DNA of 64,000 bases from Petrotoga mobilis SJ95 (GTDB lineage Bacteria; Thermotogota; Thermotogae; Petrotogales; Petrotogaceae), in NCBI RefSeq assembly GCF_000018605.1, contig NC_010003.1, positions 372,001 to 436,000 on the forward strand. The letters run 5' to 3'. The translations under genes and the position numbers were made by a program. The notes beneath the pieces are model-generated. The model was not told where the DNA came from and did no database searches. It worked only from the letters and a program-made list of their open reading frames with translations. Shown one piece after another: positions 1 to 64,000 of this stretch. Every line of letters starts with the position of its first letter. Position 1 is the first letter of the stretch.

Positions 1-37
1 CACGCCTTTTTTTAAGATGTATTCCGAGGATTGCCTT

Positions 38-574
38 CTACTCAGAGAAATTATTTGAAGAGCCTTTTGTAACTTCATTTTTCTTCATTTCCTCCAATTT
101 TTTCAACGTTTTATCCGGTAAGAATTCGTAAAATTTTTCTGTAAGATGGTAGTATGCACGGTTTTTCTTTTTACTTTTTTTAATTAAATCGTATTCCATT
201 AACTTCTTTAGTTGGTAATAACTATTTTTACCTCTGATTTGTTCTATTTCAACAATCCTGCTATCTCCATTCATAAACAGTATAGCTAATACTTCGAATT
301 GAGTTTGTGTTAACTCTAATTTTCGAGGATTTGGAAAGATCATAGATTTTATTTCTGGTTTTATTTCAAATCTGTATTTGTTGCCGTTTTTTATCAATTC
401 CACACCGTGTTGGTCGCCCATATAATGCAATTCTATTTCTTCAAGATAGTGCCTCAATTCTTCTTCTTTTATCTTTAAACGCTTGGAAATCTCTTTGAAA
501 GATACACCGTTAGGAGTTGAAAAAATTAATGCTTCTATCATTCGAATTTCTACATCTATTTTACTTTCAGCCAT
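38..574 (-). CDS. scpB: Segregation and condensation protein B
   Basis: ScpB is the winged-helix kleisin partner of the bacterial SMC-ScpAB condensin, which compacts and segregates the chromosome in the cytoplasm. The 178-residue protein opens with the typical start (MIEALIFSTPNGVSFKEISK) and reads as two winged-helix domains, roughly residues 8-85 and 88-155, followed by a charged low-complexity tail. The length matches the family. It overlaps the end of scpA by 8 bp and is the third gene after trpS and scpA on the minus strand, so the two condensin subunits are co-translated. Positions 1-37 downstream hold only the beginning of the next intergenic stretch or gene and nothing I can name. Confidence 0.9.
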   Translation of the reverse strand: MAESKIDVEIRMIEALIFSTPNGVSFKEISKRLKIKEEELRHYLEEIELHYMGDQHGVELIKNGNKYRFEIKPEIKSMIFPNPRKLELTQTQFEVLAILFMNGDSRIVEIEQIRGKNSYYQLKKLMEYDLIKKSKKKNRAYYHLTEKFYEFLPDKTLKKLEEMKKNEVTKGSSNNFSE

Positions 575-1250
575 TCAAATCACTTCCAAGATTTTGCGAA
601 CTAAGTTTAATAAAGAGACCTTTTTCATATTTGAAAAAACCACGGTTTACCAAAATTAGGGAAGCTAAAAACATTACCAAAAAATTCATCTTTTTATGTT
701 GAGAATATTCGAAAAGATCTAGAATATTAAATTCATCCTTTTTTTCTAGCATTTCTATCGCATCTTCAACACGATAAGTATCTCGGATAATTTCGAGTTT
801 TTTTTGTTTTGTAATGTAATCATCGAAGAACTTTACTAACTGATTTTCAATGATCTCTTTTTCTATTGAAGCCTTATTCTTTACTCTAATAGTTTTTTTC
901 TTATCTTCACCAAAATCTTTTTTTATGATCTCTTGAGCTTTTTTGATAACGTCATAATTTTCAATGGTCTCATATATGATCTCTCTATGTTTTCTAAATT
1001 CTTTATCGTTATTGGAATTTGGGAGAAGCTCTTTGGACTTCAAAAAAGTCAAATAAGATGCTAGTTCTAAAAATTCTCCTATGGAGTTTAGGTCATTGAA
1101 GTTATCGTTGACGTAATCAACGAATATATCTGAGATATAACTGACAGATATTTTTCTAACTTCAATCTTTTTTTCTTTTATTAATTCAACGAGTTTAAAA
1201 AAAGGGCCAGAAAATATGTCTAATTTTATATCAACATAGTTAAAGTTAAT
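567..1250 (-). CDS. scpA: Segregation and condensation protein A (kleisin), non-canonical start
   Basis: ScpA is the kleisin that bridges the SMC heads and binds ScpB. Reading only from standard start codons gives 161 residues beginning at a TTG (1052), inside the conserved N-terminal domain. The frame stays open upstream to the trpS stop and encodes the expected ScpA N-terminus (YVDIKLDIFSGPFFKLVELI). No ATG, GTG or TTG lies in that stretch. An AAGGAGG at 1265-1259 overlaps the trpS stop and points to ATT at 1250 (8 nt spacing) or ATA at 1253 (5 nt). From ATT the protein has 227 residues, close to family length. I infer initiation at ATT or ATA. A sequencing error is the alternative, but none of the frame is broken. 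Confidence 0.85.
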   Translation of the reverse strand: MNFNYVDIKLDIFSGPFFKLVELIKEKKIEVRKISVSYISDIFVDYVNDNFNDLNSIGEFLELASYLTFLKSKELLPNSNNDKEFRKHREIIYETIENYDVIKKAQEIIKKDFGEDKKKTIRVKNKASIEKEIIENQLVKFFDDYITKQKKLEIIRDTYRVEDAIEMLEKKDEFNILDLFEYSQHKKMNFLVMFLASLILVNRGFFKYEKGLFIKLSSQNLGSDLNG

Positions 1251-1263
1251 TATACGTTCCTCC

Positions 1264-2241
1264 TTACCATCTTAAATGTAAACTCTCTCTAACCTCTTGC
1301 ATAGTTTGGCTGGCAACCTTTCTTGCCTTTTCGTTCCCATCTTCAGCTATTTCTATTGCATCTTCCACAGAAGTAGAAGCTAATTTATCCCAAACTGGTT
1401 CAAGTCTTTCTTTCATGTTTTTGATCAACAACTTTTTACAGTCAACACACCCGATCCCGGCTGTGGTGCAACCATTCCACACCCAATCTTTTTCATCTTG
1501 AGATTTAGTAAATGCCTTATGGTAATCCCACACGGGGCATTTTTCAGGATTACCAGGATCTGTTCTTCTTATCCTTGCTGGATCGGTCATCATGGGCAAA
1601 ATTTTCTCTTTCAACTCTTTCTCGTTAGTTTCTATGTTTATAACATTACCGTAGCTTTTAGACATTTTTCTTCCATCTGTACCAGGGAGTTTCGGCACTT
1701 TGGAAATAATCGGTTGTGGTTCAGGAAATATTTCTTTGTACTTCATATTAAACTTTCTGGCGATTTCTCGCGTGAATTCCAAATGGTAAATTTGGTCTTC
1801 ACCAACAGGCACACTATCCCCTTTATATATCAAAATATCTGCAGCTTGTAAAACGGGGTATCCCAAAAAGCCTAAGTTAGTTAAATCTCTAGTTGATATG
1901 TTGCTTATTTGTTCTTTATAGGTTGGTATTCTTTCCAGTCGTGAAACAGATGCTATCATGCTAAAAATTAAATAAAGTTCTGCGTGTTCTTTTATGGCTG
2001 ATTGAACAAATAAAACGCTTTTTTTAGGATCCAGTCCTACAGCCACATAATGCCTTATTATATCAAAAGTAGAAGGTTGTATTATTTCAGGTGTATCATA
2101 ATGAGAGGTCAAAGCATGCCAATCAGCGACGAAGAAAAAATTTTTGTCTGATTTATTTTGAATCTCTACCCAATTTTCTAAGGTCACAAAGTTTCCTATG
2201 TGTAATTTACCTGTAGCTCTCATTCCACTTAGAACGGTCAT
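1264..2241 (-). CDS. trpS: Tryptophanyl-tRNA synthetase with 4Fe-4S motif
   Basis: This class I synthetase charges tRNA-Trp in the cytoplasm. At 325 residues it is the normal bacterial length. The HIGH-type signature is TGKLHIGNF (about residues 10-18) and the KMSKS loop is present as GRKMSKS. Near the C-terminal anticodon region lie Cys235, Cys258, Cys265 and Cys268. This spacing, C-x22-C-x6-C-x2-C, is the one described for the iron-sulfur TrpRS of Thermotoga maritima. The gene leads the trpS-scpA-scpB run, has a good SD (GGAGGTAAG), and its stop codon overlaps the SD of scpA. An extended -10 promoter lies 40-50 nt upstream. Confidence 0.97.
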   Translation of the reverse strand: MTVLSGMRATGKLHIGNFVTLENWVEIQNKSDKNFFFVADWHALTSHYDTPEIIQPSTFDIIRHYVAVGLDPKKSVLFVQSAIKEHAELYLIFSMIASVSRLERIPTYKEQISNISTRDLTNLGFLGYPVLQAADILIYKGDSVPVGEDQIYHLEFTREIARKFNMKYKEIFPEPQPIISKVPKLPGTDGRKMSKSYGNVINIETNEKELKEKILPMMTDPARIRRTDPGNPEKCPVWDYHKAFTKSQDEKDWVWNGCTTAGIGCVDCKKLLIKNMKERLEPVWDKLASTSVEDAIEIAEDGNEKARKVASQTMQEVRESLHLRW

Positions 2242-2283
2242 CTCTTACCTCCGTTTATTATTTATTTTTTGGGGTCTTTAGCT

Positions 2284-2292
2284 ATTATAGCA
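2284..2292 (-). promoter_or_regulatory. Extended -10 promoter for trpS-scpA-scpB
   Basis: On the minus strand the sequence TGCTATAAT gives a perfect -10 (2284-2289) preceded by the TGn extension. No good -35 is present at 16-18 nt, which fits an extended -10 promoter. It lies about 45 nt before the trpS start. Confidence 0.55.
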
Positions 2293-2429
2293 TACAATTT
2301 TTGCCAAGGTAATTTAAAATTATATAAAAAGGTTATTCTTTTTATAATTTTTAAGGTATTTCCTTTAGGATACAACAACTTCCATAAAGAACTAATTAAA
2401 TGAATCAATAGTATGACCAAATTATTCGT

Positions 2430-2456
2430 TAAAGTTTTCTTAAGATAAGTCGATAA
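2430..2456 (+). promoter_or_regulatory. Sigma28 (FliA)-type flagellar promoter for fliD
   Basis: The sequence reads TAAAGTTT-N11-GTCGATAA. It matches the classical sigma28 consensus TAAAGTTT-N11-GCCGATAA at 15 of 16 positions with the exact 15-nt spacing between TAAA and the -10. It lies about 38 nt before the fliD start codon. A FliA-dependent late flagellar promoter is what the family biology predicts for the filament cap gene. Confidence 0.85.
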
Positions 2457-2493
2457 TGAATAGGTAAGAAAGAATGTAAAGGAAGTGAAGACT

Positions 2494-4002
2494 ATGGATA
2501 GCAATCCTTATGTTGGTACTTTTCAATTAACCGGCGCCGTTTCCGGAATGGATACACAAGCAATGGTGCAAAAATTAATGGAAGTAGAACAACAACCTTT
2601 AAATAGAACTCAAGAAAAATTTAATACCCTAACCTACAAACAAAATCTTTGGATGGAAGTTGACAACAAATTGGAGGATTTTTATGATTATTTGATCACT
2701 TTCAAATTGAAGAGTAATTTGATCCCAAAAAGTGCCACTTCTTCCGACGAAAGTGTACTAACCGCTACAGCTCCTGCAGATGCCGATAATTCAACTTTTT
2801 ACCTGAAAGTTAATTCTTTGGCTTCTCCTACCGTTCTTTTGGGGGAAAATATTGATTCAACGATTAAAAAAAGTTCAACGATAGGGGATGTTATAGGTAC
2901 AACAGGTGATTCAACTTTTACCATCACAAAAGGAACTAATTCTGATACTATAACTGTTTCAGACAGTGAAACAATACAAAACCTCATAGACAAAATAAAT
3001 GCTTCAATCTTGGGAGTAGAAGCAAAATTTGACGATGCGAACGGTAAATTTTTTATAGTCAACAAAGAAAATGGGAGTATTGATATCAGTGTATCTGCCA
3101 CTTCGGGTTCTAATGGTGAAACCTTAATTACGGCACTGAATTTAAACGGAACAGCTACAGCAGACAGTGATAATACCGTTATGACCCTGGGAAGTTTGGG
3201 ACAGGTTGAATTGTCTTTTGATGGAAGTACAACTATCACCACTTATGACAACTTGACAGAAAACACTTTGAACATTTTCGGTACAACAATCGATTTAAAA
3301 TCAACCTCTAGTGGTTACGTAAAAGTTTCTATAGAACAAGACATAGATAAGAGTGTTGAAAGTATAAAAGAATTTGTCGATAAGTACAACGAAACGATTA
3401 CTTATGTATACGATTTATTGCATGAAGACCAAGTTACCGATAAACCTACAGAAGAGATGACAGAAGAGGATTATATGAAAGGGATGCTAAAAGGAGATAA
3501 TAACCTAGAGAAAATATTTTATAATTTAAGAAATATGGTTTACTCACCTGTAGATATAGAACAGTCTGGTTCTCAATATAATGCGCTTTTTGATATTGGC
3601 ATAACCTCAGGAGATTTAGGGGCTGGTTATGAGAATACAATGAAAGGACTATTGAGCGTCGATGAAGATAAACTTAGAGAGGCTTTGAATACTAATGCTG
3701 AAGATGTTTGGAAGTTGTTTGCAACAAACGATACAACTAATAAAGAATATGGTTACGCTCAATCTGTTCAGAATTATTTGTATGAAGTAACTAAGTTCAA
3801 TGGCTATATAGATCAAATTGCCGGAACGAACGGCACCATAGGTAACGAGATGAGACGACTAGCAAATGAAATGACCAACCTATTAGACAGGCTTCAAAGA
3901 AAAGAAGCACAATATTATGCCCAGTTCTCAGCTATGGAACAAGCCATTCAACAATTGAACGCACAAGGATTGTACATACAAAACGCTTTTTCTAACCAAT
4001 AG
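2494..4002 (+). CDS. fliD: Flagellar filament cap protein FliD (HAP2)
   Basis: FliD caps the tip of the growing flagellum and helps flagellin subunits fold into the filament. The 502-residue protein has the FliD N-terminal domain (FQLTGAVSGMDTQAMVQKLM with a following coiled coil) and the C-terminal domain ending in a coiled coil (about residues 440-495). The middle is rich in Thr, Ser and Gly, as expected for the exposed D2/D3 domains. A GTG at 2485 is in frame, but the SD AAAGGAA at 2478-2484 abuts it and is better spaced for ATG 2494. The gene stands alone between a sigma28-type promoter and a strong terminator. Confidence 0.93.
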   Translation: MDSNPYVGTFQLTGAVSGMDTQAMVQKLMEVEQQPLNRTQEKFNTLTYKQNLWMEVDNKLEDFYDYLITFKLKSNLIPKSATSSDESVLTATAPADADNSTFYLKVNSLASPTVLLGENIDSTIKKSSTIGDVIGTTGDSTFTITKGTNSDTITVSDSETIQNLIDKINASILGVEAKFDDANGKFFIVNKENGSIDISVSATSGSNGETLITALNLNGTATADSDNTVMTLGSLGQVELSFDGSTTITTYDNLTENTLNIFGTTIDLKSTSSGYVKVSIEQDIDKSVESIKEFVDKYNETITYVYDLLHEDQVTDKPTEEMTEEDYMKGMLKGDNNLEKIFYNLRNMVYSPVDIEQSGSQYNALFDIGITSGDLGAGYENTMKGLLSVDEDKLREALNTNAEDVWKLFATNDTTNKEYGYAQSVQNYLYEVTKFNGYIDQIAGTNGTIGNEMRRLANEMTNLLDRLQRKEAQYYAQFSAMEQAIQQLNAQGLYIQNAFSNQ

Positions 4003-4009
4003 ATAAATC

Positions 4010-4045
4010 AATAACCGGTACTGTTTTAAAACAGTACCGGTTATT
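4010..4045 (+). terminator. Rho-independent terminator after fliD
   Basis: A perfect 36-bp palindrome (AATAACCGGTACTGTTTT and its complement) is followed by a T-rich tract to 4058. It sits 8 nt after the fliD stop, between the convergent fliD and rpoC genes. The minus-strand side lacks a clean T-run, so it mainly serves fliD, although the stem could also slow rpoC transcripts. Confidence 0.88.
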
Positions 4046-4068
4046 TTATTTTTACTATTTTTATTTTT

Positions 4069-7000
4069 TTACCCGACAGATTTTTCTTGTGCAGCTTCAG
4101 CTTCTTTTTCAGGTTGAACAACTTCGTAATTTTGATCCGCGTACAACTTCAAACCTGTTCCTGCTGGGATAGGTTGTCCTACTATCACGTTTTCTTTTAA
4201 TCCTTTCAACCTATCTACTTTACCTTCTATAGCTGCCTCTGTTAGTATTTGTACAGTTTGCTGGAATGAAGCAGCTGAAAGCCATCCTTCCCTTTCTAAA
4301 GAAGCCTTTGTGATTCTTAACAACCTACGTTCATATTTTATCGTATCTTTTGGATTTATAAGATATTTTTTGGATGTGCCTACTAGATGAGTTTTACCCT
4401 CTTCAGTTGTAATCTCTTTATATTCTTCATATACTTCAATCTCTTTAATGTTTGTTTCGATAATTTGGTTTAAAATTTCTTCAGTTATCTCTGTTCCTTG
4501 TTCAAAGATCTTATCTTCTTCCTCTTCTTCATCCTCGGCAGGAATTATAACCCTCTTTGCCAATTTTTTACCAACTACTAATTCTCTGTTTTCTGTTATA
4601 TAGGAGTTTTCTTCCAATATTTCCTCGTTGATTTTCTGCACCTTACCATAACTTACTAAATCTCCCGGCATGAAGTCGGTATCTCCACCGTCTATAATTT
4701 CCACTTTGTTGATCATCTGTCTAATTATTATTTCAAAGTGTTTATCATGTATGTCAACACCTTGTTCAGCATATATTTTCTTTATTTCACTTAGCAAATA
4801 ATTTGCCAAAGGTCCTACTCCCAATTCTTTGAGTATATTTCTGGGTTTTATATTCCCGGTTGTTAACCTTTGACCCGCTAGTACTTTATCTCCTTCTTCT
4901 ACAACTGCTTTCGTCCTATAATCAGCTTCATAACTTTCCAATTCTCCATCTGAATTTTCGATTATTATCTTTAATCTTCTTCCTCTCTTGTTTTCAGTAT
5001 CTCTTTCAATGGCTCTTACTATGCCTTTTGTCTTCGAAAATTCACCTTCAGGTCCTTTTGTCTTTTTTCTTGCTTCAAACAATTCTTCAGCTCTTGGTAA
5101 CCCTTGGGTTATATCCGAAGTAGTGGCTATACCACCAGTATGGAATGTTCTCATAGTTAACTGCGTACCTGGTTCACCTATGGATTGTGCAGCAATTATT
5201 CCTACAGCTTCTCCTCTATTGACTAATTTGTAATTCGAAAGATCCATTCCATAACACTTTGCACAAAGACCATTTTCAGACTCGCATGTAAGAGGCGATC
5301 TTATGAAAATAGATGGCCTAACAGTAACCGTTTTTATGCCATGTTTTTCGAGAACTTTAGAAACCTTTAAGTCTATTCTTTCTTGGTATTTAAGCAAAGT
5401 AACTGTTTTTCCATCAATTTCAACTTTAAGATCTTCTCCAGAGTAAACGTAGTCTACTGCAGTATATTCTTTAACATCTAATTTTTGTATGCCGTGCAAG
5501 AATGCTTCTTCTATGGCTTCTTCTGTGATTTCTTCACCTTTTTTGATTAATACCTTACCTTCTACTTGCACATCTTCTAATGATTCTAAGTAGGAATCTT
5601 TTGGCATATCTTCAATTTTTATCGTTTTTTCCTTCGATACAGGAATTTCTTTTACATAATTTGCCAAGAATTGGGCGTCTTTCTCTTTTAAGATTATTCC
5701 TCTTTCATATTTTTTATCTGCTTGGGGATTAAAAATTACTTCCTTTGTTTCAGGATCCAAAACATCTTTAGCTAAAACTCTACCAAATAAGAAGTCTGAA
5801 AGATTTTCAATTTTTGAATCGTCAGCCCAAAGCTCTCTTGCTTCAATACCTTTATCTGTTCCACAATCTTCTTCTGTGATAGTTATGCTTTGAGCAACAT
5901 CTACGAGTCTTCTAGTTAAGTAACCCGCTGTCGATGTTCTTAAAGCTGTATCAGCTGATCCCTTTCTTGAACCGTGTGTTGAGGTAAAAAATTCTAATTC
6001 TGATAACCCATTTTTAAAGTTTGAAGTGATAGGAACTTCAATTATTTTTCCAGATGGATCAGCCATCAATCCTCTCATACCTGCTAATTGTTTCAATTGA
6101 TCTATGTTACCCCTTGCACCAGATTCGATCATCATCCAAATTGGATTGAAAGTGTATTTTCTATACGTTTTCGCTGTTTCTTCTGTAACTTTGGCAGTGG
6201 CGCTTTCCCAAATCTTAATTATTTCTTTGTATCTTTCATTATCCGTCAAATAACCTTCTTCATAAAGCGATTCGATTCTGAGAACTTCTCCTTTAGATTC
6301 TTCTATTAATTCCTCCCTTTTAGGAGAAACTAATACATCACGTATAGATATGGTTAATCCAGATAATGTTGCATAATGGAAACCAAAATCTTTAATACTA
6401 TCTAAAAGATCCGCGGTTCTATCTATTCCATGTTTTTCAAAAGTGTTAAATATCAGCTCTTTTAGATTCTTTTTATCCATTTTTTGTGTATAGTCTCTTA
6501 AATCCTCAGGTACTTCTTCGTTAAAAATTATTTTTCCGATAGTCGTTTTAAGGATACTACCATCTTTATATCTAAACGCAACTGGTTCATGAAGGGGTAA
6601 ATCAGATTTTTTCCATATCAATTTTCCATCTTGAAGATATATATCTGAATCCACTATTTTTAGGTATTCATAAGCATATGTAGCTTCCAAATCTTCGGAG
6701 AATATGTGTTTTACATACCCATTCTTTCCCAATTCAGAAACTTTGGTAGGCACCTTTAGATTTTTGAACTTCTCATCTTCATGCATGGTTAAATAATACG
6801 CACCAGCAATTATATCTTTTCCTGGCATCGACAATGGTTTGCCGTTCGCAGGCGAGATAATATTATATCTTGATAACATTAAAAATTTTGACTCTGCTTG
6901 GGCTATATTGGAAAGGGGAATATGTATAGCCATTTGATCACCGTCAAAATCAGCATTAAACGGTGGACAAACCAAAGGATGTAACCTTATGGCGTTTCCT

Positions 7001-9000
7001 TCTATTAGTTTTGGAATAAAAGCTTGAATAGATACCCTATGTAGGGTAGGTGCCCTGTTTAGGAGAACAGGATGCCCTTTTATAACCTCTTCCAAAACTT
7101 CCCAAGCCTCAGGCATTTCCTTTTCTATTATAGTTTTTTTGAATTTTCTGGCACTTTTACTTGCCACGTTTGAATCTCTTAACAGCTCTGCAAGAACGAA
7201 AGGTTTAAATAGTTCTAAAGCCATCTTTTTTGGTAATCCACATTCATGAATCTTAAGATCAGGTCCAACAGCGATTACAGCTCTACCGGAGTAATCAACC
7301 CTTTTACCTAAAAGGTTCCTTCTAAATCTACCTTTTTTACCTTTCAACAAATCTGTGAGTGATCTTAATGGCCTTCTATTTCTGTCAGTCATTGGTTTAC
7401 CAACACGTCCATTGTAGAAAAGTGAATCCACAGCTTGTTGAAGTATTCTTTTTTCGTTTCTTACGATAATTTCCGGTGCTTCCATTTCTAATAACTTTCT
7501 TAAACGGTTGTTTCTATTTATTACTTTTCTATATAAGTCGTTTAAATCAGTAGCAGCAAACCTTCCTCCATCAATTTGTATTAAAGGTCTCAAATCGGGT
7601 GGTATAACGGGTATAATATTTGTAATTAGCCATTCAGGTTGATTGCCAGATTTGATAAAATCCTTAACTAGTTTCAGTCTTCTTAATATTTTTACACTCT
7701 TCTGACTTTTTCTATCCAATTTTTCTAATTCGGATTCTAATCGAGCTTTTAATACTTCAAGATCGATCTTCGTTAACAATTTTTGAATAGCTTCAGCACC
7801 GTAACCATACTCAAATTTTTCATATCTATTTATTTGAAATATCTTTTCAGTTCCATCTTCTTCCTTTGCAACTAAATCTTTTACACCAAATTCTTGAAGT
7901 TCATTTAACACTTCTTGAGTGATCTTTGTTCCCTTTTCAAATTTCTTTTCGGGAAATTCGATTTCCGATACTAATTCTTTGTCAATTACGTTTTCTCTTT
8001 CTTCCTTAATCTTTGAGTTTAGTACCTTCATTACTTCTTCATAGGCTCTTGCTTCATCTTCTAGTAAAATATCTCCTATTTTTTTATCTATTCTCTTTGC
8101 AAATCTCTTATCTATGTCTGTGATAACTACAATCGGTGTATCCCGCTCAATATCTCTTTCAACTTCTATGGAACCTGGATAGTATTCTAAGAATAAGGAG
8201 TACTCCTTCTGGGTTAGATAATCTTCTTCAAACAAAAATCTATCTGCTAAAGGTGTTCCTTTTTCAACCTCTTGTCCATTCTCTACCATTATTGATGAAC
8301 CTTCAAAAACGGGATACTTTCTTTCAACGCCGGTATCATCTCTTATTATTATCCAATTCAATTCTCTTTCCGTATGTGTTAGTTCTGATTTTATTTCTAC
8401 CTTTCCATCTATATCGGCTACGGGCATACCCTTAACTGAAACTATTTTTACAGCAGGTTCTACCCTTAAATCTAAATATTCATCGTATATTTCATACTCT
8501 CTTTGATACAATATTTCTCCAGGTAAATATCCCAAATTTTCATTTTCAGGACCAGGAAGCGTTAAATAAGCTCTTTCAATAACTCTTTTTGAACCGTAGT
8601 AAATGATATTTTCTAAATCTTTCACACCAATGTTTAGAATGATGGAAAGAATAGATGGAGAAGACTTTAAATACCAAATATGAGAAATAGGTGTTGCCAA
8701 TTCTATATGACCTATCTTTCTTCTCCTAGCTTCTTTGGATTCAACCTTTACACCACATCTTTCACATACTGTTCCTTCATACTTTTTCCCTTTATACTTG
8801 CCACAAGCACATTCGTAATCTTTTACGGGACCAAATATCTTTTCGCAGAATAAACCATCTTTTTCAGGTTTACCTGTTCTGTGATTTAAAGTTTCTGGTT
8901 TTTTAACTTCACCATTTGATGCTTCCAATATACTTTGAGGAGAAGCTATACCTATTTTTATCTTAGCAATCTTTCTTTGAAAGGAAGAAACATTTGCCAA
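4069..9000 (-). CDS. rpoC: DNA-directed RNA polymerase beta' subunit
   Basis: This is the catalytic beta' subunit of RNA polymerase. The active-site loop [10 protein letters not shown] (residues 682-691) supplies the three Mg-binding aspartates. The N-terminal zinc site is Cys64, Cys66, Cys79 and Cys82. The second zinc site is visible as [11 protein letters not shown] plus an upstream CGTDKG. At 1643 residues it exceeds the roughly 1400 of E. coli because of an insertion at about residues 140-450, before the conserved clamp and active-centre core, as in Thermotoga and Thermus. The C-terminus is acidic and Glu/Ala-rich. The gene follows rpoB by 73 nt in the same operon and ends the superoperon against the fliD terminator. 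Confidence 0.98.
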
Positions 9001-9073
9001 TTGAAATCCCTCCTTGAGGGTACATTTTTATTTTACTCTCCGTCAACGTTGAAACTTAGATTCAAGTTATCAA

Positions 9074-12000
9074 TTAGAGTCTGTCAACATCTAGCTCATT
9101 CCCATCTTCATCGTAAAGTTTTATATCCAACATTAGTCCTTGTAATTCTTTTGTTAAAACTTTAAAACTTTCAGGAATCCCCGGTTCGGGAAGATTTTCT
9201 CCTTTTAATATTGCTTTGTAAACTTCATTCCTACCTTTAATATCATCAGATTTATAAGTTAACATTTCGTTTAGGGTATGAGCAGCTCCATGCGCTTCTA
9301 GAGCCCATACCTCCATTTCCCCAAATCTCTGTCCACCAAAATGGGCTTTACCACCTAATGGTTGTTGGTGAATTAAAGAGTACGGACCCGTCGATCTTGC
9401 ATGAATTTTATCTTTTGCTATATGGGACAATTTCAACATATACATGGATCCTACCGCCACTGGAAAATCGAATGGTTCACCTGTTCGACCATCTCTAAGA
9501 ACAATTTTACCGTTGGGCTGATCAGGATCATCGCCTAAATATAACTCGTGTTCTTCTCTTACTTTAGATAATTCATCCATGATTTCAGATTCAGTCGCAC
9601 CATCAAAAATAGGTGTGGCGTAGTAATCGTTAGTTAACATCGATAGCCACCCTAAATGAAGTTCCAAAACTTGTCCTATATTCATCCTTGACGGAACTCC
9701 TAGAGGTGAAAGCAACATTTGCAAAGGTGTTCCATCTGGTAGGAATGGCATATCTTCTTTGTTCAAAATGGTTGAAATAACACCTTTGTTTCCATGCCTA
9801 CCCGCTAATTTATCTCCAACTTGTAGTGTCTTTTTTGTAGCTATGAAAACTTTAACGTATTTATTTACGCCGATTTCTAAAGAAGGAATATCTTTCCTGT
9901 CAAAGATCTGAACGTCTATAACCCTTCCCTCAATTCCATGAGGAACCGTTAGAGATGAATCTTTAATGTCTCTACCTTTATCACCAAACACGGATTTAAT
10001 AAGCTTTTCTTCGGGAGTAGTATCTGATTCTCCTCTTGGGGTAACTTTTCCTACCAGGATATCCCCAGAAGATACGTAAGAACCAATTTTAACTATACCT
10101 TCTTCATCTAAATTCCTTAAAAGTTCTTTTTTGACATTTGGAATATCTGCAGTTATTTCTTCGGGACCCAATTGAGTATCCATAGCTTTCGTTTCAAAAA
10201 CTTCTATGTGTATCGATGTAAAGGCATCGTTTTCTAATAATTCTTGACTAACTACTATTGCGTCTTCAAAGTTGTATCCTTCCCACGGAAGAAAACCAAT
10301 GAAAATATTTCTCCCAAGAGCTAGCTCTCCCATATCCATGGAAGGGCCATCCGCTATGGCTTGCCCTTTTGTCACTACATCTCCAACGTTAACAATAGGA
10401 ACTTGGTTTATACACATGTCTTGGTTCGATCTAACATATTTTAATAAAGTGTATTCATCTTTTAAGGGTTCGTCATTGGAATCTTTTAGAACGTTATTCT
10501 CTTCGTCCAATCTAGTGATTACAATTTTTCTTCCATCCACATAATCAACAATACCTTTATGTTTTGCCATTATCAAATAGCCTGAGTCTCTCGCTGCTAA
10601 CCATTCTACTCCTGTACCAACAAAAGGAGCTTGAGGTCTAAGAAGAGGAACGGCCTGCCTTTGCATGTTTGACCCCATTAAAGCTCTGTTTGCGTCATCG
10701 TGCTCTAAAAATGGAATAAGAGCAGCTGATACAGAGGCAATCTGTTTTGGGGTGACTGATATATATTCAATCTCATCTTTGTGGAATAAACTGACTTTTC
10801 CTAAATATCTAGCTTCGATGTACTCTTCTACTAAAGAACCATCTTCCCCAATTTCGGCGGAAGCAGGGGCAATTCTATAAAGTTCTTCCTCGTCAGCACT
10901 CAAATATACTATATTGTTTAAATCAACTTTTGCATGCTTTACCCTGTAATAAGGAGTTTTCAAAAATCCATATTCATCGACTTTAGCTAAAATTGCCATA
11001 GAAGTGATTAATCCAATATTCGCACCTTCAGGGGTCTCGATAGGACACATCCTTCCATAATGAGAATGGTGGACATCCCTTACTTCAAATTTAGCATGTT
11101 CTCTTTTCAAACCTCCAGGACCTATTGCTGATAGCCTTCTCTTATGAGTTAGCTCAGCTAAAGGATTCACCTGATCTAAGAATTGCGATAATTGACTAGA
11201 TGCAAAGAATTGGTGAAAGGCAGTCATTATTGATCTGGAATTTATAAGGGATTGAGGACTTATTTTATTAATTGATTGAACACCTGCAAGTTTTTCAGGA
11301 GCATGCTGAATCATTTTAGAAAAAGCTCGTTCAAATTCGATTTGCATGAGTTCTCCAACCGATCTCACTCTTTTATTACCCAAATGATCTCTTGTGTCAA
11401 GTCCTTCAATATTTTCCTTAACATGCAGCAAGTATCTGGCGGACAAGATGATGTCTAACTTGTCAACAGCAAAAGTTTTAATAGGATATTTTATTTTGTC
11501 TTCCATATCTTCAGAAATATCCTTTTTTTCAACCTCTCGTAAATAATCAATATAAGCTTTTCTCAATTTTACCTGAATTTTCTGTCTTCCAATCTGCGAA
11601 AAATCGAATTTTTCAGGATTGAAGTACATATCTTCTATTTCTTCTTTGGCCTTCTGCGCCCTTGGAATTTCAGTAGGTTTTAATTTCGAAAAAATTTCTT
11701 TGTAAGCTTCTAGAGAAGTCAATCTTTCTTCTTTTTCATATCTTTTTTTCATCTTTTCTAACGTTATTTCTGCGACCAGATGAGCTACTGTTACACTCTT
11801 AATTTCATATTTTTTCAGCAGTTCCAAGACTTCGTATAATTTCATACCGTAAGTTGATTTTCTTGGGGGATCCATATCATCTAATTCCTGGAACGATAAG
11901 TCCGACAACACAGTACAATTGTTATAATTTGACAGTTCGACTTCATCATCTAAATCAATTTCCTTGGGGAATAATCGTAATATATCCAAATCATTCTCGT

Positions 12001-12637
12001 ATCCCAATGCCCTTAAAAAAAGGAAAAAATTGAATTTTCTTTTTCTGTCTATTCTGACCTGAAGAACCTCTTTACCTGGATTAGGGTTGTAAAGTATCTC
12101 CAACCAAGCCCCTTTAATGGGTAAAAAGTGAGCTATAAACATTTCTTTAGAAGTATCTGTCTCTTCTTCTTTTATAAAATACACCCCAGGGGATCTGACG
12201 AGTTGGTTAACTATTACCCTTTCTGCTCCATTGACAATAAATATACCTCTTTCAGTCATATAAGGGATGTTACACAAGAATATATCGTCTTTTTCTATCA
12301 TTTCACCTGTTGCTGAATCAGTTATCCTAACTTTTAAATAAGCTTTACCAGCATAAGTTAATCCCTTGTCCCTACATTCATTCTCACTAAAAGACGAGTC
12401 TTCAAACTTTACATCCACAAAATCAATCAAAAATTCTTTGTTTTTCTTCCCACTCGCTTTAACGGGTATCTTTATTGGCATATATCTTTTAATGCTTTCC
12501 ATAATCTTTTTATCTAAAAAATCCCTAAAAGAATCTTTTTGAATTTTCACTAAATCCTCGTATATTTCAGTTTTCTCTGGAACTTTCCCAAAAAACTTTC
12601 TTTCTCTCCTACCTACTTCTCTTACGACCGTATTCAA
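9074..12637 (-). CDS. rpoB: DNA-directed RNA polymerase beta subunit
   Basis: This is the beta subunit of RNA polymerase, forming the second half of the active-site cleft and the rifampicin pocket. Conserved blocks include SQLSQFLDQVNPLAELTHKR with GPGGL (Rif region), RHGNKGV and the C-terminal GKAHFGGQRFGEMEVWALEA clamp contact. At about 1187 residues the length is standard. An upstream GTG at 12646 is in frame, but GAGGTGG overlaps it and is ideally placed (5 nt) for TTG at 12637, which I prefer. The gene is separated from rplL by 140 nt that contain an attenuator-like hairpin. Confidence 0.97.
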   Translation of the reverse strand: MNTVVREVGRRERKFFGKVPEKTEIYEDLVKIQKDSFRDFLDKKIMESIKRYMPIKIPVKASGKKNKEFLIDFVDVKFEDSSFSENECRDKGLTYAGKAYLKVRITDSATGEMIEKDDIFLCNIPYMTERGIFIVNGAERVIVNQLVRSPGVYFIKEEETDTSKEMFIAHFLPIKGAWLEILYNPNPGKEVLQVRIDRKRKFNFFLFLRALGYENDLDILRLFPKEIDLDDEVELSNYNNCTVLSDLSFQELDDMDPPRKSTYGMKLYEVLELLKKYEIKSVTVAHLVAEITLEKMKKRYEKEERLTSLEAYKEIFSKLKPTEIPRAQKAKEEIEDMYFNPEKFDFSQIGRQKIQVKLRKAYIDYLREVEKKDISEDMEDKIKYPIKTFAVDKLDIILSARYLLHVKENIEGLDTRDHLGNKRVRSVGELMQIEFERAFSKMIQHAPEKLAGVQSINKISPQSLINSRSIMTAFHQFFASSQLSQFLDQVNPLAELTHKRRLSAIGPGGLKREHAKFEVRDVHHSHYGRMCPIETPEGANIGLITSMAILAKVDEYGFLKTPYYRVKHAKVDLNNIVYLSADEEELYRIAPASAEIGEDGSLVEEYIEARYLGKVSLFHKDEIEYISVTPKQIASVSAALIPFLEHDDANRALMGSNMQRQAVPLLRPQAPFVGTGVEWLAARDSGYLIMAKHKGIVDYVDGRKIVITRLDEENNVLKDSNDEPLKDEYTLLKYVRSNQDMCINQVPIVNVGDVVTKGQAIADGPSMDMGELALGRNIFIGFLPWEGYNFEDAIVVSQELLENDAFTSIHIEVFETKAMDTQLGPEEITADIPNVKKELLRNLDEEGIVKIGSYVSSGDILVGKVTPRGESDTTPEEKLIKSVFGDKGRDIKDSSLTVPHGIEGRVIDVQIFDRKDIPSLEIGVNKYVKVFIATKKTLQVGDKLAGRHGNKGVISTILNKEDMPFLPDGTPLQMLLSPLGVPSRMNIGQVLELHLGWLSMLTNDYYATPIFDGATESEIMDELSKVREEHELYLGDDPDQPNGKIVLRDGRTGEPFDFPVAVGSMYMLKLSHIAKDKIHARSTGPYSLIHQQPLGGKAHFGGQRFGEMEVWALEAHGAAHTLNEMLTYKSDDIKGRNEVYKAILKGENLPEPGIPESFKVLTKELQGLMLDIKLYDEDGNELDVDRL

Positions 12638-12692
12638 AGGAACCACCTCGGTATTTAGTCAAAATAGAATTGATGAAAAATAAGTGAAAAAT

Positions 12693-12717
12693 CGCATTAG
12701 ACAAAATGTCCAATGCG
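12693..12717 (-). terminator. Attenuator-like hairpin between rplL and rpoB
   Basis: On the minus strand an 11-bp stem (CGCATTGGACA / TGTCTAATGCG, one G-U pair) closes a 3-nt loop and is followed by TTTTTC. This is a short intrinsic terminator placed 55 nt before rpoB. By analogy with the partial terminator in the E. coli rplL-rpoB gap, it probably lowers RNA polymerase output relative to L7/L12 rather than stopping all transcripts. Confidence 0.75.
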
Positions 12718-12786
12718 AACTAAATTATAACTTTTTTTCATGAAGAAGAGGTTAAAAAAAGACTTCAACTTAATTTCGAATTCGAC

Positions 12787-13173
12787 TTATTTTAATTCTA
12801 CTTCGGCTCCCGCTTCTTCAAGTTTTTTCTTAATTTCTTCGGCTTCTTCCTTTGGAACACCTTCTTTTATAACTGCGTCTGGGGTTCCAGCTTTTTCAAC
12901 GAGATCTTTAGCTTCTTTTAAACCTAAATTTGTAATTTCTCTTACAACCTTTATTACACCGATTTTTTTGTCTCCAAAACCTTTCAAAACCACTTTAAAA
13001 TCTGTTTTTTCTTCTTCTTGTTGTGCCGGAGAAACACCTGCTACACCTGGTACAGCTGCCATTACGGGAGCTGCTGCAGAAACTCCAAATTCATCCTCGA
13101 GCGCTTTCACTAGTTCAGCCAATTCTCCTACGGTCATATTTTTAATTTCGTTGATAAGTTCCTCTTTTGTCAT
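12787..13173 (-). CDS. rplL: 50S ribosomal protein L7/L12
   Basis: L7/L12 forms the mobile stalk of the large ribosomal subunit that recruits and activates translation GTPases. The 128-residue protein has the N-terminal dimerisation helix pair (residues 1-35), an Ala/Pro/Val hinge (about 36-55) and the C-terminal domain with the signature [20 protein letters not shown]. It follows rplJ by 18 nt behind GGAGGTG. The pairing with rplJ and its leader matches the stoichiometric L10(L12)n module. Confidence 0.98.
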
Positions 13174-13191
13174 TTTCCTACACCTCCAAAC

Positions 13192-13728
13192 TTATTTTTT
13201 TTCTTTAATTGCATTTATTACGTACACCACTTTTCTTAAATTACCTGATAAAGCATTTACCAATCCTGAAATAGGACTATTAAGAGACCTTACAACAGTA
13301 GCGTAAAGTTCTTGTTTTGAAGGCAGTTTAGCATACTCTTCTGCTTTGGCTGCATCAAAAATCTTTCCTTCTAAAACCCCACCTTTTATAAAAGGTTTGT
13401 TATTATGAGATTCAGAAAATTTTTTTACAGCTTTTAAAACATCAACTGGATCTGACTCCTCAGCATATATAACTCCAGTACTACCTTCAAAAAATTTTTC
13501 AAAGTCTTCCAACTCTTTATTAGCTAATTTAACAGCTGTTTTTAACAAAGAAGTACGATAGACAGTGAAAACAACATCCTTTCCAAAATTCTTATATAGT
13601 TCTAACCTGAAGTCGTTAGACTCTAATACAGACATTCCAGAAAAATCAACGAACAAAATAACAGGCGAAGACTCCAAAGCATAAATAAAACTGTCTATTA
13701 AAGACTTTTTGCGTTCTTTAGTTAACAA
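13192..13728 (-). CDS. rplJ: 50S ribosomal protein L10
   Basis: L10 anchors L7/L12 dimers to the ribosomal stalk base and is normally the autoregulator of its own operon. The frame is open further upstream (to 13761), but that extension runs into the SD and leader terminator. GGAGG at 13742-13738 is placed for TTG at 13728, giving 178 residues starting LTKERKKSLIDSF, the family length. The C-terminal helix that binds L12 dimers is present. The gene lies directly behind a structured leader RNA and terminator. Confidence 0.95.
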   Translation of the reverse strand: MLTKERKKSLIDSFIYALESSPVILFVDFSGMSVLESNDFRLELYKNFGKDVVFTVYRTSLLKTAVKLANKELEDFEKFFEGSTGVIYAEESDPVDVLKAVKKFSESHNNKPFIKGGVLEGKIFDAAKAEEYAKLPSKQELYATVVRSLNSPISGLVNALSGNLRKVVYVINAIKEKK

Positions 13729-13753
13729 AAAATAACACCTCCTTAAATAAAAA

Positions 13754-13773
13754 AGCCGCAATGGGTAGCGGCT
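13754..13773 (-). terminator. Attenuator terminator of the L10 leader
   Basis: On the minus strand a 6-bp GC-rich stem, AGCCGC/GCGGCT, with the loop TACCCATT is followed by TTTTTTA, 12 nt before the rplJ SD. Its loop contains ACCCATT, complementary to AATGGGT upstream in the leader (13835-13841), so an alternative pairing could prevent the terminator from forming. Confidence 0.8.
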
Positions 13774-13794
13774 AAAAGAAACAAAAATTATTCC

Positions 13795-13880
13795 TTTATC
13801 CGCGTACCTCGGTAGGCGAGATTTCGCCTCTTTAACCCATTAAAGACCTACTTTCATTGGCACGCAATCTGTTATTACTT
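13795..13880 (-). ncRNA. Ribosomal protein L10 leader
   Basis: The 166-nt gap between rplA and rplJ holds a compact RNA structure. The long-range helix GCGTGCC/GGTACGC (13859-13865 with 13802-13808) encloses hairpin CTTTAA-TGGG-TTAAAG and hairpin AGGCGA-AATC-TCGCCT, followed by TACCGAGGTACG. The location and the internal GCCTACCGAGG segment match L10 leaders, where the L10-L12 complex binds and represses rplJ-rplL. Assignment rests on location, helix content and the conserved segment. A covariance-model search was not possible. Confidence 0.82.
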
Positions 13881-13894
13881 TTAAATACTTTCTT

Positions 13895-14605
13895 TTAAGC
13901 AACTGATGATAAAGATAAGGAGCTTAAATCGATATTAATACCGGGTCCCATTGTAGAAGCTATAACAGCTTTTCTAATAAATTTTCCCTTTGAATTTTCT
14001 GGCTTCATCTTCGTTAACTGGTCAAAAGCGGAAATTAAGTTTTCTTTTAAATCATCTTTATCGAAAGAAACCTTACCTATAGGAATGTGTATGTTTCCTG
14101 TTCTGTCATTTCTAACTTCAACCTTACCGGCTTTAAATTCTTTAACCGCTTGCGCTACGTCGTCGGTTACCGTTCCTGCTTTTGGAGATGGCATAAGACC
14201 TCGTGGACCTAGCACTTTTCCAAGTCTTCCTATTTTCCTCATGATATCGGGAGTAGCAATTGCCACATCAAAATCGGTCCAGCCTTCGTTGTTTATTTTT
14301 TCAATTAAATCATCGGAGCCAACAAAATCAGCGCCTGCTTGCTTAGCCTGAGCAGCTTTTTCTCCCTCTGCAAAAACTAAAACTCTCACATTTTTACCTG
14401 TTCCTTTAGGCAGAGAAACCGTACCTCTAACGTTTTGATCTCCTTTTTTTGGATCTATTCCTAAAAGCACATGGAGTTCCACAGTACCATCAAATTTTGT
14501 GTAAGAAGTCTTTTTTACTAAATCTAACGCTTCATCGATATCATAATTTTTTTGTTTATCTACAAGTTTTAAAACTTCTTTATACTTTTTTCCATGTTTT
14601 GGCAT
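13895..14605 (-). CDS. rplA: 50S ribosomal protein L1
   Basis: L1 forms the ribosomal L1 stalk that handles deacylated tRNA leaving the E site, and in many bacteria it represses its own mRNA. The 236-residue protein has the N-terminal [20 protein letters not shown] element and the signature around [22 protein letters not shown] (about residues 125-146). It begins at ATG 14605 with a GAGGAG SD and follows rplK by 17 nt. Confidence 0.98.
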
Positions 14606-14622
14606 AATCCTCTCCTCCCTTC

Positions 14623-15048
14623 TTAGTCTTCAATTTCTATACCCATACTTCTTGCGGTGCCGGCAATAATCTTCATTGCAGCATCCAAATCCTTAGCGTT
14701 AAGATCTTGCATCTTCGTTTCAGCAATCTCTCGGAGCTGCTTCCTTTTAATCTTGCCGACAACCTCCTTGCTTGGCTCCTTAGCACCAGATTTAAGACCA
14801 GCGGCTTTTTTTACCAAAAAAGAAGCGGGAGGAGTTTTTACTATAAACGTGAAAGATCGGTCTTCAAAAACAGATATTTCTACTGGTAACAATGTACCTG
14901 CTTGATCTGCAGTAGCAGCGTTGAACTTCTTACAAAATTCCATCAAATTTACACCATATTGCCCCAGTGCTGGTCCTACAGGTGGAGCTGGTGTAGCTTT
15001 TCCGGCTTCCAATTGCAATTTTACAACCCTCAAAAGCTTTTTTGCCAT
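14623..15048 (-). CDS. rplK: 50S ribosomal protein L11
   Basis: L11 lies at the GTPase-associated centre of the large subunit and binds 23S rRNA. The 141-residue sequence shows the two-domain arrangement. The N-terminal domain has [20 protein letters not shown]. The C-terminal RNA-binding domain has the signature [16 protein letters not shown] and ends in [13 protein letters not shown] small inverted repeat (15071-15097) lies in the nusG-rplK gap just before its SD. Confidence 0.98.
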
Positions 15049-15070
15049 AAATTCTTAACCTCCTTGTGGT

Positions 15071-15097
15071 AAAATGGGAAAATCCCTCCCACATTTT
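15071..15097 (-). other. Imperfect inverted repeat in the nusG-rplK gap
   Basis: The minus strand can fold as AAAATG(T)GGGA with TCCCATTTT around a short loop. It has no clean T-run and lies directly before the rplK SD. It may be a weak attenuator or an L1/L11 control element. This is inference only. Confidence 0.35.
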
Positions 15098-15099
15098 GT

Positions 15100-16164
15100 T
15101 TAATCGATGATCTTTTCAATTTCTCCTAAAGATAACGTTACTGTAGTTTCACGTCCAAACATAGTGACTACAACTTGTACTTCTTGTTTCTCCAAATCGA
15201 AATCTTTAATTTTACCTGTAAAATATTCAAAAGGACCATTTATAATCTTGACATGTTCTCCCAATTCGAAATCGGTTCTAACTTCTTTGACTTGCCTTTT
15301 TTGATAAGCTTCTTCACCCATCACTCTAAGAACAAATCTTACCTCGTTTTTATTCAATTTTACAGGTTTTCCGCCTATATTTAAGATAGTAGATACATAA
15401 GGCAAATTGCTAACTAATTCCTCAGTTTCTTTAATGTACATCATTTCGACAAAAACATAACCGGGAAATAAATTTTTCTTTTTTGTTTTTATAATCTTTA
15501 TCTCTTTGTGAAAAGGGGTCTCTCTGATATCAATGCTTCCTGAAAACTTTGCCTTATACTCTTTAGGCTCACACAATTTATCGCCTATTTGAACCTTACT
15601 TCCAATTTTAAATTTCTCATGGATAAAGGTTTCTCTGGGCAATAAGTAGATACTATTTTCTTTCGACTCGTTTTCAACGACTACTCTTTTAACTTTTTCA
15701 ACGGCTACAATTTCTCCGTCCACATCACTCTTATATTCGAGATTTTTACTGAACGGAGTCTCCGAACGAACTTTTTTCCCAGCTTTTAATCCCGCTAATA
15801 AACCTGCACTCTCAGGTATCAGAAAAGTCTTTGAATACTTTTTCCCTTCTGTCTCAACTAAAATCTTACGGAAATTTTTTATGTCTACTATCTTTCCTGA
15901 AGTTTTTGCGTATATTTCTGGCTCTCTTGCTAAAATATCTCCTTTTTTTACATCCTTACCCTTTTTAACAAAGATCTGAGCTTCTTTTTCAATGTAGATT
16001 TTTTGCACTCTTTTATTACTATAATTCAATTCATCAACTTCGGGTATTATTATTTTTCCAAAATACTTTTCATACCCTAAATTCTTTATTCTCTCTTCGA
16101 GAGTTTCTTTAACTTTATTTTCCATTCCTGAATAAACTTGTAGTACATACCATTCTTTTCGCAT
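15100..16164 (-). CDS. nusG: Transcription elongation factor NusG with inserted domain
   Basis: NusG binds RNA polymerase across the cleft and couples transcription with Rho or the ribosome. The protein is 354 residues, twice the usual 180. The NGN domain starts at KEWYVLQVYSGMENKVKETLEERI (residues 3-26). It is interrupted after the NLGYEKYFGKIIIPE segment by about 170 residues of Lys/Glu-rich beta sequence (about 45-225) and resumes at KNLFPGYVFVEM. The KOW domain is at the C-terminus (GEHVKIINGPFEYFTGKI). T. maritima NusG has the same enlarged form. The gene sits between secE and rplK. Confidence 0.96.
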   Translation of the reverse strand: MRKEWYVLQVYSGMENKVKETLEERIKNLGYEKYFGKIIIPEVDELNYSNKRVQKIYIEKEAQIFVKKGKDVKKGDILAREPEIYAKTSGKIVDIKNFRKILVETEGKKYSKTFLIPESAGLLAGLKAGKKVRSETPFSKNLEYKSDVDGEIVAVEKVKRVVVENESKENSIYLLPRETFIHEKFKIGSKVQIGDKLCEPKEYKAKFSGSIDIRETPFHKEIKIIKTKKKNLFPGYVFVEMMYIKETEELVSNLPYVSTILNIGGKPVKLNKNEVRFVLRVMGEEAYQKRQVKEVRTDFELGEHVKIINGPFEYFTGKIKDFDLEKQEVQVVVTMFGRETTVTLSLGEIEKIID

Positions 16165-16221
16165 CTTATATTATTCTCACCACATCTCATTCAACAAATT
16201 TATGCGTCTCTAATCAAATGA

Positions 16222-16440
16222 TTATTGAGTAGGTACTCCGCTTCCTCTTAAGAAAACCGGATAAACTAACCATGAAAACAGTTGTAAAAGTCCAAAATCA
16301 ACAGCAAAAAGATAAACTGCAAAGATTGCTATAACAATCAACACAACCAAAGTAGAATTTAACAACTCTTTTCTGGTGGGCCAATTAATTTTCTTTGCCT
16401 CTTGCCAAACGGAAGTTAAAAAAATCCAAAATTTAGACAT
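16222..16440 (-). CDS. secE: Preprotein translocase subunit SecE
   Basis: SecE clamps the SecY channel in the inner membrane. The 72-residue protein has the conserved amphipathic segment VWQEAKKINWPTRKELLNST followed by one long transmembrane helix (about residues 29-50) and a short tail, the minimal single-span form. It lies between rpmG and nusG, the standard place. Confidence 0.95.
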   Translation of the reverse strand: MSKFWIFLTSVWQEAKKINWPTRKELLNSTLVVLIVIAIFAVYLFAVDFGLLQLFSWLVYPVFLRGSGVPTQ

Positions 16441-16477
16441 TTATAAACACTCCCCTATTGTTATGAAAAATACACAA

Positions 16478-16642
16478 CTAAATTTTCGATTCCACATGAA
16501 GAGTATGTTTTCTACAATGAGGACAGTACTTTTTTAATTCGATTTTTTCTTTGTAATTTCTATTTTTCTTTTTATAATAGTTTCTATTATTACACTCTGT
16601 ACATTTCAAAGAAAATTCTATAATTTGGGATTTAGCCGCCAC
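16478..16642 (-). CDS. rpmG: 50S ribosomal protein L33
   Basis: L33 is a small zinc-ribbon protein of the large subunit. An open frame extends upstream through the tRNA-Tyr gene, but the gene itself starts at GTG 16642 behind GAGGTG, giving 54 residues. Two CxxC pairs (CTEC at residues 14-17 and CPHC at 40-43) show the zinc-binding type. The body NRNYYKKKNRNYKEKIELKK is typical of the family. Confidence 0.93.
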   Translation of the reverse strand: MAAKSQIIEFSLKCTECNNRNYYKKKNRNYKEKIELKKYCPHCRKHTLHVESKI

Positions 16643-16679
16643 TGTTATCACCTCTTTCTGTGATGAATTAAAATACAAA

Positions 16680-16766
16680 TGGTGGTGAGGGAAGGATTCG
16701 AACCTTCGAAGGCAGTCTGCCAGCGGATTTACAGTCCGCCCCCTTTGGCCGCTCGGGCACCTCACC
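16680..16766 (-). tRNA. tRNA-Tyr (anticodon GTA)
   Basis: The 87-nt gene folds with a GGTGAGG/CCTCACC acceptor stem, anticodon GTA (16730-16732) within CTGTAAATC, a long class II variable arm and a TTCGAATC T-loop. The CCA end is encoded. It lies between tRNA-Thr and rpmG in the same transcript. Confidence 0.96.
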
Positions 16767-16785
16767 ATGAAATTCAAAAAAACGT

Positions 16786-16861
16786 TGGAGCCGATGAAGG
16801 GACTTGAACCCCCAACCTGCTGATTACAAGTCAGCCGCTCTGCCAGTTGAGCTACATCGGC
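16786..16861 (-). tRNA. tRNA-Thr (anticodon TGT)
   Basis: The 76-nt gene folds as a standard cloverleaf: GCCGATG/CATCGGC acceptor stem, D-loop AGCTCAACTGGCAGAGC, anticodon TGT (16826-16828) and T-arm GGGGGTTCAAGTCCC. The CCA is encoded. It is the first gene of the superoperon, about 20 nt after the predicted start of transcription. Confidence 0.96.
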
Positions 16862-16887
16862 AACCAGTTATTTACCAACTGAAGTTG

Positions 16888-16916
16888 ATTATATCAAACC
16901 AAAAAAACGTTGTCAA
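16888..16916 (-). promoter_or_regulatory. Consensus sigma70 promoter of the tRNA/rpmG-rpoC superoperon
   Basis: A perfect TTGACA (16916-16911) and a perfect TATAAT (16893-16888) are separated by 17 nt on the minus strand. This is the strongest promoter by eye in the window and fits a highly expressed tRNA and ribosomal/RNA polymerase operon. Confidence 0.93.
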
Positions 16917-17011
16917 TGGATTTTAAGTTAAAAATATATTAAATTGTACTTTAAGTTGGTTGACATCTGTTATCAAAAAATCCAATAACAAAGAATTTAT
17001 CTTTACATATT

Positions 17012-17039
17012 TTGTTTTTAACAATATTCATGGTAAAAT
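17012..17039 (+). promoter_or_regulatory. Possible promoter for clpC-radA-disA
   Basis: TTGTTT-N16-TAAAAT lies about 115 nt before clpC. It is the best-scoring candidate by eye in an AT-rich gap. A TTGACA at 16960-16965 on the same strand lacks a credible -10. I see no CtsR-like direct repeat. Confidence 0.35.
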
Positions 17040-17152
17040 AATATTGAAGTGAAAGTATAAAAAATGGCTAATAATAATATTTCTATATAAAGCGACGCGA
17101 ACTAATCGGTAGTTTCTGTTGCTTAGATGTACGGTAAAGGAGGAGAGTAGAC

Positions 17153-19645
17153 ATGTTTGATAATTTTACTGAAAGAGCTGCGAAAGTTTTTATTGAGGCT
17201 CAAAATGAAGCAAAACAGATGGGACATCCCTATGTGGGGACAGAACACATTTTATTAGGATTGTTGAAAGTTGGAGGAGGCCATTTAGATACCGTATTTG
17301 AAGAATTTAATTTGTACTATAATTCTATAAAGATGGAAATAACAAATGTTGTTGGTACGAATTCAACACAGGGAATAATAGGTTCTCCACAACCAACTCC
17401 TAGAGCAAAAAGAATATTAGAGTTGGCATATGATGAATCTGAGCTTATGGGTTTCAATAAGATAGATGCGGAACATCTTCTTTTAGGCATTTGTAGGGAA
17501 GCCGAAGGGATAGCCTCTCATATATTGAAACGTTCAGGAATAAATCTAACTTTGATGAGAAAAGAATTAACGGATATGATGATTAAGGGTAGATCAACCG
17601 GGAGGATGGAGATTGCTAAAACTGAAGAGTTAGAAGAAAGAAAGCGTCAAAAACAGAATGCGCTAAAACAGCTCGAAGAATACGGAACTGATTTAACTGC
17701 TCAAGCTGAGAACCGCAAACTGGATCCTATAATTGGAAGAGAAATAGAAATTAATCGCATAATGGAAATATTGGCGAGACGAAAAAAGAACAATCCTGTT
17801 TTGATTGGTGAGGCAGGTGTAGGTAAAAGTGCAGTGGTCGAGGGTCTGGCACAAAGAATTGTTGAAGGCCGAGTACCTGAAATATTAAAAAATAAAACTA
17901 TTTTTTCCTTAGATATTACCTCAATAGTAGCGGGAACAAAATATCGTGGAGAATTTGAGAAACGAATGAAAAAATTGATGCAGATATTACAAAAGACTGA
18001 AGATATTATTCTTTTTATCGACGAATTGCATATGATTGTAGAGGCTGGTGCGGCTGAAGGTTCTTCCATGGACGCAGCAAATGTTTTAAAACCGGCTTTA
18101 GCAAACGGAGAAATAACCGTAATAGGGTCCACCACAGCGAATGAGTACAGGAAATTCATCGAAAAAGATCCAGCCCTCGAAAGACGTTTCCAAAAGATAT
18201 ATGTAACTGAACCAACTATCGAAGAAACTATAAATATATTATCTGGAATCAAATTCAAATACGAGGAACATCACAAAGTCAAATATAACCATGGTGCAAT
18301 TCAATCAGCTGTTCAACTCTCGGTAAGGTATATTACAGATAGACACCTACCAGATAAAGCGATAGATGTTATCGATGAAGCTGGAGCTAAAGCCCGTTTA
18401 AGTGCTCTAACGCTCCCTGATAAATTAAAAATTCAATATGAAAAGATTGCAGATATCGAAAGTAAAAGAAACGATCCCAATTCTAAAGAAAACGTTGAAG
18501 AAAAACTAAAAAAGATGAAAGAAAAGTATGAAGAAGAATATTCAAAATGGAGATCTGAAGCAGAAAATAAAATAATTCAAATAACCGAAGAGGATATAGC
18601 TGAAATAATATCTAATTGGACTGGTGTTCCGCTCAGACAGTTGCGTGCAGAAGAGATGGAAAAATTATTGAATTTAGAGGCTGTCTTACACGAACGAGTG
18701 GTAGGGCAGGATGAAGCAATAAAATCAGTTGCAAAAGCTATAAGAAGAGCGCGAAGTGGATTAAAAGACCCTAGAAGACCAACAGGTGTATTTATGTTTT
18801 TAGGCCCGACCGGTGTTGGGAAAACTGAACTAGCTAAGACTCTAGCAACTTATCTTTTTGGAAACGAAACGCATTTAGTAAGAATAGATATGAGTGAATA
18901 CATGGAAAAATTCAGTGTCTCCAGACTTGTGGGTGCTCCCCCGGGGTATGTCGGCTACGATGAAGGTGGGCAATTAACAGAAATAGTAAGAAGAAGACCT
19001 TATTCCGTAATTTTGCTGGACGAAATAGAAAAAGCTCATACAGACGTATACAATATTTTGTTGCAAATAATGGATGAAGGAAGATTGACTGATTCTCAAG
19101 GGAGAACGGTTGACTTTAGAAACACAATAATTATTATGACCTCTAACCTCGGTTCTGAACAGATTAGCAAAACTAAAAGAAGCTTAGGTTTTGTAGAAGA
19201 AGGTACAATAGAAAGCGAATACAAAGATATCAAAGAACAGGTGATGTCTGCGGTAAAGGCGGCATTCAAACCTGAATTCATAAACAGATTAGATGATGTC
19301 ATTGTATTTCACCCGCTCACTAAAAATCAACTTAAAAATATTATATCTATTCAACTTAGCGACCTAAAAAGCCGATTGGAAGAAAGGAATCTTACATTAT
19401 CCGTGAAAGAAAGTGCCATTGATTTCTTACTGGAAAAGGGTTATGATTCTGTCTTTGGAGCTAGGCCATTGAAAAGAGCTATACAAAGATATATTGAAGA
19501 TCCTTTGTCCGAAGAATTATTAAAAGGAAAATACGAAGAAGGAGATAAGATATTAGTTACTCACCAAAAATCTAAAGAAAGTCTTTCTTTTAGAAGAGTT
19601 CCTAAGGATAAGAAGCAAATGGAAAAGAAAGTGGTCAATAGTTGA
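17153..19645 (+). CDS. clpC: ATP-dependent Clp protease ATP-binding subunit ClpC
   Basis: ClpC is a two-ring AAA+ unfoldase that feeds damaged or tagged proteins to ClpP. The 830-residue protein shows a double Clp-N repeat (residues 3-145), AAA-1 with Walker A GEAGVGKS (219-226), a short coiled-coil middle domain (about 410-475) and AAA-2 with Walker A GPTGVGKT (551-558), then the C-terminal Clp D2-small domain. The short middle domain favours ClpC over ClpB. It starts at ATG behind AAAGGAGGAG and overlaps radA by 4 nt, so it leads the clpC-radA-disA operon. Confidence 0.94.
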   Translation: MFDNFTERAAKVFIEAQNEAKQMGHPYVGTEHILLGLLKVGGGHLDTVFEEFNLYYNSIKMEITNVVGTNSTQGIIGSPQPTPRAKRILELAYDESELMGFNKIDAEHLLLGICREAEGIASHILKRSGINLTLMRKELTDMMIKGRSTGRMEIAKTEELEERKRQKQNALKQLEEYGTDLTAQAENRKLDPIIGREIEINRIMEILARRKKNNPVLIGEAGVGKSAVVEGLAQRIVEGRVPEILKNKTIFSLDITSIVAGTKYRGEFEKRMKKLMQILQKTEDIILFIDELHMIVEAGAAEGSSMDAANVLKPALANGEITVIGSTTANEYRKFIEKDPALERRFQKIYVTEPTIEETINILSGIKFKYEEHHKVKYNHGAIQSAVQLSVRYITDRHLPDKAIDVIDEAGAKARLSALTLPDKLKIQYEKIADIESKRNDPNSKENVEEKLKKMKEKYEEEYSKWRSEAENKIIQITEEDIAEIISNWTGVPLRQLRAEEMEKLLNLEAVLHERVVGQDEAIKSVAKAIRRARSGLKDPRRPTGVFMFLGPTGVGKTELAKTLATYLFGNETHLVRIDMSEYMEKFSVSRLVGAPPGYVGYDEGGQLTEIVRRRPYSVILLDEIEKAHTDVYNILLQIMDEGRLTDSQGRTVDFRNTIIIMTSNLGSEQISKTKRSLGFVEEGTIESEYKDIKEQVMSAVKAAFKPEFINRLDDVIVFHPLTKNQLKNIISIQLSDLKSRLEERNLTLSVKESAIDFLLEKGYDSVFGARPLKRAIQRYIEDPLSEELLKGKYEEGDKILVTHQKSKESLSFRRVPKDKKQMEKKVVNS

Positions 19646-20988
19646 GAAAATCTGAGAAACACTATGTCTGCAGTAATTGTGGCTATGAATCCGATAAATG
19701 GTTCGCAAAATGTCCTATGTGTAATGAATTAGAATCCGCGGTAGAATATAATACCGCGGATGTTACTATTGATACTGGAAATATTAAAGTTCCAGACATA
19801 GTCTTTCTTGATCAAGAACTTCCTCCGGCGAAAAAAATACCTACTAATTTTCAAGAAATTGATAATGTGTTAAACGGTGGGTTAGTGGAGGGTGCGGTCT
19901 ATTTGTTGAGTGGCGATCCTGGTATTGGAAAAAGCACATTATTGGCTCAAATCGCAAAGTCTATTCAGACAGCTGAAGGATACATATTCTATGTTTCTGG
20001 TGAAGAATCTACAGAACAAGTAGTTCAAAGATTCAATCGACTAGAAATAAAAAATAAAAATATAGGATTGATATTTGAAAACAATGTGGATGTTATACTT
20101 AATGCTTTAGAAAAGTCTAATATGAAATCTTCTGTTATTTTCATAGATTCTGTTCAAACCTTAAAGATAGACAGTATTGATTCCTCACCTGGTAGTATTC
20201 TACAAGTAAGGGAAAGTACTAGAAAGATGGTAGAATACGCTAAAAAAAAGAATATCCCTGTAGTACTGGTAGGTCATGTAAACAAAGAAGGAGCTATTGC
20301 CGGTCCAAAAGTGTTGGAACACATGGTAGATTGTGTTCTTCAAATGGAATTGGAAGGTGGATCTGGACTAAGGCTTTTAAAAGTAACCAAAAACCGATAC
20401 GGTCCTACAGATGAAGTTGTTTTATTTGAAATAACCCAAAAAGGCTTAAAACCAATAGATAATATAAATTCTTTTTTCTTATCTGATTATTCAAATGAAT
20501 CGGGTAACACTTTAACTATAGTAAAAGTTGGTCAAAAATTGCTTCCAATAGAGATACAAGCTTTAGTCAGTAACCCGGTATACGGGTCCCCTAGAAGGGT
20601 TACTTCTGGTATACCGTTAGATAGACTTTTAATGATAATTGCAGTACTTTCCAAGAAGTTGAAGCTCCCATTGGAAAGTAAAGATATATTTGTCAGCAGT
20701 GCAGGAGGTCTAAGGATCAATGACAGTTCTATGGATGTTGCTATCGCTTTATCTTTAATCTCCTCTATATTCGATACCCCACTTTCTTCTTCAACGATAG
20801 CCTTTGGAGAAATAGGTTTAGATGGGAGAATAAGAGGTATTCCTCTTTTAGAAAAAAGATTGGAGCTTTCACAGAAAATTGGTTTTAATAATATAGTTAT
20901 TCCAAAAAATCTTTCCCCTAGAAAAAACTCTATTATAGTTGCAGAAAGTGTAAAAGATTTGATAAAATTATTCAAAAAAGGGGGATAA
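19642..20988 (+). CDS. radA: DNA repair protein RadA (Sms)
   Basis: RadA is a RecA-like helicase that extends heteroduplex DNA during recombinational repair. In order, it has a C4 zinc finger (Cys10, Cys13, Cys24, Cys27), Walker A GDPGIGKS (residues 91-98), the RadA-specific KNRYG motif (250-254) and a C-terminal Lon-like domain (about 280-448). The start TTG overlaps the clpC stop (TTGA), indicating translational coupling. The next gene encodes DisA, a functional partner of RadA in Bacillus. Confidence 0.95.
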   Translation: MRKSEKHYVCSNCGYESDKWFAKCPMCNELESAVEYNTADVTIDTGNIKVPDIVFLDQELPPAKKIPTNFQEIDNVLNGGLVEGAVYLLSGDPGIGKSTLLAQIAKSIQTAEGYIFYVSGEESTEQVVQRFNRLEIKNKNIGLIFENNVDVILNALEKSNMKSSVIFIDSVQTLKIDSIDSSPGSILQVRESTRKMVEYAKKKNIPVVLVGHVNKEGAIAGPKVLEHMVDCVLQMELEGGSGLRLLKVTKNRYGPTDEVVLFEITQKGLKPIDNINSFFLSDYSNESGNTLTIVKVGQKLLPIEIQALVSNPVYGSPRRVTSGIPLDRLLMIIAVLSKKLKLPLESKDIFVSSAGGLRINDSSMDVAIALSLISSIFDTPLSSSTIAFGEIGLDGRIRGIPLLEKRLELSQKIGFNNIVIPKNLSPRKNSIIVAESVKDLIKLFKKGG

Positions 20989-20992
20989 AATT

Positions 20993-22102
20993 TTGAATGA
21001 GAAATTAGAAAGAATTTTTGAATTGTTGGCTCCGGGAAAGCCTATTAGAAAAGGTATAGACAGGATAATGGAAGCAAATTTGGGGGCTTTGTTGTTTTTT
21101 TGCTCACAACCTGAAAAGCACCTTAAAGAAGGTCTAATACAGTTAGGCTTTAGAGTTGATTCGGATTTTTTACCTGAAAAAATTTATGAACTTTCAAAAA
21201 TGGATGGGGCTATTGTTTTAAACAGTGATGGAACTCAAATTCTTGCAGCGAATGCACAACTTAATCCCGATAAGAGCATACCTAGTTCAGAAACCGGAAT
21301 GAGACACAAAACTGCAGAAAAAGTGTCTATTCAAACGGGAGATTTAACAGTCGCAGTTTCTAAAAGAAGAAATATTGTTTCAGTGTATTATAATAAAATG
21401 AAATACGAACTTCTACCTGAAAATGTTTTATTTGCTAGATTAAATCAAGAAATTACCATTGCACAAAGATATAGACAAAGCTTTATGAACCTTTTAGACT
21501 ATCTGAACATCGAAGAGACAAGGGGAAATGTAAGTCTCTCTGACGTTGTTGAGATACTTTCCAAAGGTTTGCTAACGATAAAAATTGTACAAAGAGCTGA
21601 AAAATATTTATTAGAATTAGGAGAAATCGCTGGAAGTGCAAAATTAGAATACGAAGAAATCTTAAGGACAGTCCCTAAGTATGTGGGTGCTGTTATAATG
21701 GATTACAGCTCAGAAAACTTAAAGTATCAAAGACCCGAAGATGCGACAAGCATATTCAAAGAATTAGACTTTAACGATTTGGTCGATCCCTTCAAAATAG
21801 CAAAAACTTTAGGTTATATTGATGTTTCATCTGAAGACGATCTGGAAGAAACAGCTTTAACATCAAGAGGCTACAGAATCCTTTATTCTACTAAGTTACC
21901 AACTTCTGCGGTAAAAAAAGTTGTGGAAAGTTTTAAAAACCTTCAAGAATTAATGAACGCCACTTTTGAAGAATTAACAGATATAAGCGGAATCGGCAAA
22001 AGAAGGGCGGAAATAATCTTGGGAACATTGAATAAAAAGAAAAGAGAAAAAGAGGAAATAGAAGAGGAAACTGCACAAATAATAAGCAAAGAAAAGAAGT
22101 AA
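20993..22102 (+). CDS. disA: DNA integrity scanning protein DisA (diadenylate cyclase)
   Basis: DisA makes cyclic di-AMP from two ATP and is silenced by branched DNA. The 369-residue protein has the N-terminal DAC domain with the DGA motif (Asp71-Gly72-Ala73) and the RHxTA motif written RHKTA (104-108), where many family members have RHRTA. A helical spine and C-terminal helix-hairpin-helix region (ISGIGKRRAEII) follow. It starts with TTG 4 nt after the radA stop, behind AAAGGGGG. Confidence 0.95.
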   Translation: MNEKLERIFELLAPGKPIRKGIDRIMEANLGALLFFCSQPEKHLKEGLIQLGFRVDSDFLPEKIYELSKMDGAIVLNSDGTQILAANAQLNPDKSIPSSETGMRHKTAEKVSIQTGDLTVAVSKRRNIVSVYYNKMKYELLPENVLFARLNQEITIAQRYRQSFMNLLDYLNIEETRGNVSLSDVVEILSKGLLTIKIVQRAEKYLLELGEIAGSAKLEYEEILRTVPKYVGAVIMDYSSENLKYQRPEDATSIFKELDFNDLVDPFKIAKTLGYIDVSSEDDLEETALTSRGYRILYSTKLPTSAVKKVVESFKNLQELMNATFEELTDISGIGKRRAEIILGTLNKKKREKEEIEEETAQIISKEKK

Positions 22103-22167
22103 TAACACTATTAATAGTTTTTCAATTTAATATTGTAAAAACATCACAATTTTAGAGGTGAAGAAAT

Positions 22168-22620
22168 ATAACAACTTTAGCAAGAAACAAAAAAGCTACT
22201 CACGATTATGAAATAATAGAAACCTTTGAAGCAGGGATTTCTTTATTGGGCACAGAAGTAAAATCCAGCAAAGCTGGAAAAATCAATTTCAAGGATAGTT
22301 TCTGTAAAATAGAAAAAGGCGAATTGATTTTATATAATGTTCACATCAGCCCTTATTCAGGGGCATCTATATTTAATCACGATCCAGAAAGACCTAGAAA
22401 ACTTTTACTTCATAAAAAAGAAATAAGGCGTTTGCAATCTAAAGTTCAACAGGAAGGCTTGACGATGATTCCGCTCGAAATCTATACTAACAATAAAGGG
22501 CTGATAAAAGTTAAAATCGCTTTGGCTAAAGGATTGAAAAAATACGATAAGCGTGAAAAGATTGCAGAAAAAGAGTATGAAAGGAGAATTAGAAAACAAC
22601 AAAAATATGAAAATATCTGA
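22168..22620 (+). CDS. smpB: SsrA-binding protein SmpB, apparent ATA start
   Basis: SmpB delivers tmRNA to stalled ribosomes. The first standard start codon (TTG 22246) would remove the conserved N-terminus. The frame continues upstream through [20 protein letters not shown], the expected SmpB start, without any ATG, GTG or TTG. GAGGTGA at 22155-22161 is correctly placed for ATA at 22168, giving 150 residues, the family length. The body contains [13 protein letters not shown] and the C-terminal basic tail ([12 protein letters not shown]). I infer initiation at ATA. Confidence 0.88.
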
Positions 22621-23536
22621 AAAAATCTCACCAGCAATATCAATTAAGGGATTAACAAAAAGATTCGGGAAAACGGTTGCGGTTGATAACGTTGATCTAG
22701 AAATTAACGAAGGAGAGATTTTTGGACTTATAGGTCCCAATGGTGCAGGCAAATCCACCATTATGAAGACTATTTCCACGCTTTTAAACCCTTCACAAGG
22801 AAAAGTGGAAATACTCGGAAAAGATCTTTCGAAAAACAAACCAAGCCTTAGAAAAGTGATCTCTTTAGTCTCTGATTACTCTGTATTGGAAAATGATTTA
22901 ACCCCCTATGAAAATTTAAAATTGTTTTCTTTAGCCTCAAATATCGAAGATAGTGATAAAAAAATTAACGAATTTTTTCATAGTTTTGGATTGGAAAAAT
23001 ATAAAAACAAATTAACTAAAAACCTTTCTTCTGGCAACAAGCAGAAGCTGAATATAGCTAGGGCATTATTAAAATCTCCAAAAATACTTTTGTTGGATGA
23101 ACCAACAAATGCCATAGATGTAGAATCCTCAAGATTTATAAGACGTTATATACTGAACGAAAACATCAAAAATGGAACCACAATAGTGATAACCTCCCAT
23201 TATTTATGGGAAGTTGAACAATTAGCTACAAGTGTGGGGATAATCATAGATGGAAAAATTGTTATCAAAGACAATATAGAAAATATTTATAAAAGGTTCG
23301 ATTCTATAATTAATATTTATGAACTCACTTTTGAAGAAAAAGACCATGAAAAAATATTAACCTATTTAAAAGATCTCTCTGATGTTTTGGCAATAAAACC
23401 CGTATCCAAAGAAAAATTAATAATCGATTCAAAAGATAGTACCTTTACAATGAATAATTTCAAAGTGTCGATAAGAAAATTACGTCCAACTTTGGAAGAC
23501 ATATATTCTTATATAATATCCACCCCAAATCAATGA
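22607..23536 (+). CDS. ABC transporter ATP-binding protein (ABC-2 type)
   Basis: This is a single nucleotide-binding domain of about 310 residues, of the type that powers ABC-2 exporters. Walker A is GPNGAGKST, the Walker B context is [12 protein letters not shown] and the switch His is in TSHYLWE. The ABC signature reads LSSGN rather than LSGGQ. A C-terminal regulatory extension ends [12 protein letters not shown]. The start is uncertain: the frame is open from 22553, but ATG 22607, which overlaps the smpB stop by 14 nt, begins at the natural domain boundary. No permease gene is adjacent. Confidence 0.78.
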
Positions 23537-23564
23537 TAGAAATAAAATACTTAAGGTGATAAAT

Positions 23565-25385
23565 TTGCTTTTAAGACTTGAAAATGTGTCTCATAATTTT
23601 GGTGAATTTTACCTCTTTTACGATGTCGACTTGGTTATAAATCAAAACGATAGGATCGCTTTAATAGGTAAAAATGGTGCAGGAAAAACTACTTTATTGA
23701 ATATTATTTCAGGAAATATTGAGCCTATCGAAGGACGGGTGCTCAAGAGAAATGATTTAAATATATCTCTTTTAAAGCAATATAGATTAGATTTAAATAA
23801 AACAGATCCTACTTTGTATGACTTTATAAAAGAAAGTGTCTCAAAAAATACACCTGAACACATAGTCGATAAGACTGTCAGAAGTTTGCTAGTGGGTCTT
23901 GGTTTCGAAGAAAGCCAATGGAACAGAAATGTTTCTGGTTTAAGTGGCGGTGAACTAACTAGATTGTCCCTCGGAAAAACCCTTTCTGAAAAAAGCGATT
24001 TATTACTTCTTGATGAACCTACTAATCACTTGGATCTCTTCTCTATCGATTGGTTAATCAACTATCTCAAAAATTACAAAGGTGCGATGGTTATAGTATC
24101 CCACGACAGGACATTTTTAAAAGAGTTGTGTAACAAATATTGGGAAATAAACAATTCTAAGATTTGGGAATTCAAAGGGACTTACAAAGAATACATTCAA
24201 TCACGTGAAATTTATATAAATTCAGTAAATTCAAGAAAACAGAACTTGCAAAAAGAAATCGAAAGACTCGAAAAAATGATAGAGCGTTACCGAAGTTGGG
24301 CTACAGAAAAAATGGTTAGACAAGCCGTAATCCGCGAGAGAAAATTGGAAGAGTTGAAAAATGAACTCGAAGAGATTCAAAATATTGAAGAAGAAAAAGG
24401 TATAGACGTAAAGATCCCCCAACCCACAAAAACTGGTTACAAGGTAGTAGAGGTTAAAGACCTATCTTTTTCATACAACAAAGAACAAAAATTACTAGAA
24501 AACATCTCTTTTGAACTCTACGAAGGAGAGAAATTAGCCATCTTAGGAAAAAATGGGTGCGGAAAGAGCACTTTACTAAAATTATTGATAGGCGAATTAG
24601 AAAATCATGAAGGGAGCATTGAGTGGGGATACAATATCAAAATCGGATATTTAGATCAAGTTATATCTAATCTTTCTCAAGAATATGACGTGTTGAATGA
24701 AACGTGGGAATTGGTAAAGGATTGGAAAGATTTCGAAGTAAGAAAGTATCTTGGGAGATTTGGATTCTATTCTAGCGAAGTGTTCAAAAAAGTAAGCGAA
24801 CTCTCTGGTGGAGAACTCACCAGATTGGCATTAGCTAAAATTTTACTTGAGAAACCAAACGTTTTGATATTGGATGAACCCACCAACCATTTGGATATCC
24901 TAACGATTGAAAGTTTGGAGCAAGCACTTAAGGAGTACACGGGAGCCATAATCTTTGTCTCACATGACCAATCTTTTATCGAGAATATCTCCAACAAATT
25001 CCTTTTGATAGATAACGGTGAATCCAAAATATCTGAAAATATTGAACCTCTTTTAGAAGAAATAAAAAATAACTCTTTTAAAATAAAAAAAGAAAAAAAA
25101 GTAAATGAAGAATACGAACAAAATAAAAAAATAAAAAACAGAATAAAAACTTTGAACAAAGAAATTTCAAGAATCAGAGTTGAATCGGAATTGCTATTTG
25201 AAAAGTTAGATTCAGTTGAAGCTAAACTTTTTGAGTATGGAGACGATTATAATAAGGTGTTAGAATTAATTGAAGAAAAAAACAAATTAGAAAAGGAACT
25301 TACAAAACTACAAAAACTGGAAAGTAAATATGTAGAAGAATTAAATCAACATACTAAAATCTCAAACAATAATTACGGAGGATAA
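23565..25385 (+). CDS. ABC-F family ATPase (Uup/EttA-like)
   Basis: ABC-F proteins are soluble twin-ABC ATPases that act on the ribosome. This one has two domains with Walker A GKNGAGKTT and GKNGCGKST and signatures LSGGELTRLSLGK and LSGGELTRLALAK. They are joined by a charged linker helix region (about residues 215-280), and a C-terminal Lys/Glu coiled coil (about 500-590) is of the Uup type. There is no membrane segment. TTG at 23565 is preferred over GTG at 23556 because AAGGTG forms the SD. Confidence 0.88.
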   Translation: MLLRLENVSHNFGEFYLFYDVDLVINQNDRIALIGKNGAGKTTLLNIISGNIEPIEGRVLKRNDLNISLLKQYRLDLNKTDPTLYDFIKESVSKNTPEHIVDKTVRSLLVGLGFEESQWNRNVSGLSGGELTRLSLGKTLSEKSDLLLLDEPTNHLDLFSIDWLINYLKNYKGAMVIVSHDRTFLKELCNKYWEINNSKIWEFKGTYKEYIQSREIYINSVNSRKQNLQKEIERLEKMIERYRSWATEKMVRQAVIRERKLEELKNELEEIQNIEEEKGIDVKIPQPTKTGYKVVEVKDLSFSYNKEQKLLENISFELYEGEKLAILGKNGCGKSTLLKLLIGELENHEGSIEWGYNIKIGYLDQVISNLSQEYDVLNETWELVKDWKDFEVRKYLGRFGFYSSEVFKKVSELSGGELTRLALAKILLEKPNVLILDEPTNHLDILTIESLEQALKEYTGAIIFVSHDQSFIENISNKFLLIDNGESKISENIEPLLEEIKNNSFKIKKEKKVNEEYEQNKKIKNRIKTLNKEISRIRVESELLFEKLDSVEAKLFEYGDDYNKVLELIEEKNKLEKELTKLQKLESKYVEELNQHTKISNNNYGG

Positions 25386-25387
25386 TT

Positions 25388-27367
25388 ATGAAAGGCATAT
25401 ATTCTGATCAAACTAGCTGTTATCTTTATCCCGAGGAGCCAAGCATAGATGACAAGGTAACGATTAAACTGAGAATTCCAAAATACTTAGGTAAAAGTAT
25501 CGGAAGTGTTATTTTTACTCCTCAAAAAAACTTAAAAAATTATCAACATAAACCAATGCAACTCTCAAAAGAAACTACTTATTTTTATTTTTTTGAAAGT
25601 ACTTTCAAAATGCCAGACAGAATTGTTAGGTACCATTTCGAAATAGATTTAATAGAAAAGGGCAAAAAAATGTTCTATGACGCTATGGGGATTGTAGAAA
25701 ATCGCACTATTCATGACTTTGTACTCGTTGCAGATTTTAAAACTCCAAAATGGTCCCATGGTTCAATATATTATCAAATATTTGTTGATCGATTTAAAAA
25801 CGGAGATGAAACAAACGATCCAGTATCTCACGAGTATCAATACGATGGTCAAGAAGTTTTGAAAAAAGATTGGAACTCACTGCCAGATCCTAAAAATGGT
25901 CATAGAGAGTTTTATGGCGGAGATTTACAAGGAGTTTTAGAAAAGATTGACTACTTAAAAGATTTAGGAGTGGAAACGATTTACCTAAACCCTATCTTTG
26001 TTTCTCCAAGTCCGCACAAATATGATACTCAAGATTACGAACATGTAGACCCTCATTTTGGGGTTATAGAGGAAGATTCTGAAGATCTTAACGAAAAATA
26101 CAAAGTCAGAACTACCTCTATAAAGAACCTCGAAAAAAGCGATGAAATTCTAAAAAGTCTTATTCAAAAAGCCCATGAAAAAGGTATAAAAGTTATTTTA
26201 GATGGCGTTTTCAACCATTGTGGCTCTTTTCATAAGTGGGTAGACGAAATGGATTTGTATGGTGAAGGTAGTCTACATAGGGATGATTCTCCCTACAAAA
26301 GTTATTTTTATTGGGACGGTACCCAAAAGAGCTATGAGGGATGGTGGGGTTTTCACACCCTACCAAAATTGAATTATGGAAATATTAGTTTATGGAAATA
26401 CATAGCTGATATTGGGAAAAAATGGGTAAGTGAACCTTTCAATGCGGATGGATGGAGACTCGATGTTGCGGATGATTTAGGTAAATCTTTTGAAATGAAC
26501 ACAGCTTTTTGGAGATTCTTCTACAAAGTTGTAAAAAAGTCAAATCCAGAATCGATAATATTTGCAGAAATTTATAAATCACCTCTTGCTTGGTTAGAAA
26601 GACAATGCTGGGACTCTATAATGAATTATATAACCTGTATGGATCCGGTTAGTTATTTTCTTACAGGCATGGAAAAACACAACGAGCATTATAAACCTGA
26701 GCTCTTAAAAAATGCTGAGTATTTCGTTAACTCAGTGAGATGGGCTTTATCTCAATTACCCATGAATAGTAAATTTATTGCTTTAAACCAACTAAGCAAC
26801 CATGATCATTCTAGATGGATGACAAGAACCACACAAAAAGTTGGGAGATTGGGACCAAAAACTCATGAAGAAGCTTCCCTTGGAAAGGATTTAGATGTTT
26901 TCAAAATAGGGTTAGTCACAATGTTTACTCTTCCAGGATCACCCGGATTATTCTACGGTGATGAAATAGGTTTAGAAGGTTGGACAGACCCAGATAATAG
27001 AAGACCTTACCCTTGGGGAAAAGAAAGTGAAGAAAATAAAATGTTGTTTAATTTCACAAAAGAATTAATTAAAATGTACAAAGAACATCTTGCATTGAGA
27101 AAGGGGTCTTTTGATTTTCTTGATTGGAATGGAGGATACGTATCTTACGCTTCATGGAATGAAAGTGAAAATATAATCACCGTTATAAATAGAGAAGAAA
27201 AAGAGATCGATGTTGAACTGCCATTATGGCTACTCGATAAAAAAGAAGGGAAAATAGATCTTTTATTCGCTACAAAAGATTTCAATTTAGAAGATAATTC
27301 TTATAACGACGGCAAAAAATCTCTAAAAATCCCAGAGAAAATTGCCCTTGTATTTAAAATTAATTGA
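25388..27367 (+). CDS. GH13 family glycosidase (cyclomaltodextrinase/neopullulanase-like)
   Basis: This alpha-glucan hydrolase has an N-terminal beta domain (about residues 1-120), as in maltogenic amylase and neopullulanase, and a (beta/alpha)8 barrel. The catalytic positions are intact: nucleophile Asp359 in GWRLDVADD, acid/base Glu394 in FAEIY and the transition-state Asp473 in SNHDH. DGVFNH is conserved region I. No signal peptide is present, so it probably degrades imported malto-oligosaccharides or cyclodextrins in the cytoplasm. It starts 2 nt after the ABC-F stop with a GGAGG SD. The exact substrate cannot be read from the sequence. Confidence 0.87.
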   Translation: MKGIYSDQTSCYLYPEEPSIDDKVTIKLRIPKYLGKSIGSVIFTPQKNLKNYQHKPMQLSKETTYFYFFESTFKMPDRIVRYHFEIDLIEKGKKMFYDAMGIVENRTIHDFVLVADFKTPKWSHGSIYYQIFVDRFKNGDETNDPVSHEYQYDGQEVLKKDWNSLPDPKNGHREFYGGDLQGVLEKIDYLKDLGVETIYLNPIFVSPSPHKYDTQDYEHVDPHFGVIEEDSEDLNEKYKVRTTSIKNLEKSDEILKSLIQKAHEKGIKVILDGVFNHCGSFHKWVDEMDLYGEGSLHRDDSPYKSYFYWDGTQKSYEGWWGFHTLPKLNYGNISLWKYIADIGKKWVSEPFNADGWRLDVADDLGKSFEMNTAFWRFFYKVVKKSNPESIIFAEIYKSPLAWLERQCWDSIMNYITCMDPVSYFLTGMEKHNEHYKPELLKNAEYFVNSVRWALSQLPMNSKFIALNQLSNHDHSRWMTRTTQKVGRLGPKTHEEASLGKDLDVFKIGLVTMFTLPGSPGLFYGDEIGLEGWTDPDNRRPYPWGKESEENKMLFNFTKELIKMYKEHLALRKGSFDFLDWNGGYVSYASWNESENIITVINREEKEIDVELPLWLLDKKEGKIDLLFATKDFNLEDNSYNDGKKSLKIPEKIALVFKIN

Positions 27368-27395
27368 TTCCCCTTGCTTGGATATATGGCTTTTT

Positions 27396-27878
27396 TTAAT
27401 GTTCTGTAATCTCACCCTTTAAAATATTAATTCCGTGTGGGATAAGATCTTTAACAGCTTCAAAACATTCTTTAACCGCTTTAGTGCTACCTGGAAAATT
27501 GATAATTAAAGTGAATTTTCTAATTCCACAAACTCCTCTAGAAAGATATGCCATTGGGGTATTCTCCCCCGTGGCATATCTGATTTTTTCTGGAATTCCT
27601 GGAACCTCTTTTTCGATAATGTTTTTCGTAGCCTCCGGAGTAACGTCTCTTGGAGCTAAACCCGTTCCCCCTGTTGTGAGTATTAAGTCTGCAATATTAT
27701 TGTCGGCTACTTCTTTTAATTTTTGTTCTATTTCTTCTTTTTCATCGGGAATTATTAGGTAAAAACTTTTAATCCAACCTTCTTCTTCAATCATCTTAAT
27801 TAGTAATTCACCACTTTTGTCTTGTCTTAAACCCTTTGATCCTTTATCACTTATTGTTATTATTGCAACTTTAATCAT
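27396..27878 (-). CDS. mog: Molybdopterin adenylyltransferase (MogA/MoaB family)
   Basis: This enzyme adenylylates molybdopterin before metal insertion by MoeA. The 160-residue protein contains the MPT-binding GGTGLAPRDVTPEAT motif and the family start VAIITISDKGSKG. It is the last gene of the ten-gene tungsten/molybdenum cofactor operon, 11 nt after the MOSC gene. It ends convergently with the glycosidase gene, and I see no clear terminator in the 28-nt gap. Confidence 0.93.
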   Translation of the reverse strand: MIKVAIITISDKGSKGLRQDKSGELLIKMIEEEGWIKSFYLIIPDEKEEIEQKLKEVADNNIADLILTTGGTGLAPRDVTPEATKNIIEKEVPGIPEKIRYATGENTPMAYLSRGVCGIRKFTLIINFPGSTKAVKECFEAVKDLIPHGINILKGEITEH

Positions 27879-27889
27879 TACTGTACCCC

Positions 27890-28324
27890 CTACTCTGATA
27901 CAATCGTTAATTTATCACCTGGAACCACGATACCACCTTCTAAAACTTTGGCGAAAATCCCCTCTGTCAGCATTATATTGTCAGGATTGAATTCTCCAGC
28001 TTTTCCTATTTCAGTAATTTCGAGTAATACACTCTCACCTACTCTAAATTTGGTTCCCACAGGATATTTATATAACTCTATCCCTTCTATGGTTATATTC
28101 TGTGCGAAGTTGCAATATCCATCTTTTAATTTTAAATTCCTTTCTTTTACTATTTTTTCAAGGCTTTCTATGCCCAACAAACTGACTTGTCTATGACTTT
28201 TTCCTGCATGATAGTCACCCTCTACACCAAAGTTAGTTATAATGTTTATCTTATCTTGGATTTTTTTGAGCATTCCTCTTTTTTCACATTTACAAACTTT
28301 GACTACTTTACCTTCTCTAATCAT
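27890..28324 (-). CDS. MOSC domain protein lacking the usual cysteines
   Basis: MOSC domains bind molybdenum cofactor and often carry sulfur on a conserved cysteine. The approximately 144-residue protein has the domain's [19 protein letters not shown] and [11 protein letters not shown] segments and ends [17 protein letters not shown]. Where small MOSC proteins usually have a GKxCHxxC segment, this one reads GKAGEFNP with no cysteine. The start is ATG 28324, which overlaps the moaC stop. The frame is open to 28348. It lies between moaC and mog, which supports a cofactor-related role, but what it transfers or binds is unclear. Confidence 0.82.
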
Positions 28325-28799
28325 CGTTTTCTCTAACATAAGTCCCACTTTTACCTCCCGTCTTTTTCATTAATTTTATATTTTTAATCACCATATCTTT
28401 ATCTACAGCCTTACACATATCGTATACCGTCAAAGCTGCTATTGAAACACCTGTAAATGCTTCCATTTCAACCCCCGTTTTACCTGTTGTTCTCACCGTT
28501 GCGTAGATACCTAAAGTTGTAGCATTTTCAAATTCAAATTTTATATCTATGCCGGTTATCAGCAAAGGGTGACACATTGGGATTAACTCAGATGTTTTCT
28601 TAACACCCATAATTCCAGCCACTCTTGCGGTTTCTAAAACAGCTCCTTTTTCTATCTGACCGTTCTTTATCTTTTCAAGGGTTGATTCTTTTAGCTTTAT
28701 TTGCCCATAGGCTATAGCTTCTCTTTTGGTTTCATCTTTATCTGTAACGTCAACCATCTTTGCTCTACCTTTTTCGTCTATATGAGTAAATTCTTTCAT
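28317..28799 (-). CDS. moaC: Cyclic pyranopterin monophosphate synthase
   Basis: MoaC converts the MoaA product to cyclic pyranopterin monophosphate, the first stable intermediate of the cofactor. The 160-residue sequence has the conserved [22 protein letters not shown] and [22 protein letters not shown] blocks. It follows moaA by 2 nt and overlaps the MOSC gene. Confidence 0.97.
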
Positions 28800-28801
28800 A
28801 C

Positions 28802-29773
28802 CTATCCTCCAATTTGAGACATATTTTTCTTCGGGAAAAAATCATTTTTGTAAAAGTTGTGACTAATGGGTTTAAGAAGAAGAGCTTTTTCAAACTTTTC
28901 TCTCACACCTTCTGAAGAGATCTTTCCATCTTCATCGCGCATATTTACTTCAACATCGCTGGCAAGACAAGGCCTCAAAAATCCATCAGCAGTTAATCTC
29001 ATTCGATTACATGTTGAGCAAAAGTTATGACTAATAGCGGTAATAAATCCTACAGTTCCCTTTGCCCCAGGGACTTTGAAATCCTTTGAGGGGCCATTAT
29101 TTTGTATATTTACAGGGACCATACCCATCTTATCGATAATTATTTCCTTGAATTCGTTTAGAGAAACATAATAATTACCAGAAAGAAGGCTTGTTTCACC
29201 CATAGGCATATACTCAATAAATCTCACATGTAGGTCCTTATCTATTGTGAGATTAACGAAATTTTCCAATTCATTATCGTTGATACCCTTCATCACAACG
29301 GTATTAATCTTTACTGGATTTAAGCCAACTTCAAGTGCTGCTTTAATCCCTTCAATTGCTTGAGAAAATTCGCCCCTTCGAGTAATCGTTTTATAGGTAT
29401 CGGGATTTAAAGAATCAAGACTAATGTTAACCCTAGACAAACCTGCCCTTTTTAAAGCAAATGCATATTTTGGTAGAAGAACGCCATTAGTTGTCATAGT
29501 AATATCTTCAAGTTCAGGAATTTTCCTCAATTCTTTGATTAAATTTACTACGCCTTGTCGAACAAGAGGTTCACCACCAGTGATACGAACTTTCTTTATA
29601 CCAAGTTCAGTACCTACTTCAACGATTTTGATTATTTCTTCATACCGTAGAATACTGCTATGGGTCTTGAAAGTCACACCTTGAGGTGGCATACAATAAA
29701 TACAACGTAGATTACATCTATCTGTTATCGATACTCTAAGATAATCGATACTTCTTCCGTATTTATCAATCAT
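28802..29773 (-). CDS. moaA: GTP 3',8-cyclase (radical SAM)
   Basis: MoaA is the radical SAM enzyme that starts molybdenum/tungsten cofactor synthesis from [11 protein letters not shown] gives the N-terminal 4Fe-4S cluster. FCSTCNR plus a cysteine 13-14 residues later (FLRPC) gives the C-terminal cluster. ITGGEP is present. The family's C-terminal double-glycine survives as the final residues (SQIGG). Its length of 323 is normal. It starts 18 nt after the MoeA-PBP fusion gene. Confidence 0.97.
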
Positions 29774-29791
29774 TATAATTGAACTCTCCTT

Positions 29792-31690
29792 TTATGACAT
29801 TATTTCACCTGTATTATCTGTTCTATAACCCCCCAATGCAATTACTTGGCTCTTAAACTTTTCAGAATTAATAACCTCAAGAATTTTTCCCATCCTGGTA
29901 TCTTGTAGAAAGTCAGTTGGAATTATAAAATCATATCTTTCTTCTAAAAGAGGTATAAAATCCAAATCCATCGCATCGGCAGCTGCCTTTATCCCTAATC
30001 CTACATCTGCAGATTTATTTGCAACGGCTGCTGCAACAGCAGTGTGGGTGAATTCTTCTCTCTCGTATCCTCTAATTGATTTTGAAGGTATCCCCTTTTT
30101 GTTCAACCAATAGTCTAGTAATACGCGGGTACCTGAACCTTTCTGTCTATTGATAAAGTTAATATCTGGACGGATTAAATCCTCTATCTTTCCTAATCCT
30201 AAAGGGTTGTCTTTTGGTACAATTAAACCCTGTTGTCTCCAAATTAAATTAACCATAGTTACTTTTTTATCACCTAAAATCTCTTCAACGTAAGTTTTAT
30301 TGTACGTTCCACTTTGTGGATCCAAAAGGTGGGCTCCAGCCAAATGACACTCGCCTCTTTTAAGCGACATCAATCCTCCCATACTCCCCACAGATTGAAT
30401 GTTAAAGTCAAATCCAAGTTTTTGAGATTTTATTTCGTTAACCAATATGTCTAATGAATAATCATGACTCCCAATGAATAACACGTTTTTTGAAATGGAG
30501 GAGATGGGGTTCAAAATATATATTTTCACCTTTTCGTTGATACCTATTCCTTCGGATTTTTCTGGGACAGGCATAATACCATCTGCATTCACCAGTGACT
30601 CCATGGCAGCCGAACCCCTTTTTCTTGGAACCGCTACGTATTCTCCATCAATAAAAGCTAAATTAACCCTTAAAAATTCTTCCAAGCCAACTTGTGAAGG
30701 AACTTTTCTACGAACAACCGCATTTATATATGGTGTTTCTGGAACGTCCAAACTTAACATCTGATACACAAGGGTTCGTACAAAAATATAATAATTCAGC
30801 AAAGCAGATAGAGGATAACCAGGTATACCAATTACCGGCTTTTCTTTTATAACACCAAGAATGACTGGTTTACCAGGCATTATGTTAATTCCATGTACAA
30901 CAACTCTTCCTACTTCATTTAAAATTTTCTCGGTATAATCTTCCCTACCGGCAGAAGAACCCGCTATAATGATCAAAATATCGTTTTTTTCGATCTCATC
31001 CAGCACTTTTTTCTTGAGATCTTCATATTTGTCGGGAAGGATCTCGGTAATTGAAACTTTTGCTCCCCATTGTTCGCCATAAATTTTCATCATAGTCGAA
31101 TTGAAATCCACAAGTTGACCTTTTTCTGGATCCTGATCGGGAGGAATAATCTCATCACCCGTTGGAATGATTCCTATCAAAGGCTTTTTTTTAACGTTGA
31201 TTTCTTTCACACCTGCTTCTAATAAAGATCCTACATCATAAGGCCTTATCATGTGATTTACTGGGAACATTAATTGCCCTTTCATTACACTTTCTCCAAT
31301 AGCTCTAATATTTTGCCATGGTGTAGCACTTTTTTCTATAATGTAAAAATCACCTTCATCATTTATTTCTTCTATCTTTATAACCGCATTAAATCCTTCT
31401 GGTATCGGATCCCCAGTATCAACTATAACCGCATCTAAACCTTTTTTCAACATCAATGGATTTGTTTTACTGGCTCCATATGTATTTGAAGCTTTAACCG
31501 CTATACCATCCATTGCGGATGCATAATAGTGTGGCCCAAACCTTTTTGCATAGATAGCTTCTGCTGTAACTCTACCGTTAGAATTCTCAACTTTAATATT
31601 TTCTGTTTCAACAGAATAGTCTTTGAAAATCTTTAAATATTCTTCTTTAGCTTTTTCTAAAGAGACTTTTTCTAAATATATTTTACTCAT
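29792..31690 (-). CDS. MoeA-like protein fused to a PBP-type substrate-binding domain
   Basis: Residues about 1-395 form a complete MoeA (molybdopterin molybdenumtransferase) with the IGIIPTGDE, GGSSxG-like AGSSAGREDYT and GKPVILGVI blocks. Residues about 400-632 are a periplasmic-binding-protein-like domain (NVLFIGSHDYSLDILVNEI onward, ending TGEIMS), known from two-domain MoeA proteins of clostridia and archaea. No signal peptide exists, so the binding domain is cytoplasmic and may bind molybdate, tungstate or a cofactor precursor. It is the second of two moeA-type genes in the operon. One may serve Mo and the other W, which is inference. Confidence 0.88.
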   Translation of the reverse strand: MSKIYLEKVSLEKAKEEYLKIFKDYSVETENIKVENSNGRVTAEAIYAKRFGPHYYASAMDGIAVKASNTYGASKTNPLMLKKGLDAVIVDTGDPIPEGFNAVIKIEEINDEGDFYIIEKSATPWQNIRAIGESVMKGQLMFPVNHMIRPYDVGSLLEAGVKEINVKKKPLIGIIPTGDEIIPPDQDPEKGQLVDFNSTMMKIYGEQWGAKVSITEILPDKYEDLKKKVLDEIEKNDILIIIAGSSAGREDYTEKILNEVGRVVVHGINIMPGKPVILGVIKEKPVIGIPGYPLSALLNYYIFVRTLVYQMLSLDVPETPYINAVVRRKVPSQVGLEEFLRVNLAFIDGEYVAVPRKRGSAAMESLVNADGIMPVPEKSEGIGINEKVKIYILNPISSISKNVLFIGSHDYSLDILVNEIKSQKLGFDFNIQSVGSMGGLMSLKRGECHLAGAHLLDPQSGTYNKTYVEEILGDKKVTMVNLIWRQQGLIVPKDNPLGLGKIEDLIRPDINFINRQKGSGTRVLLDYWLNKKGIPSKSIRGYEREEFTHTAVAAAVANKSADVGLGIKAAADAMDLDFIPLLEERYDFIIPTDFLQDTRMGKILEVINSEKFKSQVIALGGYRTDNTGEIMS

Positions 31691-31811
31691 TTATTCACCT
31701 TCTTGAATTCAATTTACCACCTTGAAAAGCTCTTATATAGCGCCCCTTCGCCCCGCTCCCCACCCATAAGGATAAAGGAATTTTAACCCATTTGACCCGA
31801 AGCCCACTCAT
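31691..31811 (-). other. GC-rich spacer between the two moeA-type genes
   Basis: This 121-nt gap is the only large one inside the cofactor operon. It contains an unusually G/C-rich stretch for this genome (minus strand about 31780-31738, including GGGTGGGGAGCGGGGCGAAG). I see no promoter, terminator or gene. It may be a dispersed repeat remnant. Confidence 0.4.
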
Positions 31812-33047
31812 TTAGTACAAGTAGACATCTACAGTTTCCTCTTTATTGAGTCCTTCTTTGTTAGCTTCTATTATTATATAACCATCGGCATAAACAAATG
31901 TAGATATCATTGCTGATTCACCGACTAATGGCTCCGCAATGTAATTTCTTTCAGCACTTTCAATCAATCGAACTGGGACATATTCTTCTCTCCCTTTATC
32001 TGAATCTAGGTTTCTACTTAATTTTGCTTTAATATTACATTTTATTCTTTTTTCTTTTATACCCATTATCTTCTCTACCAATGGTTTAACAATCACCTGG
32101 GTAATGATAAACGACGATGAAGGGTGGCCAGGTAAGCCTAAAATAGGTTTACCTTCAACCATTGCAAAAATCGTAGGTTTACCAGGCTTTATCGTAATTC
32201 CTTGAGACAATACACCAGGTTCCCCTAATGAATTTAAAACTTCCACCGTCATGTCTTTGACTCCTACAGAACTACCCCCAGAGATCAGGATCAAGTCACA
32301 ATCTAAATTGTTTTTTATACTCTCCCTTAGAAAATCAAATTTATCTGGAATTATCCCAACGTATCTAATTTCTGCACCTACTTCTTCTAATGTTGTTCCT
32401 ATTGTGTAACTATTTATATCCCTGATTTCACCTACTCCAAGAACATTTTCCGGGGAAACTAATTCATCTCCTGTTGCAATTACAGCAACTTTTGGTTTTT
32501 TATAAACTTCAACATCAATTATTCCAAGGCCTGCTAGAGCTCCCACATCCTGTGGCCTGATCTTATGGTATTTATTTAAAATTACCTTCCTTTTAGGAAT
32601 ATCTTCACCCTTATAAATTACGTTTTCACCAACTCCAACAGAACGATTGATTTCAATCATTTTTTCGCCAACGTAATCAACGTATTCTATCATAACGACT
32701 GCATTTGATCCTTCTGGCAACATTCCACCCGTCGGAATTTTTACAGCTTCACCAGCTTCTACCATTATCTTTGTTTCTTGCCCCATGAACACTTCACCTT
32801 TAACGTTCAAATAGATAGGCATACTTTCCGAGGCACCAAAAGTATCCTCCGCTTTCACAGCGAAACCATCAACAGTTGATCGACTAAAAGGTGGAAGATC
32901 GATGGGAGAAAATAAATCCTGGGCTAAAATTCTCCCATTGGACTCTTTAAAGTTTATCGTTTCTGATGGCAATAAACCAATATTTATATTTTTATTCACA
33001 ATTTCCCAAAACATTTCTGAAGTATTTAAATCCAAGAATTCAGACAT
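31812..33047 (-). CDS. moeA: Molybdopterin molybdenumtransferase MoeA
   Basis: MoeA inserts Mo or W into adenylylated molybdopterin. The 411-residue protein has the full single-domain set: PPFSRSTVDGFAV, IPTGGMLPEGSNAVVMIE, VAVIATGDELV, LISGGSSVGVKDMT and GLPGHPSSSF, with the C-terminal domain IV. It lies between mobB (15 nt upstream) and the MoeA-PBP gene in the riboswitch-controlled operon. Confidence 0.95.
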   Translation of the reverse strand: MSEFLDLNTSEMFWEIVNKNINIGLLPSETINFKESNGRILAQDLFSPIDLPPFSRSTVDGFAVKAEDTFGASESMPIYLNVKGEVFMGQETKIMVEAGEAVKIPTGGMLPEGSNAVVMIEYVDYVGEKMIEINRSVGVGENVIYKGEDIPKRKVILNKYHKIRPQDVGALAGLGIIDVEVYKKPKVAVIATGDELVSPENVLGVGEIRDINSYTIGTTLEEVGAEIRYVGIIPDKFDFLRESIKNNLDCDLILISGGSSVGVKDMTVEVLNSLGEPGVLSQGITIKPGKPTIFAMVEGKPILGLPGHPSSSFIITQVIVKPLVEKIMGIKEKRIKCNIKAKLSRNLDSDKGREEYVPVRLIESAERNYIAEPLVGESAMISTFVYADGYIIIEANKEGLNKEETVDVYLY

Positions 33048-33062
33048 ACTTAGCCTCCGTCT

Positions 33063-33674
33063 TTATTTGAATAAACCAAGCTGGCAGTACCGAACTTTGA
33101 TGTTTTGATCATCCAACAATTTCCCAAATTTAGGTAATTTGATATTCAATGCCTTACAGATAGCGTGTGCATTAAAACAACTCACTTGTTCAAAATTAAT
33201 CTTGAATTTCATACTGTTTCCGTCTTTGATTAATTCTTCAAGGTTTTCTTTATCGATTATAATATCGGCTTTACTTTTGGCTTTAGTCGCCGATTCTTTT
33301 TTTTGTGTATCATCAGAATCAATGTAAATAACCAAAGTTGGTCTAATAAAATCTAGGATACTGTTCCCTTCAACGATCAAATATTCTATGTCCTCATCTA
33401 AGAGCTTGCGTGCCCTTCTATAACCTTCCAACAATCCTTCATAATTTGTTTTTAGTAAGATTACATTTTGGGCTCCAGATTCTTTAAAAAACGCCGTATC
33501 TTTCCCTTTCTCACTAATAATTGAAGGATCAGCTGTAACTTCTATTTCCTTATTAGTTTTATGGATAGATGTTTTTATCACTCCAACGTGACAGTTTAAA
33601 TTCTTTATCATTTGTGAAATTAAAGTAGATTTACCGACATTGCTCGATTTTCCACCAACAACGATGGTAACCAA
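33063..33674 (-). CDS. mobB: MobB-like GTPase
   Basis: MobB proteins bind GTP and assist attachment of the guanine nucleotide to the cofactor. The P-loop GGKSSNVGKST lies at residues 7-17, followed by GVIKTSIHK. The 203 residues include a C-terminal part ending in a second unknown segment, longer than in E. coli. The start is TTG 33674 behind GGGAG. The gene sits between wtpC and moeA. It is a less certain assignment than its neighbours because small P-loop NTPases resemble each other. Confidence 0.75.
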   Translation of the reverse strand: MVTIVVGGKSSNVGKSTLISQMIKNLNCHVGVIKTSIHKTNKEIEVTADPSIISEKGKDTAFFKESGAQNVILLKTNYEGLLEGYRRARKLLDEDIEYLIVEGNSILDFIRPTLVIYIDSDDTQKKESATKAKSKADIIIDKENLEELIKDGNSMKFKINFEQVSCFNAHAICKALNIKLPKFGKLLDDQNIKVRYCQLGLFK

Positions 33675-33691
33675 AAAAAATCACTCCCATC

Positions 33692-34735
33692 TTAGTAAAC
33701 ATGCACTGCAGAAGCTTTGAATGTAACAAAAATCTTTTTATTTTCTACTAAATTCAACTCTTTCAACGATTGCCTAGTTATGTACACCACCAAAGGAATA
33801 CCGATATCTACAGTAATATGAACTACTGATAATTGTTCATCAATCCGCTTTATCACTCCAGGGAAAACATTCCTAGCACTTGAATCAAAAGGATTTGTAG
33901 ATAACAATATATCTTCTGGTCTGACAGAGATATTAACGTTCCCCATCTTTTCAGAGGCTACACTTATTTTCAATCCATTCACAGAAACATAGGTGCCAGA
34001 ATCATCTTTTATTATTTCTCCTCGAAAAATATTTCTAACCCCTGTGAATCGAGCTACAAAATCAGAATTCGGTTTGTTGAACACATCTTTTGAATCTCCA
34101 TCTTGAATGATCTTCCCGTCTTTCATTATAGCGATTTTATCCGCTAAAGAAAATGCTTCATTAAAATCATGTGTTACATGAATTGTAGTAGTCTTGAGCT
34201 GTTTATGTAAGTTCTTCAAATCTTCTATAAATTTTTCTTTTGTTTGAGGATCTAATGCACTTAAAGGTTCATCTAACAGCAAAATTTGTGGAGAAGTGAT
34301 TAAAGCTCGTGCAAGAGCTACTCTTTGCTTCTCTCCTCCACTTAGATTCTTCGTTTTCCTTGTGAGTAAATGTTCTATGCGAAAAAGCTCTACTATGTTG
34401 TTTAACAGAGATCTTATTTCATCTTTTTTAATTCTCCTCGATTTTAATCCAAAAACAATATTCTCTTCCACATTTAGATGTGGAAAGAGCATATAATCCT
34501 GATAAACCATTCCAACATTTCTCTCTTCAGGAGGTAAATGTGTAATTCTTTTCTCTCCGATAAAAACATCACCAAAGTCAGGTTTTATTAAACCTGCTAT
34601 AATCTCAAGAATCACTGTTTTACCTACACCTGTTGGCCCCAAAATTACAAAATACTCGTTATCTTCGATATTCAAATTGATATCTTCTAAAGAAAACTTT
34701 TTAAATCTCTTCGATATATTCACGATTTTAATCAA
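33692..34735 (-). CDS. wtpC: Tungstate/molybdate ABC importer, ATPase subunit
   Basis: This is the ATP-hydrolysing subunit of the oxyanion importer. Walker A is GPTGVGKT (about residues 32-39), the signature is LSGGEKQRVALARAL and the Walker B context is ILLLDEPLSALD. The C-terminal part from about residue 235 (SVRPEDILL onward) is a TOBE-like oxyanion-binding domain typical of ModC/WtpC. The TTG start overlaps the wtpB stop. The partner WtpA supports tungstate or molybdate as substrate over sulfate. Confidence 0.88.
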   Translation of the reverse strand: MIKIVNISKRFKKFSLEDINLNIEDNEYFVILGPTGVGKTVILEIIAGLIKPDFGDVFIGEKRITHLPPEERNVGMVYQDYMLFPHLNVEENIVFGLKSRRIKKDEIRSLLNNIVELFRIEHLLTRKTKNLSGGEKQRVALARALITSPQILLLDEPLSALDPQTKEKFIEDLKNLHKQLKTTTIHVTHDFNEAFSLADKIAIMKDGKIIQDGDSKDVFNKPNSDFVARFTGVRNIFRGEIIKDDSGTYVSVNGLKISVASEKMGNVNISVRPEDILLSTNPFDSSARNVFPGVIKRIDEQLSVVHITVDIGIPLVVYITRQSLKELNLVENKKIFVTFKASAVHVY

Positions 34736-35537
34736 GCTCGTTTTCCTTCTCTCTACCTTCTATTGAATTCTTTCTGTTTATGAGTGTTAAAAAGATAAAC
34801 ACAATGAGACTTGTTATCACCATAATGGCTGCAACGGGGCTTGAATACTTCAATCCAAATGAAGTAAATCTCTCGTAGATAAGTACCGACGCCGTCATTG
34901 GATGATAAGCTAATATAATAACCGCACCAAATTCAGATAATCCTCTTGCCCACATCATAAGTGAACCAGAGATTAAATGGTTAAAATTCAAAGGTAGCGA
35001 TACTCTGAAGAAAGTTCTCGCAGGGGATGAGCCCAAACTTCTAGCAACCTTTTCAAGTTTAACATCAATAGATCTGAACCCTTCTTTAACTTCATTCACC
35101 AAAAAAGGCATACTGACAAACATCATCGCAACAACTATTCCTGCAAATTCGCCAACGAACTCTATTCCAAATATCGAGAAAAATCTTCCCAGAAAAAATC
35201 TACTACCAAAAACCGTTAAAAGCGCTATTCCTGCTGCTGTATGTGGTATTATAACGGGGATATCTATCAAACTTTCTACAAAAGACTTACCAAAAAAATC
35301 TTTACGAGCAAGCAAGTAAGCCAAAGGTACCCCCAACAATATAGAAATTAAAGTTGCAACTAACGATGCACTGAAAGTAAGCAATATGGAACTGTATACT
35401 TCTTCTTCCTTTACAGTGTCGATAAGAACTTTCGGCTCAACTCCAAAAATAAGCTTAGCCACAGGGGCCGCTATGAAAAACAACAATAGTATCCCCAAAA
35501 AACTAAGTATTAATTCGAACCATGCTTTTTTAATCAT
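34728..35537 (-). CDS. wtpB: Tungstate/molybdate ABC importer, permease subunit
   Basis: This inner-membrane permease has about six hydrophobic segments and the EAA-type loop (VARSLGSSPARTFFRVSLPL) that contacts the ATPase. A GTG at 35546 is in frame, but GGTGGAG and the ATGA overlap with the wtpA stop make ATG 35537 the better start, giving 269 residues. It is translationally coupled on both sides, to wtpA and wtpC. Confidence 0.9.
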   Translation of the reverse strand: MIKKAWFELILSFLGILLLFFIAAPVAKLIFGVEPKVLIDTVKEEEVYSSILLTFSASLVATLISILLGVPLAYLLARKDFFGKSFVESLIDIPVIIPHTAAGIALLTVFGSRFFLGRFFSIFGIEFVGEFAGIVVAMMFVSMPFLVNEVKEGFRSIDVKLEKVARSLGSSPARTFFRVSLPLNFNHLISGSLMMWARGLSEFGAVIILAYHPMTASVLIYERFTSFGLKYSSPVAAIMVITSLIVFIFLTLINRKNSIEGREKENELD

Positions 35538-36495
35538 TCGCTCCACCTTTTAAGAAATCTTGAAGCTCCTGGGGAGCTTTTTCTATGTTTACACCTTCTG
35601 GGGGATTAATTGACGGTTGCCCGTTTTCTTCCATAATGGCTCGGCCTTGTGGACCAATGACGAATTTGATGAAGGCAATTGCTCCCTGTAGATTTGGAGC
35701 ATTATTGGGAATGGTTAGAGCATATACCATAGGTTGCCCTATTTGGGTTATCATTTCACCAGGCTCTTTGCCCGTTACATCAAAAGAAGCAGTTGCATAA
35801 AAATCGGCATACTTTGTACTTTTCAAATTAATTTGTTCTGGTAATTCTACATAGGGCATTCGATGTTGCAATGCCACAGATTTGTAGATGAAAATATAAT
35901 CCAGTTCTCCTGCCTCTAATAGTGCGATTAAATCTGTTTCTTTTGGTCTAACGTTTTTTGGTGGACAGTTATCAGCAAGTTTTTTATATAGACTATCCAC
36001 TTTATAATATTTTTCTGCCAATTTCCAAACAATCTGGCTTCTGTATCCACAAGGATCAGCATTTGGATCCGAATGACCGTACTCAACATCAGGACGCAAA
36101 AGAATCTCATACCAATTGTCAGAATTAATCTCATCTTTGTAACGAGAATCTTCTGTGTACATTATCACCATCTCGTTGTTGGCAAAATTTATGTACCATT
36201 CTGTGTACTCTGGGATCATCAGATTTTCGATGACCGTATAATCCGCAGAACCTATAACGTCCGCTTCTCTTCCAAGATCGGTAACCTTTCTAACAGCTTC
36301 TCTACTTCCTGCAGCTTCCCTAATAACATCTGTTCCAGGATACTGACTTTCAAAGGCTTTTTCAATTTGTGCAAATGGAACGCTTAAAGATCCCGCATGG
36401 AAAACTACAATCTCTCCAGTTATATCTTCAGCCATCATCAACGTCCCAAATAAAAAAACAAATAACATAAATGTGTACTTATAAATGCTCTTCAT
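35530..36495 (-). CDS. wtpA: Tungstate/molybdate-binding protein WtpA
   Basis: This periplasmic binding protein captures the oxyanion for WtpBC. It has a signal peptide (hydrophobic residues about 8-21, cleavage near MAEDITG). The WtpA-type sequence follows: VVFHAGSLSVPF, REAAGSREAVRKV, ADVIGSADYTVIE and GHSDPNADPCGYRSQ. The HSDPNxDPCGYR region favours the WtpA family over ModA. It is first in the ten-gene operon, 145 nt after the Moco-type riboswitch terminator, with the SD GGGGAGAGG. Confidence 0.93.
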   Translation of the reverse strand: MKSIYKYTFMLFVFLFGTLMMAEDITGEIVVFHAGSLSVPFAQIEKAFESQYPGTDVIREAAGSREAVRKVTDLGREADVIGSADYTVIENLMIPEYTEWYINFANNEMVIMYTEDSRYKDEINSDNWYEILLRPDVEYGHSDPNADPCGYRSQIVWKLAEKYYKVDSLYKKLADNCPPKNVRPKETDLIALLEAGELDYIFIYKSVALQHRMPYVELPEQINLKSTKYADFYATASFDVTGKEPGEMITQIGQPMVYALTIPNNAPNLQGAIAFIKFVIGPQGRAIMEENGQPSINPPEGVNIEKAPQELQDFLKGGAND

Positions 36496-36571
36496 TATTT
36501 CCTCTCCCCTTATCTAAATTTTTTTATCTAAGTTTATAAACTCTAAAACTTACTTTAGCAACCCTTTACTG

Positions 36572-36667
36572 TTACATCAACCTAGAAGATTGAGGAAAGG
36601 AGAGCAGCTTAAAAAAATTAATGACATTACAAAATAAAAAAACCGGCGTGTGAAGACACCGGTTCAT
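36572..36667 (-). CDS. Possible leader peptide overlapping the riboswitch terminator
   Basis: A 31-codon frame starts at ATG 36667, 7 nt after GGAAAGGAG, immediately downstream of the aptamer. Its first ten codons run through the terminator hairpin and T-run. The predicted peptide starts MNRCLHTPVFLFC and is hydrophobic and Cys-containing. Ribosomes on this frame would unfold the terminator. Chance occurrence in AT-rich DNA cannot be excluded, so this is a hypothesis. Confidence 0.35.
   Translation of the reverse strand: MNRCLHTPVFLFCNVINFFKLLSFPQSSRLM
36641..36664 (-). terminator. Intrinsic terminator (expression platform) before wtpA
   Basis: On the minus strand, AACCGGTGT pairs with ACGCCGGTT around a CTTCAC loop and is followed by TTTTTTT. 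It lies about 20 nt after the aptamer. GAGACAC just upstream can pair with GTGTCTT in the hairpin, giving an antiterminator alternative. Confidence 0.82.
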
Positions 36668-36679
36668 AATGTGTCTCCT

Positions 36680-36770
36680 TTCCTAATGCGGGAGGCATAG
36701 AAGTTTCCTTCTATACCCTATCGTCTAAGTCACCATAGAATGAATTCCGTAGGTAACCTAGATCGAAGAC
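36680..36770 (-). ncRNA. Moco-family (molybdenum/tungsten cofactor) riboswitch aptamer
   Basis: The minus-strand RNA has an 11-bp helix (TCTAGGTTACC with GGTGACTTAGA) extended by TCG/CGA. A second helix follows, GGTATAGAAG-GAAA-CTTCTATGCC, running into CTCCCGC. The GGAAAC...GCCTCCC segment, the position before the tungstate importer and cofactor operon, and the terminator downstream match the Moco RNA class. These RNAs sense the reduced Mo or W pterin cofactor and usually switch synthesis genes off. The sequence alone does not tell whether it prefers the Mo or the W form. A TATAAT at 36776-36771 gives a start near 36764. Confidence 0.77.
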
Positions 36771-36823
36771 ATTATAAAATGTATATGAAAAAAATTGTTT
36801 TCAAAAGAACTTAAATTTTAAAG

Positions 36824-38056
36824 TTATATATTCACAACTTCTCTCGTAGGAGCCTTAAACATCGAATAACTTAACGCACCTTTTATTGCTTCATTCAATA
36901 GATGGCTTATATCCCATTGATTTTTCATCGCTGCCAAATAAACTCCAGGATTTAGGACTCCTCCAACAAAGATAAAACCAACAAGTTTGCCATCTCTTAC
37001 CAGAATTTTGTGGTAACTTCTACCTTCTTTTTCCTTATAAACATCGTAAGCATCTTCTTTACTAATACCCCCAGTGAAAACAACTTCTCCAAATAAATTT
37101 ACTATGTTTCTAGATACTTCTTTGGGATATTTCCAAGAATACCCCGCCATATTGGTGGCAGCTATCCTTGCTTGTTCCATCGCAACAGGCCACAAGGCAT
37201 GCATTTCATACTCATCTGAAATTAAGTCTATGGATTCCGTCACATCCCCTGCCGCATAAACATCCTTAACAGATGTTTCCATATATTCGTTTACCAAGAT
37301 GCCAGTGTCACATTTGATAGGCGTTTTTTCGAGAAAATCTATACTCGGCTTAACTCCTTTTCCCACAACAACACAACTGCCTTGAATTACTTTGCCTGAT
37401 GCAAGAAAGATGTTTGCGTGATCTCCTTCTTCTTGAACCTTCGTTATGCTTTCACCTGTGATTAACTCCATTCCATTTTCTATTGCCCTTTCAGCAATAA
37501 TTTCTGAACCCTCTTCATCAACAATCTGAGATAACATTCTACGCGATCTTATAACAAAAGTAGCAGGTATATTAAGTTCTGCTAAGGCATCAGCGATCTC
37601 AGAATTAACTAATCCAGCACCAGAAAGTATAACTCTTTTAACGTCACTTTTGTTCAACTTATCTTTCAATTTATCCATATCTGAAAGATTTCTCACCGTT
37701 AACACTAGTGGAGATCCTTCTACTTCCATATCTGGAACATAAGGTTCCGCTCCAGTTGCTATCAACAATTTATCGAAGGAAAATGTTTTGTTTTGTATAG
37801 TTTCTATCTTTTTTCTTTCAACATCAATGTTGACAACCCTTTGCCCCAATAGAAGATTAGCTCTCGACGGAGAGGGTAGAAACATATAATCTCTCTTTTT
37901 CAATTTATTTGACAATAAGTAAGGTAGAGACATTTTACTGTAGGGGAATACTTCTTCGGCGGATAATATAGTTATTTCCCCTTGAGGATCCAGAGATTCT
38001 AATGTTCGAGCAGCATTTAAGCCAGCTGCACTAGCTCCAACAATAACGTATCTCAT
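36824..38056 (-). CDS. FAD/NAD-binding subunit of the aldehyde oxidoreductase complex (AorC-like)
   Basis: This is a pyridine nucleotide-disulfide-type flavoprotein of 410 residues. It has a FAD-binding GASAAGLNAA (residues 7-16), an NAD-binding motif in GAGLVNSEIADALAEL (about 147-162) and a second FAD contact in DVYAAGDVTE. It overlaps the AOR gene by 4 nt and closes the aor operon. In the Aromatoleum AorABC enzyme the third subunit is the same kind of FAD protein and lets the tungsten enzyme use NAD. The same role is inferred here. Confidence 0.82.
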   Translation of the reverse strand: MRYVIVGASAAGLNAARTLESLDPQGEITILSAEEVFPYSKMSLPYLLSNKLKKRDYMFLPSPSRANLLLGQRVVNIDVERKKIETIQNKTFSFDKLLIATGAEPYVPDMEVEGSPLVLTVRNLSDMDKLKDKLNKSDVKRVILSGAGLVNSEIADALAELNIPATFVIRSRRMLSQIVDEEGSEIIAERAIENGMELITGESITKVQEEGDHANIFLASGKVIQGSCVVVGKGVKPSIDFLEKTPIKCDTGILVNEYMETSVKDVYAAGDVTESIDLISDEYEMHALWPVAMEQARIAATNMAGYSWKYPKEVSRNIVNLFGEVVFTGGISKEDAYDVYKEKEGRSYHKILVRDGKLVGFIFVGGVLNPGVYLAAMKNQWDISHLLNEAIKGALSYSMFKAPTREVVNI

Positions 38057-39867
38057 TTTGAAATCTGGACCTCCAATTCTTTAAGTTTTTCTTCTGTGGG
38101 AACACTGTCTTTATCCCATCCTCTTAACTGATAGTATTCATCCAGCATCTTTTCAAGATCTTCTACCTGTCCTTTCGAAGGACCCGTTTTGATTGGTTCA
38201 TTTAATATTCTTGGAGGTAAGGTATCATCCTGTCTTGTAAAACCAGCTTTAAGATTGAAAAGCTTTTCAATATTCCAAATTCTTTCTCCAATTTTCATGA
38301 ACTCTTGGGCATCTATTGAAAAACCTGTTGCAGTTGACACCATCTCGGCTAACTCATTAGCACTGAGACCAAAAGTCGTGAACAAACATATTCCAGAAGA
38401 ATCAAGTGCACCGGTTAAATCTTGTAAGGTTTTAATTATAGCCGCTTTGCCTTCATAAGCGTACTGATCAGCATCTCCCAATACCTCTACGGCTGTTCCA
38501 TATCCTCTGACGTGGCAAGCACCACGATTGCTAGTTGCATATTCTAAACCCATACCTTTGATAGCCCTTGGATCGTAAGCTGGGAACTCCTGTTTCTTTG
38601 CCGACATAGAAAGTTCCGGATGACCATAATGCTCTGCTAAGCGATAGGAACCTTGAGCTAATAATTTCCCAAAATTTCCTTCTTGCTTGCACGCCAATTC
38701 CACGGCTTTTAACATAGCTTCTGCTGAACCAAATCTAAGTTCAAAAGGGGCATCTTCCTTGGGCATATATCCTTTTTCGTACAATTCCATGGCACAGGCG
38801 ACCGTTGAACCCATAGCGATAGTATCGATTCCATATTTATCACAAAGATGATTTGCACTTATCACTGCATCAAGGTCTGAAACACCACACATTGCACCAA
38901 ACGACCAAACTGATTCGTATTCTGGACCTCCTCCAATAGTTCCTTTATACGGTCCACTTTTTACTACCGTTACCCTACCACAAGCTATTGGACACTCAGC
39001 ACATCCTTCATTTCTAATTAAATTTTTCTCCCTTAGAGTTTCTCCACTAATTTTATTTGCCTCTGGGAAATAAGCATCTTGGGCATTACGAGTGGGGAAC
39101 CCACCAACACCATTGATAACATTCACCAACATTGCGGTACCTAACATAGCAGCCCCTTGACCTGCAAAGGCATCTTTGCTTAAAATATCTCTAGCCTTAT
39201 AAACTGCTTTCATAAAAGCTTCAGGATCAGCCACTGGAGTATCTTCATTCCCTCTAACGGCTATCCCTTTTAGGTTCTTGCTTCCAACTGCGGCGCCAAC
39301 ACCGGTTCTTCCAGAAGCCCTATGACCATTGAACATTACGCTAGAGATAGGAGATAATTTCTCGCCAGCCGGTCCAATCGTCATGGTTTCAGCCAAGGGA
39401 TGTGTTTGCTCTCTTATCAATTCGTCACTTTCGTCAGCCAATTTCCCCCATATTTCCTTTGCGGATCTGAATTCTACTTTACCTTTGTTAATCCATATAT
39501 ATACGGGTTCGGCTGATTTTCCTTCAACAACGATCATATCGTATCCTGTGTGTTTCAAAGCGGGGCCAAAATGTCCACCTGCATTAGAGCACGCAATAGC
39601 TCCATTCAAAGGACCTTTTGTGATTACCATAGTTCTTCCAGAAGAAGGAGCTAATGTTCCATCTAAAGGACCAGTGGCAAAAATGACCTTGTTTTCTTCA
39701 GAGAGAGGATCTACTTTCGGATCGATTTCTTCCAACAACAAACGAGTCCCATACCCTCTGCCCCCTAAATATTTCTGAGCCCACTCTTCATTCAATGGTT
39801 CACTTTTTACTTCTTTGGTTGTTAAGTTAACTCTCAATAATTTACCTTTGAATCCACCTTTTATCAT
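38053..39867 (-). CDS. Tungsten-containing aldehyde:ferredoxin oxidoreductase family subunit (AorB-like)
   Basis: This enzyme interconverts aldehydes and carboxylic acids at a W-bis-pterin site with one 4Fe-4S cluster. The 604-residue protein has the family N-terminus (GFKGKLLRVNLTTKEV, KYLGGRGYG), the AOR domain and the cluster ligands CAECPIAC plus a later Cys in LDSSGICLF. The pterin-binding region YDPRAIKGMGLEYATSNRGACH is intact. The length is typical. It follows the ferredoxin-like gene by 1 nt. The substrate range cannot be read from the sequence. Amino-acid-derived or fatty aldehydes are plausible. Confidence 0.93.
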   Translation of the reverse strand: MIKGGFKGKLLRVNLTTKEVKSEPLNEEWAQKYLGGRGYGTRLLLEEIDPKVDPLSEENKVIFATGPLDGTLAPSSGRTMVITKGPLNGAIACSNAGGHFGPALKHTGYDMIVVEGKSAEPVYIWINKGKVEFRSAKEIWGKLADESDELIREQTHPLAETMTIGPAGEKLSPISSVMFNGHRASGRTGVGAAVGSKNLKGIAVRGNEDTPVADPEAFMKAVYKARDILSKDAFAGQGAAMLGTAMLVNVINGVGGFPTRNAQDAYFPEANKISGETLREKNLIRNEGCAECPIACGRVTVVKSGPYKGTIGGGPEYESVWSFGAMCGVSDLDAVISANHLCDKYGIDTIAMGSTVACAMELYEKGYMPKEDAPFELRFGSAEAMLKAVELACKQEGNFGKLLAQGSYRLAEHYGHPELSMSAKKQEFPAYDPRAIKGMGLEYATSNRGACHVRGYGTAVEVLGDADQYAYEGKAAIIKTLQDLTGALDSSGICLFTTFGLSANELAEMVSTATGFSIDAQEFMKIGERIWNIEKLFNLKAGFTRQDDTLPPRILNEPIKTGPSKGQVEDLEKMLDEYYQLRGWDKDSVPTEEKLKELEVQISK

Positions 39868-39868
39868 T

Positions 39869-40357
39869 TTAAGCTCCCCCCTTTACTAAATCTTTTGCGA
39901 TTTCTTTAAGGCGGGTGGCAGTTTCCCTTACTTTCACATTTGTGATATCTTCTACTTCTTCGTAAGACAAAGCTCCTGGATAGCACACTTTAATACACGC
40001 TGGATCCCCACCACAGTTATCACATTTTATTACCTCTTTCCCTGTGTGATCCAATTTTATGGAACCCCACGGGCATGCTACGATGCACTGTTTACATCCG
40101 ATACATTTTTCCTTGTTAAGTTCTACCACCCCTGTTTCAGGGTTCTTAGTCAGAGCGGAAGTAGGGCATACTTCTTCACAATATGCTCTCTCACACTGCA
40201 GACAAACACTTGGGACGAAGGTTAAATCTTCCCAAAACTCGTTCACTTTGATTCGAGAGTCAAGGGGATTAAACTTTCCCGTATGCTCAAAAGAACAAGC
40301 ATACTCACATGCCCTACATCCCGTGCATTTTGCCTGATCCAACATCAATACTTTCAT
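39869..40357 (-). CDS. Four-cluster ferredoxin-like subunit (AorA-like)
   Basis: The 162-residue protein has sixteen cysteines in four 4Fe-4S patterns: CTGCRACEYAC, CLQCERAYCEEVC, CIGCKQCIVAC and CDNCGGDPACIKVC. This is the HycB/DmsB-type electron-transfer fold. It carries electrons between the tungsten subunit and the flavin subunit or ferredoxin. ATG 40357 lies 5 nt after AAGGAGGAG. An in-frame start at 40375 has no SD. It is first in the aor operon. Confidence 0.88.
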   Translation of the reverse strand: MKVLMLDQAKCTGCRACEYACSFEHTGKFNPLDSRIKVNEFWEDLTFVPSVCLQCERAYCEEVCPTSALTKNPETGVVELNKEKCIGCKQCIVACPWGSIKLDHTGKEVIKCDNCGGDPACIKVCYPGALSYEEVEDITNVKVRETATRLKEIAKDLVKGGA

Positions 40358-40386
40358 GCACACTCCTCCTTTCAATATTTTAAAAT

Positions 40387-40407
40387 GTTAACTGAACTAC
40401 AGTTAAC
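40387..40407 (-). promoter_or_regulatory. Inverted repeat in the aor leader
   Basis: GTTAACTG-N5-CAGTTAAC is a perfect 8-bp inverted repeat between the promoter and the aorA-like SD (about +56 to +76). It could be an operator, or an mRNA hairpin. It is not a good terminator for the aor direction. Confidence 0.5.
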
Positions 40408-40469
40408 TAAAAAAAAAGAAAACTTTGTTACATTCAAACTCCTATTTTTGAAAAATTTATATTGTTGTT

Positions 40470-40498
40470 ATTTTAACTCTTATGTAAAAAAAAGTCAA
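40470..40498 (-). promoter_or_regulatory. Promoter of the aor operon
   Basis: TTGACT (40498-40493) and TAAAAT (40475-40470) are separated by exactly 17 nt on the minus strand. It is placed 113 nt before the first gene and just downstream of two direct repeats. Confidence 0.8.
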
Positions 40499-40504
40499 TT
40501 TGAT

Positions 40505-40551
40505 TTATTGGCAATTAGAAGCGTTTAGGGACGATTATTTTCAATTAGAAG
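40505..40551 (-). repeat. Two direct repeats upstream of the aor promoter
   Basis: On the plus strand TTATTGGCAATTAGAAG (40505-40521) and TTATTTTCAATTAGAAG (40535-40551) match at 15 of 17 positions and are spaced 30 bp start to start, about three helical turns. They lie about 50 and 80 bp upstream of the presumed transcription start, next to the -35. This is the geometry of tandem activator sites. Confidence 0.6.
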
Positions 40552-40631
40552 GCAAATTCTTGCAAATAAGCGCTTTTCTTAATCTTATCTTGAAAAACAA
40601 GGATTAATAGAGGAATGAAAGTTCTTATTTT

Positions 40632-41303
40632 TCATTGAAGGTTAATTATTTCAAGGGAATAATCTTTTAAATCTATGAGTAGTAACTTGTTGTCGAGGGT
40701 ATCTTTTCTTCCAATTATTACTTTAATTGTTTCTATTACTTGAAGGGATGCCATAATCGATACTACAGGTGAGATAACAGAGACCTTTTCTTGTGTTGTA
40801 TCAATTTCTCCGAATATATCTTTTAAAGACGAAGTTTTACCTGGGATTATGGTTGTCAATTGACCATACCATTGATTAACGCCTGCATGAATATAAGGTA
40901 CGTTGGATTCCCAAGCAAGTTGTTCAAGAATATATCTCGTTTCGAAATTATCAAGAGCGTCTAATATGACGTTCACATCTTTGGGTATTTTACTCTCTTT
41001 TGAAATTTTTTCTACCTTTGTTTCTATTTTCGTAGGCAAGTTAAAAGATTCAAGAATTTTTTTAGCTTGATCAACTTTGTATTCACCAATGCTATCCACG
41101 CCATATAAAACTTGACGGTTTAGGTTAGAAGGTTCAACCTTATCATAATCCACCAAATATATTTTTTTTACACCAACCCTTTGTAACTCCAAAGCCTGAT
41201 GAGTTCCAAGACCTCCAGCACCACCAATATAAACAACAGCTTGTTTTAACTTTAAAGACTCCTCTTTTGAGAACAACCCTTTTTGTCTTTCCAAGTAATC
41301 CAT
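40632..41303 (-). CDS. ThiF/MoeB-type E1-like adenylyltransferase
   Basis: Such enzymes adenylylate the C-terminal Gly-Gly of a MoaD or ThiS partner. The protein has the ATP-binding GGAGGLGTHQALEL (residues 27-40), the Asp in LVDYDKVEPSNLNRQVL and KVDQAK. At 223 residues it is short and lacks the CxxC zinc pairs usually present in MoeB: the equivalent segment reads PGKTSSLKDIFG. It directly follows a MoaD-like gene, so they are probably partners in cofactor sulfur transfer. The gene's SD is formed by the MoaD Gly codons. Confidence 0.85.
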   Translation of the reverse strand: MDYLERQKGLFSKEESLKLKQAVVYIGGAGGLGTHQALELQRVGVKKIYLVDYDKVEPSNLNRQVLYGVDSIGEYKVDQAKKILESFNLPTKIETKVEKISKESKIPKDVNVILDALDNFETRYILEQLAWESNVPYIHAGVNQWYGQLTTIIPGKTSSLKDIFGEIDTTQEKVSVISPVVSIMASLQVIETIKVIIGRKDTLDNKLLLIDLKDYSLEIINLQ

Positions 41304-41304
41304 A

Positions 41305-41580
41305 TCATCCTCCTCCAGAAGGGGGAAAAATTGTTATTTCATCTTTATTTTCTACCAACGTATCCAATCCTTGTAAATGGCGAATATTTCTTCCATTTAA
41401 TAATACTATTGTACCGCTTTTAAGTTCCCCGTTTTCTAGTAGTTTTCTACTAAAGTAATTATCAAACTCTTGATCCAATAATTTTATTATTTCTTTAACA
41501 GATTTCGATCCTGATAATTGGTAATCGACTTCATCCTTTTTCAAGTCAAGCTTTATTAGGGAAAAGAATTTAATTTTCAA
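41305..41580 (-). CDS. MoaD-like sulfur carrier
   Basis: This small ubiquitin-fold protein (91 residues) ends PPSGGG, giving the C-terminal Gly-Gly that is thiocarboxylated by an E1-like enzyme to donate sulfur to molybdopterin. The core VLLNGRNIRHLQGLDTLVENKDEITIFPP is typical. It starts with TTG overlapping the mobA stop (TTGA), and its last codons serve as the SD for the E1-like gene. No moaE was found in the window. Confidence 0.87.
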   Translation of the reverse strand: MKIKFFSLIKLDLKKDEVDYQLSGSKSVKEIIKLLDQEFDNYFSRKLLENGELKSGTIVLLNGRNIRHLQGLDTLVENKDEITIFPPSGGG

Positions 41581-42170
41581 ATCTTTTCACTCCTTTCCAG
41601 ATTCATTTCCAATTTTTCAATATCTTCCTTATAATTTATATTGAAAAACAATTTTTCAGGCTCTCCAATTTCTCTTATAATGGTTTCTTTTATTATTCTA
41701 ACCTTTACTTTGGGGAAAAAACTCTTCAACTTTAATTGATCATTTATTAGTGAAGCATTGATAAAAGGCAAACATTTTTTGCTATAAACAGCGGCAAGTG
41801 GCTCAAGGTAAGAGTTGTACTCGGGCACAAGAACGTCATAATCTTTCTTCTGTAAGTTTACAAATTCAAAAAATTCACTTGTCAAAAAAGGCATATCACA
41901 GGCTGTCAAAAAGTTGTATTCGCTATCAGAACAGGTTAAACCCGTAAGCAACCCGCCTAATGGGCCTTTATTTGGTATTATATCCTCACAAAAAAATACA
42001 TCTTGCAAAAAAACATACTCTTTTACGTTGCCTATTATGTATACTTTTTCAAATGCATTTTTTAGACCTTTAACAATCTGTTCTATCAAAGGTCTTCCGT
42101 TGATTGTTTCCATTGCTTTATTAGTCCCAAATCTGCTACTCTTGCCTCCTGATAGAAGTAAAGCGTTCAT
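41577..42170 (-). CDS. mobA: MobA-like molybdenum cofactor nucleotidyltransferase
   Basis: MobA attaches GMP to the pterin cofactor to make the dinucleotide form used by formate dehydrogenase-type enzymes. The nucleotide-binding N-terminus is LLSGGKSSRFGTNKAM (LxGGxSxRxGxxKA signature), followed by CDMPFL. The length of 197 residues fits. The gene overlaps the end of the formate dehydrogenase-like gene by about 35 nt, so the enzyme and its cofactor maturation gene are coupled. Confidence 0.88.
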   Translation of the reverse strand: MNALLLSGGKSSRFGTNKAMETINGRPLIEQIVKGLKNAFEKVYIIGNVKEYVFLQDVFFCEDIIPNKGPLGGLLTGLTCSDSEYNFLTACDMPFLTSEFFEFVNLQKKDYDVLVPEYNSYLEPLAAVYSKKCLPFINASLINDQLKLKSFFPKVKVRIIKETIIREIGEPEKLFFNINYKEDIEKLEMNLERSEKI

Positions 42171-44889
42171 CAATTAAAACCTCTCTTCTTGAAACTCTTT
42201 TTTCAACTTTTTCTAACTTAACTGGGGTTATTTTTAATTCGGGTATCTTTGCTTTTAAATCATAAACACGATTGGTAAGTTTATTGGCTGGACTTTCCGC
42301 ATAGTGAAAAGGCATGAAAAGTTGGCCAGGTTGAACTCTTTGTCCAACCTTTGCATAGGTTTCAACCGTTCCTTGAGGCGAAGTTATCCTAACTCTATCT
42401 TTATCTTTGATCCCCAATTTTTTTGCATCTTCTATGTTTATTTCGACATAAGAGTCTGGTTCATGCTTGTCAATAGGATAGGATCGCCTGGTCATAGTAC
42501 CTGTATGGAAATGGTATAACATCCTTCCTGTCATTAAGGTAAAATTGTACTTTTCATCGGCTTCTTTTTCTGGAGGAGCAAACTCAACTGGAAAAAACTT
42601 GCCTTTCCCACGAGAAAAACCATCCTTATGCAAATATTTTGTACCTGGATGATTAACATCAGGGCAAGGCCATTGCAAACCACCTTTTTCCAATCTTTCA
42701 TAACTTATTCCGCCGTATAATTTTGATACTTGTGCGATCTCATCCATAATTTCAGAAGGAGAATTATATTTCATTTCATAACCCATTTTATTAGCCAATT
42801 TAGTTAATATCTCCCAATCTGCTTTAGCCCTTCCAGGAGAGTTGACCGCTTTTCTCACCCTTTGTATGCGTCGTTCGGTATTTGTAAACGTACCCTCTTT
42901 TTCAGCAAACGACGCCGCTGGCAAAACTACATCTGCAAATTGTGCACTTTCAGTCAAGAATATATCCTGCACTATTAAAAAATCCAAACTTTCTAGAGCT
43001 TTTTTAACATGGTCTTGATCTGGATCAGACAAAAAAGGATTCTCACCCATTATGTAGAGAGCTTTTATCTTTTTACCTGCTTCTTCAAACATTTCTGTTA
43101 ATGTCAATCCTTCTCTATCAGTTAATTTTACACCCCAATAATTCTCAAACTTTTCTCTAATTTTGGGATCACTGACTTTTTGATAACCAGGATAAACATC
43201 AGATAAAGCCCCAACATCACAAGCACCTTGCACGTTGTTTTGTCCCCTTAATGGATTAACTCCTGTGCTTTCAAAACCAACGTTCCCAGTTAAGAGTGCA
43301 AGATTCGTAAGAGAAAGTACGTTGTTAGTTCCGTATTTATGTTGAGTTATTCCCATTGCAAAATATATTGCTGCTTTTTCGGCTAAACCAAACATTTTTG
43401 CAGCTTCGATTATCTTATCTGCTGGCACACCTGTAATCTGGGATACTTTAGATGGTGTATAACCTTCTATTACTTTTATATAACTTTCAAATCCTTCCGT
43501 TCTTTCTTCAATGAATTTTTTATCAAGTAACCCTTCGTTGACGATAACATTCATTATTCCATTTATTAAAGCCACATCTGTTCCAGGCTTGTGATGTAAT
43601 GAAATGTCAGCAATTTCAGAAAGTTCTATCTTCCGAGGATCTGCTACTATTAAATGGGTCCCGTTTTTCTTCGCCTTTTTTATCTTGCTTCCAATTACCG
43701 GATGATTCTCCGTTGGATTTGAACCTATAACAAATATTACATCACTTCCCTCTATTTCTGATATAGAGTTGGTCATGGCTCCCGAACCAAATGCCATCCC
43801 TAATCCAACAACAGTGGAGGCATGACAAAGTCTGGCACAGTGATCTACAGAATTTGTACCAATTACTGCCCTCATAAATTTCTGCATAATATAGTTTTCT
43901 TCATTTGTACATTTTGCTGAGCTCAACCCACCTATTGAATCACTTCCATACTTTCCTCTTATATTCAATAGTTTTTCTGCAACATAATCTAATGCTTCTT
44001 CCCAACTAACTTTTTCAAAATGTCCATTTCTCTTTATCAAAGGGTCAGTCAATCTATCAGGGTGATTGACAAAATCATAACCAAAACGGCCTTTCACACA
44101 GCTTTCTCCATGGGGGTTTGGAGAGTTTTCGTTGTAAACCGAACCAACTTGAATTATTTTATTGTTTTTGGTTCTTAATTCCAATTGACAACCAACCCCA
44201 CAGTAAGGACAGGTTGTTATAGTTTTTTTAAATTCGTAATAACGCCCTTTTCCTTTGGAAGGAATATAAGTAAGAGCCCCCGTTGGGCACATTTCAACGC
44301 ATTGCCCACAAAAGACGCATGGAGAATCTTTCCCTCCCAGATCTTCATCAAATGGAGGGCTAACTTTAGTTTCAAAACCTCTATTGACAAAATCCAATGC
44401 GTTACACATTTGAATCTCTTTACATGTTCGTACACATTTGCCACAAAGTATGCATTTGTCTGGATCAAGCTGTATAAATTCATTCTGAGCTTTTATCTCA
44501 AAACGTGGGAGTTTCTTTGTTCCGAAGGTGGATTCTTTAATTCCATATTCGTAAGCTAAATCCTGAAGGACACAGTTTCCATTAGCTTCACATGTCATAC
44601 AATCCATTGGATGATCAGAAACTAGTAAATCTACAACCGTCTTTCTAGCCTCGATAACCCGTTCACTATCCGTTAAAACCTTCATCCCATCAGTTACTGG
44701 TGTAACACAAGAGGCAACTAATTTACGATTATTTTCCAATTCTACCAAACACATTCTACAAGAACCTACATCGGATAAATGTGGACTATGACATATGGTA
44801 GGAATATAGATACCGTTTTGTTTTGCAACCTGGAGTATAGTTTGGCCTGGTTCAGCTTCGTAATCATTATGATTTATAGTAACTACCAA
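42136..44889 (-). CDS. Formate dehydrogenase-like molybdopterin oxidoreductase (Cys form, NuoG-like N-terminus)
   Basis: In order this has: a 2Fe-2S domain (residues 1-80, CHSPHLSDVGSCRMCLVE and a later Cys), a NuoG-type His-Cys-rich domain (DHPMDCMTCEANGNC), two 4Fe-4S clusters (CILCGKCVRTC, CVFCGQCVEMC), the FDH-type 4Fe-4S motif CPYCGVGC, the catalytic MGD domain and a C-terminal MopB domain. The metal ligand is Cys355 in DHCARLCHAST, so selenocysteine is not used. The start is TTG 44889 behind AAGGGG. No NuoE/NuoF-type partner genes or fdhD lie nearby, so electron acceptor and partners are unknown. Confidence 0.87.
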   Translation of the reverse strand: MVVTINHNDYEAEPGQTILQVAKQNGIYIPTICHSPHLSDVGSCRMCLVELENNRKLVASCVTPVTDGMKVLTDSERVIEARKTVVDLLVSDHPMDCMTCEANGNCVLQDLAYEYGIKESTFGTKKLPRFEIKAQNEFIQLDPDKCILCGKCVRTCKEIQMCNALDFVNRGFETKVSPPFDEDLGGKDSPCVFCGQCVEMCPTGALTYIPSKGKGRYYEFKKTITTCPYCGVGCQLELRTKNNKIIQVGSVYNENSPNPHGESCVKGRFGYDFVNHPDRLTDPLIKRNGHFEKVSWEEALDYVAEKLLNIRGKYGSDSIGGLSSAKCTNEENYIMQKFMRAVIGTNSVDHCARLCHASTVVGLGMAFGSGAMTNSISEIEGSDVIFVIGSNPTENHPVIGSKIKKAKKNGTHLIVADPRKIELSEIADISLHHKPGTDVALINGIMNVIVNEGLLDKKFIEERTEGFESYIKVIEGYTPSKVSQITGVPADKIIEAAKMFGLAEKAAIYFAMGITQHKYGTNNVLSLTNLALLTGNVGFESTGVNPLRGQNNVQGACDVGALSDVYPGYQKVSDPKIREKFENYWGVKLTDREGLTLTEMFEEAGKKIKALYIMGENPFLSDPDQDHVKKALESLDFLIVQDIFLTESAQFADVVLPAASFAEKEGTFTNTERRIQRVRKAVNSPGRAKADWEILTKLANKMGYEMKYNSPSEIMDEIAQVSKLYGGISYERLEKGGLQWPCPDVNHPGTKYLHKDGFSRGKGKFFPVEFAPPEKEADEKYNFTLMTGRMLYHFHTGTMTRRSYPIDKHEPDSYVEINIEDAKKLGIKDKDRVRITSPQGTVETYAKVGQRVQPGQLFMPFHYAESPANKLTNRVYDLKAKIPELKITPVKLEKVEKRVSRREVLIDERFTSIRRQE

Positions 44890-44933
44890 AACATAAGACC
44901 CCTTTCATTATTAAATTTACGAAAAATTCAATA

Positions 44934-46745
44934 TCAAAAAATCATATTCTTAGCGGTGAAAATATTTACAACAACTTCTTCATCTACTAGTTGAAGTTTA
45001 TCTGTAATATTATATCTCGTTATTCCTTTTGAAGAGTAAGAAATGTAAAGATATCCATTTTTACAATCCATACTTAAAATTGGAAGATCTAAATTTATTA
45101 TTCGATTTAAATCAAAACTTGACAGATCAACGATCGTCAATTGAGAGCCTATAGAATAAAATATATATTTATCATTCAGAGCAATTATATCGGGCGAATA
45201 ATCAAAGCTAAAATAATCGATAATGTTAAAATTTACGTCTGTCCTAAATACCCCTTTTTCTGTTAAAAGGATAAATCCATCAGAAATTGAATGAATTTGT
45301 TCAATATGATCTTTGGAATAAAATTTAAAACTACTCTTTCCCGTTAAAAAGTTAAACTCTGTTATCTTATCTTCCTCAGCTATATACGCAAAGTTATCAA
45401 TAATTTCTATATCTTGAGCCATTCCTACAAACACCTTTGTTCCATAAAAGAAAGAATATATATTCTCTTGGGCAATAACGAATACATCTTCTTGGGTTTC
45501 TTTTATACCTACAATGTTTTCAGGAAAACTTTTGGTAATTGTATTCGTAGCATCATAGAAATTAACTACATTTTCATTGAGTTCGTAAAAGCCCTTCTCG
45601 CCTTTTATCAAATCCCCAATATATCTTTTCTCCCATAACTTTTCTTTTTGTTTATCTATATAAACTATCTTTCCACCCTCATCAATTAACACCCCTGATT
45701 CCAACGCAACGAAATCATCAATTGAGTCAACTGTATTAATATACTTAAGTAATTCTTTAGTATCTAATTCATAAATATACAGCCCATCTTCGTTATTCGT
45801 TAAGTATATATACCCGTCATTTATCAAAATATTTGGTCTAGAAAATTGTCCAGTAATAATTTCTTGAGTTTCTAATGATTCCAAACTTCTTTTATATACA
45901 CCGTTATTCGTAGAAAAATAAAGCAAATCATCTGCTAAATGTATAGAAAAAGCATCTTCATCCCATATATACAATGGTTTCACATCATGTTTTTTTGTCG
46001 TGGTCAAATCTTTTGTTTCAAATATTTGTATACCCATTAAATCGTCGTTCACTACAAAAAAATCCTTACTCAAACTAATCATTCTAGGTGAAACCAACTG
46101 ATCATAATGATTAATTTCTTCAACTGTTCGATCTTCTTTGACTTCATAAATCTTCATCCCTAAACCTGGACCAATCACAAATAAATACTTTTCAAACATT
46201 TCAACTTGGGTTACCATGCCCCGTAAACGAATATGTTCTTTCAATCTTATATACACCTTATCTTTCAAATCGAAGCTTATCAAGCCATTTTCACCATCCG
46301 CAACAAATAATAATTCTCCATTCGTTGCAACGGATAAAGAATCACCAAATGTGGAGTAAGAGTTTAATAAAGTTACTTTTTGGGGATCTGAAAAATCATA
46401 AATTTTCAATCCCTCTCTGTCAACAAGATAAAGATAATCTTCATAAATTTGAGCATCGTTAACATAACTACCGGTTGTTACTGAAGCAATTATTTCTTTC
46501 TTTTCAACATCGAAAACATAAAATCCTTCGTAACCTCCTATTATTACTCCGTATTTGGCATTTACTGTTGAGATAGGAATTTTTTCTTGAACAATCGGAT
46601 TAGTAACCTCTTCTACTTGAGTACTACTCACCTGAACAGACCTTTCTTTTGCAATTTGGATGTAAAATATTACAACCGAAGTCATTATCAAAATTAAAAC
46701 AATTAAAAAGCCTAAAATAGTATAATTCTTAATAATTTTGCGCAC
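44934..46745 (-). CDS. Membrane-anchored beta-propeller protein (LVIVD-like repeats)
   Basis: One N-terminal transmembrane helix (about residues 9-30) is followed by a linker and repeated beta blades of the form YLYLVDREGLKIYDFSDPQ, LLFVADGENGLISFDL and YIYLTNNEDGLYIYEL, like LVIVD/WD-type propellers. The soluble part faces the periplasm by the positive-inside rule. No catalytic motif is seen. GTG 46745 lies behind GGGGTG. It precedes the formate dehydrogenase-like gene by 44 nt on the same strand. A link to that enzyme is possible but unproven. Confidence 0.7.
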   Translation of the reverse strand: MRKIIKNYTILGFLIVLILIMTSVVIFYIQIAKERSVQVSSTQVEEVTNPIVQEKIPISTVNAKYGVIIGGYEGFYVFDVEKKEIIASVTTGSYVNDAQIYEDYLYLVDREGLKIYDFSDPQKVTLLNSYSTFGDSLSVATNGELLFVADGENGLISFDLKDKVYIRLKEHIRLRGMVTQVEMFEKYLFVIGPGLGMKIYEVKEDRTVEEINHYDQLVSPRMISLSKDFFVVNDDLMGIQIFETKDLTTTKKHDVKPLYIWDEDAFSIHLADDLLYFSTNNGVYKRSLESLETQEIITGQFSRPNILINDGYIYLTNNEDGLYIYELDTKELLKYINTVDSIDDFVALESGVLIDEGGKIVYIDKQKEKLWEKRYIGDLIKGEKGFYELNENVVNFYDATNTITKSFPENIVGIKETQEDVFVIAQENIYSFFYGTKVFVGMAQDIEIIDNFAYIAEEDKITEFNFLTGKSSFKFYSKDHIEQIHSISDGFILLTEKGVFRTDVNFNIIDYFSFDYSPDIIALNDKYIFYSIGSQLTIVDLSSFDLNRIINLDLPILSMDCKNGYLYISYSSKGITRYNITDKLQLVDEEVVVNIFTAKNMIF

Positions 46746-46760
46746 GGGTTACACCCCAAT

Positions 46761-46789
46761 ATGTTATAATTTTAATATAATTATAACAT
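46761..46789. promoter_or_regulatory. Symmetric TATAAT repeat between propeller gene and cheW
   Basis: ATGTTATAAT-N9-ATTATAACAT is a perfect 10-bp inverted repeat that puts a TATAAT on each strand, 15-40 nt from the propeller gene start. It may be a -10 for the propeller gene with an overlapping operator. cheW has its own nearer candidate -10 (TATAAT 46848-46853). Confidence 0.4.
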
Positions 46790-46926
46790 AATTTTTTTCG
46801 TATATTCTTTAGCCCAGAGACAACTTTTTTTCTAAATACTTTTATGATATAATTTTTTAGAAATTTATTGAATTATAATTAGCCATTTTAGAAACAAAAT
46901 TTTGATTTTAAAAAGGGGGAGTAAAA

Positions 46927-47391
46927 ATGCCATCCGAGTTGAAAATAGTCACATTCAACATTGGTAAAGAAAAGTTTGGCCTCGATATTATGAATGTGGA
47001 TGCCGTAATTGAGTATGAAGAGACCACTAAATTACCAAATGCTTCTGACTATTTCGAAGGTGTAATAAATTATCGCAATGAAGAAGTTTTACCTATCATC
47101 AACCTGAGAAGAAAATTTAAAATGTCCGACTTTGAAGACAGATCTCACGCCAAAGTAATAGTTTTAAAAATCGATCAAAGACGTGTGGGAATAATGGTTG
47201 ACGATGTAAAAAACGTAAGAAGTATCGACCCTAATTTAATAAACGAAAAACCTAATATAGGTGGAATGCGCGGAGCTGATTTTATAAGTGGCATAGCACG
47301 TTTAGAAGATGGTATGTTAGTAATATTAGATATAGATAAACTGCTAACCGAAGAAGAAAAGGTTGCAATAGACGAAGTTATTAATAATTAA
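46927..47391 (+). CDS. cheW: Chemotaxis coupling protein CheW
   Basis: CheW links chemoreceptors to the kinase CheA. The 154-residue protein has the CheW SH3-like fold with the signature FNIGKEKFGLDIMNVDAVIEYEE, GVINYRNEEVLPIINLRRKF and VGIMVDDVKNVRSI. It stands alone behind AAAGGGGG and before a strong terminator. No other chemotaxis genes lie in the window. Confidence 0.93.
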   Translation: MPSELKIVTFNIGKEKFGLDIMNVDAVIEYEETTKLPNASDYFEGVINYRNEEVLPIINLRRKFKMSDFEDRSHAKVIVLKIDQRRVGIMVDDVKNVRSIDPNLINEKPNIGGMRGADFISGIARLEDGMLVILDIDKLLTEEEKVAIDEVINN

Positions 47392-47409
47392 ACTGCTTTC
47401 AAAAAGCAT

Positions 47410-47444
47410 AAAAAGTGGCGATATATTTATTACGCCACTTTTTT
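47410..47444. terminator. Bidirectional terminator between cheW and the cupin gene
   Basis: AAAAAGTGGCG-N12-CGCCACTTTTTT is an 11-bp stem with a T-run on both strands. It separates the convergent cheW and cupin genes and should stop transcription from both sides. Confidence 0.9.
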
Positions 47445-47453
47445 ATGAAAAAT

Positions 47454-47822
47454 TCATTCTTCATCTGCAGATGTTGGAATAACACAAATAAATTCTAAAT
47501 CTTCATCTCCTGCGTTCTTCAATTGGTGCTCTATGCCTCCAGGGACGTAAACAAAACTTCCAGCTTCAACTGCATTGTATTTTTCTCCATCATAAACTTC
47601 TGCCTTACCTTTAACTATAAATATTTCATGTTCCCATCTATGAGAGTGTTTAGGAGAATATCCACCTGGTTTAACAGTGAATAACCTCATAACAAAATTA
47701 GGCGCTCCATAATTACTCTTCCCTATTAATATTCTTTTTTCAACATCTTTAGTCATTTCATTATTTATTATTAAAGGTTTAACTTCCTTTGCTTTACCTA
47801 TTATTGCTTTTTCCTGCGACAT
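47454..47822 (-). CDS. Small cupin protein
   Basis: This single-domain cupin of 122 residues has metal ligands in HSHRWEHE (cupin motif 1: three His and one Glu) and a His in the second motif region (YVPGGIEH). Such proteins bind Mn, Fe or Zn. Activities vary widely and none can be assigned. It lies 24 nt after csrA at the end of the flagellar run on the minus strand. Confidence 0.8.
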   Translation of the reverse strand: MSQEKAIIGKAKEVKPLIINNEMTKDVEKRILIGKSNYGAPNFVMRLFTVKPGGYSPKHSHRWEHEIFIVKGKAEVYDGEKYNAVEAGSFVYVPGGIEHQLKNAGDEDLEFICVIPTSADEE

Positions 47823-47846
47823 ATTCGATTTTTTCCTCCCTTGTAT

Positions 47847-48113
47847 CTAAGTATTTTGTTTTTTATCTTTTTTTACTAGTTTTGGGATACTGGTCTTTAT
47901 TTTTCCCAATCTGTTAACATCGCTCTCCAACGAGGCTTTATTTTGCTTTACGATTTCTTCATACACTTCTTCGCGATAAATTTTTATATCTTTAGGTGCC
48001 TCAAAACCGATTTTTATATTTCCATTATCTTGTTCAACCATAATGAGTTTTATTTTTCTATTTCCTACTTGTATTACGATGGATTCTCCTATTTTTCTAG
48101 ATAATATCAACAA
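47847..48113 (-). CDS. csrA: Carbon storage regulator CsrA
   Basis: CsrA is an RNA-binding translational repressor that in bacteria with FliW controls flagellin synthesis. The core MLILSRKIGESIVI with IKIGFEAPKDIKIYREEVYEEI is complete. A Lys-rich tail of about 25 residues extends beyond the usual length. The start is TTG 48113, 2 nt after the fliW stop, with GGTGA as a modest SD. The fliW-csrA pair is the classic antagonist module. Confidence 0.95.
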   Translation of the reverse strand: MLILSRKIGESIVIQVGNRKIKLIMVEQDNGNIKIGFEAPKDIKIYREEVYEEIVKQNKASLESDVNRLGKIKTSIPKLVKKDKKQNT

Positions 48114-48115
48114 AT

Positions 48116-48589
48116 CTATTCACCATCTTTTTGAACAGACAGTATAGCATTACTTCTTTCCAATTCTTCTTTCAAAAGATGTCTAATTTTGTATTCTTCA
48201 TTTTCAATTAAATATTGTACACCTTTATGATTTTTTTGGGAAATAATAATTGGAGCAGCTAAATTTATAGTTATTTCATCTTCTTTTTCTGGTATAGTCA
48301 ATATACTTAATATTATAGCATCTTCTGGTTTCTCTAATTCCAAGTATTCTGTTAAATCTTGAGGAAGAGCAAACTGATAATCGTTTCTTATAAGTTGAGG
48401 AAAAGTAACAGGGAAAGCTACTTTCTTATCTTCTAACGAAGCTAACCACATGATAGGATATGTATCTTCAGGTTCCAGCAAAACAAATTGTTTAAGATCT
48501 TCGAAACCAGGAATACCATACTCAAAAATTATGGTTTTTTCAGTTTCTATCTTCACACTTCCCAACTTCGTTTCATATTCTTTTATCAT
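48116..48589 (-). CDS. fliW: Flagellar assembly factor FliW
   Basis: FliW binds flagellin and CsrA, releasing or inhibiting CsrA according to the free flagellin level. The 157-residue protein shows FEYGIPGFEDLKQFVLLE (residues about 23-40) and the acidic C-terminal half typical of FliW. It lies between flgL and csrA, its normal context. Confidence 0.94.
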   Translation of the reverse strand: MIKEYETKLGSVKIETEKTIIFEYGIPGFEDLKQFVLLEPEDTYPIMWLASLEDKKVAFPVTFPQLIRNDYQFALPQDLTEYLELEKPEDAIILSILTIPEKEDEITINLAAPIIISQKNHKGVQYLIENEEYKIRHLLKEELERSNAILSVQKDGE

Positions 48590-48606
48590 AATTTTGGAAA
48601 ACCTCC

Positions 48607-49503
48607 TTATAGAAAATCTGCCAAGGTTGGGGGAATAATATTACCAGCTGCCTTTAAAGCAGCTTGTAAGACATTTTGCTGAGTTGCCAATTCCATTACT
48701 ACTTGAGCCATATCCGCATCAGCTTCATTGGATAAAAATTCTGTTGAAAAACTCTTAAATTCTTCCATTCTGTTTGAAGTCATTTCTAAAACTCGTTGAG
48801 TAGCTCCAACTTCCGTAAGATTCTTTAATACATTGTTTTGTATTTCTTCAACATTTTCCATCTCACTTTGAAGTGATGTGTAATCTCCTGCTTCTATAGC
48901 ATTGGACAATCTTTTTACTATGGCAAAAATTGAGGCACCATAATCAGTTACAAAAGCATCATAAACTGTTTTACCGTATTCTATATCTTGCCCACCAACG
49001 GAAATCTTCTGCCTAATATTTGCTTCTGGGGGCATTATTATTTTAAAATTACCTTCGCTATCTATTTCCACGACTTTTTGATTGTTTTTAGCTCCCCCAA
49101 ACACATAGTTTCCTGAAATTTCCGTATTTGCAATAGAAACTAGTTGCGTATTTATCTTGTTAAGTTCTTCTGATATAGCTACCTTATCCTCTTTAGTTAA
49201 TGTATCATTTGCTCCTCTAACTGCAAGCTCTTTAACTCTAAGATATATCGAGCTCACTTCCTGTAATGCTGTATCATACATATTCACATAATTTTGGGCT
49301 GTTTCCACATTAGTTTTATAACGTTCAATTTCCCTCAAACGACTGTCTAAATTAGAAATCCTTGTTGCAACAGCTGCATTATCTGATGGGTAACGAACTT
49401 TCTTTCCTGAAGTTAATTGAGAATTTAAATCACTATATTTCCTTAAAACATCTTGAATATCGTTAAGTGTTCTACTACTTAAAAGATTTTCAGTGATTCT
49501 CAT
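48607..49503 (-). CDS. flgL: Flagellar hook-associated protein 3 FlgL
   Basis: FlgL joins hook and filament. The 298-residue protein has flagellin-like N- and C-terminal coiled coils: MRITENLLSSRTLNDIQDVL with KRVRYPSDN-like KKVRYPSDNAAVATRIS, and the tail NEADADMAQVVMELATQQNVLQAAL. It follows flgK by 42 nt. Confidence 0.95.
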   Translation of the reverse strand: MRITENLLSSRTLNDIQDVLRKYSDLNSQLTSGKKVRYPSDNAAVATRISNLDSRLREIERYKTNVETAQNYVNMYDTALQEVSSIYLRVKELAVRGANDTLTKEDKVAISEELNKINTQLVSIANTEISGNYVFGGAKNNQKVVEIDSEGNFKIIMPPEANIRQKISVGGQDIEYGKTVYDAFVTDYGASIFAIVKRLSNAIEAGDYTSLQSEMENVEEIQNNVLKNLTEVGATQRVLEMTSNRMEEFKSFSTEFLSNEADADMAQVVMELATQQNVLQAALKAAGNIIPPTLADFL

Positions 49504-49545
49504 GTTTTTACCTCCTCACCAACCAAACAAGTACTGTTCACTCTA

Positions 49546-52002
49546 TTATACAACACCCAAGTTGTTAATAACCGTCTCCATCATTTGATTCACTGCTGTG
49601 ATAACCCTGGCAGAAGCATTAAAAGCCTGCTGATATTTGACAAGGTTAGTCATCTCCTCGTCTATAGAAACACCCATCACTCTTTCTTTTTCAAGACTTA
49701 TCTCACTATTCAACATTTCACTGTTTAGCCTCATTTTATCTGCTGTTTCTCCCTTAACTCCTATATCTGTAACAATATTTCCTAAAAAGTTCGAAAAACC
49801 AACCCTCCCATTATCTAATACGGAATTATCATACATCTTGGATATTTCATCCCATACACTAACGTTTCCTGCACCAGTGGGAGAATAATTAATATCATAA
49901 TAACCCAAGTCGGTTGCAAGTAAAGATGGATTCTCTTTTAAGTTAGACGATACAGAAATTTGATTGACTATTCCTAACTCGTTATCTATTTTCAAAAGAT
50001 CAGCTTCAGAAAACTTTTCATCTATTTGTTCAGGGCTTATATCTGGAGAAATCAGTGTAACGATATTGTTAGAATCATCTTCGATAAATCCTAAAGCATT
50101 GAATAATTTTTCAGGACCCTTTATAGTAACGTTCTTTAAGTCAAAATCTATTAGATTTCCAGCTCTCAACACAAATGAGCCATGTGGAGTTACAGAAGCG
50201 GTAACCCCTGTGTTTGTGGCATTGATTTTATCAACCAAGTCATAAGCAGTGTCTTTAAGAGGGTTGATCTCGATTCTTATTCCATTTATACTCATTTCTA
50301 TTTTTTCATTTGAACCTAATAAATTATTCAAAGTAGGTTTTGAGGTATCTAAGGCGTCTAATGTTATTCTTTGTGCGTCATTTTCTGAAAGAGAACCATC
50401 TATGTCGTTCAATACGATGGTATCCAAATCAGCATTTGGAACTTTCTTCGTGGGAAGTATGTATATAAACTTCTTTATAAGATCACCCTGATCATTCCTT
50501 ATTTCTCTTTCTAGAGCTTTCAAATAACCTCCAGAATCGCTATTTATTTTTGATACTAAATCCGTAGCATTTGAAAAATATATAGGATCAGTCTCATTCG
50601 GCACTTCAAGCTTAATTTCGCCAGGGATGATAAGCTTTGGAGGAACTATTGAATAATCCTCTTCTATTTTGTATGCCTCAATTTCTTTAGTAGGGAAACC
50701 GTATTCCCTGAGAAAATCTCCTTCTATATCAACTAGTAGTTTGTCTTGAAAACCAGAAGTATCATCAAAATAAATAGCATTATTTGTTGAATCATATTTT
50801 ATTGAATTGCTATCGTCATATGGGGAAGGAGAAGTTGCAGAATAATCTACTGAGTAAAGATCGAAATTATTTAAATCAATTGAAGGATCACTATAAAAAC
50901 TGCTTAAACTCGTGACGTGCTTAATTGTGTCTGGATGGAATACGTCCGAATTTCCTGCTATCCTGAAAAATCTTGAATCTTCAAAACCTCTTTTGGTACT
51001 TATATCAGCAAAAAAGTTGGCACCTGTTATAGTTCCTGTTGAATCCCACCCTTCTTTATAAATAAGATTAGTTGTATCGACTAAATACAAACCAAACTCA
51101 TCGAGTTGTTGTTGATAAGAAGGGATGATTTCATCTCTCAATTCAAAAAGTGCAGACATTTTTCCATCGTTAAAAGTCAACAAATTGCTACCTACATAGG
51201 CGTAATATGCATCATTTGTTTCTGCAATGGTTAAGGATCTTATCTCTTGATAACTACTTCCATTTAAAACTACTTTATCCCCCATACTCAAAGAAATTTG
51301 ACCATTTGAATGACTTGTTATTCTTATATTGGAAAGTTCTGAAAGTTTATCCAACAATCTATCCCTCTCATCAAGCAAATCATTAGGGGAACCACTCATT
51401 GAACTTGATGTGAGTATCTTTTGATTTAAATCGGCAATCCTTTTCAAATAACCGTTTATTTCGTCTATTCTGAGCTTTATTTCACTGTTTATATCATTTT
51501 TTAATTCTTCTAACCTATAGTTAAGATCTTTCATGGTGTTAACTAATTCTTCCGCTCGAGATACAACCTGAGTTTTAGCGGCTTCATTTGATGGATCAGT
51601 TTTCAACTCCTCGATTGATGCCCAGTAAGAATCATACATATTTCTCAAACCCGTTTCTCCAGGTTCACCAAACAATTGTTCAATATAATGCACATTAGAA
51701 TATATATTTTCCCAATAATTCAAACGAGAAGAAGTTTCTCGAAATTGCAAATCTAAAAATTCGTCTCTCACTCGTTGAATATCGCTTACCGTAGAACCAG
51801 TTCCAAAAGATAAAGCTGCTCCCCCACTCCCTATCGTTGTTAAATTAATAGGGTTGGTAGTCACAATAACAGGACTCTGCCTAGAAAAACCCTGGGTATT
51901 AGAATTAGAAATATTATGGGCGACAACGCTCATAGCGATTTTATTGGTATAAACTCCTAGTAAACCCGTGTTCAATAGGCCGTTCAAAGTCATTGCACAC
52001 AC
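49546..52002 (-). CDS. flgK: Flagellar hook-associated protein 1 FlgK
   Basis: FlgK is the other hook-filament junction protein. The N-terminus (LLNTGLLGVYTNKIAMSVVAHNISNSNTQGFSRQ) and C-terminus (NLVKYQQAFNASARVITAVNQMMETVINNLG) are conserved. At 818 residues it is longer than most FlgK proteins, the extra length being in the central exposed region. GTG 52002 follows GGAGGGG by 5 nt and is next to the flgN stop. ATG four codons later is the alternative. Confidence 0.94.
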   Translation of the reverse strand: MCAMTLNGLLNTGLLGVYTNKIAMSVVAHNISNSNTQGFSRQSPVIVTTNPINLTTIGSGGAALSFGTGSTVSDIQRVRDEFLDLQFRETSSRLNYWENIYSNVHYIEQLFGEPGETGLRNMYDSYWASIEELKTDPSNEAAKTQVVSRAEELVNTMKDLNYRLEELKNDINSEIKLRIDEINGYLKRIADLNQKILTSSSMSGSPNDLLDERDRLLDKLSELSNIRITSHSNGQISLSMGDKVVLNGSSYQEIRSLTIAETNDAYYAYVGSNLLTFNDGKMSALFELRDEIIPSYQQQLDEFGLYLVDTTNLIYKEGWDSTGTITGANFFADISTKRGFEDSRFFRIAGNSDVFHPDTIKHVTSLSSFYSDPSIDLNNFDLYSVDYSATSPSPYDDSNSIKYDSTNNAIYFDDTSGFQDKLLVDIEGDFLREYGFPTKEIEAYKIEEDYSIVPPKLIIPGEIKLEVPNETDPIYFSNATDLVSKINSDSGGYLKALEREIRNDQGDLIKKFIYILPTKKVPNADLDTIVLNDIDGSLSENDAQRITLDALDTSKPTLNNLLGSNEKIEMSINGIRIEINPLKDTAYDLVDKINATNTGVTASVTPHGSFVLRAGNLIDFDLKNVTIKGPEKLFNALGFIEDDSNNIVTLISPDISPEQIDEKFSEADLLKIDNELGIVNQISVSSNLKENPSLLATDLGYYDINYSPTGAGNVSVWDEISKMYDNSVLDNGRVGFSNFLGNIVTDIGVKGETADKMRLNSEMLNSEISLEKERVMGVSIDEEMTNLVKYQQAFNASARVITAVNQMMETVINNLGVV

Positions 52003-52003
52003 G

Positions 52004-52501
52004 CTAACCCCTCCAACTTCTTGAAGTTAAATCTTTGTTCAATCTACTACCCTTTTGAGAGTAAGTTTTGCTGTTCGTAATCGATTCAGGATTCAAAATT
52101 TGATATATAAAATTGTTCAAGTTAGATTGAAATGAAATGATGTTACTTAAAAGATCGATTTCACTCACTAACTCCTTTAAATTTTTAACTAGTTCTGAAA
52201 AGAGAAGTGCAATTTCATAATCATTCTTTGAAAAATAATCAATAATCGATTCTAATTTGTTCTGTATTCTTTCTTCCAAACATATTTTCGATATTAACTG
52301 TGCTCTTAAACCTTCTATTTTTTTAAAGTTACTTGCTAATTTTTCAATCTTCAAAAGGGTTGAATTAATCTCTTCGATAGATGCTTTTTTTACTAAGCTT
52401 TCCCTAAGGTTATAAAAAGATTTTTTTAACTCTATTAAACTAACGTTCTCTTCCTTTAATACTTTTTTTATCGCTTCTAAATCATTACTAATGTTGGTCA
52501 C
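52004..52501 (-). CDS. flgN: FlgN-like flagellar export chaperone
   Basis: The 165-residue, mostly helical protein has low similarity by eye but sits between flgM and flgK, where the FlgK/FlgL chaperone FlgN is encoded. It is rich in Leu/Lys/Glu heptad-like segments (residues 5-130) with a disordered Ser/Arg tail, as in FlgN. The start is GTG 52501. The assignment rests mainly on position and composition. Confidence 0.72.
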   Translation of the reverse strand: MTNISNDLEAIKKVLKEENVSLIELKKSFYNLRESLVKKASIEEINSTLLKIEKLASNFKKIEGLRAQLISKICLEERIQNKLESIIDYFSKNDYEIALLFSELVKNLKELVSEIDLLSNIISFQSNLNNFIYQILNPESITNSKTYSQKGSRLNKDLTSRSWRG

Positions 52502-52506
52502 CTACT

Positions 52507-52776
52507 TCACTCAAACATTTTGTTTACAATTTGGTCTACATTGATATTATACGAGCCATTTTCAATAGATTCCTTCAATTTCGATACCAGTTCTTGTCGA
52601 ATTTCTGGTATCTTACTTGATAGTTCTATATACTTCTTTGATTCTCCTGTAATCCTATTTGCACTTTCTAGGTTTTCAGATTTTACCTGCCTCTTAATAA
52701 AATCCTTATCAAGCCTTTTTCGATTTATTTTATCTAAATTATTACCATCAGCAGGATTGATATTGTTGATATCCAT
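52507..52776 (-). CDS. flgM: Anti-sigma28 factor FlgM
   Basis: FlgM holds sigma28 inactive until the hook is complete. The 89-residue protein has a disordered N-terminus starting MDINNINP and the conserved C-terminal helix region KIPEIRQELVSKLKESIENGSYNINVDQIVNKM. It starts behind AAAGGAGGG and is preceded by a sigma28-like site, consistent with feedback on its own sigma factor. Confidence 0.9.
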   Translation of the reverse strand: MDINNINPADGNNLDKINRKRLDKDFIKRQVKSENLESANRITGESKKYIELSSKIPEIRQELVSKLKESIENGSYNINVDQIVNKMFE

Positions 52777-52816
52777 AATTTAGTCCCTCCTTTCAACAAT
52801 TTGAATTTCATATGTA

Positions 52817-52843
52817 TTATCGTCCACAATTATTATAACATTA
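52817..52843 (-). promoter_or_regulatory. Sigma28-like promoter for flgM
   Basis: On the minus strand TAAT-N15-GACGATAA matches the consensus TAAA-N15-GCCGATAA at 3 of 4 and 7 of 8 positions, with exact spacing, about 40 nt before flgM. A TATAAT (52837-52832) inside it could be a housekeeping -10 as well. Confidence 0.65.
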
Positions 52844-52939
52844 GAAGTTTGTAGCAAAATTATTTTTTTCCAAAGACTTTTATACCTTTGTAGCAATAAT
52901 AAAGAAATATAAATTTAAAAATTTTATTTATTTTTTTAC

Positions 52940-52968
52940 TTGACTTTTCTATTTTTTAGGTATATAAT
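52940..52968 (+). promoter_or_regulatory. Promoter of the peroxiredoxin gene
   Basis: TTGACT-N17-TATAAT lies about 70 nt before the gene. The -10 is inside a 13-bp inverted repeat. Confidence 0.88.
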
Positions 52969-52993
52969 TTTTTTAGACAAACCTAAAAAATAG
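52949..52993 (+). promoter_or_regulatory. Inverted repeat operator candidate over the peroxiredoxin promoter
   Basis: CTATTTTTTAGGT (52949-52961) and its exact complement ACCTAAAAAATAG (52981-52993) flank the -10 and the transcription start with a 19-nt spacer. The arrangement would let a bound dimer block RNA polymerase. The regulator is unknown. Confidence 0.6.
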
Positions 52994-53036
52994 ATATTTC
53001 ATAAATAAAAAATCATCAAATAGGAGGTAGGTAAAT

Positions 53037-53687
53037 ATGGAAGGAAGGATTCCTTTAATTGGAGAAAAGTTTCCTGAAATGAAAGTATTAACAACGGACG
53101 GTGCAAAAGAACTACCAAAAGACTACAAAGGAAAATGGTTGGTGCTCTTCAGCCATCCAGGAGATTTTACACCTGTTTGTACAACAGAATTTGTTGAATT
53201 TGCAAAAAAGCATGAAGATTTCAAAAAGATCAACACGGAACTTTTAGGACTTTCTGTTGATGCCGTTCATTCACATATCAAATGGATGGAATGGATCAAA
53301 GATAACCTTGGAGTAGAAATTACTTTCCCTATAATAGCTGATACAATGGGAAGAGTAGCCTCAAGATTGGGAATGGTAGACCCCGAAAAAGGTTCCGCAA
53401 CTGTTAGAGCAGTTTTCATCTTAGATCCTGAAGGAACCATTAGATTGATCATGTACTATCCTTCTGAGGTTGGAAGATACATCGAGGAAATATACCGAGC
53501 TGTAAGAGCTTTACAATTGGCAGACAAAAACAAGGTAGTAACCCCAGCCAATTGGCCCGAAAACTCGATATTTGGAAGTAAAGTAATAATTCCACCAGCA
53601 TCAACTTATGCTGAAGCAATGAAGAGAAAAACGTCAGCCGAAGAAGGATACGATTGGTGGCTAAAGGTTAAAGAAGTTAAAGAATAA
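53037..53687 (+). CDS. Peroxiredoxin, single-cysteine (Prx6/archaeal type)
   Basis: This enzyme reduces peroxides with a thiol. The active site is [11 protein letters not shown] with peroxidatic Cys48, and the catalytic Arg lies in [10 protein letters not shown]. It is 216 residues with the C-terminal extension of the Prx6/AhpC2 group ([18 protein letters not shown]). Cys48 is the only cysteine in the protein, so no resolving cysteine exists and the reductant must come from another thiol. It has a strong SD (AGGAGGTAGG), its own promoter and terminator, and is monocistronic. Confidence 0.94.
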
Positions 53688-53702
53688 TACTAAACCCCAG
53701 CT

Positions 53703-53738
53703 AGTAGGAAGTAGATAAGATATTATCTACTTCCTACT
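53703..53738 (+). terminator. Rho-independent terminator after the peroxiredoxin gene
   Basis: A 16-bp perfect stem (AGTAGGAAGTAGATAA and complement) with a GATA loop is followed by TTTTT, 16 nt after the stop. Confidence 0.92.
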
Positions 53739-53808
53739 TTTTTATGATACAATTATGAATATAAAATCGAATGAAATTAGACACTATTCATGGGAGGCGC
53801 TTTGAAGG

Positions 53809-54882
53809 TTGCGTAAAGATAGAATAGAAAAACTTCTCAATAAGATGGCAAAAAATAATATTTATCAGGCAATAATATCCTCACCACCTTCTCTTTACTA
53901 TTTTCTGAATGAGTGGTTTGAACCCGGTGAAAGATTGTTGGTATTATTCGTAAATACTTCTGGCGAAGTTAAATTGCTAGTCAACGAATTGTTCCCGGTA
54001 AATACTGTTGAAGAAGAAAATTTAATCAAATATTCTGATTCAGAAGATCCCCTTAAAATTTTATCTTCTCTTATTGAAAAAGATAAACCTATAGGCATAG
54101 ATGGAAGTTGGGAAACCCGTTTTCTTTTAGGTTTAATGGATATTATTAAAGATTTATCTTTAAAACAGCTTTCTCCAATAATTAGTGAATTAAGGATGGT
54201 AAAAGATGTTGATGAAATAGCGTTAATGAGGTCTTCTTCTTTATTAAATGACTCAGCTATGGAAAAGGTTATAGACCTAGTATCAGAGATGCTTCCAGAA
54301 AAATACTTAGCCAAAGCCATCAAAAATATTTTCGAAAGAGAAGGAGCCGATGGAGTTTCTTTTGAACCTATAGTAGGATACGGTCAGAATACTGCTAATC
54401 CTCATCATATGCCTACTAATGCAAAGTTAAAAGATGGAGATGTCGTATTACTAGACATGGGTTGCATAAAAAATTATTATTGTTCAGATATGACAAGAAC
54501 AGTCTTTTTTGGCAAACCTATTGAAACCTTGAAAAATATTTATCATATAGTTTTAGAAGCCAATTTAAAAGCTATTGAAAAAATAAAACCTGGCCTTAAG
54601 GCGTCTGAAATTGATGCTACCTCGCGTAATTATATAGAAAGCAAAGGATATGGAAAGTACTTTACTCATCGAACAGGGCATGGTGTAGGGATAGAGATTC
54701 ATGAAAAACCTTACATATCTTCAAATAGCGAAGAAATTCTAACACCTGGCATGATCTTTTCAATAGAACCGGGAATCTATTTACCTGGTGTCGGCGGAGT
54801 AAGAATAGAAGATCTGGTTTTGGTGACTGATAATGGTTGTGAAGTATTAAATAGGTATCCAAAAGATTTCTTGGTAATTTAA
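53809..54882 (+). CDS. M24 family Xaa-Pro peptidase
   Basis: This cytoplasmic metallopeptidase removes residues next to proline. The creatinase-like N-terminal domain (residues 1-125) is followed by the pita-bread fold with all metal ligands: Asp in VLLDMG, Asp in SDMTRT, His in TGHGVG, Glu in SIEPG and Glu in RIEDLV. At 357 residues it fits prolidase or aminopeptidase P-like enzymes. TTG 53809 is the start. The GGAGG SD is somewhat far away at 53791. Confidence 0.9.
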   Translation: MRKDRIEKLLNKMAKNNIYQAIISSPPSLYYFLNEWFEPGERLLVLFVNTSGEVKLLVNELFPVNTVEEENLIKYSDSEDPLKILSSLIEKDKPIGIDGSWETRFLLGLMDIIKDLSLKQLSPIISELRMVKDVDEIALMRSSSLLNDSAMEKVIDLVSEMLPEKYLAKAIKNIFEREGADGVSFEPIVGYGQNTANPHHMPTNAKLKDGDVVLLDMGCIKNYYCSDMTRTVFFGKPIETLKNIYHIVLEANLKAIEKIKPGLKASEIDATSRNYIESKGYGKYFTHRTGHGVGIEIHEKPYISSNSEEILTPGMIFSIEPGIYLPGVGGVRIEDLVLVTDNGCEVLNRYPKDFLVI

Positions 54883-55014
54883 TCACTTCTTATGCTTTCG
54901 ATCAATTCTTTGCTACTAATTGAAACTAGAGTCTTTTTTCACTAATTTAGTTAGTACCCTCCGCTTCGCTGAACTCATTTTGATTTTCTTTCACACTTAA
55001 CAATCCTAAAAGTA

Positions 55015-55023
55015 TGGTATAAT
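55015..55023 (+). promoter_or_regulatory. Extended -10 promoter before the cyclodeaminase-like gene
   Basis: TGGTATAAT gives a perfect -10 with TGn extension, about 45 nt before the start codon, with no clear -35. The preceding 54883-55000 holds no gene that I can support. Confidence 0.55.
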
Positions 55024-55067
55024 AAAAGTACAGATACTTCAATTTTTTTGAGATAGGAGGTGGATGA

Positions 55068-56776
<1,709 letters not shown>

Positions 56777-56800
56777 AGCACTAGAAAGGAGGGATCCCCA

Positions 56801-57157
56801 GTGAAATCGTTTATAAAGTACTACAATGAAATAAAACCTTTATATCAAAACAAATTAGACCTTACCAAAAAATTCCAAGAGATCCCCAGTCTTTTTTCAG
56901 AAAGTGTAAGCAAGTTACTAGAAAACATTTATGGAGAAGATAACTTAGATAGAAAACTTATAGAAAGTTATATAGAATTCGATCCAGATAAAGAGCCTTA
57001 TTTTAAATTAAAAAAAGAACTGATGAATTTTTTAGTTGAAGATTGGACTGATAGTGATCTTCCAAGCATTTTAGAAAAAATGGCTAAAGCTGCCTACGCT
57101 AGATATAAACATATAATTGAAGATCATGATAGAACCGAAACATTTAGAATGGAATGA
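56801..57157 (+). CDS. Uncharacterised 118-residue protein
   Basis: I do not recognise this family. It is a soluble, charged, mostly helical protein without Cys, signal peptide or membrane segment, ending in a His/Asp/Glu-rich tail (HIIEDHDRTETFRME). GTG 56801 has a clear SD (AAAGGAGGGATCCCC). It lies 25 nt after tgt and before a stem-loop (57183-57208). Confidence 0.6.
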   Translation: MKSFIKYYNEIKPLYQNKLDLTKKFQEIPSLFSESVSKLLENIYGEDNLDRKLIESYIEFDPDKEPYFKLKKELMNFLVEDWTDSDLPSILEKMAKAAYARYKHIIEDHDRTETFRME

Positions 57158-57182
57158 AAAATAGAGTTAAAAAAAATTTGTC

Positions 57183-57208
57183 AAACCTGGGGCAGCATCC
57201 CCAGGTTT
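57183..57208 (+). terminator. Stem-loop after the 118-residue gene
   Basis: A 10-bp stem AAACCTGGGG/CCCCAGGTTT with a CAGCAT loop lies 26 nt after the stop. It is followed only by a short T/A stretch, so it is a weak terminator or an mRNA-stabilising hairpin. Confidence 0.5.
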
Positions 57209-57243
57209 ATAAGTTATAAATAAAATTAGAGAAAGGTAATCAA

Positions 57244-57627
57244 ATGGATGATAAAAATAAAGATATAACTAAAATAAAAGATATGTTTTGGAAAGCTTTA
57301 TTCCTTTTATACATAGTTTTTATTATATATCTATCGGTTTCCAAACCCATAATTAATTATAGTAGTTTCAAAGGAGAAGACAAAATAGTTCATTTTGTTT
57401 CGTATTTTTTGGGTGCCGATTTTTTCTTTATGGCTTTTTTCAAAAAAAGTAAAAGATCTTATTTTATACTTTTTTTGATTTTTTTTCTTTTAGTTCCCTT
57501 ACTAACAGAATATTTTCAAAAATTCAGTATTTATCATACATATAGCCATTTAGACATGGTTGCAAGTTATTTAGGTGCCGTTTGTGGTTCTCTTTTTTTT
57601 GCCTTCAAATATAAGGCTTTCAATTAG
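57244..57627 (+). CDS. VanZ-like membrane protein
   Basis: The 127-residue protein has four predicted transmembrane segments (about 15-33, 46-64, 69-87, 104-122) with the VanZ-type DKIVHFVSYF motif and a conserved TEYFQ/HLDMVASYLGA stretch. VanZ relatives affect the cell envelope and teicoplanin or phage resistance in some Firmicutes. No function is known here. ATG 57244 follows GAAAGG. Confidence 0.78.
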   Translation: MDDKNKDITKIKDMFWKALFLLYIVFIIYLSVSKPIINYSSFKGEDKIVHFVSYFLGADFFFMAFFKKSKRSYFILFLIFFLLVPLLTEYFQKFSIYHTYSHLDMVASYLGAVCGSLFFAFKYKAFN

Positions 57628-57657
57628 TTTAAAAAAGTATGAAGAGGTGCGTTTCTT

Positions 57658-59448
57658 TTGAAAGAAGTAAAATATGCTATAGTTTACCTGAATATTGATC
57701 CCAATTATGCAAAGTTGAATAATCTCCCTGTAAAATTACCTATTTTAGTGGAAGATTTTCAAAAAGCAAGAAAAACCAATAAAATACCTTTGGACATAAT
57801 TATTAGAGGATTAGAAGCTCAAATTGATATAGATAAAAACAATCGATATTACTTATCTTACTTGGTTTATTATTATTATGAAGCTTTTAAAAAATCCCTC
57901 AACGATTCAGATTTTGAAAAGGCTAAGGAATTTTTAGATAAGGCAGGTAAAACTTACCCCGATTATCGATTGCATTTTTATACTGGATTATACTACAAAA
58001 AATTAGGAAATCTTGAACTGGCAGAGTTACATTTAAAACAATCAATAAAAGAAAAGCCAAATTTTGCATATGGTTATTATGAACTCGGTAATCTTATGTA
58101 TGAAAGAAATGTATACGACGAAGCAATAGAATATTATTCTAAATCCGTCGAACTTGAAAAGGACTTTACGTTAGGGTTTCTGAAAATGGCAGATGTATAC
58201 ATGGAAAATGGCAGATTTGAAGAAGCTATACCCCTTCTACAAAAATGCATAGAAATTGATGAAAAATTCGTTCCTGCCTATGAAAGATTGGGTGTTGCTC
58301 TGAATATGCTTCAACGCTATAAAGATGCACACAAAGTCCACCAAAAAGCTTTAGAAATAGATAGCAATAGATATGAAATTTATTATAACGATGCTCATTC
58401 ATTGGCTAGATTAGGAAACCACAACGAATCAATAAAAGCTTTAGAAAAAGCCGCCTCTTTGAATGAAACAGATTATATACTTCACGAATTAGCTTTGGAA
58501 TATAAAAACATGGGAAGATACTTACAAGCAATTGAAACAGAGGAAAAAGCTTTAAAATTAGCTTCAGAAGAAAATAAAGACCTTATTGTTTTAACTTTAT
58601 TAAAACTCTATGTAATAATAGAAGACGAAGAACAAGTGGAAAAATATTTTGAAATTTTAAATTTGAATTCTGACTTTCACGAAGCTGCTGTTAATTTCAA
58701 AGTATTGTTCGAATTATCCCAAGGTAGAGTAGAAAAAGTGAAAGAGATATTATTAGGAGAATCCGTATCAAGTTTTACTCTACTAATAGATAAATTAGAT
58801 AGATTAGATTTTTACATCTCCAAACTTGAAGATTTTACAGATAAAAATATCTCTGACTCAATATTTGAAAGTATAGACGAATTTGGCAACATCGACCCTT
58901 TTACTTTGTCGGAGCATCTGGTAGCTAAAGGAATAGAACGTCCATTCATTAGCTGGTTAAAAGAGAGTTCAATAGAGTCAAAGTCATATCCAGATGGTGT
59001 TGAATTACTCACAAACGGCCTACTTCTTTCTGGCTTTAATTACGGCCTATCGGAAAGGGTAGCAACAACTATATCACAGTTTCTTTGGAAAGACGGTGAT
59101 GGGTTAGCTTTCGGTAGATTACTCTTAAGATTCTACCAAGATCGAATCTTAGGAGAATCGTTACCCTTAGAGCACTTTATTCAAGAAAATGTGGAAGAAA
59201 TCAAAGATATGTCTTTTACTTTTGCCCAAATATTTGCTAATTACGAAGAACATTTGATGGATTTCGACTCGATAGTAGATTTTAAAATAAATAACTTTAA
59301 AGATGCTCTAAAAGTTTTTTTGTCCATGTCTAGAATACAAACTACAGCCGAAGAAATAACTTCAGTCAAATTCAAAGATCATAACACAAAAATTTTATCT
59401 TTATTCATACAGAATCTTAACTCGATTTCCAACTCTTTTTTGCAGTAA
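57658..59448 (+). CDS. Tetratricopeptide-repeat protein
   Basis: The 596-residue protein has at least six TPR units between about residues 100 and 340 (FHLYTGLYYKKLGNLELAELH, YYELGNLMYERNVYDEAIEY, KMADVYMENGRFEEAIPLL and similar). A helical C-terminal region (about 345-590) has no recognisable motif. No signal peptide is seen, so it is probably a cytoplasmic scaffold. The start is TTG 57658 behind GAGGTG. It precedes a secreted protein gene and a MalT-like regulator. Confidence 0.82.
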   Translation: MKEVKYAIVYLNIDPNYAKLNNLPVKLPILVEDFQKARKTNKIPLDIIIRGLEAQIDIDKNNRYYLSYLVYYYYEAFKKSLNDSDFEKAKEFLDKAGKTYPDYRLHFYTGLYYKKLGNLELAELHLKQSIKEKPNFAYGYYELGNLMYERNVYDEAIEYYSKSVELEKDFTLGFLKMADVYMENGRFEEAIPLLQKCIEIDEKFVPAYERLGVALNMLQRYKDAHKVHQKALEIDSNRYEIYYNDAHSLARLGNHNESIKALEKAASLNETDYILHELALEYKNMGRYLQAIETEEKALKLASEENKDLIVLTLLKLYVIIEDEEQVEKYFEILNLNSDFHEAAVNFKVLFELSQGRVEKVKEILLGESVSSFTLLIDKLDRLDFYISKLEDFTDKNISDSIFESIDEFGNIDPFTLSEHLVAKGIERPFISWLKESSIESKSYPDGVELLTNGLLLSGFNYGLSERVATTISQFLWKDGDGLAFGRLLLRFYQDRILGESLPLEHFIQENVEEIKDMSFTFAQIFANYEEHLMDFDSIVDFKINNFKDALKVFLSMSRIQTTAEEITSVKFKDHNTKILSLFIQNLNSISNSFLQ

Positions 59449-59484
59449 ATTCCATACCAAAAATAAATTTTTTAGAGGTGCTAC

Positions 59485-62301
59485 ATGAAAAATTATTTAA
59501 TAATATTTGTAGTGATTTTATTTTCCACTATTACTTTTGCTTTGAATATAAATATTCTCTCCCCACAAGAGAATGCCCAAAACGTCGATATAAGAACTTC
59601 TTTTAGATGGCAAACCATAGACGCAGAAGGAAAAGAGCTTAGATATAAGATCTATATCTCTGAAGATGCCAATATAGACGAAAAAGATTTGAAATTGGAA
59701 AATATTTTTTCAAACTTTTATACGGGAGACGTCTTAAAGCCTGAAACAACTTATTACTGGAAAGTAGAAGGAGTTGATCAGGATGGAAACGTGTACTCCA
59801 GTAAAACCGCTAAATTTACTACAAGAAGTTTACGTGCTGGGGATGCATATATTATCATATTTGAAGAGTTTGATAAAATTCTTCCTTTAGATGATAACTT
59901 CCTGGGCATATCGAAAAACAAAGTTGAATTAATGAATGCCAATAAAGTTATAGTAAAAACGGTTGATTTTGAACAAAATATTGAAGATGGATTCTTGACA
60001 AGTAACGCTGTTTTTCTAGTTACTCAAAGCGAAACTTTTGTACTTGACCATTCTTTAGAAAAAAAGGCACAATTAAACGTTAAGATTAAAGGTTTAGCAG
60101 GAGAAAATATCTTTTACAGTGAAAATGAAATCTTTTCGATAAGCGACGATTTCCAAATACAAAAACAAATCGATTTCAACAATATTCAAAAAGCCTTAGT
60201 AAAAGATGGATATATCTATCTTTTAACTGAGGATAAATTTGTTAAAATGAATAGTAATTTTGAGGCCGTTGAAAGTTATGATTTTAACGATAAAACTTTC
60301 GATTTCGACTATCTTGAAATTCAAAATATGACTTTATTCCCCATATTGACTAATAATAACATTATACTCTTAGACACCAACCTGCAAAAAATGTCACAAC
60401 TCGACTTTCAAATTGAAACTCAAAGATATCAAAGAAAGATATACACATATTACGACAAAATAGTTCTATTATCCGGTTCAAAAAATCTTAACTTTTATGA
60501 TTCTGAATTAAATTTAATCAGAACTTTCACATATGAAGAAAATTTCAATTATTTTGTCCCTGTTAACAAAGATAGATTCATATTAGTAGGAGAAAGTATT
60601 AAATCCTTCAATTTGGAAGGGAATTTAGTCTGGAATTATTCAACCATTAATAAATTCCAAATAATCAATGAACCCTTAGTATACGACAAAGGTTTAATGG
60701 TAGGGGTAAAAGACTTTTTAACTCGATTTTTAATATTTTATGATGATTTCGATTCTCAATACTATTTTACTCGATACATCAAAGAAAAAATGTCTTTACC
60801 TCAACCAATCGAAGAAATAGTGGCACCTCCATCAACAGTAACTGTCCAAGCTACCCCCATTACGCCCCAGGTAACGGAAATAACGCCTGAACCCACACAA
60901 ATCACGGTACCAGAGCCAGTAGAAGAAACTATTACCGTTCCTTCTACTCCTATTGATGTAACCGTTGAACCTACGCCATCAACGCCCCAGGCTACGGAGA
61001 TAACAGCCGAACCTACTCAAATCACAGTACCTGAGCCAGTAGAAGAAGTTATTACGACCCCTTCTACTCCTATTGATATAACCGTTGAACCTACTCCATC
61101 AACACCTCAGGCAACGGAGACAACGCCCGAACCTACTCAAATCACAATACCAGAACCATTAGAAGAAGAAGATATTACGGCACCTTCTACTCCTGTTGAT
61201 ATAACTGTTGAACCTACGCCATCAACGGCTGAAGCGACAGAACTAACTAAAATATTCTCTAAAAGTTTTGATGAATATATCTACGGAAGTTTGTACGATG
61301 GAGAAAACTTTTACCTATATGGTTATGAAGGCAAAAATGACAATTGGGATGCAAAAACATGGAAAATGGATCCATATGGAAATATTTTAAACGAAACGTC
61401 GTTATATGCACAAAATACAGACTTTTTTAGAGATGCTATTATTACCAAAGACTCTACCGATAACTCTAAAAACATAATCTACGTTGGTGATACACTCTCT
61501 TACGGCTTAAACGGTAATGCTTACATTGTCTCTTTGACTGAAGATGGCAGCGTTAATTACCAAATAGATTACGGGGATATTGGTAGAGACAGCGGTATAA
61601 GTATTACAAACATTGACGAAAATAGTTACGCAGTCACTGGAAATTTATTCATCAACAAAAAATTATCAGATATATTCGTTTCAAAGTATTTAAACGATGG
61701 AACTAGAATCTGGACTAATAACTTTGGTGGCAACGATGTAGAGATTGCTTTGGATATAAAAAACTCTCAAGATCAAGGTTTTATGGTTTTTGGTGCCACA
61801 AGATCTTTTGGTGCAGGTGGTTTTGATGTATACGTTTTAAAAATTGACTACTATGGAAATATGAAATGGTCAAACGTATACGGAGATTCCAACGACAACA
61901 TCCCCGTAGGGGTTATAAAAGAAGGTAGAAAATACTACGTATTATTTGAAACTTCTTCAACACCTATGAGTTACGGAATTTTAGAGGTAGACGAATTAAA
62001 TGGATTTGGAGATTCTTTTGAATTTTCATTAGATGGATCGAACAAATTTTTAGGCTTTACTACAATAGATGAAAAATACCTAGCATATGGTTATAGTATA
62101 GAAAATGGGAAAAAAGTCGGAATAATATACGAAATAAATTTTGAAGAAGAAAAAGTCGAAAAAATAAACACGTACACACTCGATTCTGATTTTGAAATAA
62201 TAAGTATATCAAAGCCCGAAAATCAAAACTCTATCTATATCTTTGGAAATACTACCATCAATGGTATCAACAATATCGTATTAATAATGGATATATTATA
62301 A
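59485..62301 (+). CDS. Secreted FN3/beta-propeller protein with Pro/Thr repeat linker
   Basis: A signal peptide (residues 1-20, cleavage near FALNINI) is followed by a fibronectin type III-like domain (about 24-115) and a first beta-propeller-like region (about 125-440). A Pro/Thr/Glu-rich linker carries three tandem 40-residue repeats (460-580). A second propeller-like region (about 590-938) has repeated FGG/FGA and D-x-Y blades. No enzyme motif is seen. It probably lies in the cell envelope (periplasm or outer sheath). Its start is ATG behind GAGGTG. Confidence 0.75.
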   Translation: MKNYLIIFVVILFSTITFALNINILSPQENAQNVDIRTSFRWQTIDAEGKELRYKIYISEDANIDEKDLKLENIFSNFYTGDVLKPETTYYWKVEGVDQDGNVYSSKTAKFTTRSLRAGDAYIIIFEEFDKILPLDDNFLGISKNKVELMNANKVIVKTVDFEQNIEDGFLTSNAVFLVTQSETFVLDHSLEKKAQLNVKIKGLAGENIFYSENEIFSISDDFQIQKQIDFNNIQKALVKDGYIYLLTEDKFVKMNSNFEAVESYDFNDKTFDFDYLEIQNMTLFPILTNNNIILLDTNLQKMSQLDFQIETQRYQRKIYTYYDKIVLLSGSKNLNFYDSELNLIRTFTYEENFNYFVPVNKDRFILVGESIKSFNLEGNLVWNYSTINKFQIINEPLVYDKGLMVGVKDFLTRFLIFYDDFDSQYYFTRYIKEKMSLPQPIEEIVAPPSTVTVQATPITPQVTEITPEPTQITVPEPVEETITVPSTPIDVTVEPTPSTPQATEITAEPTQITVPEPVEEVITTPSTPIDITVEPTPSTPQATETTPEPTQITIPEPLEEEDITAPSTPVDITVEPTPSTAEATELTKIFSKSFDEYIYGSLYDGENFYLYGYEGKNDNWDAKTWKMDPYGNILNETSLYAQNTDFFRDAIITKDSTDNSKNIIYVGDTLSYGLNGNAYIVSLTEDGSVNYQIDYGDIGRDSGISITNIDENSYAVTGNLFINKKLSDIFVSKYLNDGTRIWTNNFGGNDVEIALDIKNSQDQGFMVFGATRSFGAGGFDVYVLKIDYYGNMKWSNVYGDSNDNIPVGVIKEGRKYYVLFETSSTPMSYGILEVDELNGFGDSFEFSLDGSNKFLGFTTIDEKYLAYGYSIENGKKVGIIYEINFEEEKVEKINTYTLDSDFEIISISKPENQNSIYIFGNTTINGINNIVLIMDIL
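60862..61224 (+). repeat. Three tandem 120-bp coding repeats (40-residue units)
   Basis: Units start at 60862, 60982 and 61102. The third has a 3-bp insertion (one extra residue). Unit consensus includes TPQATEITPEPTQ and ITVPEPVEE and ends VEPTPS. DNA identity between units is high, which suggests recent duplication and possible length variation between strains. Confidence 0.9.
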
Positions 62302-62338
62302 TTTTTCCCGTGTTGTTTATTCAAAGGTGCTGATTAAT

Positions 62339-64000
62339 ATGAAAATATTAGAACCGGTTTTTAAGCCTCTCTTAATAAAACCATATCATCAATATAGAGA
62401 GAAGTTACTAAATTCTTTGATCAATAATAAAAGTAAAAACTACATTCTAATAAAAGCTCCTTCGGGATACGGTAAGAGCATTACTTTTAGTATGTATTTT
62501 AATACATTGAATGAACAAAAAGTATGGATTAGCTGCCCACAGAATTACTTTGATTTTGACACCTTCCTCAATCATCTAATCTATATTTTGTTCAAAACAA
62601 TAAATCTGAAAATATTTGAAGATAATTCACAAAATACTATTTCTTTTTTTACTGAAGAAGAAAAGGTTGTTGAACTATTAAACGGTTTTTCAAGTTATAC
62701 GAAAGAAATATTTATATTTGTTGATTCCTTCGAAAATGTTGTTTTTGAAGGGAAAAATGAAAATCTTCTTAAATTGTTATTAAATTTCATACCCCAAAAC
62801 GTTCATTTTCTTTTTACTACTAACCAAGAGTTTCCAATCCCTTTAACAAAATTTGCTATGGCAAATAATGTTTACACTATTCAAGAAGAGGAACTAAAAT
62901 TTTCTTTTGATGAACTTAAAAATTATATCAGCACAAAAAAAATTAACTTGTCAGAAGACAACTTGTTAGAGTTATACCAATTGACCGATGGGATACCCAC
63001 TTTTATTAACATTTTATCCACATACATAGAGACAATAGACCTAAAAAAATATGATGCCCTTATAGATTCAGCAAAAAAAATAGATGAATATATAAACTTA
63101 CTAACTGAAGCCTTATCAGAAGATTTAAGAGAGTATTTGAAAGTTTTCAGCTTAATGAATGAAATTGAGCCAAAGATTTGTAAAGCATATTTCAATCTCA
63201 AAAGCGATGAAAAAATTCACGAGTCTTTTGAAAAGTTATACGATTTAAACATGATAGAAAAAAAAGATCCGCATTACTACTATATGAATGAAATATTCCG
63301 TCGAACAATCTCCAAAGGCATTGGAGAGAGAGAAAAAATCCAGATATACCAGACACTTTTTAACATATATCAAAAAGAGCAAGATTACTATGGACAATTT
63401 CATTGCTTACTGAATATGAAAGATTTAGAAAAAGTCTATGACTTCTTTCTCAACCATTCTGAGCTATTGATAAAAGATTTTTCAATCATCAAAAAATGGT
63501 TAGATTTAATACCCACCTCTTTTTTCAGCAACAACATTGAATTGTACTATTACCGCGGCGTTATAGAAGAGAAATATTCCATGTTTGATGAAGCTCTTTC
63601 AGATTATAGGCTTGTAAAAGATAATATCCATAAAATTTCCAATAAAAGTATTCTTGAGAATATAGATACACAAATAATAGGAATTTACTGGCATCAGGAA
63701 AAATATGAAAAGGTCATCGAAATGGGAAATGAATTGCTAAAAAGTATACCAAATGAAAACTACCAGAGCTTAACTTCCTTGTACAATTTATTGGGAACCA
63801 GTTATTCTTATCTTTCAAAATTAGATGAAGGGAAACTGTATTTAAACAAGGCTATGGAATTATGTGAAAGATTCAATTATACAGAAATGAAACCCTGGCT
63901 TCTCAACAACCTTGCTTACAATATTTTTCTAATCGAAGGAAATTTAGAAAGTGCGGAAAAATACTTCGTTAAATCCTTAAAAAGCTTTGAGGATTCAAAA
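62339..64000 (+). CDS. MalT-like STAND ATPase/regulator, cut by the window end
   Basis: This frame is open from ATG 62339 (SD AAAGGTG) to the last base, 554 codons, with no stop. The N-terminus resembles MalT (KPLLIKPYHQYREKLLNSL), with a P-loop APSGYGKS (residues 40-47) and the Walker B-like EIFIFVDSFENV. A winged-helix and then helical TPR-like repeats (about 380-554) follow. MalT relatives end in a LuxR-type DNA-binding domain, but that part would lie outside the window, so regulator function is not established. Confidence 0.78.
   Translation, partial: MKILEPVFKPLLIKPYHQYREKLLNSLINNKSKNYILIKAPSGYGKSITFSMYFNTLNEQKVWISCPQNYFDFDTFLNHLIYILFKTINLKIFEDNSQNTISFFTEEEKVVELLNGFSSYTKEIFIFVDSFENVVFEGKNENLLKLLLNFIPQNVHFLFTTNQEFPIPLTKFAMANNVYTIQEEELKFSFDELKNYISTKKINLSEDNLLELYQLTDGIPTFINILSTYIETIDLKKYDALIDSAKKIDEYINLLTEALSEDLREYLKVFSLMNEIEPKICKAYFNLKSDEKIHESFEKLYDLNMIEKKDPHYYYMNEIFRRTISKGIGEREKIQIYQTLFNIYQKEQDYYGQFHCLLNMKDLEKVYDFFLNHSELLIKDFSIIKKWLDLIPTSFFSNNIELYYYRGVIEEKYSMFDEALSDYRLVKDNIHKISNKSILENIDTQIIGIYWHQEKYEKVIEMGNELLKSIPNENYQSLTSLYNLLGTSYSYLSKLDEGKLYLNKAMELCERFNYTEMKPWLLNNLAYNIFLIEGNLESAEKYFVKSLKSFEDSK

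Follow-up and report, generated by a model that had tools for sequence, protein, structure and literature searches.

A P3-less Moco-family riboswitch ahead of a predicted tungstate import and cofactor operon in Petrotoga mobilis SJ95

Moco RNAs that lack stem P3 were proposed by Regulski et al. in 2008 (PMC2408646) to be sensors of the tungsten cofactor (Tuco/WCo), and reviews list the riboswitch class as MoCo/WCo. In that paper, an E. coli RNA stripped of P3 no longer exerted control, and its specificity was not switched. Association is the basis on which the tungsten-cofactor class has been listed since 2008, the instability of its ligand putting standard binding assays out of reach, and we found no metal-response experiment on a P3-less Moco RNA in the accessible parts of the literature. 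For Caldithrix, the available text of PMC5317091 reports a Moco RNA close to a molybdate transporter, and PMC5651825 and PMC6239172, as far as their accessible text goes, give acetogen Moco RNAs with mapped start sites but no experiment on how these RNAs respond to metal; the accessible part of PMC3766115 does not name Petrotoga, and PMC7653027, which by its available text concerns an engineered 2-aminopurine riboswitch, was dismissed as a source. The RNA of Petrotoga mobilis SJ95 described here is a switch of known kind, and the tungsten-sensor idea was itself already published in 2008. Both this RNA and the P3-less Tuco/WCo RNA of PMC2408646 lack P3 and are linked to molybdopterin synthesis and tungsten genes; however, Thermotogota are outside the groups named in the abstract of that paper, and, unlike the account in its available text, P. 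mobilis has import and synthesis in a single predicted ten-gene operon and an explicit P1-mimic antiterminator.

Within the window (the whole 64,000-nucleotide stretch of DNA that was analysed), the initial annotation had placed a Moco-family riboswitch at 36680-36770. A cmscan run bore this out with a full-length match to the covariance model RF01055 at 36780-36659 on the minus strand (87.5 bits where the gathering cut-off is 36 bits, E 5.7e-20, covering all 135 model positions). A genome-wide search of P. mobilis SJ95 found no second copy of RF01055, and the leader folds better than all of 200 shuffles (z -5.8). The 5' strand core of P1, UGUCUUC, is at 36765-36771 (minus strand). With the P3-bearing E. 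coli moaA type the RNA has in common the core, stems P1, P2, P4 and P5 and the covariance model, but P3 is missing: P2 and P4 are joined by the 5-nt junction CGATA (36719-36723, minus strand), with a gap in the alignment, where P3-bearing RNAs have 15-29 nt. It further differs from the E. coli element, which is described as translational, in its predicted termination platform and in the putative tungsten transporter downstream.

Judged by the profile families of the downstream ORFs, the aptamer precedes molybdopterin and Mo/W transport genes. Ten minus-strand ORFs follow the terminator, from 36495 to 27396; neighbouring genes are never more than 18 bases apart, save for the 121-base gap that divides the two moeA genes. 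The first, wtpA (35530-36495), encodes a tungstate-binding protein by NF003196 (404 bits, cut-off 355) and TIGR03730 (356, cut-off 243) that falls under the ModA cut-off (TIGR01256, 32 versus 62.5); it is followed by the permease gene wtpB (34728-35546; NF040839, 308 bits, below the cut-off of 340) and by wtpC, for an ATPase with a TOBE domain (33692-34735; NF040840, 469, cut-off 440). The synthesis genes are a mobB-like gene (33063-33674; PF03205, 27.4 versus 26.6, weak but passing Pfam), moeA (31812-33047; MoeA_N, MoCF_biosynth and MoeA_C), a moeA-PBP_like fusion (29792-31690; PRK14498, 703, cut-off 534), moaA (28802-29773; TIGR02666, 367, cut-off 284), moaC (28317-28799; TIGR00581, 219, cut-off 141.5), a MOSC domain gene (27890-28348; PF03473, 24.7 versus 22.7, again weak but passing Pfam) and a gene for a mog/moaB-type molybdopterin-binding protein (27396-27878; PF00994). 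WtpABC is a predicted tungstate transporter that may prefer tungstate over molybdate. WtpA is nearest to the solved archaeal proteins MA_0280, MJ1186, PH0151, AF_0094 and PF0080, and the P. mobilis system differs from archaeal WtpABC in being bacterial and in lying behind a riboswitch. Gene order and strand agree with the earlier claim that one RNA stands ahead of both import and synthesis genes, and from them we infer that the ten genes are co-transcribed.

An intrinsic terminator, consisting of a 10-bp stem and a T run, is present at 36640-36665 (minus strand); the region 27200-40700 has 11 terminator-like sites in all (7.7 ± 3.0 in shuffles), and none of the others is as strong. Its 5' arm and loop contain a P1-mimic, GUGUCUUC (36652-36659, minus strand), which can act as the 3' strand of an antiterminator; the 5' strand of this antiterminator is the 3' strand of P1, GGAGACAC (36671-36678, minus strand; P1 overlap 7 nt), which pairs with 36659-36652 over 8 bp. 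In the energy model, a transcript ended after the mimic favours the antiterminator (-46.9 versus -44.9 with P1 forced) and the full-length transcript favours P1 plus terminator (-54.7 versus -49.3), the gaps between alternative folds being only a few kcal/mol as modelled at 37 C. By sequence and energy model, the terminator and the P1-breaking structure are mutually exclusive. Since the strand that closes P1 alternatively pairs with the terminator arm, the RNA is best read as a transcription-terminating OFF switch. A plentiful metal-pterin cofactor, most likely the tungsten form, would bind the aptamer and keep P1 closed, which would leave the terminator arm free, allow the terminator to form and turn the ten-gene import and cofactor operon off. 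When the cofactor is scarce, GGAGACAC would instead pair with GUGUCUUC, which duplicates the 5' strand of P1 within the terminator arm; this would prevent the terminator, and the genes for tungstate import and cofactor synthesis would be expressed. We put at roughly 0.5, marginally on the favourable side, the probability that this is a P3-less Moco riboswitch of the proposed Tuco/WCo type that acts as an OFF switch via transcription termination, with the tungsten cofactor as its most likely ligand.

The genes upstream of the aptamer, on the same strand, encode an AOR (AFOR_N plus AFOR_C; 38053-39867), which is an upstream neighbour outside the downstream set of the RNA, and beside it an FAD NAD(P)H reductase (36824-38056) and a 4Fe-4S protein (39869-40375); further upstream are moeB/thiF-like, moaD-like and mobA genes (40632-42173) and a gene for an FDH-type protein with a NuoG-like N terminus and PF00384 (42136-44889). 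Only 44 bases separate the end of the FAD reductase gene from the aptamer, and in this gap we found neither a terminator nor, in a scan for sigma-70-type sites only, a consensus promoter for the operon. Both results would be expected if the aptamer were an attenuator within a longer transcript whose start lies upstream of the AOR or FDH genes, and not the leader of its own operon; we consider this unlikely, as the promoter scan was limited to sigma-70-type sites and the gap is AT-rich. The attenuator arrangement is a matter of where the promoter lies and does not conflict with the OFF-switch explanation.

The xanthine-dehydrogenase-type family normally uses molybdenum, and membership in the AOR family is no proof of tungsten use because E. 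coli YdhV is a molybdenum member of it. Among the tungsten-related genes, the P. mobilis genome has WtpA and AOR, and FDH too; profile searches of the genome gave one AFOR_C match and one PF00384 match, no ModA above cut-off and no TupA, so that of these three families of Mo/W binding proteins WtpA alone was found. The initial annotation had named a tungsten AOR and an FDH as the enzymes present: both genes are there, but they are not the sole pterin enzymes, since the genome also has two PF02738 matches (xanthine dehydrogenase type), outside this locus in a purine-type cluster, and fails to be free of typical Mo enzymes. These two genes suggest that Mo cofactor may also come from the ten-gene operon and that P. 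mobilis SJ95 may use molybdenum, making it an organism where W and Mo use may need telling apart. In the available text of Regulski et al. 2008 (PMC2408646), a Mo-enzyme-free genome was no requirement for the P3-less subgroup. Such a genome would have made the tungsten case cleaner.

Within the genus, the RNA, WtpA, AOR and FDH co-occur in the same four of six members and are jointly missing in the other two, G002 and G003; in G002 the operon block survives as a decayed remnant. All six members, including the two species without the operon, have two xanthine-dehydrogenase-type genes, so that AOR and FDH are rejected as the sole pterin enzymes and the xanthine-dehydrogenase-type genes are not tied to the operon. 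At somewhat under even odds, P3-less Moco RNAs, including that of P. mobilis, are true tungsten-cofactor sensors, P3 marks the molybdenum version, and in this genus the RNA sets tungstate import and cofactor synthesis jointly for AOR and FDH, with the xanthine-dehydrogenase-type enzymes beyond its reach. If true, one RNA scaffold discriminates two near-identical metals within the same pterin.

A reading that we hold to be possible, but would not expect, is that the RNA senses the metal-pterin cofactor and is blind to W versus Mo, that the xanthine-dehydrogenase-type enzymes are supplied by the operon as well, and that the missing P3 reflects structural or lineage variation, with the gene association tracking the metal that a lineage uses. 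The two xanthine-dehydrogenase-type genes and WtpA as the sole binding protein found point to metal blindness, as does the unswitched specificity of the P3-deleted E. coli RNA in the available text of PMC2408646; the persistence of these genes in two operon-less species argues against it, and, in the same source, phylogeny does not strictly sort the two RNA types. A broader comparison covered 155 aptamers, 65 with and 90 without P3, whose Bacillota part is 120 loci among the matches listed, namely the best-scoring ones without contig-edge hits, tandem partners and the lower-scoring tail. The P2-P4 junction is two-peaked, at 2-7 or 15-29 nt with nothing between, in those aptamers that a script could resolve (141 of 155); P3 state was set by eye in the other 14, and L334 and L335 are not in the P3 scoring. 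Genes were followed downstream for at most 5 kb (1.5 kb in Thermotogota, and less where a contig ended earlier). Within this reach, operons containing WtpA, TupA or AOR lay behind 0/65 P3-bearing and 23/90 P3-less RNAs (p 1e-6, Bacillota among the matches listed), and behind 0/64 and 13/56, respectively, in the Bacillota sample alone (p 2e-5, among the matches listed), although these p-values overstate independence because relatives share ancestry. Counted by genome, tungsten-marked operons occurred in 12/42 P3-less and 0/47 P3-bearing genomes (Bacillota sample, among the matches listed). Such a split speaks against a metal-blind RNA and, together with the absence of P3 here and the two genus members in which the RNA, AOR and FDH are all missing, supports by association the earlier suggestion of a candidate tungsten-form sensor; it is on association only that we would assign tungsten specificity to the RNA.

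With curated and local profiles, the binding proteins behind P3-bearing RNAs were 24 ModA, and those behind P3-less RNAs 7 WtpA, 6 ModA and 11 TupA (Bacillota among the matches listed), counting L175 and L202 (P3-bearing) and L215 and L282 (P3-less) despite their failing the operon-chaining rule. L293 and L307 (P3-less, odd lengths) and L268 (P3-bearing, other strand) were left out of the NCBIfam comparison; by local profiles L307 is a TupA match, not counted, and L293 and L268 have no match. The ModA genes behind 6/90 P3-less RNAs, and the presence of both RNA types in only 5/84 sampled Bacillota genomes, both among the matches listed, are consistent with metal blindness. MobA makes the guanine dinucleotide form of the cofactor, and FDH is a dinucleotide-cofactor enzyme family. 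That P3 marks the pterin form (plain molybdopterin or dinucleotide) and not the metal would accord with MobA behind 10/65 P3-bearing versus 0/90 P3-less RNAs, but FDH (C-terminal part) behind 8/90 P3-less versus 0/65 P3-bearing RNAs points the other way (Bacillota among the matches listed in both counts), and we regard this reading as very improbable.

Among 80 wtpA loci, of which one of the searches took in 50, RNA was found at 21, and all 27 RNAs at these loci lack P3, two of them being weak (L048, 32.8 bits; L049, 26.5 bits). The titles of their source records include Chloroflexi, Aminicenantes, Halanaerobiales, Desulfoscipio and Thermotoga, among others, and the lack of P3 in all of them weighs against a metal-blind RNA. 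The absence of RNA at the other 59 says little because many loci are short contigs; as a control, the same model detected RNA at 43/43 held-out P3-bearing loci (P3-less L235 excluded). For the tungsten-sensor reading, the larger tally takes the P3 rule from the table of 2008 to a quantitative multi-phylum pattern with a clear prediction, and P. mobilis combines a single RNA, a single Mo/W binding protein among the families searched, a predicted simple termination read-out and block-free sister species.

A Halanaerobiales MAG has the identical ten-gene order behind a P3-less RNA (40-72% identity), and its leader has its own P1-mimic and T-run hairpin. The P1-mimic as a general platform was rejected, as only 13/95 terminator-bearing RNAs had one at p <= 0.05 in a crude test. 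In L033 the terminator seems interrupted. The mimic is strong in all four genus leaders and in the Halanaerobiales locus L065, where the layout of mimic and terminator arm is similar to that of P. mobilis, the P1-plus-terminator energy value of L065 being left out of the comparison.

Whole-genome search of the single 2,169,548-base contig with the Rfam covariance model returned one copy of RF01055 (Moco RNA), a full-length match on the minus strand (36780-36659) scoring 87.5 bits (gathering score 36), at the site where the initial annotation had placed the aptamer (36680-36770). The leader folds with z = -5.8 relative to 200 shuffles, and a terminator with a 10-bp stem and T run (36665-36640) lies immediately 3' of the aptamer. 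Downstream on that strand are ten genes in the order wtpA, wtpB, wtpC, mobB-like, moeA, moeA-PBP-like fusion, moaA, moaC, MOSC and mog; wtpB scored 308 bits, under the NCBIfam cut-off of 340, the mobB-like and MOSC assignments are weak matches, and the solved structures nearest to WtpA are archaeal molybdate/tungstate-binding proteins. The match, terminator and gene order uphold the proposal that a Moco-family riboswitch heads ten import and cofactor genes, presumably one operon.

The segment GGAGACAC (36678-36671) closes stem P1 by pairing with UGUCUUC (36771-36765) but can alternatively form 8 bp with GUGUCUUC (36659-36652), a mimic of the P1 5' strand in the terminator arm. In the energy model, a transcript ending after the mimic prefers the antiterminator (-46.9 vs -44.9 for P1), whereas the full-length transcript prefers P1 plus terminator (-54.7 vs -49.3). 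This layout is kept in four leaders of the genus and in a Halanaerobiales MAG locus (L065) that has the identical ten-gene set and order at 40-72% identity; the mimic is not general across the family. Given these exclusive pairings, the energies and the conservation in relatives, cofactor binding would be expected to stabilise P1, and stabilised P1 to cause termination; such a predicted OFF switch is consistent with feedback control of import and synthesis.

The aptamer lacks stem P3, P2 being joined to P4 by five bases (CGATA, 36723-36719). P3 was missing from 58 of the 176 Moco RNAs reported by Regulski et al. in 2008 (PMC2408646); 17 of 19 organisms with P3-less RNAs had genes pointing to tungsten-cofactor metabolism, and the authors proposed that these RNAs are tungsten-cofactor sensors. 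In that study, tungstate elicited no response from the E. coli RNA, removal of its P3 abolished control, and direct binding data were precluded by the instability of the cofactor; two reviews use the name MoCo/WCo for the class. Among titles and abstract openings, with few subscription journals covered, we found neither a published test of a P3-less RNA nor a description of the Petrotoga locus.

RF01055 was present in 212 of 398 Bacillota genomes, the phylum of a Desulfoscipio genome. We compared P3 status with gene content for 155 aptamers, comprising 120 Bacillota loci (from the best-scoring matches listed), 20 from the Desulfoscipio geothermicus MAG G054 and 15 from Thermotogota. P3 was called from the size of the P2-P4 junction (141 by script, 14 by eye), and the script-resolved junctions fell into two classes of 2-7 nt or 15-29 nt. 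Over all 155, 65 aptamers have P3 and 90 lack it. Operons with WtpA, TupA or AOR followed 0/65 RNAs with P3 vs 23/90 without (p 1e-6), 0/64 vs 13/56 in Bacillota alone (p 2e-5), and, counted per genome, 0/47 vs 12/42. The C-terminal part of FDH was likewise confined to P3-less RNAs (0/65 vs 8/90), whereas ModA (24/65 vs 6/90) and MobA (10/65 vs 0/90) showed the opposite bias.

Binding proteins were typed with NCBIfam models at E <= 1e-10, the counts of which overlap. All 24 proteins behind P3-containing RNAs matched ModA, 4 and 1 of them also weakly matching two WtpA models; in a mixed P3-less set of 13 the two WtpA models matched 10 and 8 and ModA 6, and in a second P3-less set TupA matched 11/11. 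Because of this overlap, each protein was assigned by local profiles, which gave 24 ModA behind P3-containing RNAs, and 7 WtpA, 6 ModA and 12 TupA (including L307, outside the tally) behind P3-less ones; proteins of these very sets served to build the ModA and TupA profiles, so the assignment is an internal separation of the types. The six P3-less RNAs preceding ModA are exceptions to the rule and resemble the Pelobacter exception mentioned in the 2008 paper (PMC2408646).

Other genes also lie behind these RNAs. A DUF364 protein follows 7/65 RNAs with P3 vs 1/90 without, SsuA-like proteins follow P3-containing RNAs and FecCD/BtuC-type permeases follow both types (loci L204, L208, L190 and L201); these are possibly unknown importers. 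Secreted Oxidored_molyb proteins with Fn3-type repeats (L180 and cluster mates) occur behind both types.

In a second set of 80 wtpA loci with named records, gathered by protein similarity and scanned with a covariance model built here, 27 RNAs (two of them weak matches) were found at 21 loci, all upstream on the wtpA strand, and all 27 lacked P3. Since the model recovered the RNA at 43/43 held-out P3-containing loci, such RNAs would hardly have been overlooked. The Petrotoga RNA belongs to an already known class, with a better-defined platform and stronger comparative support than in the 2008 table.

Upstream of the RNA, on its strand and not behind it, lie genes for a 4Fe-4S protein, AOR and an FAD reductase, an FDH-type gene, and moeB-like, moaD-like and mobA genes. 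The order Fe-S protein, AOR, FAD reductase is reminiscent of the AorABC enzymes of Aromatoleum. Just 44 bases, in which no consensus promoter could be found, separate the FAD reductase gene from the aptamer; hence the RNA may possibly be transcribed from further upstream. The RNA, WtpA, AOR and FDH co-occur in the same four of six species of the genus, and neither ModA over the cut-off nor TupA was found in any of the six. At the G002 locus (L330, G002:C8:71300-78800) the flanking genes are intact and enclose just mog, MOSC, a shortened moaC, moeB-like and moaD-like genes, with the RNA, wtpABC, moeA, moaA, AOR and FDH missing; the block is a decayed remnant. In G003, another member lacking the operon, left flank runs directly into right flank.

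The initial annotation had named a tungsten AOR and an FDH as the enzymes present. Both genes are there, but all six genus members also carry two matches to PF02738, the domain that binds molybdopterin in xanthine-dehydrogenase-type enzymes, which normally hold molybdenum. In the window's genome these lie at genome coordinates 1897388 and 1906015, remote from the RNA at 408659, in a purine-type cluster (L336, G000:C1:1890000-1909999) that also includes dihydropyrimidinase- and carbamoyltransferase-like genes and a gene for an XdhC-type maturation factor. The operon may supply these enzymes as well, which would weaken the tungsten case. Alternatively, as G002 (89-92% identical over this stretch, L337) and G003 retain them without the operon, with no RNA, WtpA, ModA over the cut-off or TupA, the enzymes may be independent of it, a reading that fits an operon dedicated to AOR and FDH. 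The genes count against a clean tungsten story; from sequence, we propose the P3-less RNA as a candidate tungsten-cofactor sensor.

Further P3-less RNAs were seen elsewhere. Tandem pairs precede wtpA at L052, L056, L068, L075 and L094 (Chloroflexi-type titles). The D. geothermicus MAGs of L046 and L047 hold 24 (G054) and 31 (G055) RF01055 matches (E <= 0.001); all 20 examined in G054 (L292-L311) are P3-less and precede WtpA-, ModA- and TupA-type transporters, FDH, MoeA and secreted Oxidored_molyb proteins. Within the Petrotoga family, a different genus (L004, L005, L008, L009) has its P3-less RNA immediately ahead of an AOR gene, not a wtp operon, and its WtpA shares just 37-41% identity with that of the window. 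The RNAs of a sister family (L011-L014) are also P3-less; at L012, and probably also at L011 and L014, the RNA is followed by a gene for a secreted SBP_bac_8-type protein of ~480 aa that is not evidently a Mo/W protein.

Follow-up and report, generated by a model that had tools for sequence, protein, structure and literature searches.

A predicted three-subunit Class III tungsten aldehyde oxidoreductase, possibly NADP(H)-linked, in a tungsten module of Petrotoga mobilis

The aorABC genes of the thermophilic, fermentative bacterium Petrotoga mobilis SJ95 very probably encode a tungsten oxidoreductase of Class III (WorLSN), which is already known from the literature, with its electron use assigned by homology. 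They were analyzed in a window of 64,000 nucleotides (GCF_000018605.1 NC_010003.1:372001-436000), where all features located below lie on the minus strand, and genome-wide searches covered one contig of 2,169,548 bp. Together with relatives from Caldisericota and Atribacterota, this enzyme could form a branch of three-subunit tungsten AORs that works with NADP(H) and has spread horizontally among anaerobes, and whose expression or tungsten supply is set by a tungsten-cofactor riboswitch; we hold this broader reading tentatively, at slightly less than even confidence.

The three genes span positions 36824-40357, and the coordinates and junctions reported in the initial annotation were confirmed. 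The aorA gene (worS; 39869-40357, ATG at 40357) encodes a polyferredoxin subunit of 162 aa, and its stop is 1 nt apart from the start of aorB (worL; 38053-39867), coding for the W-bis-MPT catalytic subunit of 604 aa, which overlaps by 4 nt (ATGA) with aorC (worN; 36824-38056), coding for a FAD subunit of 410 aa. A strong Shine-Dalgarno sequence (AGGAGG, 40370-40365) precedes aorA and a sigma-70-like promoter candidate, TTGACT-17-TAAAAT, recognized by its consensus match, is located at 40498-40470; both are largely conserved in three sister genomes, in which the gene order is also repeated at 92-99% identity, far beyond chance. The set is separated from neighbors of the same orientation by 274 nt of intergenic sequence on the upstream side and 328 nt on the downstream side. 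The genes are thus predicted to form one operon, since their tight spacing and the single upstream promoter-like site are what co-transcription, taken for granted in the initial annotation, can be deduced from. The aorA leader also contains a perfect 8-bp inverted repeat, GTTAACTG-TAGTT-CAGTTAAC (40387-40407), which was considered as a conserved operator and discarded, being absent from the three sister genomes.

AorA contains Fer4 dicluster domains and 16 cysteines in four motifs, sufficient for four [4Fe-4S] clusters, and its early description as a four-cluster ferredoxin stands; C14 is missing from only one (L038) of the 15 aligned homologues. The best PDB match is 8c0z_C, the AorA of Aromatoleum (126 bits). 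The protein ends in a 26-residue C-terminal tail, and its AlphaFold model (pLDDT 42) is too poor for judging a C-terminal helix or the formation of filaments. AorB displays both AOR domains above cut-off (AFOR_N, PF02730, 260 bits; AFOR_C, PF01314, 493 bits), and alignment with solved AORs indicated that it keeps the second-shell residues T244, E318, Y431 and H452 and all the cluster cysteines (C289, C292, C296 and C494), as well as the pterin contacts listed for the Aromatoleum enzyme (AaAOR). AorC has a Pyr_redox_2 domain (PF07992, 182 bits); its best PDB chain by sequence is 8c0z_E, the Aromatoleum AorC (154 bits, 123 for the next chain), which was also the top Foldseek match (E 1e-40, TM 0.90) of an AlphaFold model with pLDDT 87. 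AorC is accordingly modeled as a one-FAD protein of the NOX/BphA4 fold. Sequence, fold and gene order therefore agree with the AorABC-like three-subunit enzyme originally proposed.

WOR Classes II-V are now defined, Class III combining WorL, WorS and WorN in 179 members (PMC13328260, 2026). Since these classes exist and the Moorella operon is known (PMC6365974), the contrast drawn initially with ferredoxin-only classical AORs is dated. AorB corresponds to a WorL with both AOR domains, the adjacent AorA to a WorS with four predicted [4Fe-4S] clusters and the adjacent AorC to a FAD-binding WorN of Pyr_redox_2 type. Neither the single WorL lacking neighboring WorS and WorN that defines Class I (PfAOR type), nor the NuoE/F/G-like WorABC module found inside Class IV operons, describes aorABC. 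In the main texts searched, Thermotogota are not named. Our literature search on AORs of Petrotoga and Thermotogae returned mainly a Thermotoga thermarum genome paper, which covers AOR and tungsten transport of T. thermarum and T. lettingae but not the present operon; in the literature searched we found neither a clade common to Petrotoga, Caldisericota and Atribacterota, nor the loss of the NAD-selecting residue discussed below, nor a link between AOR and riboswitch in Thermotogota.

The only characterized Class III enzyme is AorABC of Aromatoleum aromaticum (AOR_Aa; PDB 8c0z; clade 87; PMC13328260), with which the Petrotoga system shares gene order, three subunits, a four-cluster AorA, an AOR-type AorB with all second-shell residues and a FAD subunit of the same fold. 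Unlike AaAorB, however, Petrotoga AorB lacks the insertions RPSDGKP and FTVKNNPKYWG flanking the cluster cysteines, one of which contains P287, a residue touching AorC; both insertions occur in AaAorB and in one further homologue (L046) and are absent from Petrotoga and its relatives, a criterion drawn from the present alignment rather than from a publication. Moreover, Petrotoga AorC is devoid of the NAD-selecting Glu of its Aromatoleum counterpart, and the locus adjoins a tungsten riboswitch and WtpABC in a thermophilic anaerobic host. The Moorella thermoacetica enzyme (AOR_Mt) is reported to have an Aromatoleum-like operon structure and a third subunit with FAD (PMC6365974, PMC12096430); compared by description only, its AorA is said to lack the C-terminal extension, in contrast to the 26-residue tail of Petrotoga. 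Class I, which includes the enzyme of Pyrococcus furiosus and the single-subunit AORs found in other Thermotogota, has the same catalytic fold and residues, but no AorA or AorC, and belongs to a different clade, although its Thermotogota members are preceded by the same riboswitch class as the Petrotoga locus; the Fe-bridging Glu332 and His383 of the Pyrococcus enzyme are replaced by Ser and Leu in Petrotoga AorB.

In the proposed mechanism, AorA, AorB and AorC would form a complex in which the tungsten-bis-pterin site of AorB oxidizes aldehydes to acids, or carries out the reverse reaction when a strong low-potential reductant is supplied. Electrons would pass from the AorB cluster through the four AorA clusters to the FAD of AorC, and from there to a nicotinamide cofactor. 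The enzyme itself is a horizontal acquisition and sits in a tungsten module that also provides pterin synthesis, WtpABC uptake and a formate dehydrogenase.

In the fold shared by BphA4 and putidaredoxin reductase, an acidic residue ending the second Rossmann strand favors NAD. In rice MDHAR, removal of the same Glu increased the affinity for NADP 16-fold (PMC5031999). Petrotoga AorC reads I169-R170-S171-x-R173 (FVIRSRR) at this point, as against VVEMGDR in AaAorC and VETQPR in BphA4. None of the 11 rows of the set comprising Petrotoga, Caldisericota, Atribacterota, the deltaproteobacterium and Clostridia retains the acid, which is present in AaAorC and L046. At the next position, Petrotoga and one Atribacterota row have Arg, and other relatives have His, Ser, Thr or Val. 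Because the NAD-selecting acid is missing, the cofactor may be NADP(H), and with the following Arg the use of NADP(H), or of both cofactors, appears likelier than that of NAD(H) alone; judging from these residues, we lean modestly toward it. The link between aldehydes and nicotinamide suggested initially is thus retained by homology, whereas the naming of NADH as the cofactor is called into question. The same complex could still depend on NAD(H) alone, like its Aromatoleum counterpart, a lesser but serious possibility, given that AaAOR, the one Class III enzyme characterized, uses NAD+ (PMC6365974, PMC13328260) and that residue rules for NAD versus NADP have exceptions in the fold of AorC; the consistent loss of the acid across the 11 rows speaks against it.

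Other roles for the enzyme appear less probable. The closest solved protein to AorB is not AaAorB (598 bits) but 9mqx_D (722 bits), part of a complex that also includes a NuoF-like chain (9mqx_B). On the basis of that chain and of PMC13328260 we take PDB 9mqx to be the WOR1 complex (Acetomicrobium/Eubacterium, Class IV); a literature search for a paper citing this entry found none. WOR1 also has a similar polyferredoxin. The likeness of the catalytic subunits is what could recommend a bifurcating or confurcating AorABC, in which ferredoxin and NAD(P)H would be coupled in a single step, as by WOR1. WOR1, however, has a three-subunit NuoE/F/G-like bifurcation module, where the Petrotoga operon has a single FAD subunit of the NOX/BphA4 fold, and no such module occurs in or beside aorABC: the three NuoF-family matches in the genome are found at distances of 0.25-0.82 Mb, one of them being RnfC and the other two forming part of HydABC-like sets. 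The Aromatoleum enzyme is not described as bifurcating either. The electron confurcation considered in the initial annotation is therefore not supported, because the bifurcation module is lacking, and we regard it as very improbable. The genes for RnfC and RnfD are present around 662847 of the genome (locus L075, G000:C1), and together with the HydABC-like sets they would make ferredoxin-NADH exchange possible without the AOR.

The same Rnf and HydABC-like genes would also suit a physiological role in reducing acids through aldehydes to alcohols, powered by ferredoxin or H2 and with AorC as a side entrance. The Moorella enzyme was indeed discovered as a carboxylic acid reductase, and AaAOR is described as reducing acids when given H2 or strong reductants (PMC9295118). 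On the other hand, no alcohol dehydrogenase occurs in the cluster, and under standard conditions nicotinamides are not strong enough donors to reduce acids; we regard acid reduction as an unlikely main role. AorB working alone with ferredoxin, while AorA and AorC serve as separate carriers, would recall the single-subunit AORs of other Thermotogota and the abundant free AorAB protomers in AaAOR preparations (PMC10413684); yet the tight three-gene order is conserved in four phyla and the genome contains no close second copy of AorC, so that we give this arrangement hardly any credence. A three-subunit complex delivering electrons from aldehydes to a nicotinamide cofactor remains the preferred reading.

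AOR-domain matches occurred in 39 of 103 Thermotogota genomes, but a close AorA lies beside the AOR in only five, four of the same genus and a fifth (G003); the Petrotoga genome has one AOR. In other Thermotogota belonging to the same family or to family f7, the best matches are single-subunit AORs of the Pyrococcus-like type, with genes for MoaD and HesA following in most cases. The closest matches outside the phylum belong to Caldisericota (71-77%), Atribacterota (71-72%) and a deltaproteobacterium (61%), and the aorA-aorB-aorC order recurs in all three groups as well as in G003. In the AorB tree, which was built without the Moorella AOR, Petrotoga, Caldisericota, Atribacterota and the deltaproteobacterium form one clade with 100/100 support, and the AorC tree is divided in the same way, though less well supported. 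The hypothesis that the AORs of Thermotogota arose once, with Petrotoga-type and Pyrococcus-like sequences united in one clade, was rejected (p 5e-9). Given the cross-phylum clade and this rejection, aorABC has moved between phyla by horizontal transfer, in either direction. The phylogeny called for in the initial annotation separates AorB from the Pyrococcus-like AORs. It also shows AorB in a supported clade distinct from AaAorB, but the AU test rejected a joint clade neither with the Aromatoleum AOR (p 0.21) nor with WOR1 (p 0.18).

Two further loci were noticed among the homologues. Plasmid pTLIE01 (32 kb; L072) of the oil-well bacterium Thermovirga lienii carries an AOR of the Pyrococcus-like, single-subunit kind together with genes for MoaD and radical SAM proteins, and is a possible vehicle for AOR transfer. 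On a plasmid of Azospirillum lipoferum (NC_016586.1 517649-526843; L074:11650-20844), aorA, aorB and moaD are followed by genes for a NuoL-like and an antiporter-like protein, NuoB, complex I subunit 1, a ferredoxin and NuoC, and by one for a [NiFe] large subunit in which the two CxxC pairs that bind Ni (CGIC, CISC) are present, with hypA nearby; in L069 and L070 the operon starts in the same way. This gene set is predicted to encode a membrane-bound aldehyde-to-hydrogen complex, or "aldehyde hydrogenlyase", for which a literature search found no paper.

The tungsten module extends on both sides of aorABC. Downstream lie wtpA (35530-36495), encoding the tungstate-binding protein (NF003196, 404 bits, cut-off 355), the wtpB permease (34728-35546) and wtpC ATPase (33692-34735) genes, assigned by gene order and synteny, and a candidate MobB-like GTPase domain (33063-33674) barely exceeding the Pfam cut-off. 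Cofactor synthesis is represented by two moeA copies recognized by family search, a plain one (31812-33047) and, adjoining it, one fused to a C-terminal PBP-like domain (29792-31690), and by moaA (28802-29773), moaC (28317-28799), a MOSC-domain protein (27890-28348) and a MogA/MoaB-type molybdopterin-binding protein (27396-27878). Upstream of aorA, family searches identified a HesA/MoeB/ThiF-type adenylyltransferase (40632-41303) and mobA (41577-42173), on either side of a MoaD-type sulfur carrier (41305-41580; TIGR01687, above cut-off), which elsewhere has the role of AorD/E or WorX. The next gene (42136-44889) encodes a formate dehydrogenase alpha subunit, likely the second W/Mo enzyme of the module; though NuoG-like at its N-terminus, by its score (TIGR01591, 911 bits) it belongs to the formate dehydrogenase equivalog. 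No beta subunit was seen beside it, and its electron partner is possibly an unlinked HydB-like protein encoded at 777 kb or 1232 kb of the genome (G000:C1).

In one sister genome (G050) the segments equivalent to window positions 28650-40467 and 41598-44897 are missing between flanks kept at about 90% identity, with loss of aorABC, wtpABC, mobB, both moeA, moaA, part of moaC, mobA and fdhA; the scar (L087:15380-16990) retains moaD and a frameshifted hesA, and the deletion begins just downstream of the aorA promoter. In G051, a genome less closely related, the genes for the alpha-amylase and the beta-propeller protein are immediate neighbors. The tungsten module behaves as all-or-none. In our reading, aorABC was acquired jointly with its tungsten supply genes.

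Between aorC and wtpA, and thus preceding wtpABC, lies the only RF01055 (Moco/Tuco) riboswitch of the genome (36659-36780; 87.5 bits, gathering 36), in whose alignment the P3 columns are deleted, as expected for the tungsten-cofactor type. The P3-less form has been tied to tungsten-cofactor metabolism (Regulski et al. 2008, PMC2408646). An intrinsic terminator of 10 pairs (36640-36665) overlaps the riboswitch 3' end as the likely expression platform and suggests an off-switch, by which the RNA would probably shut down tungstate uptake when the cofactor is plentiful. The riboswitch accompanies AOR in the family of Petrotoga, being found in 10 of 10 AOR-bearing and 0 of 11 AOR-less genomes, counts that refer to related genomes and not to independent events. 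It is situated directly upstream of aorA in the Caldisericota, Atribacterota, deltaproteobacterium and G003 loci (L031-L035, L038, L058), and just upstream of aorB in the single-subunit group.

The sole characterized Class III enzyme is of mesophilic origin. A relative from a thermophile that probably prefers another nicotinamide would be of practical use in acid reduction or cofactor regeneration. Furthermore, the strict co-occurrence of AOR and P3-less riboswitch within one bacterial family gives new backing to the role in tungsten-cofactor sensing that was proposed for this RNA in 2008, and does so from a phylum that the text of PMC2408646 does not mention.
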